A stretch of DNA of 35,569 bases from Sphaerisporangium rufum (GTDB lineage Bacteria > Actinomycetota > Actinomycetes > Streptosporangiales > Streptosporangiaceae), in assembly GCF_016863395.1 (NCBI RefSeq), contig NZ_BOOU01000107.1:1-35569 (forward strand). The letters are read 5' to 3'. The notes under the pieces were generated by a model. It ran no database searches and had not been told where the DNA came from. It saw nothing but the letters and a program-made list of their open reading frames with translations. Both the position numbers and the translations under genes were made by a program. Numbering within the stretch: the stretch's first letter is position 1; the number at the start of each line of letters is the position of its first letter. Below, piece after piece: positions 1-35,569 of this stretch.

Positions 1-1
1 G

Positions 2-2020
<2,019 letters not shown>

Positions 2021-2037
2021 CCCATCGCCGCCCCCAT

Positions 2038-2061
2038 CGCCCGGGACCCGCATCCCGGGCG
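2038..2061 (+). terminator. Intrinsic-type hairpin after the beta-helix gene
   Basis: A perfect 9-bp stem (CGCCCGGGA with TCCCGGGCG) closes a 6-nt loop. It lies 17 nt after the stop codon. There is no U-tract, which is usual in high-GC actinomycetes. It separates the beta-helix gene from the ABC operon downstream. Confidence 0.65.
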
Positions 2062-2085
2062 GCGGGGGCACCGCGACGCGGGTCG

Positions 2086-2099
2086 TCGAATCGATACGA
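2086..2099. promoter_or_regulatory. LacI-family operator (site A) upstream of the CUT2 ABC operon
   Basis: TCGAATCGATACGA matches the window consensus TCGAAYCGRTTCGA at 13 of 14 positions and is a palindrome except for one pair; the flanking G and C also pair. It lies between the preceding terminator and the ATPase gene, about 70-100 bp before the candidate starts. The same motif is found at 13334, 28218, 35293 and 35462. It is probably bound by the LacI protein encoded at 27060-28082 or a paralogue. Confidence 0.6.
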
Positions 2100-2141
2100 C
2101 AAATCGCTCTCCCTCCCGATCCCCGTTCCCTAGGAGCTTTC

Positions 2142-2195
2142 GTGCACGTACCCTCGCCGGCATTCGGGTGGCCCGCCGGGCGGTGCCGATGCTGA
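2142..2195 (+). CDS. Possible leader peptide overlapping the ABC ATPase start
   Basis: The only good ribosome-binding site before the ATPase gene is AGGAG at 2132-2136. It sits 5 nt from a GTG that opens a 17-codon frame in a different phase. That frame stops with TGA at 2193-2195, just past the in-frame ATG (2189) of the ATPase. The arrangement would allow translational coupling. It could also reflect a sequencing indel or chance. No homology can be claimed for so short a peptide. Confidence 0.3.
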   Translation: MHVPSPAFGWPAGRCRC

Positions 2196-3622
2196 AGATG
2201 ACCGGCATCGGCAAGAGCTTCCAGGGCGTCCGGGTCCTGTCCGGTGTAGACCTGGAGGCGGCCGCCGGCGAGGTGCACGCGGTGGTGGGGGAGAACGGCG
2301 CCGGCAAGTCGACCCTCATGAAGATCCTCGCCGGGGTGCACTCCCCGGACGAGGGGACGATCGAGATCGACGGCCGTCCGGTGACCTTCGGGCATCCGAT
2401 CGAGGCCCAGCGCTCCGGAGTCGCCATCATCCACCAGGAGTTCAACCTGCTGCCCGAGCGCACGGTCGCCCAGAACGTGTTCCTCGGCCGCGAGCCGGGC
2501 CGGTGGGGGCTGGTCGACCGGGCGGCGATGGAGTCGGCGACCGCCGAGCTGCTGCACTCGCTCGGCGAGGAGACCTTCGGCCCCGGCGACCTGGTCCGCC
2601 GGCTGTCGGTCGCCCAGCAGCAGGTCGTCGAGATCGCCAAGGCGCTGTCGCTGAACGCGCGGATCGTGGTGATGGACGAGCCGACCGCGGCGCTGGCCGA
2701 GCACGAGGTCGGCCTGCTCTACGCGCTGGTGCGGCGGCTCACCGCGCGCGGCATCACCGTCCTTTACATCTCGCACCGGCTGCGCGAGGTCTTCGAGCTC
2801 GCCGACCGGATCACCGTGCTCAAGGACGGCTCCCGGGTCGCCACCGAGGCGGCCGCCGGCCTGGACACCGCGGCGCTGGTCCGCCTGATGGTCGGCCGGG
2901 AGCTGGACGCCCACTTCCCCGCCCGGGCCGGCGGGCCGCCCGGCGAGGTGGTGCTGAGCGTGCGCGGCGGCGGCAACGCCCGGCTGCGCGACATCGACCT
3001 GGAGGTGCGGGCCGGCGAGATCGTCGGCCTGGCCGGGCTGCAGGGGTCGGGACGCACCGAACTGGCCAAGGCGCTGTTCGGCGCCGAGCCCTTCACCACC
3101 GGCGAGATGCGGCCCCGCCGCCCGCGCTCGGCGCGCGAGGGCATCGCCGCCGGCATCGGCCTGGTCACCGAGGACCGCAAGGCCGAGGGGCTGCTGCTCG
3201 GCCAGCGGGTGCGCGACAACGCCCTGCTGGTGGCCCGGGCCACCGGCGGCGGCCGGCCGGCGGTCGAGAAGCTGCTGGAACGGGTGCGGCTCAGCCCGCC
3301 GCGTCCCGAGCTGGAGGTGCGGACGCTGTCCGGCGGCAACCAGCAGAAGGTCGTGCTGGCCAAGTGGATGACGGTCGCGCCGCGGGTCCTGCTGTTCGAC
3401 GAGCCGACCCGCGGGGTGGACGTCGGCGCCAAGGCGGCCATCCACGACCTCATGCGCGAGCTCGCCCGCGACGGCACGGGCATCCTGATGATCTCCTCCG
3501 AGCTGCCCGAGCTGATCGGCATGAGCGACCGGGTCATCGTGCTGCGCGACGGCCGGATCGCCGGGGAGCTGCCCGCCGGCGCCACCGAGGAGGCCGTGAT
3601 GCACCTGGCGGCCGCCTCATGA
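2168..3622 (+). CDS. Sugar ABC transporter ATP-binding protein (CUT2, RbsA/MglA/XylG type)
   Basis: This is the cytoplasmic ATPase that powers a CUT2 monosaccharide importer. At 484 residues it contains two fused nucleotide-binding domains. The first has Walker A GENGAGKST (residues 41-49), then LSVAQQQ, and Walker B ending VVMDEPTAAL. The second has the degenerate P-loop GLQGSGRTELAK (near residue 290) and a full signature LSGGNQQK, followed by LLFDEPTRGVD. Degeneracy in the second P-loop is usual for RbsA-like proteins. The second domain is a little short between its P-loop and signature compared with the ~500-residue family norm. The GTG at 2168 has no good ribosome-binding site. ATG 2189 (reading MLKMTGIGKSF) is an equally likely start and matches where family members usually begin. 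The stop overlaps the next gene by 4 bp. Confidence 0.93.
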   Translation: MARRAVPMLKMTGIGKSFQGVRVLSGVDLEAAAGEVHAVVGENGAGKSTLMKILAGVHSPDEGTIEIDGRPVTFGHPIEAQRSGVAIIHQEFNLLPERTVAQNVFLGREPGRWGLVDRAAMESATAELLHSLGEETFGPGDLVRRLSVAQQQVVEIAKALSLNARIVVMDEPTAALAEHEVGLLYALVRRLTARGITVLYISHRLREVFELADRITVLKDGSRVATEAAAGLDTAALVRLMVGRELDAHFPARAGGPPGEVVLSVRGGGNARLRDIDLEVRAGEIVGLAGLQGSGRTELAKALFGAEPFTTGEMRPRRPRSAREGIAAGIGLVTEDRKAEGLLLGQRVRDNALLVARATGGGRPAVEKLLERVRLSPPRPELEVRTLSGGNQQKVVLAKWMTVAPRVLLFDEPTRGVDVGAKAAIHDLMRELARDGTGILMISSELPELIGMSDRVIVLRDGRIAGELPAGATEEAVMHLAAAS

Positions 3623-4620
3623 CCGGCCAGCCGCGGCTGCGGCCCGCCCCCGCCCGGCTCGCCGCGTTGCGGCCGCTGCCGGCCGGCGGGCCCGCGCGGG
3701 CCGTCTACCTGGCCCTGGCGCTGCTCGTCGTCCTCGGCTGGGTGCTGTTCGCGCTGCGCGGCGAGCAGTTCCTCACCATGGAGAACATCGTCGGCATCCA
3801 GCAGCGGTCGGCGGCGCTGGGCATCGTCGCCATCGGGCAGACGATGGTGATCCTGGCCGGCAGCCTGGACCTGTCGGTGGCCTACCTGATCAGCCTCACC
3901 TCGCTGGTCGCGGCGGAGACCATGGCGGGCGGCGACGGCATGGTGGTGCCCGCGATCGCCGCGGTGCTGGCGGTGAGCGCGACGGTCGGCCTGGTGAACG
4001 GCCTGGTCGTCACCGGGCTGCGGGTGCACGCCTTCATCGCCACCCTCGGCGTCGGTCTGATCGTCGCCGGGCTGCTGGACGCCCGGTACGACGGCCCGGC
4101 GGGGAGCGTCCCGGCCTCCTTCCAGCATCTGGGGTACGACCGCATCGGCCCGCTGCCGGTGTCGGCCCTGCTGTGGGCCGCCGTCGCGGCGGCCGCGTGG
4201 TTCCTGCTGCGCCGCACGCGCCTCGGGCACCGGATCTACGCCGTGGGCGGGGACGCCGAGGTGGCGCGGCTGTCGGGCGTGCGGACCGGGCGCGTGGTGG
4301 TCGCCGCCCATGTCATCTGCTCGGTCTGCGCCGGGATCGGCGGGCTGCTGCTGGCCTCCCGGCTGGGCGCCGGCGCCCCCACGGTGGGCACCGACGGCGG
4401 ATACGACCTGGAGTCGATCGCCGCGGTGGTGCTCGGCGGGACGGCGCTGGCCGGCGGGCGCGGCGGGGTCGCCGGCACCGTCGGCGGGGTGCTGCTGCTG
4501 GCCGTCCTGGACAGCGTCTTCAACCAGCTGGAGATCGACTCCTTCGCCAAGGACGTCGTGCGCGGCGTGGTCCTGGTGGCCGCCCTGGCGATCTACGCCC
4601 GCGGGAGGCGGACGCCGTGA
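3619..4620 (+). CDS. Sugar ABC transporter permease (CUT2, RbsC type), first of two
   Basis: This 333-residue membrane protein forms half of the importer channel. ATG at 3619 overlaps the ATPase stop in an ATGA junction. A basic, Pro-rich N-terminus precedes the first membrane segment (about residues 29-45). The family hallmark GQTMVILAGSLDLSVAYL follows near residues 73-90, and the conserved VVLGGTALAGGRGG lies near residues 270-283. Length and motifs fit the branched-chain/ribose permease family (BPD_transp_2). It is paired with a second, different permease, so the channel is probably a heterodimer, unlike the RbsC homodimer of E. coli. The substrate cannot be read from the permease. Confidence 0.92.
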   Translation: MTGQPRLRPAPARLAALRPLPAGGPARAVYLALALLVVLGWVLFALRGEQFLTMENIVGIQQRSAALGIVAIGQTMVILAGSLDLSVAYLISLTSLVAAETMAGGDGMVVPAIAAVLAVSATVGLVNGLVVTGLRVHAFIATLGVGLIVAGLLDARYDGPAGSVPASFQHLGYDRIGPLPVSALLWAAVAAAAWFLLRRTRLGHRIYAVGGDAEVARLSGVRTGRVVVAAHVICSVCAGIGGLLLASRLGAGAPTVGTDGGYDLESIAAVVLGGTALAGGRGGVAGTVGGVLLLAVLDSVFNQLEIDSFAKDVVRGVVLVAALAIYARGRRTP

Positions 4621-5546
4621 AGCGCGCTTTGCCGATCTTCGTCGTGCTGGCCGGCCTGCTGGTCGCCATCGCGGTCGCCAACCCCTACTTCCTGGAACCG
4701 CCGTCCCTGCTGGCCTTCGTCAAGCGGGCCGCCCCGCTGGTGATCCTGGCCGCCGGGCAGTACTTCGTCATCGTGTCCGGCGAGTTCGACCTGTCGGTCG
4801 GCTCGCTGGTCACCGCCGAGGTGGTGATCGCCGCCCGGCTCATCGACGGCTCGGCGGCGGCGACCTGGCCGGTGCTGGCCCTGCTGATCGTGCTCGGGCC
4901 GCTGGTCGGGCTGGTGAACGGGACGGTCACCACCGTGCTGCGGGTGCCGTCGTTCATCACCACCCTCGCCATGCTGCTGATCCTGTCGGGCGCGGTCTTC
5001 CTGTGGACCGGCGGCGCCCCCCGGGGCGCGCTGTCCCCGCAGTTCCGCGAGCTGGGCCGCGGCGGCCTCGGACCGGTGCCCTGGTCGGCCCTCATCCTGC
5101 TGGCCGCCGCGGCCGCGGCGATCTGGGTGATGCGCTCCGGCTACGGCCACCGCCTCATCGCGGCCGGCGACAACGACCGGGCCGCGGCGCTGTCCGGCGT
5201 GCACGTCGCCCGGGTCCGCACGGTGGCGTTCATGGTCTCCGGCCTGTCGGCGGCGATCGCCGCGATCCTGCTCGGCGGCTTCGCCGGCGTGTCCGCCCAG
5301 GTCGGCCAGGGGCTGGAGTTCCAGGCCATCACCGCGGTGGTGCTCGGCGGCGTGGCCCTGGGCGGCGGGCGCGGCTCGGTGGTCGCCGCGATGGCCGGTG
5401 CGTTCACCCTCGAAGCGTTGTTCACCCTCCTCAACCTGTACGGCATCTCGGGGGCCCTGGAGCCGGCCGTACAGGGGGTGATCATCATCGCCGCGGTGGC
5501 GCTGGGGGCCGTGAGCCTCCCGCGCCGCAAGGCCGCGGCCGCCTGA
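4617..5546 (+). CDS. Sugar ABC transporter permease (CUT2, RbsC type), second of two
   Basis: This 309-residue membrane protein is the second channel subunit. It starts with GTG at 4617, overlapping the previous stop by 4 bp. The N-terminus goes straight into a membrane segment. The hallmark GQYFVIVSGEFDLSVGSL lies near residues 49-66, VVLGGVALGGGRGS is near residues 240-255, and the C-terminal tail is short and basic (LPRRKAAAA). It is homologous to the upstream permease but clearly diverged, consistent with a heterodimeric CUT2 importer. The lipoprotein gene starts 31 bp downstream, behind its own ribosome-binding site. Confidence 0.92.
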   Translation: MKRALPIFVVLAGLLVAIAVANPYFLEPPSLLAFVKRAAPLVILAAGQYFVIVSGEFDLSVGSLVTAEVVIAARLIDGSAAATWPVLALLIVLGPLVGLVNGTVTTVLRVPSFITTLAMLLILSGAVFLWTGGAPRGALSPQFRELGRGGLGPVPWSALILLAAAAAAIWVMRSGYGHRLIAAGDNDRAAALSGVHVARVRTVAFMVSGLSAAIAAILLGGFAGVSAQVGQGLEFQAITAVVLGGVALGGGRGSVVAAMAGAFTLEALFTLLNLYGISGALEPAVQGVIIIAAVALGAVSLPRRKAAAA

Positions 5547-5577
5547 CCGCCTGGAAAACGAAAGGGAAGAGAAGATC

Positions 5578-6786
5578 GTGCGATTCTCCTCGCGACCGAT
5601 GCTCGCCGGTGCCGTACTGGCCGCGCTGGCGCTGCCGCTGGCCGCGTGCACCACCGATAAGCCGGCCCCGTCCGCCGCCCCCGCGGCCACCGCGTCGGAG
5701 TCCGCCGGGAAGGGAACCGGCGACCAGTCGAAGTTCTTCGTCCAGGCCGACTACGACGCGCAGATGGCGATGCGCACGGCCCAGCCCACCGGCCCGGAGG
5801 GCAAGCCGTGGGAGCAGACCATCAATGCCGAGCCGGTGGACACCGCCAAGTACAAGAAGTCCGGGCCCTACCACCTGTGCTTCTCCAACGCCGCGGTGGA
5901 CAACCCCTGGCGGCAGGTCGGCTGGAAGACCATGCAGGCGGAGGTGGGCCTGCACAAGGAGGTCACCAAGTTCACCGCGCTGGACGCGGAGGGCAAGGAC
6001 GACAAGCAGATCTCCGACATCGCCGAGTTGCAGGGCAAGGGCTGCGACGCGCTGATCGTCTCGCCCAACACCACCGCGACGCTGACCCCGGCGGTGTCCG
6101 GGGCCTGCCCCAAGGTGCCGGTCATCGTGTTCGACCGGGGCGTGCAGACCGACTGCCCGGTCACCTTCATCAAGCCGATCGGCGGGTACGCGTTCGGTGC
6201 CGCGGCCGCCGAGTTCCTGGTGGACAAGGTGCCGGCCGGCGGGAAGATCCTCGCGCTGCGCATCCTGCCCGGGGTCGACGTGCTGGAGACCCGCTGGTCG
6301 GCGGCCAAGGTCGCGTTCGACAAGAGCGACCTCAAGGTCGTCGGGGTCGACTTCACCGACGGTGACGCCGCCAAGACCAAGAGCATCGTCGGCGACTACA
6401 TCCAGCGGTTCGGGAAGATCGACGGGGTCTGGATGGACGCCGGGGCGAACGCGGTCGCGGCGGTGGAGGCGTTCGAGGACGCCGGCCAGCCGGTGCCGCC
6501 GATCAACGGCGAGGACCAGCAGGACTTCCTGCAGAAGTGGCAGGAGGCCAAGCTGACCGCGGTGGCCCCCACCTACCCGACCTACCAGTGGCGCACCCCC
6601 GTCATCGCCGCGCTGCGGATCCTGAAGGGCGAGGAGGTGCCCAAGGTGTGGAACCTGCCGCAGCCGACGGTCACCCAGGAGAACCTTGCCACCTATCTCA
6701 AGCCCGGCATGCCGCCGCTGCACTACGCGCTGTGCGGCTGCGAGGACCTGCCGGGCTACCCGGAGAAGTGGGGCGGCCGGTCGTGA
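5578..6786 (+). CDS. Sugar-binding lipoprotein of the CUT2 importer
   Basis: This is the extracellular solute receptor, anchored to the membrane by lipid. It has 402 residues. A short basic start is followed by a hydrophobic stretch and the lipobox LAAC, with the acylated Cys at about residue 24, then a Thr/Pro/Ala-rich tether. The body has Peripla_BP_4 features: CFSNAAVDNPWRQVG, GCDALIVSPNTTATL, PVIVFDRG, and GVWMDAGANAVAAVEAFEDAG. The GTG start at 5578 follows AAGGGAAGAG, which outweighs later candidates. The ligand is probably a monosaccharide or small sugar derivative, which is inference. The mature domain is longer than RbsB (about 270 residues) and has extra sequence at both ends. Confidence 0.9.
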   Translation: MRFSSRPMLAGAVLAALALPLAACTTDKPAPSAAPAATASESAGKGTGDQSKFFVQADYDAQMAMRTAQPTGPEGKPWEQTINAEPVDTAKYKKSGPYHLCFSNAAVDNPWRQVGWKTMQAEVGLHKEVTKFTALDAEGKDDKQISDIAELQGKGCDALIVSPNTTATLTPAVSGACPKVPVIVFDRGVQTDCPVTFIKPIGGYAFGAAAAEFLVDKVPAGGKILALRILPGVDVLETRWSAAKVAFDKSDLKVVGVDFTDGDAAKTKSIVGDYIQRFGKIDGVWMDAGANAVAAVEAFEDAGQPVPPINGEDQQDFLQKWQEAKLTAVAPTYPTYQWRTPVIAALRILKGEEVPKVWNLPQPTVTQENLATYLKPGMPPLHYALCGCEDLPGYPEKWGGRS

Positions 6787-7616
6787 TCGGCGTCAACACC
6801 TGGGTCTGGGTCTCGCCGCTCACCGACGAGACCCTGGCCGAGCTCGCGCCCCGGATCGCCGGCTGGGGGTTCGACCTGGTCGAGCTGCCGATCGAGCGGC
6901 CCGGCGACTGGGACCCCGGCCGGGCGGCCGACCTGCTGGCCGGGCTCGGGCTCGGCGCGTCGGTCGTGCTCACCACCCCGCCGGGGCGCGAGCTGGTCGG
7001 CGCCGCGCCGGCCACCGTCCGGCAGACGCAGGACTACCTGCGGCACTGCGTGGACGTCGCGGTCACCGTGGGCGCGCCCGCGGTGAGCGGCCCGGCCTAC
7101 GCGTCGGTCGGCCGGGCCTGGCGGATGAGCCCGGACGAGCGGCGCGCGATCTACGCCGAGCTCCGGGAGAACATCAAGCCGGTCACCGCCTACGCGGCCG
7201 AGCGCGGCGTCCGGATCGGCGTCGAGCCGCTCAACCGGTACGAGACCAGCGTGCTCAACACCGTCGAGCAGGCGCTCGAGGCGCTGCCCGAGGAGTGCGG
7301 GCTCGCGCTCGACACCTACCACATGAACATCGAGGAGAAGGACCCCGCCCAGGCGGTGCGGGCGGCGGGCGCCCGGATCGCGCACGTCCAGGTGTGCGGT
7401 ACCGACCGCGGCACCCCCGGCGCCGACCGCTTCGACTGGCCCGGCTTCATCGCGGCCCTGGACGACGCGGGCTACGCCGGGCCACTGGTCATCGAGTCCT
7501 TCACCGCCGACAACAAGACCATCGCCACCGCCGCGTCCGTCTGGCGTCCGCTGGCGCCGACGCAGGACGCGCTCGCCACCGAAGGCCTCGCCTTCCTTCG
7601 CACCGTGAGGAGCTGA
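6783..7616 (+). CDS. TIM-barrel sugar epimerase/isomerase (AP-endonuclease family 2 fold)
   Basis: This 277-residue cytoplasmic enzyme belongs to the xylose-isomerase-like TIM-barrel family. It resembles D-tagatose/D-psicose 3-epimerases through VEPLNRYE and LDTYHMNIEE. Likely metal ligands are E148, D177, Q203 and E238, with H180 nearby. In true tagatose 3-epimerases the third ligand is His (H-x-H). Here the motif is H-x-Q, as in hydroxypyruvate-isomerase-type members. GTG at 6783 overlaps the lipoprotein stop by 4 bp, so it is the last gene of the importer operon and probably acts first on the imported sugar. Possible substrates are a free ketose or a 3-keto-sugar. No sugar kinase lies nearby. 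Fold and metal site are well supported; the reaction is inferred. Confidence 0.88.
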   Translation: MIGVNTWVWVSPLTDETLAELAPRIAGWGFDLVELPIERPGDWDPGRAADLLAGLGLGASVVLTTPPGRELVGAAPATVRQTQDYLRHCVDVAVTVGAPAVSGPAYASVGRAWRMSPDERRAIYAELRENIKPVTAYAAERGVRIGVEPLNRYETSVLNTVEQALEALPEECGLALDTYHMNIEEKDPAQAVRAAGARIAHVQVCGTDRGTPGADRFDWPGFIAALDDAGYAGPLVIESFTADNKTIATAASVWRPLAPTQDALATEGLAFLRTVRS

Positions 7617-7662
7617 CCGGACCCGAGCAGACACCTGGCCGGCAGGCATCGCCGTTGGACGC

Positions 7663-7696
7663 CCGGCCGCCACCGCACCCCTCCCGTGGCGGCCGG
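7663..7696 (+). terminator. Hairpin between the importer operon and the ThuA-dehydrogenase gene
   Basis: A perfect 11-bp stem (CCGGCCGCCAC with GTGGCGGCCGG) closes a 12-nt loop, 46 nt after the epimerase stop and 28 nt before the next ATG. No separate promoter is evident in the short gap. It may therefore be a partial terminator or attenuator, or a 3'-end stabiliser, rather than a full operon boundary. Confidence 0.5.
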
Positions 7697-7724
7697 CACC
7701 TGACCATCCCCCTGGAGATACCTA

Positions 7725-10700
7725 ATGCGAAGAGCACGACCACTCCATCTACTGGTCGCCACCCTGGTGGCGATGATGTTCACCGTGGTACCGGCGGCGA
7801 ACGCCGCCGCCCCGGCCTTCAAGGTGCTGCTGTTCAGCAAGACCGCGTCCGGCGCCTACCGGCACGACTCCATCAGTGCCGGCATCACCGCGTTCCAGCA
7901 GCTCGCGACGGACAACAACTTCACCCTGGACCGCAGCGAGGACTCGTCGATCTTCACGTCGTCGACGCTGAGCTCCTACGACGCCATCATCATGCTGCAG
8001 ACCTCCGGCATGGTGTGGGACAACGACGCCCAGCGCCAGGGCATGCAGGCCTACCTGCGCTCCGGCAAGGGCGTCGTCGCGATCCACAACGCGACCGACA
8101 TGAACATCGAGTCGCAGTTCCCCTGGTGGGACCAGGTCGTGCTGGCCGGCGCGCACATGACCGCGCACTCCTCGATCCTGAACGGCACCGCCAAGGTGGC
8201 CGACAAGGTGCACCCGTCCACCACGGGCCTGCCCGACCGGTGGTCGCGCAGCGAGGAGTGGTACAACTTCGACAAGAACATGCGCGGCAGCGTCCACGTG
8301 CTGGTCACCGCGGATGAGACCACCTATGACGCCGGGCCGAACAAGATGGGCGTCGACCACCCGATCTCCTGGTGCCACAACCCCGAGGGCGGCCGGGTCT
8401 GGGCCACCGCGATGGGCCACAACGCCTCCGCCTACTCCGAGGCGCTGTTCAAGCAGCACCTGCTGGGCGGCACCAAGTGGGCGGCGGGCGCCGAGCCCGG
8501 CAACTGCGGCGGCACCATCACCAACAAGTTCCAGAAGGTCACCCTGGACGGCGCCCCCGACCAGCCGATGGAGCTGGACGTCGCCGCCGACGGCACCGTC
8601 TTCTACATCTCCCGCTCCGGCAAGGTCAACATGATCCCGCCGAACGGCGGCGGCACCCGGACCATCGCCACCCTGCCGGTGTACGACGGCGGCGAGGACG
8701 GCGGCATCGGCCTGGCGCTGGACCCGAACTTCGCCACCAACCGGTGGATCTACATCAACTACTCGGCGGCCAGCATCGGCGAGTTCAACCGGGTGTCCCG
8801 GTTCACGTTCAACGGCTCGACGCTGGACATGTCCAGCGAGAAGAAGCTGCTGGACGTCCCGGCGTACCGCAACGTGGACGAGCCGGGGCACACCGGCGGC
8901 TACCTGGCCTTCGGCCCGGGCGGCAACCTCTACATCGCGCCCGGTGACGACACCAACCCCAACGGCTCCAGCGGCTACGCCCCGATCGACGAGCGGTCGG
9001 GCCGGGAGCACTTCGACGCGCAGCGGTCCGCGGCCAACACCAACGACCTGCGCGGCAAGATCCTGCGCATCCACCCGGAGAGCGACGGCACCTACACCAT
9101 CCCGTCGGGCAACCTGTTCGCCCCCGGCACCGCCAAGACCCGCCCCGAGATCTACGCGATGGGCTTCCGTAACGCGTTCCGCTTCGCGGTCGACCGGGAC
9201 ACCGGCTGGATCTCGGTGGGCGACTACGGCCCGGACGCGGGGTCGGCGAACGCCAACCGCGGCCCCGAGGGCACGGTCGAGTGGAACCTGATCAAGGAGC
9301 CGGGCAACTACGGCTGGCCGTACTGCGTCGGCAACAACATCCCGTTCAACGACTTCAACTTCGCCACCAACACCTCCGGCGCGAAGTTCAACTGCTCGGC
9401 CCCGGTCAACAACTCGCCCAACAACACCGGGCTGACCAACCTGCCGGCGGCGAAGTCCGCGACCATCTGGTACAACTATCACGCCTCCGCGGAGTTCCCC
9501 GAGATCAACTGCTGCGGCGGCGCGGCCCCGATGGGCGGCCCGTTCTACCACTACGACGCCAACAGCAACTCCACCCGCAAGTTCCCCGCGTACTTCGACA
9601 AGACGCCGTTCCTCTACGAGTGGAGCCGCAACTTCGTCAAGGAGCTGCGGCTGGACTCCTCCGGCAACCTGCTGAAGATCAACCCGTTCGTCGCGCAGCT
9701 CGCCCCGCACGCGCCCATCGACATGAAGTTCGGGCCGGACGGCGCGTTGTACTACGCCGACTGGGGCAACGGCTTCGGCCACAACAACACCGACGACGGC
9801 ATCTACCGGGTCGACTACGTCGGCGGGACCGCCGACGGCAACCGCGCGCCCGTGGCCAAGGCAACTGCCAACCCCGACTCCGGCAGCGCCCCGCTGACCG
9901 TCGCCTTCTCCTCGGCCGGCTCGGCCGACCCGGACGGCGACGCGATCACCTACGCGTGGGACTTCGGGGACGGCGGCACCTCCACCAGCGCCAACCCGTC
10001 GCACACCTACAACGCCAACGGCACCTACAACGCCAAGCTGACGGTCACCGACACCAAGAACAAGACCGGTGTCGCCAACCTGACCATCAGCGTCGGCAAC
10101 ACCAAGCCCAACGTGGTCTTCGGCACCCCGCCGGACGGTGGATTCATCAACTTCGGGGACAAGGTCGCCTACACGGTGAACGTCACCGACCCCGAGGACG
10201 GCACCATCGACTGCTCCAAGGTCGTGGTGAGCACCGCCCTCGGCCACGACACGCACGCGCACGACACCGGCCAGTACACCGGCTGCTCGGGCACCGCGGT
10301 GACCAGCGCCTCCGGCCATGACGAGGCGTCCAACGTGTACGGGGTGCTGACGGCCGACTACACCGACAAGGGCGGCCTGAAGGGCAGCACCGGCGTCACC
10401 CTGCAGCCCAAGCACAAGCAGGCGGAGTTCTTCACCGGCTCGTCGGGCGTTCAGCTCGTCGACCAGGCCGGTGCCGAGGGCGGCCGACGCGTCGGCGACA
10501 TCGGGAACAACGAGTGGATCTCTTTCACCCCGATGAACCTGTCGAAGATCAACTCGGTGTCCTTCCGGGTGTCCTCGGCGTCCAGCACCGGTGCTTCCAT
10601 CGAGCTGCGCGCCGACTCGCCCACCGGGACGCTCATCGCGTCCGCCTCGGTGCCGAACACGGGTGGCTGGAACAACTACCAGTCCCTGCCGGCCGCGACG

Positions 10701-11279
10701 GTCACCGACCCGGGCGGCACGCACAACGTCTACGTCGTGTTCAAGGCGCCGACGGCGAACTCGTTCGACCTGGACTCGTTCACCTTCACCGGTCTCGGCG
10801 TCGGCGACGGCAGCGGCACCAGCAACCCCGGTGGCGGTGGCCCGACGGTCGGTCGCACCTACAACATGGCCGCGACGCACAGCAACAAGAACGCGGATGT
10901 GCGGGGCCAGTCCACCGCCGACGGCGCCGCCGTCATCCAGTGGACCCCCGGCACCGGCACCAACCAGCAGTGGAAGGTGGCCGACGCCGGCAACGGCGCG
11001 TTCACCCTCGCCGCGGTGCACAGCGGTAAGTGCCTGGAGGTCGCCAACTCCTCCACCGCCGACGGTGCGCTGATCCAGCAGCGGACCTGCTCGAACGCCA
11101 ACAACCAGAAGTGGAAGTTCGAGTCGGCCGGCACCACCGGCACCTACCGCGTCGTCGCGGTGAACGGCGGCAAGTGCCTGGACGTGCCCAACGCCTCCAC
11201 CGCCAACGATGTCCAGCTGGTGCAGTGGACCTGCAACAGCGGCACCAACCAGCAGTGGAAGTTCACCCAGGTCGGCTGA
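7725..11279 (+). CDS. Secreted ThuA - sugar dehydrogenase - PKD - CBM6 - ricin fusion protein
   Basis: This 1184-residue exported multidomain enzyme has a signal peptide at residues 1-27 (RRARPLHLL..., cleavage after ANA). ThuA, a class I glutamine-amidotransferase-like fold, spans about 32-260 (FKVLLFSK, RHDSI, VAIHNATD, DHPISWCHN). A glucose/sorbosone-dehydrogenase beta-propeller spans about 269-700 ([41 protein letters not shown]). A PKD domain with WDFGDGG lies at 706-790. A segment with [10 protein letters not shown] and GHDTHAH is at 791-899. A CBM6-like domain lies at 901-1025 and a ricin module at 1043-1184. ThuA-family proteins are linked to 3-keto-sugar metabolism. The propeller family oxidises sugars, usually with PQQ. 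The combination suggests surface oxidation and processing of a glycan bound by the lectin parts. A ribosome-binding site, CTGGAG, precedes the ATG. Confidence 0.9.
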   Translation: MRRARPLHLLVATLVAMMFTVVPAANAAAPAFKVLLFSKTASGAYRHDSISAGITAFQQLATDNNFTLDRSEDSSIFTSSTLSSYDAIIMLQTSGMVWDNDAQRQGMQAYLRSGKGVVAIHNATDMNIESQFPWWDQVVLAGAHMTAHSSILNGTAKVADKVHPSTTGLPDRWSRSEEWYNFDKNMRGSVHVLVTADETTYDAGPNKMGVDHPISWCHNPEGGRVWATAMGHNASAYSEALFKQHLLGGTKWAAGAEPGNCGGTITNKFQKVTLDGAPDQPMELDVAADGTVFYISRSGKVNMIPPNGGGTRTIATLPVYDGGEDGGIGLALDPNFATNRWIYINYSAASIGEFNRVSRFTFNGSTLDMSSEKKLLDVPAYRNVDEPGHTGGYLAFGPGGNLYIAPGDDTNPNGSSGYAPIDERSGREHFDAQRSAANTNDLRGKILRIHPESDGTYTIPSGNLFAPGTAKTRPEIYAMGFRNAFRFAVDRDTGWISVGDYGPDAGSANANRGPEGTVEWNLIKEPGNYGWPYCVGNNIPFNDFNFATNTSGAKFNCSAPVNNSPNNTGLTNLPAAKSATIWYNYHASAEFPEINCCGGAAPMGGPFYHYDANSNSTRKFPAYFDKTPFLYEWSRNFVKELRLDSSGNLLKINPFVAQLAPHAPIDMKFGPDGALYYADWGNGFGHNNTDDGIYRVDYVGGTADGNRAPVAKATANPDSGSAPLTVAFSSAGSADPDGDAITYAWDFGDGGTSTSANPSHTYNANGTYNAKLTVTDTKNKTGVANLTISVGNTKPNVVFGTPPDGGFINFGDKVAYTVNVTDPEDGTIDCSKVVVSTALGHDTHAHDTGQYTGCSGTAVTSASGHDEASNVYGVLTADYTDKGGLKGSTGVTLQPKHKQAEFFTGSSGVQLVDQAGAEGGRRVGDIGNNEWISFTPMNLSKINSVSFRVSSASSTGASIELRADSPTGTLIASASVPNTGGWNNYQSLPAATVTDPGGTHNVYVVFKAPTANSFDLDSFTFTGLGVGDGSGTSNPGGGGPTVGRTYNMAATHSNKNADVRGQSTADGAAVIQWTPGTGTNQQWKVADAGNGAFTLAAVHSGKCLEVANSSTADGALIQQRTCSNANNQKWKFESAGTTGTYRVVAVNGGKCLDVPNASTANDVQLVQWTCNSGTNQQWKFTQVG

Positions 11280-11284
11280 ACCGC

Positions 11285-11324
11285 GGCCGGTCCGGCACCC
11301 CGCCCGCGGGGTGCCGGACCGGCC
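11285..11324 (+). terminator. Strong hairpin after the ThuA-dehydrogenase gene
   Basis: A perfect 17-bp stem (11285-11301 with 11308-11324) closes a 6-nt loop and begins 5 nt after the stop codon. It is among the strongest hairpins in the window. Being symmetric, it could also stop minus-strand transcription arriving from the arabinofuranosidase. Confidence 0.8.
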
Positions 11325-11562
11325 GGAACCCGGGCGGCCGGCCGGTGGCCGGCCCGCCACTTCATGATCTCCCGCCCGTCCGTCCGGCCGTCGGAGCCGC
11401 GACGATGCCGCCATCGCCGATCCCGGCGGCGCCGTCGCGGGGTGCCCTCCGGCGGCCGGCGGGCGGGCGGGCCGTTTCCGTCCACCGGGAGGTTCCCCGC
11501 AAGAGCGGCGCCCTAGGTCGCCGGGAGCGGCCGCGCCGCCGCGCCGCCGCCCGCCGGGCATG
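11325..11562. other. Non-coding gap between convergent genes
   Basis: About 240 bp of GC-rich sequence between two terminators. Open frames here are shadows with no ribosome-binding site or recognisable motif. No repeat, RNA gene or operator was seen. Confidence 0.5.
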
Positions 11563-11621
11563 CCACGGGCGGCCGGCGATGTGGCGGGGGTGGACCCCAC
11601 CACATCACCGGCCGCCCGTGG
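11563..11621 (-). terminator. Long two-part hairpin after the arabinofuranosidase gene
   Basis: An outer perfect 14-bp stem (11563-11576 with 11608-11621) encloses an inner 7-bp stem (GATGTGG at 11578-11584 with CCACATC at 11600-11606). It begins 20 nt after the minus-strand stop codon at 11642. Confidence 0.75.
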
Positions 11622-11641
11622 CCGGTTCCGGATCGGACCCG

Positions 11642-13186
11642 CTAGCGGTAGCCCGCCGAGACGATCTCGGCCTGCACGGCGTTCTCGGTGGCGTCGGACG
11701 GGTAACCGGCCACCATGGCGCCCTCGTAGAAGGTGCCGGCGCTGAGGTTGGCGCCGCCGTCGGGCTTGCAGCAGTCACCGCCGCTGCCCAGGATGATGGC
11801 CCCCTGCTTCTTCATCGGGCTGTACCCGGGGGGCAGCCCGCCGTCGTACAGGGTGTACAGCGAGCCGGACTGGGCGTCGCTGCCCTTGATGGCGAACCGG
11901 CTGGTGCCGTTGTTCTTCAGGGTCGCGGTGACGAACTTCTGCGGGAACGCCCGCTGGTTGGGGTTCCAGGACTGGCTGCCGCCCGGGAACAGGCCCCACT
12001 CCAGGTCGGCCTGCACCCACGGGCCGGAGCCCTGGCAGCCGCCGAACCAGCACTGCTTGCTGAAGTTGATCGCGTCCATCGCGCCCGCGGCGTCGGCCTT
12101 GCGGGTGGTCTCGCTGTTGCCGTAGTCGAAGCAGCAGCCGCTGTTGACGTGGATGCCGCTGGTCACCATGTACATGCCCTCGGGCTGGCTGCCGGTGGGC
12201 ACGCCGGTCAGGTGGCCGTCGCGCCAGTAGCTGTTGCCGGGGTTGATGTAGAGCGAGTACGCCTTGTTCCCGCCGACGGTCAGCGACTCGGTGGTGGCGG
12301 TCGCGGGCTTGCTCTGCGGCGAGCCGGGGACCACGCTGGACCCCTGGTACCACAGGTCGTTGCCGCGGCCCGACTGGTCGTAGACGACGGTGATGACGCA
12401 GGAGGTGCCGGCGCAGAACGAGTCCTGCGCGGCCGCGTTGGCGACGCCGCCCGCGGTCAGCACGGCGATGTTCCTGGTCGTGTTGTCGGAGGAGCGCCGC
12501 ACCTGGTACAGGTTGCCGTTGTAGGCCTGGTAGAGCGCGCGGGTGGTGCTGTGCGCGGCGACGCACGCGGTGCCGCCGGCGGCGTAGATGTCACACGGCC
12601 GGGCGCCGGGCGGCGGCGGGCTGGGCGTCACCGTCGGGGTCGGCGTGGGGGTGCCGCCACCGGTGGTGCTCCACTTCTGGTTGCTCTGGCCGTTGCAGGT
12701 CCACAGGATGACCGCGGTGCCGTTGGCGGTGCCCCCGCCGTTCACGTCGACGCACAGGTTGGACCCCACGCCGGTGATGGAGCCGTCGGCGTTCATCCGC
12801 CACTTCTGGTTGTTCTGCCCGTTGCACGACCAGATGACCAGCCGGGTGCCCGGCGAGGTGCCGTTGGCGTAGGCGTCCAGGCACCGGGTGCCGTTGAAGG
12901 TGCGCAGCTCACCGGCCGAGGTGAAGTCGAAGGCCTGGCCGGCCTGGCCGTTGCAGTCCCAGATCTGCAGGTCGGTGCCGAGGGCGTCGGTGTTCCCCTT
13001 GACGTTCAGGCACCGGCCGGAGGCCGCGCTCACCAGCGGCGCCGCCGCCGCGGACGCGGGCGCCGACCAGGTGAGCGCGGTGGCGATCAGCGTGGCCAGT
13101 ACGGCGACCACGCCGGCGAGCACGGCCGCCGGGGAGCGCCGGCCGCCGGATGGAGGGCCGGATGGGGGGACGGAGGAAGGAGGCAT
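11642..13186 (-). CDS. Secreted GH54 alpha-L-arabinofuranosidase with N-terminal ricin module
   Basis: This 514-residue secreted enzyme is predicted to release L-arabinose from arabinan, arabinoxylan or arabinogalactan side chains. A signal region spans residues 1-47 (twin basic, long hydrophobic stretch, ASA-AAA). A ricin module spans 49-174 with three Q/N-x-W repeats, and a Thr/Pro linker 176-193. The catalytic domain spans about 196-514 with CDIYAAGGTACVAAHSTTRA, VVYDQSGRGNDL, ADLEWGLF and TFYEGAMVAGYPSDATENAVQ. These match the fungal AbfB catalytic domain. By analogy E396 is the nucleophile and D471 the acid/base. Fungal enzymes usually read ADLENG and carry a C-terminal CBM42; here Asn is Trp and the binding module is an N-terminal CBM13. 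The ATG at 13186 follows AGGGAG at 8 nt and is preferred over an upstream in-frame start at 13246. Confidence 0.92.
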   Translation of the reverse strand: MPPSSVPPSGPPSGGRRSPAAVLAGVVAVLATLIATALTWSAPASAAAAPLVSAASGRCLNVKGNTDALGTDLQIWDCNGQAGQAFDFTSAGELRTFNGTRCLDAYANGTSPGTRLVIWSCNGQNNQKWRMNADGSITGVGSNLCVDVNGGGTANGTAVILWTCNGQSNQKWSTTGGGTPTPTPTVTPSPPPPGARPCDIYAAGGTACVAAHSTTRALYQAYNGNLYQVRRSSDNTTRNIAVLTAGGVANAAAQDSFCAGTSCVITVVYDQSGRGNDLWYQGSSVVPGSPQSKPATATTESLTVGGNKAYSLYINPGNSYWRDGHLTGVPTGSQPEGMYMVTSGIHVNSGCCFDYGNSETTRKADAAGAMDAINFSKQCWFGGCQGSGPWVQADLEWGLFPGGSQSWNPNQRAFPQKFVTATLKNNGTSRFAIKGSDAQSGSLYTLYDGGLPPGYSPMKKQGAIILGSGGDCCKPDGGANLSAGTFYEGAMVAGYPSDATENAVQAEIVSAGYR

Positions 13187-13333
13187 GGTTCGTACTCCCT
13201 TGCGGAGTAGGCGGTCGGGGGGTACCGCGTCCGGTACGACCGGCACGCGCCGGGTTCCGGGCGCCGGTGTCCTTCGCCGCCGGCCACGGACGCCGTCATG
13301 AGGCGGTCTCGCCCGGGAGACCCCGCAGCGGTG

Positions 13334-13347
13334 GCGAATCGGTTCGA
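13334..13347. promoter_or_regulatory. LacI-family operator (site B) in the arabinofuranosidase leader
   Basis: GCGAATCGGTTCGA matches the consensus TCGAAYCGRTTCGA at 13 of 14 positions. It lies about 50 bp downstream of the predicted minus-strand transcription start, where a bound repressor could block elongation. Confidence 0.55.
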
Positions 13348-13388
13348 TGGATGGGCCGGACGCCCGGCTCGGCGCCGGTCCGCCGATA

Positions 13389-13406
13389 GTTAGCGCTCAC
13401 ATCATA
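13389..13406 (-). promoter_or_regulatory. -10 element abutting a GTTAGCGCTAAC-type operator
   Basis: Read on the minus strand, TATGAT (13406-13401) is followed directly by GTGAGCGCTAAC (13400-13389). The latter is one base from the perfect palindrome GTTAGCGCTAAC. From general knowledge, this palindrome class is bound by LacI-family pentose/arabinose regulators, and the downstream gene encodes an arabinofuranosidase. The operator would cover the start of transcription. No convincing -35 was found. Confidence 0.5.
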
Positions 13407-13569
13407 AGCGGGCCGCCGCCGGATCTCTCGTGCCCGAGGTGCGGCGGCGGCCGGCGGATCGGGCGACGCCCGAGCGGCCACGGCATCCGATGCCGGGTGA
13501 CCCGCCGCCACCTGCGCCGATCCGGTCGTGTCCGGTCGCGCCGCCGCTCGCCGGCGGCTGTCCGGTCAC

Positions 13570-13585
13570 CCGCCGGATCCGGCGG
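13570..13585 (-). terminator. Weak hairpin downstream of the GntR gene
   Basis: A 16-bp perfect palindrome (CCGCCGGATCCGGCGG, 6-bp stem with a GATC loop) lies 82 nt past the minus-strand stop of the regulator gene. It is short and may be incidental. Confidence 0.3.
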
Positions 13586-13667
13586 CGGATGAAACGTTCA
13601 TGTCCTTGTCCGTCCTGCGGACGGGAGCCCTCCGGCTCGAAACGATTCCCCCGGCCCGCCGCCCGCG

Positions 13668-14402
13668 CTAGGGGGCGAAGAGGCGCTGCTGGATCTGCCG
13701 GCGGTAATCGTCCAGCGTGTTGTCGATGTGCGTGGCCGCCGCCTGCGCGGCCGCCTCCGGGTCGCCGGCGCGGATGGCCTGGAAGATGGCCTCGTGCTCC
13801 TCGATGGCCTTGGCCACGTGCCCGCCCAGCGAGCCGCTGAGGCCGATGAGGTTGGACTGCGCCTGCAACCGCCGGGCCTCACGCACCGCGACCTGCAGGA
13901 ACATGTTGTGCGAGGCGTCGGCGATGCTGGTGTGGAAGGCGTCGTCGCCGTCATTGAACAGCTCCTCGCGCCCGGTCTCGTGCCCCTGCCGGCACAGGGC
14001 GGCGGCCTTCTCGATGGCGCCCAGCTCGGCGGGGGTGGCGCGGCGCGCCGCCAGCCGGCTGGTCTCCATCTCCTGCGCCCGGCGGAACTCGAAGAGCATG
14101 TAGACGTGGTCGAGGTCGGTCGGGAGGAAGAAGGACGCCCAGCGGCCGGTGCCGAGCATGCCCTCGTCGTCGGCCACGTAGAGACCGCGGCCCTTCTGCG
14201 CGCGCACCCGGCCGAGCGCCGAGAGGATCTTCACCGCCTCCCGGACGACGGTGCGGCTGGTGCCGAGCTGCCGGGCCAGGTCGTTCTCGGTGGGCATGCG
14301 GTCACCCGGGCGCAGGCGCAGCCGGGCGATGAGGTTCAGCACCTCCTCGGCGGCCACCTCGTAGCCCGGCCGGTATCCGCTCTCGCGCGGCGTCTGGGGC
14401 AC
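13668..14402 (-). CDS. GntR-family transcriptional regulator, FadR/FCD subfamily
   Basis: This 244-residue DNA-binding repressor or activator has an N-terminal winged helix-turn-helix. Visible motifs are RLRPGDRMPTENDLARQLGTSRTVVREAVKILSALGRV, broken here as RPGDRMPTENDLARQLG and TSRTVVREAVKIL, and then QKGRGLYV. A helical FCD ligand-binding domain follows (FEFRRAQEMETSRLAARRAT, FHTSIADASHN, EEHEAIFQAIRAGDPEAAAQAAATHI). FCD domains bind metals and small organic acids or sugar acids. The GTG at 14402 follows GAGGAGG by 6 nt and is preferred over an ATG 39 bp upstream. It lies downstream of the ebo-type operon on the same strand with a hairpin between, so it is a candidate local regulator of that operon. 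Confidence 0.88.
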   Translation of the reverse strand: MPQTPRESGYRPGYEVAAEEVLNLIARLRLRPGDRMPTENDLARQLGTSRTVVREAVKILSALGRVRAQKGRGLYVADDEGMLGTGRWASFFLPTDLDHVYMLFEFRRAQEMETSRLAARRATPAELGAIEKAAALCRQGHETGREELFNDGDDAFHTSIADASHNMFLQVAVREARRLQAQSNLIGLSGSLGGHVAKAIEEHEAIFQAIRAGDPEAAAQAAATHIDNTLDDYRRQIQQRLFAP

Positions 14403-14465
14403 GTCGTTCCTCCTCGCGATCCTTGGCAAAGTATGACTCACCTGCTGCCAGGTCGCGCACGACGT

Positions 14466-14495
14466 ACCGGGCCCCGGCGTCAGCCCGGGCCCGGT
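14466..14495 (-). terminator. Hairpin between the ebo-type operon and the GntR gene
   Basis: A perfect 9-bp stem (ACCGGGCCC with GGGCCCGGT) closes a 12-nt loop, 16 nt after the minus-strand stop of the phosphatase gene. It probably ends the seven-gene operon, leaving the regulator with a separate or read-through transcript. Confidence 0.6.
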
Positions 14496-14510
14496 GCGTG
14501 CCGGGGCCGC

Positions 14511-15872
14511 TCAACCGGCGGGGTGCAGCAGGGCCTCCTTCACCTCGGTGGCGGCGATCCGGTCGCGGGCGGCGGCGGGGTCGGAGCACAGCAGCACCGG
14601 CCCGTCGCGGGGGTCGCGGGGGAGCAGGCCGTGCGACCCGCGCACGGCCAGCGCGCCGGCGTCCAGGCCGACGACGTCCATGAGATAACGCATGCCCGAT
14701 TTCTTGCGCAGCAGGGCCAGAGCCGCCCGCCGCTTGGCCCGGCCCGGCGCGGCCGGGTCGAAGAACAGCTCGGCGGGGTCGTAACCGGGCTTGCGGTGGA
14801 TCTCCACCAGGCGCGCGAAGTCCGGCGCCCGGGCGTCGTCCAGCCAGTAGTAGTAGGTGAACCAGGCCTCCGGCGCGGCCAGCAGCACCAGCTCCCCCGA
14901 CCGGGGGTGATCCAGGCCGTAGGCCGCCTTGCCCTCCTCGTCCAGCACCTCGGCCACCCCGGGCAGCCCGGCGCAGAGCTTGGCCACCGCGGCCACGTCG
15001 GCCGCGTCGCGCACGTAGACGTGGGCGATCTGGTGGTCGGCGACGGCGAAGGCCCGGGATGTCCACGGGTCCAGGTACTCCATGCCGGCCTGGGTGTGCA
15101 CGTTCAGCAGGCCCTCGGCGCGCAGCAGCCGGTTCACGTGCACCGGCCGCGACACGTCGGTGATGCCGTACTCCGACAGCACGGTCACCGTCACGTCCCG
15201 GTCCAGGGCGGTGTCCAGCAGCGGCCCCAGCACCTTGTCCAGCTCGGCGGCGGCCGCCGCCGAGCGCGGGTCCGACGGCCCGTACCGCTGCAGGTCGTAG
15301 TCCAGGTGCGGCACGTACGACAGAGTCAGGTCAGGGCGGCGGGTGGTCAGCAGGTGGCGGGTCGCCTCGGCGATCCACGCCGAGGAGGCGATGCCCGCGC
15401 CGGGGCCCCAGTAGGTGAACAGCGGGAAGGTCGGGAACTCGCCGTGCAGGTCGGCCGGGTAGGTGTAGCAGTCCGGCTCCTTGCGGCCGTCGGCGCGGTA
15501 GATCGGCCGCGGCGTGATGGTCCAGTCGACGTCGGCGCCCATGGCGTACCACCAGCACACGTTGGCGACGGTGAAGCCGGGACGCTCGCGCCGCGCGGCC
15601 TGCCAGACCTTCTCGCCGCCGACCAGCGCGTTGTGCTGGCGCCACAGCAGCACCTCGCCCAGTTCGCGGAAGTACCAGCCGTTGCCCACCACGCCGTGCC
15701 CGGACGGCGGCAGCCCGGTGAGGAACGTCGACTGCGCCGAGCAGGTGACGGCGGGCAGGACGGTGCCCAGCTCGGCCTGGTAGCCCAGCTCGGCCACCCG
15801 CCGCAGGCGGGGCATGTGCTCCAGCAGCCGGGGCGTCAGCCCGACCACGTCGAGGACCAGATGCGGGTTCAT
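14511..15872 (-). CDS. eboF: EboF-like alkaline phosphatase / nucleotide pyrophosphatase family protein
   Basis: This 453-residue enzyme of the alkaline phosphatase superfamily belongs to the type I phosphodiesterase/nucleotide pyrophosphatase branch. It cleaves phosphoesters with two metal ions. Visible features are D8 (LVLDVVG), a probable nucleophile T43 in PAVTCSAQSTFLTG, GHGVVGNGW, VPHLDYDLQRYGP, SEYGITD and GSHGLLPRDPRDGP near the C-terminus. The metal-site Asp/His pattern is that of NPP proteins. No signal peptide is seen. The start overlaps the EboE stop by 4 bp. It is the last gene of the operon. Classical ebo clusters contain a protein of this family, and its role in them is not well defined. 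Dephosphorylation of a cyclitol or prenyl-linked intermediate is inference. Confidence 0.85.
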   Translation of the reverse strand: MNPHLVLDVVGLTPRLLEHMPRLRRVAELGYQAELGTVLPAVTCSAQSTFLTGLPPSGHGVVGNGWYFRELGEVLLWRQHNALVGGEKVWQAARRERPGFTVANVCWWYAMGADVDWTITPRPIYRADGRKEPDCYTYPADLHGEFPTFPLFTYWGPGAGIASSAWIAEATRHLLTTRRPDLTLSYVPHLDYDLQRYGPSDPRSAAAAAELDKVLGPLLDTALDRDVTVTVLSEYGITDVSRPVHVNRLLRAEGLLNVHTQAGMEYLDPWTSRAFAVADHQIAHVYVRDAADVAAVAKLCAGLPGVAEVLDEEGKAAYGLDHPRSGELVLLAAPEAWFTYYYWLDDARAPDFARLVEIHRKPGYDPAELFFDPAAPGRAKRRAALALLRKKSGMRYLMDVVGLDAGALAVRGSHGLLPRDPRDGPVLLCSDPAAARDRIAATEVKEALLHPAG

Positions 15873-16987
15873 CGTGCTCCCAGCAGGCGTAGCTCGTCAC
15901 GGGCGAAGTCCAGCTCGGCGGCGATGCCGTACGCGAGCTGTCCGGGGGTGCGCGGCCGGTGCCCGGGGGGGAGCACCCCCCAGGTGTAGGTCTCGACGTC
16001 GTAGTGGTCGCACGCGCCCTGCCCGACCAGCTCGGCCAGGGCCTCGCGCAGTACCCCGGTGGTGGCCGTCAGCGGCGGCTCGGGCCGCAGGTGCAGCGGG
16101 ACGTGGTAGTGCACCCGCCACGGCGCGGGCAGGCCGGCGTCCAGCGCCTCGTCCAGGTCGTCGGCGGCCTGGCCGCCGGCGCAGCGGGTCTGGTGCAGGA
16201 ACCGCGGCTCGGCGTAGGGGCGCAGCGCCTCGGGGTCGGTGGTCTCCAGCGCGGCGGAGACCTGGACCTTGACCACCGGCAGGCCCGCGTCGCGCAGCGT
16301 GCGCAGCGCCTCGGCCGGCCGCTCCCACGCGCAGGCCAGGTGGGCGAGGTCCAGGCAGACGCCGAGCCGGTCGGTGTCCATCCCGGCCAGCCGGGCCGCC
16401 GCCTGCGCGGTCGTCTCCACCACGCAGCCGGGTTCCGGTTCGAACGCCACCCGGATGACGCGCCCGGTGGCCGCCTCCACGTCGCCCAGGCCCTTGGCCA
16501 GCTCGTCCAGCCGGCGGGCGGCCCGGCTCGCCCGGCCGGCGTCCCACGGCGTCCGCCAGGCCAGCGGCAGCGTCGAGATCGAGCCGCGGGCGGCGTCGCC
16601 GGGCAGCAGGTCGGCCAGCACGACCGCCAGGTCCAGCGTGTAGGACAGCCGCTCCCGGGTGGTCCAATCCGGCTGGTAGACGGCGTGCTTGACGACCGGG
16701 TCCTGGAACGAGCGGTAGGGGAAGCCGTTGAGCGTCACCACCTCCAGCCCGCGGACGTCCAGCTCGCGGCGCAGCCGCCGCCGCGCGGCCGGGTCGGCGG
16801 CCAGCGCCGCGGCCACCGGGGCGGCCAGCCACAGGCCGAGTCCCAGCACCGGCGTGTCCAGCCGCTCGCGGATGGGCACCGCGAACTCGTCGAACTGGCC
16901 GACGACGCCGGTGAGGTCCTCGGCGGGATGCACGTTCGTGCAGTACCCCAGGTGCAGGACGCGCCCGGCCGCGTCGCGCAACCGCAT
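15869..16987 (-). CDS. eboE: EboE-like metabolite traffic protein (TIM barrel)
   Basis: This 372-residue protein has a xylose-isomerase-like TIM-barrel fold and matches EboE-type proteins. They open with a cobalamin-free motif like LHLGYCTNVHPAED, followed by LNGFPYRSF and QPDWTTRERLSYT. A plausible metal site is E183 (FEPEPG), D213 and H216 (CLDLAHLA), and Q242 (VKVQVS). A conserved tail reads HYDVETYTWGVLP. In cyanobacteria, ebo genes are needed for export of the scytonemin monomer to the periplasm. The chemistry of EboE itself is not established. ATG at 16987 shares 1 nt with the TatD stop. The upstream extension in this frame lies inside the TatD gene and is rejected. Confidence 0.85.
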   Translation of the reverse strand: MRLRDAAGRVLHLGYCTNVHPAEDLTGVVGQFDEFAVPIRERLDTPVLGLGLWLAAPVAAALAADPAARRRLRRELDVRGLEVVTLNGFPYRSFQDPVVKHAVYQPDWTTRERLSYTLDLAVVLADLLPGDAARGSISTLPLAWRTPWDAGRASRAARRLDELAKGLGDVEAATGRVIRVAFEPEPGCVVETTAQAAARLAGMDTDRLGVCLDLAHLACAWERPAEALRTLRDAGLPVVKVQVSAALETTDPEALRPYAEPRFLHQTRCAGGQAADDLDEALDAGLPAPWRVHYHVPLHLRPEPPLTATTGVLREALAELVGQGACDHYDVETYTWGVLPPGHRPRTPGQLAYGIAAELDFARDELRLLGAR

Positions 16988-17838
16988 CAGCCGCCTCCGC
17001 GCCGGATCGAGCTGCCCTCGAACTCCGGGGCGGCCTCCGGCAGGTCGGACAGGTCCAGCCGCCCGGACTGCCGGTAGAACTCCACCGGGTTGCGCCACAG
17101 CACCCGGTCGACGTCGTCGGCGTCGAATCCGGCCTCCAGCATGGCGCGGGCGGTCTCCACGGTGAGCAGCGGGTCGGAGTGGCCCCAGTCGGCCGCGGAG
17201 TTGACCAGCATGCGCTCCAGCCCGTGCCGGCGCAGGATCTCCACCATCCGCGGCGGGGACATCTTGGTCTCCGGGTAGATGGAGAAGCCCATCCAGCAGC
17301 CGGCCTCCTGGACCGGGCCCACGGTGAGCTCGTTGAGGTGGTCCACCAGGACCCGCTCCGGCGCGATGCCCGACTCGGCCACCACCTCCAGCGTGCGGCG
17401 GGTGCCCCGGGCCTTGTCCCGGTGCGGGGTGTGCACCAGCGCGGGCAGGTCGTGCTCGACGGCGAGGGCCAGTTGCCGGGCGAACGCGTCGTCCTCCTCG
17501 GGGGTCATCGAGTCGTAGCCGATCTCGCCCACCGCGACCACCCCGTCCTTGTCCAGGTAGCGGGGAAGCAGGTCCAGCACCGGGCGGCAGCGCGGGTCGT
17601 TCGCCTCCTTGGGGTTCAGCGCGATGGTGGCGTGGTGCCGGACGCCGAACAGGCCCGCCCGGTAGGGCTCCCAGCCGAGCAGCGAGTCGAAGTAGTCGGC
17701 GAACGAGCCGGGGTTGGTGCGCGGCTGCCCGAGCCAGAAGGCCGGCTCCACGACGGCCCGCACGCCGGCGGCGGCCATCCGCCGATAGTCGTCGGTTGTG
17801 CGCGACGTCATATGGATGTGCGGGTCGAATATACGCAT
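16987..17838 (-). CDS. eboB: EboB-like TatD-family metal-dependent hydrolase
   Basis: This 283-residue amidohydrolase-superfamily protein has a TIM barrel with metal ligands H7 and H9 (FDPHIHM), E105 (VGEIGYD), H136 (LVHTPH), H167 (VDHLNE) and D217 (NSAADWG). All canonical TatD ligands are present, so it should be an active hydrolase. Ebo clusters carry a TatD-like member in this position. The substrate is unknown; an ester or amide of the pathway product is possible. ATG at 17838 directly abuts the TAA stop of eboA with no gap, indicating translational coupling. Confidence 0.88.
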   Translation of the reverse strand: MRIFDPHIHMTSRTTDDYRRMAAAGVRAVVEPAFWLGQPRTNPGSFADYFDSLLGWEPYRAGLFGVRHHATIALNPKEANDPRCRPVLDLLPRYLDKDGVVAVGEIGYDSMTPEEDDAFARQLALAVEHDLPALVHTPHRDKARGTRRTLEVVAESGIAPERVLVDHLNELTVGPVQEAGCWMGFSIYPETKMSPPRMVEILRRHGLERMLVNSAADWGHSDPLLTVETARAMLEAGFDADDVDRVLWRNPVEFYRQSGRLDLSDLPEAAPEFEGSSIRRGGG

Positions 17839-18438
17839 TTAGCCTTCCTTACGGGGAGTCAACCGGTCGAGCAGGGCGGCGGCGTCGGCGGGCACGGTCC
17901 GGCCGGCGGCGGCGCGTTCCTCGGCCAGCCCGGCGAGCATGGCGGCCAGCTCGGCGTCGGCGCGCTCGTCCAGGCCGTGCACGCCGGCCAGCGGCGCCCC
18001 GGTGAAGACGCACTTGAGCACCGCCTGCCGCCAGGCCGGCTGGTCCAGGTGCCGCGCGCAGGGGCCGAGCGCGGCGAGCAGCAGCCGGGCGTCGTTGGTG
18101 CGGATCGCGTCCCGGAGCAGCGGCACCGCCTCCCCGGCCCCGGCGTCCAGCAGCGGCAGCGCCCTGAGCACGGCGAGCTTCTCGGCGGCGGTGCCCTCGG
18201 CGTACAGGGTGGCCAGCACGCCGGCCCGGCCGGCCGAGGGGAGCGCCGCGAGCAGCAGGGCACGGGCCGCCTCGTCGGACTGCCAGCCGGGGGCCCCGGC
18301 CAGCGGCGCCCGGCCCGCCCGCCGGCCGGCGGCGGCGAAGTACCGGCCGATCGCGGCGGGCCGCTCGGCGATCTCGGCGCGCGCGGCGGCGACCCAGTCC
18401 TGGCCGAGCGCCGCGAGCAGCGCCTGGTCGTCGGTCAT
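17839..18438 (-). CDS. eboA: EboA-domain protein
   Basis: This 199-residue helical protein is Ala/Leu-rich and lacks a signal peptide or catalytic motif. It reads as alpha-helical repeats, with helices such as PAAIGRYFAAAGRRAG, AEKLAVLRALPLL, RTNDARLLLAALGPCARHL and WRQAVLKCVFTGAPLAGVHGLD. The WRQAVLKCVFTG-x-PL stretch is the part most typical of EboA. Position, size and partners support the call. EboA is the namesake of the ebo cluster and its molecular role is unknown; a scaffold or HEAT-like adaptor is plausible. ATG at 18438 overlaps the upstream isomerase stop in an ATGA junction. Confidence 0.82.
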   Translation of the reverse strand: MTDDQALLAALGQDWVAAARAEIAERPAAIGRYFAAAGRRAGRAPLAGAPGWQSDEAARALLLAALPSAGRAGVLATLYAEGTAAEKLAVLRALPLLDAGAGEAVPLLRDAIRTNDARLLLAALGPCARHLDQPAWRQAVLKCVFTGAPLAGVHGLDERADAELAAMLAGLAEERAAAGRTVPADAAALLDRLTPRKEG

Positions 18439-19307
18439 CGGCTCTCCTCCTCCTCGGCCGGGTCCCGCAGGTCCACCGCGGCCTTCTCCCACGCGGCGCG
18501 CAGGTGGTCGATGGAACGGGCGGCGACGTCCGGCGCGGCATGAGAGTGCCTGGGAAGCTCCACCGCCACCAGCCCCCGGTAGCCGGCGGCGGCGAGCGCG
18601 GCCAGCACCGGCGGGAAGTCGATCTCGCCGGTGCCGAACTCCAGGTGCTCGTGCACACCCCGGCGCATGTCGTCGATCTGCACGTTGACCAGGTGCTCGC
18701 CGGCCGCGATCACGCAGTCGGGAACCGGATCGGGCTCCAGGCAGCGGCAGTGGCCGATGTCCAGGGTGAGCCCGAACCCCGGCGGCCGGCCGAGGGCGTC
18801 CCGCAGCCGGTGCCAGTCGGCGACCGTCTCCACCAGCATCCCGGGCTCGGGTTCGAAGCCGAGCGGCACCGTGGCCGACTCCACCAGCCGCGCGCACCCG
18901 TCCACCAGCCGTTCCCAGGCGGTGCCGGGCGGCACCGAAGGCGGCCGCACCCCGGCCCAGAACGACACCGCCTCGGCGCCCAGGTCGGCGCCGATCGCGG
19001 CGGCCCGCCGCAGGAAGTCCAGCCGGCGCTCCCGCTCGTCGTGCAGCAGCGTCGGGGCGTGCTTGTGCCAGGGGTCGAGCAGGTAGCGGGCACCGGTCTC
19101 CACCACCACGGCCAGCCGCAGGTCGCGCAGCAGGTCGGCGACGGCCGCGACCTCGCGCGCCAGCCCGGGCGCGTAGGGGTCCAGGTGGCCGTGGTCCAGG
19201 GTCAGCGCCACCCCCTCGTAGCCGAGCCCGGCGATGACCCGCAGCGCGTCCGGGAGCCGGTGGCAGCCGAACCCGTTGGTCCCGTACCCGAATCGCGGAG
19301 CGGTCAC
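18435..19307 (-). CDS. TIM-barrel sugar isomerase/epimerase of the ebo-type operon
   Basis: This 290-residue protein of the AP-endonuclease family 2/xylose-isomerase-like fold opens with PRFGYGTNGFGCHRL. Likely metal ligands are E152 (FEPEPGML), D183 and H186 (LDIGHCRC), Q210 (VNVQIDD) and E250 (AVELPRHSH), a full hydroxypyruvate-isomerase-type quartet. It is a paralogue of the EboE protein three genes downstream, sharing FEPEPG and the D-x-x-H and V-x-V-Q motifs. The operon therefore carries two such barrels. GTG at 19307 overlaps the prenyltransferase stop by 4 bp. The likely job is isomerising or epimerising a sugar or cyclitol intermediate; the substrate is not known. Confidence 0.85.
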   Translation of the reverse strand: MTAPRFGYGTNGFGCHRLPDALRVIAGLGYEGVALTLDHGHLDPYAPGLAREVAAVADLLRDLRLAVVVETGARYLLDPWHKHAPTLLHDERERRLDFLRRAAAIGADLGAEAVSFWAGVRPPSVPPGTAWERLVDGCARLVESATVPLGFEPEPGMLVETVADWHRLRDALGRPPGFGLTLDIGHCRCLEPDPVPDCVIAAGEHLVNVQIDDMRRGVHEHLEFGTGEIDFPPVLAALAAAGYRGLVAVELPRHSHAAPDVAARSIDHLRAAWEKAAVDLRDPAEEEESR

Positions 19308-20308
19308 GTGGGCGAGACCTTCGCCGCCAGGACCCGGCCGAGCGGCTCGGCCGCCGCGACCGCCAGCCCGGCGCGCGGGGCGCCGGCCGCCGCGGTGAGC
19401 GCGCCCTGCAGCGCGGGCAGCGCGACGATGCCGGTGCCGACCGCCGCCCGGATGTTGCCCGCGGACGGCTCGGCGACCGCCCGGGCCTGCGCCAGGCCGA
19501 ACCGCCCGGCGTACCAGGCGGCGAGCGCGGCGCGCACCCCGGCCGGCCGGCGGGCGACGCCCGCCGCCAGCGCGAGCGTCGCCGCCAGCGTCCCGGCCGG
19601 CAGCCGCTGCCCGGTGCCCGACACCTCGTGCCGCGACAGCGTCGTGAGCAGGTAGGTGTGCGCGCCGACCGCCAGCGCCCCGGGCAGGGCCCTGGCCGGC
19701 CGCGCGCTCGGCGCGGCGCCCAGCAGCACGTCCAGCACCCGGCACAGGGCCATCGCCGGCGGCCCGGCCGCGGTGCCCTTGGCCGCGGTGTCGTAGGCCC
19801 ACACCGCGGTGGCGAGCGCGCCGGCCACCGCCGCGGCCCGCCGGCCGCCGGCCAGGGCCGCCGCCGACACGCCGGCCGCGGTGAGTCCGGCCGCCAGGGC
19901 CAGCGCCGCGCCGGGGGAGACCCGGCCGGCCGGGATCGGGCGCTCGGGCCGTTCGACCGCGTCCACGTGCCGGTCGGCCCAGTCGTTGGCGGCCATGCCG
20001 GCCCAGTAGAGGCAGACCGAGGCGGTGGCCAGCCCGGCGGTTCGGCGGCCGAGCACGCCCGCGGCGGCCGCCCCGGCCACCACGTCCCCGGGCACCGACA
20101 GCGCGGCCGGCATCCGTACCAGGTGCACCAGGTCCCGCAGCGCCGGGATCCGCGGCCGGGCCCGCGGGCCGGCCGGCGCCGGCGGCCCGGTGGCCGCGTT
20201 CTCAGCGTTCTCAGCGTTTCCGGCGTTTCCGGCGCTCCCGGCCGTTCCGGCCCGCACGGCGATCCCGTCGCTCGCGGTGCTTCCGCCGCCGGTGCTCAGG
20301 GTGCTCAC
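19304..20308 (-). CDS. eboC: EboC-like UbiA-family membrane prenyltransferase
   Basis: This 334-residue integral membrane enzyme transfers an isoprenyl group. After an unusual Ala/Gly/Asn-rich N-terminus (residues 20-45) and a Pro/Arg stretch, the UbiA core starts near residue 57 (LRDLVHLVRMPAALSVPGDV). The first Asp-rich motif, NDWADRHVD, is at 108-116 and matches N-D-x-x-D-x-x-x-D. It is followed by ERPERPIPAGRVS, typical of the family. YDTAAKG near residue 175 may form the second motif. Several Ala/Leu-rich membrane segments run to the C-terminus. SCO-type EboC proteins lack close biochemical definition; the acceptor is unknown. GTG at 20308 overlaps the cyclase stop by 4 bp. Confidence 0.86.
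   Translation of the reverse strand: MSTLSTGGGSTASDGIAVRAGTAGSAGNAGNAENAENAATGPPAPAGPRARPRIPALRDLVHLVRMPAALSVPGDVVAGAAAAGVLGRRTAGLATASVCLYWAGMAANDWADRHVDAVERPERPIPAGRVSPGAALALAAGLTAAGVSAAALAGGRRAAAVAGALATAVWAYDTAAKGTAAGPPAMALCRVLDVLLGAAPSARPARALPGALAVGAHTYLLTTLSRHEVSGTGQRLPAGTLAATLALAAGVARRPAGVRAALAAWYAGRFGLAQARAVAEPSAGNIRAAVGTGIVALPALQGALTAAAGAPRAGLAVAAAEPLGRVLAAKVSPT
20198..20242. repeat. Five 9-bp tandem repeats in the prenyltransferase N-terminus
   Basis: The units read GTTCTCAGC twice, GTTTCCGGC twice, then GCTCCCGGC. They keep frame and encode alternating Ala-Gly-Asn and Ala-Glu-Asn triplets before the membrane core, a stretch expected to be disordered. Confidence 0.8.
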
Positions 20309-21480
20309 CTGGTGTCCCCGTCCCCGTCCCCGTCCCCGACGCCGTCCTCCGGCAGGCCGGCGGCGAAGTCGCACAGCAGCCGCCACTGGTCGGCCAGGCC
20401 GTGCGGGGCCGGTCCGAGCGGGTCCTTGAAGAAGAAGGCCAGCTCGTGCAGCGCGCCCGACCGGCCGGCCCGGTGCGCCGCGGCGGCCAGCCGCGCGAGG
20501 TCCAGCACCAGCGGCGCGGCCAGCGCCGAGTCGCAACCGTGCCAGGTGAAGTCCATGCGCATGCGCCGGCCGAGGAACCCCTCGAAGGTGACCAGGTCCC
20601 ACGCCGTCTTGAAGTCGCCCGCGTCCTCCAGGTAGTCGATCCGGGTGTCGCCCTGCGGGACGTAGCCGAGCGTCTCGCGCAGCACCTTCTGCTTGCTGGC
20701 CGTCTTGGCGGCGTTCGGGCCCGGCTCGGCCAGGTTGGCGCCGTCGCCGCCGCCGAGCAGGTTGGTGCCCGACCAGGTGCGCACCCGCAGGTGCCGCATG
20801 GCGAACATCGGCGCGAGCACCGACTTGACCAGCGTCTCGCCGGTCTTGCCGTCGTGCCCCGCGTACGGGACCGCCTGCCGGGCGGCCAGCCGGTCGAGCG
20901 CCGGCAGCCGAGCGCCGGTGGAGGGGGTGAAGTCGACGAACGGGCAGCCCGCCTGGAACGCGGCGTAAGCGGCCAGCGAGCTGGGGGGCAGCACCTGGCC
21001 GCCGCCGGCCAGCCCGGCCTCCAGGGCCGCGAGGTCGGCGTGCGCCGGATGCGGCGCGGCGGCCGGTTCGGTCGTCGCCACGTTGACCACGACGACGTTC
21101 GCCAGGCCGTGCCGCTCCCGGAAGCCGGCGAGATCGGCCGCCATCATCGCGGCGGTCCCGGCCTGGTCGCCCGCGACGGGCAGCGGGTGCACCTCCTGCT
21201 CGGCGGCGACCAGTTCCTCCTCCAGCGCCCGTACCAGGGCGGCCGGCAGCACGCCGGCGTCGGCCAGCGCGCCGGCCTTCTTGGCCAGCGACACCGAGGC
21301 CACGTCGTAGCCGCCGAACACCAGGTCGGACAGGGCGGGCAGGCCTGCCCCGGCGAGCTCCGGCAGTTCGGTGACGCAACCGGTGGGGCCGGCCAGGCCG
21401 TTGCGCAGCGCCAGCGCTCCGGTGAGGGCGGTGACCGCCACCGAGCCGCGGGCGCCGATCAGCCATACTCCGGTGGACAT
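20305..21480 (-). CDS. Inositol-3-phosphate-synthase-like sugar phosphate cyclase
   Basis: This 391-residue enzyme is the first gene of the ebo-type operon. The family cyclises D-glucose 6-phosphate to myo-inositol 3-phosphate using NAD. Visible features are an N-terminal Rossmann P-loop (GVWLIGARGSVAVT), NVATTEPAA, PYAGHDGKTGETLVKSVLAPM, WSGTNLLGGGDGANL, SKQKVLRETLGY and DFTWHGCDSALAAPLVLDLARL. The active-site Lys-rich and NLLG segments are conserved. The tail ends in an Asp-Gly repeat encoded by four TCCCCG units. ATG at 21480 follows GGGAG by 5 nt; a longer in-frame start lies upstream of the predicted promoter. It is probably not the housekeeping inositol synthase, given its operon. Classical ebo clusters have a 3-dehydroquinate-synthase-like cyclase (EboD) instead. 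Confidence 0.88.
   Translation of the reverse strand: MSTGVWLIGARGSVAVTALTGALALRNGLAGPTGCVTELPELAGAGLPALSDLVFGGYDVASVSLAKKAGALADAGVLPAALVRALEEELVAAEQEVHPLPVAGDQAGTAAMMAADLAGFRERHGLANVVVVNVATTEPAAAPHPAHADLAALEAGLAGGGQVLPPSSLAAYAAFQAGCPFVDFTPSTGARLPALDRLAARQAVPYAGHDGKTGETLVKSVLAPMFAMRHLRVRTWSGTNLLGGGDGANLAEPGPNAAKTASKQKVLRETLGYVPQGDTRIDYLEDAGDFKTAWDLVTFEGFLGRRMRMDFTWHGCDSALAAPLVLDLARLAAAAHRAGRSGALHELAFFFKDPLGPAPHGLADQWRLLCDFAAGLPEDGVGDGDGDGDTR
20315..20338. repeat. Four 6-bp tandem repeats at the cyclase C-terminus
   Basis: Four TCCCCG units encode an Asp-Gly run just before the cyclase stop codon and next to the overlapping start of the prenyltransferase. Confidence 0.8.
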
Positions 21481-21701
21481 GTGGACTCCCAATGATCGAT
21501 CGGGTGGGACGGCGGCGGCCGGCGAGGGGGGTGGGTGGCCCGTCCGCCCGCTGCCGGCGAGTAGCACCGCCGCGTCGGGCCGGGATCGGCGGCTCGGCAC
21601 CGTCGCGGGCTCGCCGGACGGGCGGACGGGAGTCCTCGGGGTGAAAGTTTCACCGGTATTTCGCGTTAAGAGCATCGTTTTCCTGGTCCCCGGCACGTAA
21701 T

Positions 21702-21715
21702 TCGAACCGATCACG
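21702..21715. promoter_or_regulatory. Degenerate LacI-type site (site C) in the ebo-type operon leader
   Basis: TCGAACCGAT matches the consensus half exactly, but the other half (CACG) fails, giving 10 of 14 positions. It lies just after the predicted minus-strand transcription start. Treat it as a half-site only. Confidence 0.25.
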
Positions 21716-21732
21716 GGGCGTCGACTGAGGGG

Positions 21733-21762
21733 ACGATAGGCAGAGTGACCAGATGGGGTCAA
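21733..21762 (-). promoter_or_regulatory. Sigma-70-type promoter for the ebo-type operon
   Basis: On the minus strand, TTGACC (21762-21757) and TATCGT (21738-21733) are separated by 18 nt. This gives a start near 21726 and a leader of about 245 nt to the cyclase ATG. Confidence 0.5.
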
Positions 21763-21771
21763 GGCCGGAAG

Positions 21772-21783
21772 TCATCCGTATGA
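21772..21783. promoter_or_regulatory. Imperfect palindrome TCATCCGTATGA beside the ebo-type promoter
   Basis: Five of six pairs match. It lies 9 bp upstream of the -35 element. The half-site GTATGA recurs at 14431-14436, just upstream of the FadR-type regulator gene, so it may be that regulator's site. The link is inference. Confidence 0.3.
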
Positions 21784-21895
21784 TGTCGGCTGTCTTCGGT
21801 TACCAGGCCAGATGACGATCCACCGGCAGGGGTGCGGATCTCAGTGATCAGAGCGTCACTCCTCGCCCGCGCCGGCTGGCTAACGTTCGATTTTT

Positions 21896-21907
21896 GTGAG
21901 CGGAAAC
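21896..21907. promoter_or_regulatory. Possible LacI-family half-operator GTGAGCGGAAAC
   Basis: With its flank it reads TTGTGAGCGG, the left half of the classical lac operator, and it differs at two positions from the GTGAGCGCTAAC site before the arabinofuranosidase. It lies upstream of the candidate promoter of the secreted dehydrogenase. The match is suggestive only. Confidence 0.3.
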
Positions 21908-21947
21908 ATCCCATGTGTGGCGGCCGCCGGTCGGCCGGTTTCCGGAG

Positions 21948-21977
21948 GTGACAGCGCGATCGGGGCTGTGTTACAAA
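21948..21977 (+). promoter_or_regulatory. Candidate promoter of the secreted dehydrogenase gene
   Basis: GTGACA (21948-21953) and TACAAA (21972-21977) are separated by 18 nt. The resulting leader would be about 150 nt. Confidence 0.4.
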
Positions 21978-22021
21978 TCTGAAACTCCTTCGCAGCCGCA
22001 CAGATCCCACGTGCCGCCGGG

Positions 22022-22048
22022 AAGGAGGCAGAGGTGGCACCCCTCTGA
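22022..22048 (+). other. Strong ribosome-binding site with a 4-codon frame and hairpin in the leader
   Basis: AAGGAGG (22022-22028) is followed after 5 nt by GTG, GCA, CCC, CTC and TGA. A 6-bp stem (CAGAGG at 22029-22034 with CCTCTG at 22042-22047) overlaps the frame. It may be a minimal upstream open frame or a chance arrangement. Confidence 0.25.
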
Positions 22049-22102
22049 CCGGTCCCGTACAGCGGCAAGCGGCAACAGCGCGGCGGCGCGCGCCTTGGCT
22101 GA

Positions 22103-24991
<2,889 letters not shown>

Positions 24992-24993
24992 CA

Positions 24994-25021
24994 CCGGTCT
25001 CCCCGCCCCGGCGGGGACCGG
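24994..25021 (+). terminator. Hairpin after the secreted dehydrogenase gene
   Basis: A TCCCCGCC/GGCGGGGA 8-bp stem with a tight CC loop, extended by CCGG on both sides after a small bulge, begins 3 nt after the stop codon. Confidence 0.6.
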
Positions 25022-25041
25022 GCAGCCCGACGACCGAATGA

Positions 25042-25073
25042 GTGGTGCCCGGCGCGACCGCGCCGGGCACCAC
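25042..25073 (+). terminator. Second hairpin, just before the ThuA-DUF1080 gene
   Basis: A perfect 13-bp stem (25042-25054 with 25061-25073) closes a 6-nt loop. It ends 17 nt before the next ATG, with AAAGGA between. It could be a terminator, or a leader structure influencing translation of the next gene. Confidence 0.55.
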
Positions 25074-25090
25074 GACGAAAGGACCTCCTC

Positions 25091-26890
25091 ATGCTGCGAC
25101 GTCTGATCTCCGCCGCGTTCGCGCGGTCCGGCGGCGGCGGGACGAGCCCGCTGCGCCGCCTGTCGCTCACGGCGGCGGCGCTGGCCGCCGCCGCCGCGGT
25201 GATCCCCGCCGTGCCGGCCCAGGCCGCCTCCTACAAGGTGCTGGTCTTCTCCAAGACGGCCGGTTTCCGGCACGACTCCATCCCCGCGGGCATCCAGGCC
25301 ATCCGCGACCTGGGCGCCGCCAACGACTTCGACGTGGTCGCCACCGAGGACGCGAACGCGTTCACCGGCGGCAACCTCGCCCAGTACAAGGCCGTCGTCT
25401 TCCTCAGCACCACCGGCGACGTGCTCAACACCACCCAGCAGTCCGCCTTCGAGTCCTACATCAACGGCGGCGGCGGCTACGTGGGCGTGCACTCGGCGGC
25501 CGACACCGAGTACGACTGGCCCTACTACGGGGCGCTGGTGGGCGCCTGGTTCAAGAGCCACCCGGCGATCCAGCAGGCCACCGTGCGCCAGGAGGACCGG
25601 GCGCACGCCGCCACCTCGCACCTCGGCCAGACCTGGACCCGCACCGACGAGTGGTACAACTACCGCGCCAACCCGCGCTCTGCCGTGCACGTGCTGCAGA
25701 ACTTGAACGAGGGCAGCTACAGCGGCGGTGACATGGGCGACCACCCCATCACCTGGTGCCGCCCGCAGGGGTCCGGCCGGTCGTTCTACACCGGGCTCGG
25801 GCACACCCAGGAGTCGTTCGCCGACTCGAACTTCCGCACCCTGCTCGTCGGCGGCATCCGCTACGCCGCGGGCGCGATCCAGGCGGACTGCCGGCCGGAG
25901 ACCGGGTACACCGCCCTGTACAACGGCTCCACCACCGGCTGGACGCAGGCCGGCCCGGGGTCGTTCAGCAACAGTGACGCCACGCTGACCTCCCAGGGCG
26001 GCATGGGCATGCTGTGGTACAACGCCAAGGAGTTCGGCTCCTACTCGCTCAAGCTCGACTGGCGGCTGACCGGCGACGCCAACTCCGGGGTGATCGTCGG
26101 CTTCCCGCCCACCAGTGACCCGCAGACGGCGCTGGACACCGGGTACGAGGTCCAGATCGACGCCACCGACACTCCCGACAAGACCACCGGCTCCATCTAC
26201 GGCGTCCAGTCCGCCGACATCGCGGCCCGGGACGCGGCGCTGAACCCGCCCGGCCGGTGGAACACCTACGAGCTGCTGGTCGAGGGGGAGCGGCTGCAGG
26301 TCTTCCTGAACGGTAGGAAGATCAACGACTTCACCAACACGAACCCGGCGCGCTCCCTGCAGCAGGGCTACATCGGCATCCAGAACCACGGCAACGGTGA
26401 CGTGGTGGCCTACCGCAACATCCGGATCAAGGAGCTGGGTTCCACGCCGAACCCGACCCCCACCCCCACGCCGACGCCCACCCCGACCCCCTCGCCCTCT
26501 CCGTCGCCGTCGTCGGGCGTCATCAAGGCGAACCAGTCGGGCCGGTGCCTGGACGTGAGCGGCGCCTCCCAGTCCAACGGCGCGCAGGCGCAGATCTGGG
26601 ACTGCAACGGCCAGGCCAACCAGCGCTGGACCTCGACCGCCGCGAGCGAGCTGCGGGTGTACAACAACAAGTGCCTGGACGTCAGCGGCGGCTCGACCGC
26701 AGACGGCGGCAATGTGATCATCTGGGACTGCAACGGGCAGAACAACCAGAAGTGGCGCTTCAACTCCGACGGCACGATCACCGCGGTCGGCGCGAACAAG
26801 TGCCTGGAGGTCCCCGGGACCGGCAACGGCACCCGGGCGCGGATCTGGACCTGCAACGGATCCGCCGGCCAGAAGTGGAACCGCGGCTGA
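25091..26890 (+). CDS. Secreted ThuA - DUF1080 (3-keto-disaccharide hydrolase family) - ricin protein
   Basis: This 599-residue exported protein has a long signal peptide ending AQA (about residue 45). ThuA spans about 47-268 (YKVLVFSKTAGFRHDSI, GGGGYVGVHSAADTEYDWPYYG, DHPITWCRP). A DUF1080 concanavalin-like domain spans about 273-448 (YTALYNGSTTGWTQ, DANSGVIVGFPP, GYEVQIDAT, GRWNTYELLVEGERLQVFLNG, GYIGIQNHG). A Thr/Pro then Ser/Pro linker spans 452-473 and a ricin module 477-599. DUF1080 is now known as the 3-keto-disaccharide hydrolase family, acting on oxidised glycosides. ThuA domains are also linked to 3-keto-sugars. It lies directly after a sugar dehydrogenase gene that could supply such substrates. 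Joint action is inferred from domains and position, not shown. Confidence 0.9.
   Translation: MLRRLISAAFARSGGGGTSPLRRLSLTAAALAAAAAVIPAVPAQAASYKVLVFSKTAGFRHDSIPAGIQAIRDLGAANDFDVVATEDANAFTGGNLAQYKAVVFLSTTGDVLNTTQQSAFESYINGGGGYVGVHSAADTEYDWPYYGALVGAWFKSHPAIQQATVRQEDRAHAATSHLGQTWTRTDEWYNYRANPRSAVHVLQNLNEGSYSGGDMGDHPITWCRPQGSGRSFYTGLGHTQESFADSNFRTLLVGGIRYAAGAIQADCRPETGYTALYNGSTTGWTQAGPGSFSNSDATLTSQGGMGMLWYNAKEFGSYSLKLDWRLTGDANSGVIVGFPPTSDPQTALDTGYEVQIDATDTPDKTTGSIYGVQSADIAARDAALNPPGRWNTYELLVEGERLQVFLNGRKINDFTNTNPARSLQQGYIGIQNHGNGDVVAYRNIRIKELGSTPNPTPTPTPTPTPTPSPSPSPSSGVIKANQSGRCLDVSGASQSNGAQAQIWDCNGQANQRWTSTAASELRVYNNKCLDVSGGSTADGGNVIIWDCNGQNNQKWRFNSDGTITAVGANKCLEVPGTGNGTRARIWTCNGSAGQKWNRG
26714..26822 (+). 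repeat. Ricin-module repeat copy 2
   Basis: Partner of 24815-24923 with one mismatch over 109 bases. A third, more diverged relative lies at about 1850-1930. Confidence 0.85.
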
Positions 26891-26911
26891 CGGACCGCGC
26901 TCGAGGTACCA

Positions 26912-26953
26912 CTGAGACACCGCGGCTGAGACACCGCGGCTGAGACACCGCGA
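26912..26953. repeat. Three 14-bp tandem repeats after the ThuA-DUF1080 gene
   Basis: The unit CTGAGACACCGCGG is repeated three times head to tail; the last copy ends in A. It lies directly before two long hairpins and has no obvious coding role. Confidence 0.85.
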
Positions 26954-26991
26954 CCGGCACCGGGCGGGCCCACCGGCCCGTCCGGTGCCGG
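26954..26991. terminator. Convergent-gene terminator hairpin 1
   Basis: A 17-bp stem with one G-U pair (26954-26970 with 26975-26991) closes a 4-nt CACC loop. It lies between the ends of the ThuA-DUF1080 gene and the LacI gene. Confidence 0.75.
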
Positions 26992-26993
26992 CG

Positions 26994-27039
26994 CGCGCCG
27001 GGCGGTGCCGGGGACGGCGGCCCGGCACCGCCCGGCGCG
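26994..27039. terminator. Convergent-gene terminator hairpin 2
   Basis: A perfect 19-bp stem (26994-27012 with 27021-27039) closes an 8-nt loop, 2 nt from the previous hairpin and 20 nt from the LacI stop codon. Confidence 0.8.
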
Positions 27040-27059
27040 GCGGCGTCAGGCCCGGGCGC

Positions 27060-28082
27060 TCACGACGACTCGCGCACCCGGGCGGGACCGGTCGTGCCGC
27101 GCAGCGAGATGGGCGGGGCGACCAGCAGGTGCCGGTGCGGGATGCCGGGATCGGCGATGCGCTGCAGCAGCAGCTCCATCGCGCGGGCGCCGAGCTCGTC
27201 GGCGGGCACGTCGGCGGCGGTGAGCGGCGGGTGCAGGTTCTCCGCCCAGTGCCGGGCCGAGACGCCGGCGATGGAGAAGTCGGCGGGCACCTTCCGGCCC
27301 GCCTCGGCCAGCGCCCGGTACATGCCCGGGATCGCGGCCTCGTTGATGGTGGCGATCGCGGTGAGCCCGGGGTGCGCGGCCAGCAGCCGCTCGACGCAGG
27401 TCAGCCCGGCCGCGGCGTCGTCGGCGCAGCAGGCCCGCACGCCGGTCAGGCCGCGTTCGGCCGCCGCGCGGGTGAAGCCGGCCTGCGCCCGGTGGCTCGG
27501 GCCGTACCCGGCGGCCGCCAGCTCGGCGGACCGGTCGACCAGGGCGACCTGCCGGTGGCCCAGGTCGGCGAGGTGGTGCACGCACCGGGCGATCAGCGTC
27601 TCGTAGTCGATGTCCACCCAGGACATCGACTCCGGCCGGGCGGTGCGGCCGATCCCGACGAACGGCAGCCCGATCTGGCCCAGCCGGGCCACCCGGTCGT
27701 CGTCCAGCCGGATCTCCATCAGGATCACCCCGTCCACCCGCCGGCCGCTGACCACCCGCTCGAAGGAGCGGTCGTGCTCGCCGCCGGACGGCGACAGCAG
27801 CACGTCCAGGTCCGCGCGCGCCGCCGCGTCGACGATGCTCGCCACGAAGCCGAGCTGCACGTCGGTCAGGCGCTGGCTGGCCGGCGGGATGACCAGGGCG
27901 ATGGTGCGGGTGCGGCCCTCCTTCAGCGCCCGGGCCGCGGCGTTGGGCTGGTAGCCGAGCTCGTCGATGACCGCCTGGATGCGCCGCCGGGTGCCCTCCG
28001 AGACCGGGCGCTTGCCGCTCAGCGCGTAGGAGACGGTGCTCCGCGACACGCCCGACCGCCTGGCGATCTCCCCGATGTTCAC
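27060..28082 (-). CDS. LacI-family transcriptional regulator
   Basis: This 340-residue repressor has an N-terminal LacI helix-turn-helix and hinge helix (NIGEIARRSGVSRSTVSYAL, then SGKRPVSEGTRRRI, ELGYQPNAAARALKEGRT). A sugar-binding core follows (FVASIVDAAARADLDVLLSP, VDGVILMEIRLDD, GLPFVGIGR, DYETLIARCVHHLADLGHRQVALVDRS, GVSARHWAENLHPPLTAADVPADELG). GTG at 28082 follows GAGGAG by about 6 nt. It is divergent from the CUT1 importer operon, whose promoter carries the best copy of the TCGAAYCGRTTCGA palindrome. It is the only LacI gene in the window, so it is the leading candidate for all these sites. Autoregulation is possible through half-sites at 28101-28143. Confidence 0.93.
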   Translation of the reverse strand: MNIGEIARRSGVSRSTVSYALSGKRPVSEGTRRRIQAVIDELGYQPNAAARALKEGRTRTIALVIPPASQRLTDVQLGFVASIVDAAARADLDVLLSPSGGEHDRSFERVVSGRRVDGVILMEIRLDDDRVARLGQIGLPFVGIGRTARPESMSWVDIDYETLIARCVHHLADLGHRQVALVDRSAELAAAGYGPSHRAQAGFTRAAAERGLTGVRACCADDAAAGLTCVERLLAAHPGLTAIATINEAAIPGMYRALAEAGRKVPADFSIAGVSARHWAENLHPPLTAADVPADELGARAMELLLQRIADPGIPHRHLLVAPPISLRGTTGPARVRESS

Positions 28083-28100
28083 CGGCGCTCCTCATGTGAT

Positions 28101-28143
28101 CCGACCGATACGCACCATCGTAGGTCGAACGGATCGGTCGAAC
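28101..28143. promoter_or_regulatory. Repeated LacI half-sites (site D) upstream of the LacI gene
   Basis: Read on the minus strand, GTTCGACC occurs twice 13 bp apart, ending near 28124, and a degenerate copy of the 14-mer lies at 28100-28113. The arrangement fits autoregulation of the LacI gene but no full palindrome is present. Confidence 0.35.
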
Positions 28144-28185
28144 GGCGGGGTGGTCCGGGTTCGGCCGTTGTTTCCGCCGCACCCA

Positions 28186-28231
28186 TTGACGTCGGCCACG
28201 TGCGGACCTATGTTCATTCGAACCGATTCGA
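28186..28231 (+). promoter_or_regulatory. CUT1 operon promoter with LacI operator (site E) over the start point
   Basis: TTGACG (28186-28191) and TATGTT (28209-28214) are 17 nt apart, predicting a start near 28221. The operator TCGAACCGATTCGA at 28218-28231, a palindrome with a single mispaired position, covers that start. This is the textbook geometry for repression of a sugar operon. Confidence 0.75.
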
Positions 28232-28276
28232 CTTCGGCGGAAACAGCCTCGTAACGCGTCAGCGGAGGTCATGGAC

Positions 28277-29548
28277 ATGGGATCAGCGGCAGCGAGCCGG
28301 CGAGCGGCCGGTCTGGGTCTGGCGATAATCGCGGCGGGCGGCCTGGTCGCCTGCTCGTCTTCGTCCGGCGGCGACGGCGCCCCGGCGACGGCGGGTCAGG
28401 CCTCGGCCGGCGGCACCTACACGATCTGGGACCCCTACCCACAGCACGACAAGAGCTCCGACTGGGTGAAGCTGCTGGAGTCCTGCGGCACCCAGGCCGG
28501 GGTCACCGTCGAGCGCACCGCGTTCGACACCACCGACCTGACCAACAAGTCGCTGCTCGCCGCCCAGCAGGGCAACGCGCCCGACGTGCTCATCATCGAC
28601 AACCCGGTGATCTCCACGCTGGCCGAGGCCGGGGTGCTGACGACGACGGAGGAGAGCAGGCTCGACACCTCCGCCATCGCCCCCAACCTGCTGGCCGCCG
28701 GGCAGATCGGCGGCAAGACCTACGGCGTGCCGATCGGCGCCAACACCCTGGCGCTATACTACAACAAGGACCTCCTGAAGAAGGCCGGGGTGGACATCAC
28801 CTCGGTCAAGGACTGGGCCTCGCTCACCGCGGCCCTGGCCAAGGTGAAGGCGGCCGGCAAGAAGGGCATCACCTTCTCCGCCATCGGCACCGAGGAGGGC
28901 AGCTTCCAGTTCCTGCCCTGGTACTGGGGATCGGGCGCGAACCTCACCAAGCTCGACTCCCCCGAGGGCGTCTCGGCGGTGGCACTGTGGGCGGACTGGC
29001 TGAAGAAGGGGTACGCCCCCAACTCGGTCATCAACAACACCCAGACCACCAGCTGGCAGGAGTTCGCCGGCGGCGACTTCGCCTTCGCCGAGAACGGCAC
29101 CTGGCAGCTCGCCGCCGCCGCGAAGCTGAAGTTCGGGCACGGCACCATCCCGGTGCCCGCCAAGGCCGGCGGCACCGCCCCGGCACCGACCGGCGGCGAG
29201 TTCGTCGCCATGCCCGTGCAGAAGGACACCGCGCGGTACGCCACCTCGCAGAAGCTGGTCACCTGCCTGACCAGCACCGCCAACTCGCTGGCCACCACGA
29301 CCGCGCTGTCGTACGTCGCCCCCACCGAGGAGGTCCGCACCGAGCAGGTCGCCAAGAACCCCGACCTGAAGGTGTGGGTGGAGGCCGTCGGCGCCGCCAA
29401 GGGCCGGACCAGCGACGACCTCGGCACCAAGTACCCGAAGATCTCCGAGCCGATGTGGGGCGCGGTGCAGGCGGCGCTGAGCGGGTCCAAGAGCCCGCAG
29501 CAGGCGATGGCCGAGGCGCAGGCCGCGGCGGCCGGCGCCACCCAGTAG
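28277..29548 (+). CDS. Sugar-binding lipoprotein of a CUT1 importer (SBP family 1)
   Basis: This 423-residue extracellular receptor has a lipobox LVAC near residue 26 followed by a Ser/Gly tether. Family 1 features include TIWDPYPQHDKS, LLAAQQGNAPDVLIIDN, YGVPIGANTLALYYNKDLLKKAGV, WQEFAGGDFAFAENGTWQL and VAMPVQKDT. Solutes of this family are oligosaccharides or polyols. ATG at 28277 is 8 nt from GGAGG; the in-frame ATG at 28271 is only 2 nt away and is less likely. It is the first gene of the operon controlled by the LacI site above. The permease gene follows after 19 nt. Confidence 0.92.
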   Translation: MGSAAASRRAAGLGLAIIAAGGLVACSSSSGGDGAPATAGQASAGGTYTIWDPYPQHDKSSDWVKLLESCGTQAGVTVERTAFDTTDLTNKSLLAAQQGNAPDVLIIDNPVISTLAEAGVLTTTEESRLDTSAIAPNLLAAGQIGGKTYGVPIGANTLALYYNKDLLKKAGVDITSVKDWASLTAALAKVKAAGKKGITFSAIGTEEGSFQFLPWYWGSGANLTKLDSPEGVSAVALWADWLKKGYAPNSVINNTQTTSWQEFAGGDFAFAENGTWQLAAAAKLKFGHGTIPVPAKAGGTAPAPTGGEFVAMPVQKDTARYATSQKLVTCLTSTANSLATTTALSYVAPTEEVRTEQVAKNPDLKVWVEAVGAAKGRTSDDLGTKYPKISEPMWGAVQAALSGSKSPQQAMAEAQAAAAGATQ

Positions 29549-29567
29549 GCGCCGGCGGCACGCGCAG

Positions 29568-30536
29568 ATGAATCGAGCCACCCGGGCGCCCGCCCGGCCC
29601 GCGGCCCGGCCCGGCGCGGGCTCCGGGCCGGGCCGGGCCGCGCCCGCCGCGCGGCCCCGGTCCGGGCAGTGGGCCGCCTGGGCGTTCCTGGCGCCGGTCG
29701 TGGTGTACCTGCTGGTGTTCTACGCCTACCCGCTGTACCGCAACGTCGAGCTGAGCCTGCGCGACTACACGGTCCGCTCGTTCGTCCAGGGCGACGCCCC
29801 GTTCACCGGGCTCGCCAACTACGCCAAGATCGCCGGCGACCCGGCGTTCGGGCCGGCCCTGTGGCACACGGTGGTGTTCACCGTGGTGTCGCTGGCCTGC
29901 CAGTTCGTCATCGGGCTCGCCCTGGCGGTGTTCTTCGCCAAGAACTTCCGGCTGTCGGCCACGCTGCGCGCGCTGTTCCTGGTGCCCTGGCTGCTGCCGC
30001 TCATCGTGTCCGCCTCGACCTGGTCGTGGATGCTCAACAGCGACGCGGGCGTGGTCAACGCGGTGCTCGGCGCGTTCGGCGCCGGGCCCGTCCACTGGCT
30101 GACCTCGCCGGACTGGTCGCTGTGGTCGGTGACCATCGCCAACATCTGGATCGGCGTCCCGTTCAACCTGGTCGTGCTGTACTCGGGCCTGCGGGCGATC
30201 GACCCGGTCATCTACGAGGCGGCCGCGCTGGACGGCGCCACCGGCTGGACCCGGTTCCGGACGATCACCTTCCCGCTGCTGCGGCCGGTGTCGGCCATCA
30301 CGCTGCTGCTCGGGCTGGTCTACACCCTCAAGGTGTTCGACATCATCTGGATCATGACCAAGGGCGGGCCCAGCGGCTCGTCCACCACCTTCGCCACCTG
30401 GTCCTACCGGCTGGGCTTCGGCAACCTGCTGCCGGCCTTCGGCCCGGGGGCGGCGGTCGGCAACCTGCTGATCCTGACCGCCCTGGCCTTCGGGCTGGTC
30501 TACATCCGTCTCCAGCGAAGGCAGGCCCGGTCATGA
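29568..30536 (+). CDS. Sugar ABC transporter permease (CUT1, MalF type)
   Basis: This 322-residue membrane subunit has a Pro/Arg/Gly-rich N-terminal tail of about 30 residues. The first membrane segment (WAFLAPVVVYLLVFYAYPLY) is followed by the domain with LVPWLLPLIVSASTWSWMLN. The ATPase-contact EAA loop reads YEAAALDGATGWTRFRTITFPLL near residues 215-240. No good ribosome-binding site precedes the ATG, so it may be coupled to the receptor gene. It overlaps the second permease by 4 bp. No ATPase is encoded here, so the channel must share one such as MsiK. Confidence 0.92.
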   Translation: MNRATRAPARPAARPGAGSGPGRAAPAARPRSGQWAAWAFLAPVVVYLLVFYAYPLYRNVELSLRDYTVRSFVQGDAPFTGLANYAKIAGDPAFGPALWHTVVFTVVSLACQFVIGLALAVFFAKNFRLSATLRALFLVPWLLPLIVSASTWSWMLNSDAGVVNAVLGAFGAGPVHWLTSPDWSLWSVTIANIWIGVPFNLVVLYSGLRAIDPVIYEAAALDGATGWTRFRTITFPLLRPVSAITLLLGLVYTLKVFDIIWIMTKGGPSGSSTTFATWSYRLGFGNLLPAFGPGAAVGNLLILTALAFGLVYIRLQRRQARS

Positions 30537-31351
30537 CCTCCGCGCGCAGGTGGGCGACGACCGCGGCCGGGCTGGTGCTCACCGGCGTGATGCTGTTCCC
30601 GGTCTACTGGATGGTCAACGTGTCCTTCACCAGGGAGGAGGACATGCGCAAGTCGCCGCCGGACTGGTTCCCGGTGGACGGCACCCTGGAGGGCTACCGG
30701 GCGGTGCTGGACCAGCAGCTGCCCTACCTCGGCGTCAGCCTGGTCGTCGGGCTCGGCACGGTGGCGCTCACCCTGCTGGTCGCCGCGCCGGCCGCCTACT
30801 CGCTGGCCAAGCTGCGCCCGCGCGGCGGCGGCACCCTCGGCTTCCTGCTGCTGATCGCCCAGATGATCCCGGGGATCATCATGGCGATGGGGTTCTACGC
30901 CATCTTCCTCGGCGCCGGCGTGCTCAACACCGTCCCCGGGCTCATCGTCGCCGACTCCACGCTGGCGGTGCCCTTCGCCGTGCTGGTGCTGACCACCTTC
31001 ATGTCCGGCATCCCCGAGGAGCTCCTGCAGGCCGCCCGGGTGGACGGGGCCGGCGCGGTACGGACGTTCCGGTCGGTCGTGCTGCCGGTCAGCCGCAACT
31101 CGATCATCACCGTGTCGCTGTTCGCGTTCCTGTGGGCCTGGTCGGACTTCATCTTCGCCTCCACCCTCGACCAGGGCGGCGACCACCAGCCGATCACCCT
31201 CGGCATCTACCACTACATCGGCAACAACAACCAGCAATGGAACGCCATCATGGCCACCGCCGTGATCGCCTCCATCCCCGCCACCGCCCTGCTCGTCATC
31301 GCGCAGCGCTACGTCGCCGCGGGAGTCACCGCGGGCGCCGTGAAGCACTGA
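30533..31351 (+). CDS. Sugar ABC transporter permease (CUT1, MalG type)
   Basis: This 272-residue membrane subunit starts with an ATG that overlaps the previous stop (ATGA). Visible segments include GLVLTGVMLFPVYWMVNVSF, LVVGLGTVALTLLVAAPAAYSLAKL and LLLIAQMIPGIIMAMGFY. The EAA-type loop reads EELLQAARVDGAGAVRTFRSVVLP, and the C-terminal segment includes ITLGIYHYIGNNNQQWN. The family pairing with the MalF-type gene is regular. The glycosidase gene follows after 33 nt. Confidence 0.92.
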   Translation: MTSARRWATTAAGLVLTGVMLFPVYWMVNVSFTREEDMRKSPPDWFPVDGTLEGYRAVLDQQLPYLGVSLVVGLGTVALTLLVAAPAAYSLAKLRPRGGGTLGFLLLIAQMIPGIIMAMGFYAIFLGAGVLNTVPGLIVADSTLAVPFAVLVLTTFMSGIPEELLQAARVDGAGAVRTFRSVVLPVSRNSIITVSLFAFLWAWSDFIFASTLDQGGDHQPITLGIYHYIGNNNQQWNAIMATAVIASIPATALLVIAQRYVAAGVTAGAVKH

Positions 31352-31384
31352 CGCCCTCTCCCCGACCGAAGGGACCGCCACTCC

Positions 31385-33103
31385 ATGACCGTCGCCGCAG
31401 GCCCGGTGTTCTCGCCCTGGGAGATCCCGTTCAGCTACCACGGTTCGTGGTTCGGCATCTCCCCGGTGATCAAGGAGAACGACTACGCGCGGGACGTTCA
31501 CCTGGTGTCGCACCAGACCGGCATGCATCCCATCCTGCGGCTGGTCCCCACCACGGCCGGCGGCCGCGCCGAGACGCGGATCACCGCCGCGCCGCACCTG
31601 CTCACCTGGGCCGGTGACACCGGGCGGATCGACCTCGCCTACCAGAGCGCCGACACCGTGCGGGTGCGCGGCCAGGGCCTGGGACTGCGGCTGACGGCCG
31701 CCGACCCGGTGCTGACCCCCTTCAGCGGGCCCTACCTCTACCGCGACCCGGTGGACGGCTCCTGGGTCTTCACCGTCTACCAGACCGGGCGCCGCTACCG
31801 CGTCACACTCCTGCACGGGCGGATCGACGGGTTCGGCGACCAGGCGCTCGGCACGGCCGAGCGCGGGGTGGCGCTGGCCGGCGAGGACGGCCGGTGGGAG
31901 ATCGCCATCGAGGAGTACGAGACCGCCCGCCCGCCCTACGCCGCCCGCGCCGGCTTCGCAGAGGTGGCCGCGGCGGCCCTCGCCGAGTTCGCGGCGTTCC
32001 GCGACGCGGTGGCGCCCTGGCGCAGCGACCGCACCCCCGCCGCCGAGCTGGCCGCCTACGTCCTGTGGTCGGCCACCGTGCGGCCCGCCGGGTTCATCAC
32101 CCGGCCCGCGGTGCTGATGTCCAAGCACTGGATGGACAAGGTGTGGAGCTGGGACCACTGCTTCAACGCGCTCGCCCTCGCCGACGGCCGGCCGGACCTG
32201 GCCTGGGACCAGTTCCGGCTGGTGTTCGACCACCAGGACGCCACCGGCGCGCTGCCCGACTCCATCACGCACTCGGAGATCCTCTACAACTTCGTCAAGC
32301 CGCCCGTGCACGGCTGGGCCCTGCGGCGGCTGGGCGGCACCGAGCCGGCGGAGGAGTACCGGCTGCTGGCGCGGTGGACCAGGTTCTGGCTGGACCGGCG
32401 GCGCGTCCCGGGGAGCCCGCTGGCCCACTACCAGCACGGCAACGACAGCGGCTGGGACAACGCCACCACCTTCGACCCCGAGCGCGTCGTGGAGACCGCC
32501 GACCTGGCCGCCTTCCTGGTGCTGCAGATGCGCCGGCTCGCCGGCCTGGCCGCCCGGCTCGGCATGACCGACGCGGCCGGCGAGTGGACGCGCGAGGCCG
32601 ATCTCATGCGCGAGGCGCTGCTGGCCGAGCTGTGGGACGGGGACCGCTTCGTCGCGCGCGGCGCGCACTCCAGGCGCACCTGGTCCAGTACCAGCCTGCT
32701 CGACGTCATGCCCATCGTCCTGGGTGAGGAGCTGCCCGAACCGGTGCGCGCGGCGCTCGCCGCGCGGATCGCCGGCCACCTGACCGAGTTCGGGCCGGCC
32801 ACCGAGCTGCCCACCTCCGAGCACTACCGGGACGACGGCTACTGGCGGGGCCCGATCTGGGCGCCGTCGACCGTGCTGATCGAGGACGGCCTGCGCCGGG
32901 CGGGACATCCGGGCCTGGCGGACGAGGTCAGCGCCCGGTTCCGCGTCCTGTGCGAGAAGTCGGGATTCGCGGAGAACTTCGACGCGCGAAGCGGCGCCGG
33001 GCTGCGCGACCGCGCCTACACCTGGACGGCCAGCGGCTATCTCATCCTGGCCGCCGCCTACGAGCGCCGGCTGAGCGGGCCGCCCGCCGTCGCCACGGGC
33101 TGA
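31385..33103 (+). CDS. Cytoplasmic GH63/MGH1-like glycosidase
   Basis: This 572-residue protein lacks a signal peptide, so it should act on imported oligosaccharide. An N-terminal beta-rich part (about 1-200, with FSGPYLYRDPVDGSWVFTVYQ) precedes an (alpha/alpha)6 barrel. The barrel contains SKHWMDKVWSWDHCFNALALA, where D257 is the probable general acid by analogy with GH63 proteins. HYQHGNDSGWDNATTF, SRRTWSSTSLLDVMP and DDGYWRGPIWAPSTVLIEDGL follow, the last being typical of the GH63/GH37 (trehalase) group. Annotation pipelines often call such proteins amylo-1,6-glucosidase; that name is not supported by the motifs. It ends the CUT1 operon. GAAGGGA precedes the ATG. Confidence 0.87.
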   Translation: MTVAAGPVFSPWEIPFSYHGSWFGISPVIKENDYARDVHLVSHQTGMHPILRLVPTTAGGRAETRITAAPHLLTWAGDTGRIDLAYQSADTVRVRGQGLGLRLTAADPVLTPFSGPYLYRDPVDGSWVFTVYQTGRRYRVTLLHGRIDGFGDQALGTAERGVALAGEDGRWEIAIEEYETARPPYAARAGFAEVAAAALAEFAAFRDAVAPWRSDRTPAAELAAYVLWSATVRPAGFITRPAVLMSKHWMDKVWSWDHCFNALALADGRPDLAWDQFRLVFDHQDATGALPDSITHSEILYNFVKPPVHGWALRRLGGTEPAEEYRLLARWTRFWLDRRRVPGSPLAHYQHGNDSGWDNATTFDPERVVETADLAAFLVLQMRRLAGLAARLGMTDAAGEWTREADLMREALLAELWDGDRFVARGAHSRRTWSSTSLLDVMPIVLGEELPEPVRAALAARIAGHLTEFGPATELPTSEHYRDDGYWRGPIWAPSTVLIEDGLRRAGHPGLADEVSARFRVLCEKSGFAENFDARSGAGLRDRAYTWTASGYLILAAAYERRLSGPPAVATG

Positions 33104-33242
33104 ACCGGCCTCGCGGACCGATGCGGCTAATGCGGCTCGGCGGAACCGAGCCTGTTCGACCGTTCAACCGGCCCCCGCCCGACCGGCCCCCCGCCTGACC
33201 GGGTCGGTCGGGCGGACCGGGCCGCCGGCGGCCGGACGTGCG

Positions 33243-33283
33243 CCGGGCCGGCCGGACGCGGGGTGCGCGTCCGGCCGGCCCGG
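33243..33283. terminator. Bidirectional terminator between convergent genes
   Basis: A perfect 18-bp stem (33243-33260 with 33266-33283) closes a 5-nt GGGTG loop. It lies between the glycosidase end at 33103 and the GH-A gene end at 33309, 25 nt from the latter. Confidence 0.8.
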
Positions 33284-33308
33284 GCGCTCGCCGGAGGTCA
33301 GCGCCCGG

Positions 33309-35117
33309 TCAGCTCCGGGTCCACTTCTGGTTGCTCGCCCCGGTGCACGACCATAGGTGCACCTTGGTGCCGTTGGCGGTGCCGAGCCCGCTGGCGTCCA
33401 GGCACAGGCCGGACGCCACGCCGGTGATCGTGCCGTCGCCGTTCACGTTCCACTGCTGGTTGGCCTGCCCGTTGCAGTCCCAGATGATGGCCCGGGTGCC
33501 GTTGGCGGTGCCGGCGGCCTCGGCGTCCAGGCACTTGTTGCCGTAGACCCGCAGCTGCTTGGCCGAGGTGAGCGTCCACTGCTGGTTGCTCTGGCCGTTG
33601 CAGTCCCACAGCTGGGTCTGGGTGCCGTTGGTCTGGGTGGCGCCGGGGACGTCCAGGCACCGGCCGGCGTTGACGTTGCGCAGCGGCGTGGTGTCCCCGG
33701 CCGGCGGCGTCGGCGTCGCCGTGGGCGTCGGCGTGGGGGAGGGGGTCGAGCCCGGGGGCAGCAGGGTGATGGTGAAGGTGTCGTCGATGGCGGTGTGCGG
33801 GAGGTTGACGGTGGTGGCGTTGTTGTTGAGGGTGACGACGGTGTTCTGCACGGTGACCGGTCCGCTGACGGCGCCGCCGTTGTTGTAGGGGATGCGTTCG
33901 ACCAGGACGCGGACCTGGTTGTTGGTGATGATGCCGGTGGTGGCGTCCAGGCGGCGCAGGTTGACGGCGATGTTGCCGGTGGTGCGGCCGCCGCCTACCA
34001 GGATCTTGGCGGTGCCGGCGTCCTTGGTGGCGAAGGCGTCGTAGTTGGCGCTGGGGGTGACGGCGGCGATCTGGCCGGTCTGGGAGCCGTAGAAGCGGTA
34101 GGCCCACCATTCGCCCTTGGGCTGGTACTGGCCGGCCGAGTTGTGGGTGAGCAGGTTGCCCAGGTCGTTGTGCAGGTTGTTGCCGCCGGCCCAGTTGGCG
34201 CGCAGACCGTCGGCTCCGGCGCGTTCCAGGCGGGCGATGTACCAGGCGCCGTCGGCGGGGTTCTGCTCGTTGGAGGCGCCGTATTCGTTGATCTGGTACG
34301 GGCGCGGGTGCGGGATGCCGCGGGAGTTCAGTGTGCTGTCGGCGGTGGCGACGTTGGACACCGGGTCACCGGGCAGCGAGTGCCAGCTGATGATGTCGGG
34401 GACGACGTTGTTGGCCTTGACGTAGTCCAGGTACTGGGTCCACCAGCCGCCGGTGGACGGGGTGCAGGCGCAGCTGGGGCCGACGATCAGCTGGTTCGGG
34501 AACGCGGCCCGCACCCGCTGGTAGGTGCGCTTCCACAGCTCGAAGTACTGCGACTGGGGGCGGTTCCAGAACAGGGTGATGTTGGGCTCGTTCCACAGGT
34601 CCCACTGGACGGGGGCGCCGGTGGCGCGCACGTCGTCGATGAGCCGGGTGAGGAAGTTGTCGTAGTCGGTCCAGTTGCCGTTGTCGCCGGGGAAGCGGGA
34701 GATGGAGTAGCCGTCGGCGCCCCACAGGTCGTGCACCAGCAGCACGAACTCCCCGCCCAGCGAGCGGGTGCGCAGCAGCTGCGCGCGGGTGGCGTTCCAC
34801 CGCCGGTCGTACTTGCCCGACACCCACCCGCCCGGACTGTCCAGCTGCGCGCCACCGGCCCGCATGTACCGGAACTTCACGTCGGTGAAGTAGTTGCTCG
34901 GCGGCCCGGCCGCGTTCTCCGTCATCCCGTAGATCCACCCCGACGCCCGGTAGGTCGGCGAACCGCCACCGGCGGAGAAGTCCACCGAGATGGACTCGTC
35001 GGCGGCCTGGGCGGGCGTGGCCGATGCCAGCAGGGACGCGGCGGCGAGCGCGCAGGCGGAGAGCAGGGCGGCGAGGCCGCGGCGGCGTCGTCGCCGTTCG
35101 GCGGGTGTGGTGTCCAC
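33309..35117 (-). CDS. Secreted clan GH-A glycosidase with C-terminal ricin module
   Basis: This 602-residue secreted enzyme has a signal peptide at residues 1-38 (RRRRRRG, Ala/Leu core, AQA). The catalytic barrel spans about 45-350 and carries the clan GH-A acid/base E177 in DLWNEPN and nucleophile E278 in QINEYG. FRYMRAGGAQLDSPGGW and SWHSLPGDPVSN are also typical. The pattern is closest to GH39-like proteins; substrate is not certain, with xylan or arabinogalactan components possible. A beta-sandwich domain (about 350-450) is followed by a Thr/Pro linker (455-472) and a ricin module (about 475-602). GTG at 35117 follows AAGGAG at about 6 nt. It is likely controlled by the operator over its promoter. 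Confidence 0.88.
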   Translation of the reverse strand: MDTTPAERRRRRRGLAALLSACALAAASLLASATPAQAADESISVDFSAGGGSPTYRASGWIYGMTENAAGPPSNYFTDVKFRYMRAGGAQLDSPGGWVSGKYDRRWNATRAQLLRTRSLGGEFVLLVHDLWGADGYSISRFPGDNGNWTDYDNFLTRLIDDVRATGAPVQWDLWNEPNITLFWNRPQSQYFELWKRTYQRVRAAFPNQLIVGPSCACTPSTGGWWTQYLDYVKANNVVPDIISWHSLPGDPVSNVATADSTLNSRGIPHPRPYQINEYGASNEQNPADGAWYIARLERAGADGLRANWAGGNNLHNDLGNLLTHNSAGQYQPKGEWWAYRFYGSQTGQIAAVTPSANYDAFATKDAGTAKILVGGGRTTGNIAVNLRRLDATTGIITNNQVRVLVERIPYNNGGAVSGPVTVQNTVVTLNNNATTVNLPHTAIDDTFTITLLPPGSTPSPTPTPTATPTPPAGDTTPLRNVNAGRCLDVPGATQTNGTQTQLWDCNGQSNQQWTLTSAKQLRVYGNKCLDAEAAGTANGTRAIIWDCNGQANQQWNVNGDGTITGVASGLCLDASGLGTANGTKVHLWSCTGASNQKWTRS

Positions 35118-35150
35118 TGATGTCTCCTTGGACGGGAAGGGATGGGGGTG

Positions 35151-35177
35151 CCGGACGGGCCCGGGGCGCCCGTCCGG
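35151..35177 (-). other. Hairpin in the GH-A gene leader
   Basis: A perfect 10-bp stem (CCGGACGGGC with GCCCGTCCGG) closes a 7-nt loop. It lies within the predicted transcript, 34 nt upstream of the GTG start. It could attenuate or stabilise the message. Confidence 0.4.
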
Positions 35178-35292
35178 GGCATGCGGTGCCGGCTCCCGCG
35201 GCGAGGCGCCGGGTGCCGGCCCGCGACGAGATCGGCGGGAACGTGCGCTCAGGAGCGGCTGCGGGTACCGCCGACCGGGCCGGCCAGGATAA

Positions 35293-35339
35293 TCGAATCG
35301 ATTCGCTTGAGCTTAGGTCGGTGCCCGACGGCATGTCAA
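35293..35339 (-). promoter_or_regulatory. GH-A gene promoter with LacI operator (site F) over the start point
   Basis: On the minus strand, a perfect TTGACA (35339-35334) is followed after 18 nt by TAAGCT (35315-35310). The operator at 35293-35306, whose inner 12 bases CGAATCGATTCG are a perfect palindrome, covers the predicted start near 35303. The geometry is the same as at the CUT1 operon. Confidence 0.7.
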
Positions 35340-35461
35340 TGGCGCGGGTCGCCGGGGTGAACGCCGTGTTACGCCGCCCCTGCCGGGGGAGTGGATTGGC
35401 CGGGGCGCTGCCGCTCTCGTGCGGGGCGGGGCGCGGGCGAGCGCACTTCAGGCACCTTTTA

Positions 35462-35475
35462 TCGAATCGGTTCGT
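35462..35475. promoter_or_regulatory. LacI-family operator (site G), upstream partner of site F
   Basis: TCGAATCGGTTCGT matches the consensus at 13 of 14 positions. Its centre is 169 bp from that of site F, close to a whole number of helical turns, so a loop between two bound repressors is possible. Confidence 0.55.
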
Positions 35476-35492
35476 CATGAGGAAACGCCAAG

Positions 35493-35528
35493 GCCGGCGG
35501 TTCCGGAGCGCGCTCCGGAACCGCCGGC
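35493..35528. terminator. Strong hairpin near the window edge
   Basis: A perfect 36-bp inverted repeat (18 bp each arm, no spacer; effective loop of about 4 nt). It starts 14 nt past a minus-strand TGA at 35542, so it probably ends a gene lying to the right. Confidence 0.7.
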
Positions 35529-35541
35529 GGCGGTCGTGCGG

Positions 35542-35569
35542 TCAACCGGCGGGCGGGCCGCCGGTCAGG
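35542..35569 (-). CDS. Possible 3' end of a minus-strand gene cut by the window edge
   Basis: Only eight residues (LTGGPPAG) and a TGA are visible. The support is the strong hairpin placed right after the stop, as at other genes here. No function can be assigned. Confidence 0.3.

Follow-up and report, generated by a model that had tools for sequence, protein, structure and literature searches.

We think it probable (roughly 60%) that the seven-gene operon studied here encodes an actinobacterial version of the ebo pathway whose ring, made by EboD elsewhere, would come from an archaeal-type myo-inositol-phosphate synthase (MIPS) and an extra TIM barrel, denoted TIM2. The operon lies in a stretch of 35,569 nucleotides from Sphaerisporangium rufum (contig NZ_BOOU01000107.1), referred to here as the window.

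The ebo operon of the window

Seven abutting genes occupy positions 14511-21480 on the minus strand, with intergenic gaps of -4, -4, -4, 0, -1 and -4; an earlier note on this DNA had described seven tightly packed genes, and its coordinates proved exact. The operon and its neighbours are as follows.

20305..21480, minus: archaeal-type MIPS, first gene, in the EboD position (PF07994 and PF01658)
19304..20308, minus: UbiA-type intramembrane prenyltransferase, SCO3242 family, EboC-like (NF045897)
18435..19307, minus: TIM2, extra xylose-isomerase-like TIM barrel (AP_endonuc_2, 124.9 bits)
17839..18438, minus: EboA, all-helical (NF035938, 149.6 bits)
16987..17838, minus: EboB, TatD-like metal-dependent hydrolase (Pfam TatD_DNase, 45.4 bits)
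15869..16987, minus: EboE, TIM barrel (NF035939, 401.7 bits)
14511..15872, minus: EboF-type phosphatase/phosphodiesterase, alkaline phosphatase superfamily (Phosphodiest PF01663, 222.1 bits)
13668..14441, minus: GntR/FCD transcriptional regulator, 69 bp downstream of the phosphatase gene, putative operon member only (Pfam GntR and FCD)
22136..24991, plus: GSDH-PKD-CBM6-ricin B protein, divergent and outside the operon; beta-propeller sugar dehydrogenase (GSDH), presumed secreted (Pfam, co-occurrence)
25091..26890, plus: ThuA, 3-keto-disaccharide hydrolase and ricin B protein, associated neighbour (Pfam)
7725..11279, plus: ThuA-GSDH-PKD-CBM6-ricin B protein, associated neighbour (Pfam)

Most of the ebo assignments made in the earlier note stood. 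EboA and EboE, whose failure in profile searches had been named beforehand as a possible refutation, pass their curated NCBIfam cut-offs (50 and 250 bits, respectively). EboB is 59% identical to Azospirillum EboB and places among EboB proteins in a tree, with no EboB-specific model matching it in NCBIfam or Pfam. The phosphatase aligns with the EboF proteins of classical ebo loci and groups with them in a shared tree. The EboC assignment has to be qualified: the UbiA enzyme scores 128.1 bits against the EboC model NF035940 (cut-off 250) and thus falls outside the curated EboC family, and it passes the SCO3242 prenyltransferase model NF045897 (342.5 bits, cut-off 260). Its motif ND-x2-D-x3-D lies at residues 108-116, the N and three D being invariant across 11 EboC-type sequences, and its matches among solved structures were weak (chlorophyll synthase, 20 bits; DGGGP synthase, 15 bits). 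Pfam recognised MIPS through both domains (159.6 and 101.5 bits), UbiA, TatD, two AP_endonuc_2 TIM barrels and Phosphodiest. The AlphaFold2 model of EboA is all helix (pLDDT 95.7) and matched no PDB entry at E<=0.001; the best match had E 0.51, with HEAT-like proteins among the weak matches.

In a survey of the phylum, 16 of 18 other loci had matches to the window proteins for every one of the seven genes, and the gene order is identical in 86 of 96 MIPS-type loci; the grouping is therefore not due to chance. Like the eboA-F operon (Yurchenko 2016, Klicki 2018), the window combines EboA, EboB, EboE and EboF with an EboC-like UbiA enzyme; unlike it, the window has MIPS and TIM2 and no EboD. We found no published description of such a MIPS-type variant.

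EboD and MIPS exclude each other in the loci examined

Among 110 ebo loci, 63 carried EboD, 28 MIPS, 19 neither and none both. A further 77 loci from the window's class, left after excluding three EboE paralogue loci (L271-L273) from 80, comprised 68 with MIPS, none with EboD and nine with neither. Every actinobacterial ebo locus with a nearby cyclase thus used MIPS (93/93; 25 from the first survey and 68 from the class survey), and haloarchaeal plasmids and one Gemmatimonadota plasmid likewise use MIPS in their ebo loci. Cyclase absence was judged at the locus, and 15 cyclase-less loci have EboA and EboB, in some cases EboC as well, and no further ebo gene; four EboE loci above cut-off (G472, G516, G530, G589) stand outside these counts. 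Two ebo copies in family-f3 genomes (L029, L216) are without MIPS, and L250 is without both MIPS and TIM2.

The same division holds genome-wide: MIPS was present in 26 of 26 actinobacterial ebo genomes, none of which had a match at EboD-level scores (best 189 bits, on a scale where EboD scores 488-663 bits and AroB control loci 138-167 bits), and 0 of 6 EboD-type genomes carried any MIPS. We considered and rejected an EboD hidden elsewhere in the window genome, which is 99% complete and has AroB: its single DHQ-synthase match, on contig C52, scores 143 bits against the EboD alignment, the level of AroB. A separate EboD, which the earlier note had named as a possible refutation, was thus not found in a genome-wide search, and the count of cyclases around EboA that it had proposed bears out its claim that an unrelated cyclase replaces EboD. 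Across the loci examined the swap is genuine and systematic, and EboD and MIPS never occur together; the replacement is well supported.

The operon cyclase and TIM2

The operon cyclase is an archaeal-type MIPS, with activity predicted from family, fold and active site. It carries both Pfam domains and the MIPS fold; its best PDB sequence match is Archaeoglobus fulgidus MIPS (1u1i; 230 bits, 46% identity over 226 aligned residues), to which the predicted model aligns with a TM of 0.87-0.88. The active-site check proposed earlier found all six residues examined (D210, K259, K263, K291, D317 and K352, which we take to be the catalytic residues of MIPS), conserved in 29 of 29 operon MIPS; the A. 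fulgidus enzyme has these six active-site residues too. K278 and K367 are mutated positions according to the titles of structure entries from the fold search. Unlike the A. fulgidus enzyme, the window MIPS sits within an ebo operon, in a bacterium with an additional, distant MIPS of its own. A five-membered ring as made by Ari2 (6k96), a cyclitol-phosphate synthase of the same superfamily, was rejected as first choice, Ari2 scoring 43.7 bits and a TM of 0.64 by query length and 0.72 by target length, against 230 bits and 0.88 for MIPS.

In a tree built without seven short housekeeping MIPS and three duplicate loci (L034, L165, L167), the operon MIPS form a lineage apart from 14 actinobacterial housekeeping MIPS, which lie beyond a 100/100 branch; a housekeeping MIPS moved into the operon is therefore rejected. 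Three deep actinobacterial genomes (L151, L153, L155) have a non-ebo MIPS on the operon side of the tree. In genome G279 a MIPS-TIM2 pair is located away from the ebo locus, which we counted for the MIPS and TIM2 reading; this detached MIPS groups with those three non-ebo MIPS and not with the operon MIPS, which we counted against it.

The EboB tree (EboD rows thinned, 86 of 111 rows kept) and the EboF tree each require two cyclase changes, and forcing the MIPS types into one clade was rejected in topology tests on 38 chosen rows (p-AU 9e-5 for EboB and 0.016 for EboF). The second switch depends on a single Gemmatirosa plasmid (L051) that is placed differently in the two trees, and the well-supported branches of the EboF tree alone force only one change.

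TIM2 (>150 bits) occurs in 91 of 96 MIPS loci versus 0 of 63 EboD loci, which suggests that EboD was exchanged for two genes, MIPS and TIM2. It is absent from five MIPS loci (L067, L204, L206, L225, L230), and is therefore replaceable or not strictly required. Its nearest solved relative is the UlaE 3-epimerase (37 bits); in the NCBIfam search it scores 36 bits for hydroxypyruvate isomerase and, among other weak similarities, 24.8 bits for the inosose dehydratase IolE.

Association with beta-propeller sugar dehydrogenases

The ebo operon is coupled by association to presumed-secreted sugar dehydrogenases. Of the 394 genomes sampled from the window's class, 85 carry it (four judged from EboE alone), and its distribution follows that of the window-type GSDH: 78 genomes have both, seven ebo only, five GSDH only and 304 neither (phi 0.91). 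The pattern recurs inside family f1 (19/20 versus 3/21) and inside genus g239 (7/7 versus 0/5), and 11 of 18 genomes have a GSDH no more than 10 kb from EboA, where 0.32 would be expected. PF09206, an imperfect control family that likewise occurs in the window, shows enrichment too (14 of 20 PF09206 genomes carry ebo; phi 0.27, where so rare a family could reach about 0.44 at most), which implies that ebo genomes are generally richer in such enzymes. Secreted-type enzymes are the commonest recognised neighbours of actinobacterial ebo loci (flank clustering excluded L024 and L034); at ebo loci without GSDH in G150, G717 and G546, nothing was recognised in one ORF each. We found no published description of a link between ebo and sugar dehydrogenases, nor, among the literature matches listed, of one with 3-keto-sugar enzymes.

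Proposed pathway and alternative readings

In the pathway that we propose, MIPS would convert glucose 6-phosphate to inositol 3-phosphate, and TIM2 might isomerise, epimerise or dehydrate the ring so that it joins the common pathway, the weakest step of the scheme. The UbiA enzyme, judging by family and motif, would join an isoprenoid chain to the ring in the membrane; EboF may take off the phosphate, EboB and EboE may trim the head group, and EboA may scaffold the enzyme set. MIPS keeps the phosphate on the ring. DHQS-like cyclases remove it according to Yurchenko 2016 (PMC5133447), so the outputs of the two cyclases are not identical and the scheme does not account for the shared role of EboF, a point against it. 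In the BE-40644 pathway, as described in the same paper, an EEVS cyclase and a UbiA enzyme likewise yield an isoprenoid-cyclitol compound, but from sedoheptulose 7-phosphate, with a DHQS-like cyclase and a UbiA member other than EboC. A prenylated-cyclitol ebo product was already proposed by Yurchenko 2016.

The membrane-bound prenyl-cyclitol would then serve extracytoplasmic chemistry, which in actinobacteria would be the work of secreted proteins of the sugar dehydrogenase, ThuA and 3-keto-sugar hydrolase types; in Nostoc the ebo operon is needed for an extracytoplasmic process (PMC6282210). It is a real, if uncertain, possibility that the lipid is an export carrier, the role that Klicki 2018 proposed: it would help a small molecule to cross the membrane, the scytonemin monomer in Nostoc and an unspecified cargo in actinobacteria. 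The Streptomyces locus L196 and another locus, L023, adjoin NRPS genes, and S. coelicolor SCO3242/SCO3243, by description and annotation the same NCBIfam prenyltransferase family beside a myo-inositol phosphate synthase, are counted within the lipopeptide (CDA) cluster (PMC3610822). The window operon instead lies among lectin-domain sugar-oxidation and hydrolase genes, and the secreted-type enzymes that are the commonest recognised neighbours in actinobacteria need no small-molecule carrier; Klicki 2018 themselves found no lipid-linked monomer.

A tentative reading, which we hold with some doubt, is that the product is a membrane-bound or exported factor, either a cofactor or an electron carrier, on which secreted beta-propeller oxidoreductases depend (GSDH type in actinobacteria, ScyE in cyanobacteria). 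The GSDH association speaks for it, as do the scarcity of PqqC (5 of 26 ebo genomes, and absent from the window genome), a ScyD/ScyE family protein upstream of the L041 operon (252.9 bits, cut-off 80), and the biochemically identical scytonemin loss and monomer build-up of Nostoc ebo and scyE mutants (PMC6282210). However, co-loss of one linked locus could produce the same pattern, the PF09206 control is enriched too, GSDH is near only 3 of 63 EboD-type loci, and the monomer is located differently in the two Nostoc mutants (PMC6282210). Still bolder, and rather unlikely, is the extension in which both kinds of ebo operon make a prenylated cyclitol that acts as a PQQ-like, membrane-bound cofactor or electron carrier for these oxidoreductases, with EboD or MIPS plus TIM2 as exchangeable ring suppliers.

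An aromatic route, in which dehydration would turn the ring into a phenol or a quinone-like compound and prenylation would follow, is unlikely; its product would be a prenylated aromatic. Ubi-297, a related enzyme of EboC type, transferred a farnesyl group to an aromatic quinoline and not to a cyclitol, and it prefers 8-hydroxyquinoline-2-carboxylic acid (PMC9235831); this also counts against our proposed pathway. TIM2 is weakly similar to IolE, but closer to the isomerase and epimerase named above, and the seven genes include no oxidase or aromatase. Finally, it is very improbable that the operon MIPS merely tops up inositol for ordinary phospholipid or thiol synthesis with an incidental ebo linkage: this is the normal job of the family (Pfam), and the operon gene is the sole MIPS found in G268 and the 82%-complete G318, but two or more MIPS genes are present in 24 of the 26 actinobacterial ebo genomes, and the separate lineage, the conserved gene order and the exclusion of EboD all argue against it.

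Discussion

The prenylated-cyclitol idea dates from 2016; the co-occurrence of the operon with GSDH is new here. Three points go beyond the earlier note: TIM2 is tied to the swap, MIPS is universal in the cyclase-bearing actinobacterial loci examined, and the operon is coupled to sugar dehydrogenases. That one cyclase has been replaced by an unrelated one is evolutionary evidence for a sugar-phosphate-derived ring as the shared input. The swap strengthens the prenylated-cyclitol proposal and does not separate carrier, product and cofactor.

The ebo product was unsettled in papers of 2016, 2018 and 2022, and the EboD reaction was only posited there. Since the MIPS family has a known product, the actinobacterial head group should be traceable with labelled inositol, and the close co-occurrence with GSDH points to a partner protein through which the ebo operon could be assayed. 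The predicted MIPS product, inositol phosphate, together with the sugar-oxidising partner enzymes therefore offers a concrete route to the identity of the ebo product.

Organization of the operon and identity of its genes

The contig with the ebo operon is 35.6 kb long and belongs to a 7.8-Mb genome of 99.28% completeness. The features are as follows.

21480 down to 14511, minus strand: seven-gene ebo operon, with gaps between neighbours of -4, -4, -4, 0, -1 and -4 bases
69 bp past the operon end, same strand: GntR/FCD regulator
Neighbours in the window: two GSDH (beta-propeller sugar dehydrogenase)-PKD-CBM6-ricin B proteins, one with ThuA
Neighbour in the window: a ThuA-3-keto-disaccharide-hydrolase protein
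Neighbour in the window: an arabinofuranosidase
Neighbours in the window: ABC transporter genes for a solute-binding protein and a permease

The tight packing of seven genes at 14511..21480 described in the earlier note is borne out and, because the gaps between them are only -4 to 0 bases, suggests a single transcript. Profile searches placed EboA and EboE above their curated cut-offs, as assigned in that note. Its reading of the UbiA gene as an EboC relative stood in part: the protein passes the cut-off of the SCO3242 prenyltransferase model but not that of the EboC model. The first gene matches both Pfam domains of myo-inositol-phosphate synthase (MIPS), with Microbispora, Nonomuraea and Streptosporangium the named organisms among its best matches, so that the host most probably belongs to the Streptosporangiaceae in the class Actinomycetes. 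Single genes already carry names in the NCBI annotation.

The proposal that this cyclase replaces EboD, the DHQ-synthase-like cyclase of classical ebo operons, also held. EboD elsewhere in the window genome is ruled out: the only DHQ-synthase match, on contig C52, scores 143 bits with a profile built on six EboD proteins, all from named plasmids, versus 488-663 bits for EboD genes, a range that takes in the six model sequences themselves. AroB control loci score 138-167 bits with this model (n=20). In all 26 actinobacterial ebo genomes the score stays at or below 189 bits; 25 have a match, and the sole one without (G318) is 82% complete. The genes of the three top scorers (G150, G403 and G398) look like other members of the family, because the EboD model gives them 184-188 bits and the AroB model 117-158.

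MIPS and EboD are alternatives across ebo loci

EboB was chosen as bait for a neighbourhood survey because it is well conserved (mean column identity 60% over 12 bacterial and archaeal sequences). The 110 loci comprise the best 80 of 589 confirmed in a genome collection, 18 from a phylum survey and 12 from plasmids. Counting cyclase families in this set, which includes the best 80 of 589, gave EboD at 63 loci, MIPS at 28, no cyclase at 19 and both at none. The MIPS loci are actinobacterial in 25 cases, haloarchaeal in two (L048 and L050) and on a Gemmatirosa plasmid in one (L051); EboD occurs at no actinobacterial locus of the set. At 15 of the 19 cyclase-less loci the only ebo genes, as judged within the locus, are EboA and EboB, in some cases also EboC; several of these loci sit at the end of a contig or on a short one. 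L029 is a second ebo copy in its genome, the genome of L039 (G279) has a separate pair of MIPS and TIM2 (an extra xylose-isomerase-like TIM barrel), and in Lentzea (L074) dehydrogenase genes separate EboB from a MIPS ~25 kb away. For L059 (Acidobacteriota), without a nearby cyclase, we found no explanation. MIPS was absent from the EboD-type genomes (0/6) and plasmid records (0/4) searched, and further records are consistent (actinobacterial MIPS at L194-L196, haloarchaeal MIPS at L197, EboD at L199 and L200).

Because the EboB scan ranked loci by how closely they resemble an Azospirillum protein, actinobacteria are under-represented in it, and we therefore searched 394 genomes of the window's class for EboE, which exceeded the cut-off in 90. 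The resulting class set holds 77 of 81 new loci over the cut-off, three paralogue loci being set aside; MIPS is present at 68, EboD at none, and nine lack a cyclase. Five of these nine consist of the EboE gene alone, L224 is cut off by the contig end, L216 is the second ebo copy of its genome, and L250 has no explanation that we could find. L220 holds only a MIPS fragment (68 bits). The order MIPS-EboC-TIM2-EboA-EboB-EboE-EboF is identical in 86 of the 96 MIPS loci (the 28 including those from the best 80 of 589, plus 68).

Several variant loci were also observed. Lone EboE genes over the cut-off occur at L237, L256, L259, L269 and L270, with no other ebo gene in the fetched stretch. At G000:C36:87518-88189 (L271) the window genome contains a short EboE-like gene that matches profile positions 1-242 with 186 bits, as do other genomes of its family; no other ebo genes were near it in three fetched loci. 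Two genomes of family f3, G128 (L029, 12412-15308) and G673 (L216, 12204-14692), have a second ebo operon in which MIPS is missing and the genes upstream encode a FAD oxidoreductase and a protein of the inositol-monophosphatase family; this may be a third route to the head group.

The haloarchaeal plasmids L048, L050, L197 and L198 carry EboB, EboF, UbiA and TIM2, with no match to EboA or EboE. MIPS is present on three of the four; Haladaptatus L198 has EboB, EboF, TIM2 and UbiA without an adjacent MIPS. Genes for ThuA, DUF1080, Gfo/Idh/MocA or PQQ-sugar-dehydrogenase proteins lie near three of these four loci. EboB was found on 27 Streptomyces plasmid records, and all four fetched (L041, L052, L195 and L196) carry the MIPS-type operon, which therefore occurs on plasmids. 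A ferritin-like protein (assigned to PF12902 in L111) and an uncharacterized protein of ~630 aa both recur next to EboD-type loci of three phyla (L043, L044, L046, L053 and L111).

The operon cyclase is an archaeal-type MIPS

The best sequence match of the window cyclase is MIPS of Archaeoglobus fulgidus, at 230 bits and 46% identity across 226 aligned residues, compared with 24.7 bits for the enzyme of Mycobacterium tuberculosis and 43.7 bits for Ari2, a five-membered-ring enzyme. Structure prediction agrees: the AlphaFold2 model (pLDDT 85.4) fits A. fulgidus MIPS with TM 0.87-0.88, and Ari2 with TM 0.64 when normalised to query length and 0.72 when normalised to that of the target. The equivalents of D225, K274, K278, K306, D332 and K367, which we take to be the catalytic residues of MIPS, are kept in the alignment in 29/29 operon MIPS (D210, K259, K263, K291, D317 and K352 in the window); K278 and K367 are mutated positions in solved structures, according to the structure titles.

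In a 61-row tree the operon MIPS group with haloarchaeal, Gemmatirosa and A. fulgidus sequences, and a 100/100 branch separates them from 14 actinobacterial housekeeping MIPS. The exact place of A. fulgidus is unsure because its row was pieced together and is long-branched. Besides its operon MIPS the window genome has a single further MIPS, which lies on the housekeeping side of that branch. Three deep actinobacterial MIPS (L151, L153 and L155) lie outside ebo, yet on the operon side of the tree; they belong to three genomes of family f17, which have this archaeal-like MIPS besides the operon copy.

TIM2 (>150 bits) is present at 91 of the 96 MIPS loci (27/28 in the survey that includes the best 80 of 589, 64/68 in the class set) and at 0/63 EboD loci of that 110-locus survey; its absence from five MIPS loci counts against a strict need for it. 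Its nearest solved relative is the UlaE 3-epimerase (37 bits), and at family level it weakly resembles, among others, hydroxypyruvate isomerase (36 bits) and inosose dehydratase (24.8 bits). Five TIM2 sequences share E152, D183, H186 and E250 without variation, which would suit the metal site of the superfamily. We infer that TIM2 is an enzyme that would fit the inositol ring to the shared pathway; MIPS and TIM2 together may have been exchanged for the single EboD.

In the EboB tree the EboD rows except Deinococcus, together with cyclase-less rows, form one clade (support 95/99) adjoining the actinobacterial MIPS loci, and Gemmatirosa (MIPS) is sister to Deinococcus (EboD; 100/100), near the haloarchaea. 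Topology tests on 38 chosen rows each rejected placing all MIPS loci together (p-AU 9e-5 for EboB, 0.016 for EboF). Both trees need two cyclase changes; the well-supported branches of the EboF tree alone force only one, and the position of Gemmatirosa differs between the trees. The second switch would depend on the single Gemmatirosa plasmid.

Co-occurrence with sugar dehydrogenases

In 11 of 18 genomes EboA has a GSDH gene no more than 10 kb away, where gene counts and genome sizes predict 0.32, and neither GSDH, ThuA nor 3-keto-disaccharide hydrolase was found at the AroB control loci (0/20). In the 110-locus set, with its best 80 of 589, GSDH occurs at 14/28 MIPS, 3/63 EboD and 0/19 cyclase-less loci; in the class set, GSDH, ThuA or the hydrolase occurs at 43/68 MIPS loci. 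The window's GSDH subfamily (E<=1e-30) was found in 83 of the 394 class genomes. Counting 85 as ebo-positive (the 90 with EboE minus five with a lone EboE; 4/85 judged by EboE only), 78 genomes have both, 7 ebo only, 5 GSDH only and 304 neither (phi 0.91). A control family from the window, PF09206, gave phi 0.27, with a maximum of ~0.44 since it occurs in only 20 genomes. This control is itself enriched, with 14 of its 20 genomes carrying ebo (p 2e-6), and the association may therefore in part reflect a general abundance of such enzymes. Kinship does not explain it all: one of the pair is found in 19/20 genomes with the other vs 3/21 without it within the window's family, and in 7/7 vs 0/5 within genus g239. 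Joint loss could still stem from physical linkage.

Among the ebo-only exceptions, G352 (L023) has its operon beside NRPS genes, and G726 (L234) and G665 (L233) have weak ScyE-like stretches upstream, though the ORFs tested from L234 and L233 match no Pfam or NCBIfam family; in G150, G414, G546 and G717 no partner was recognised. On the Streptomyces plasmid L041, the MIPS-type operon is directly preceded by a ScyD/ScyE family gene (3817-5016, 252.9 bits) and followed at some distance by a multicopper oxidase gene. The MIPS-type operons beside NRPS genes at L196 and L023 recall SCO3242/SCO3243 of the CDA cluster (PMC3610822). Because PqqC is found in 5/26 ebo genomes and is absent from the window genome, PQQ is not an obvious choice as cofactor for these predicted dehydrogenases.

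Discussion

Yurchenko 2016 (PMC5133447), which gave the ebo operon its name, suggested that the product is an isoprenoid-cyclitol and noted fusions of a TIM barrel with EboA in actinobacteria; the word inositol is absent from its main text. The main text of Klicki 2018 (PMC6282210) mentions neither inositol nor Actinobacteria. Amiri Moghaddam 2022 compares ebo regions including that of Saccharomonospora, with EboD as a putative DHQ synthase (PMC9235831). Our literature searches, which did not reach closed-access papers or supplements, found no paper linking MIPS to ebo.

Less likely than not, at a probability of about 0.35, is a role in export in which a prenyl-cyclitol lipid helps a small molecule across the membrane, for which there is direct genetic support in Nostoc (PMC6282210). 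It is rather unlikely that the product is instead a cofactor for secreted beta-propeller oxidoreductases. This reading would account for the dehydrogenases of secreted type that accompany the operon and for the resemblance of Nostoc ebo mutants to scyE mutants, but it must also accommodate the monomer remaining in the cytoplasm of the ebo mutants (PMC6282210).

Judging each step by gene family and context, the most likely pathway begins with MIPS, which would convert glucose 6-phosphate to inositol phosphate. TIM2 would then adjust the inositol ring and the UbiA enzyme would prenylate it in the membrane, with EboF, EboB and EboE carrying out phosphate removal and trimming and EboA probably acting as a helical scaffold. 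The finished lipid would serve chemistry outside the cytoplasm.
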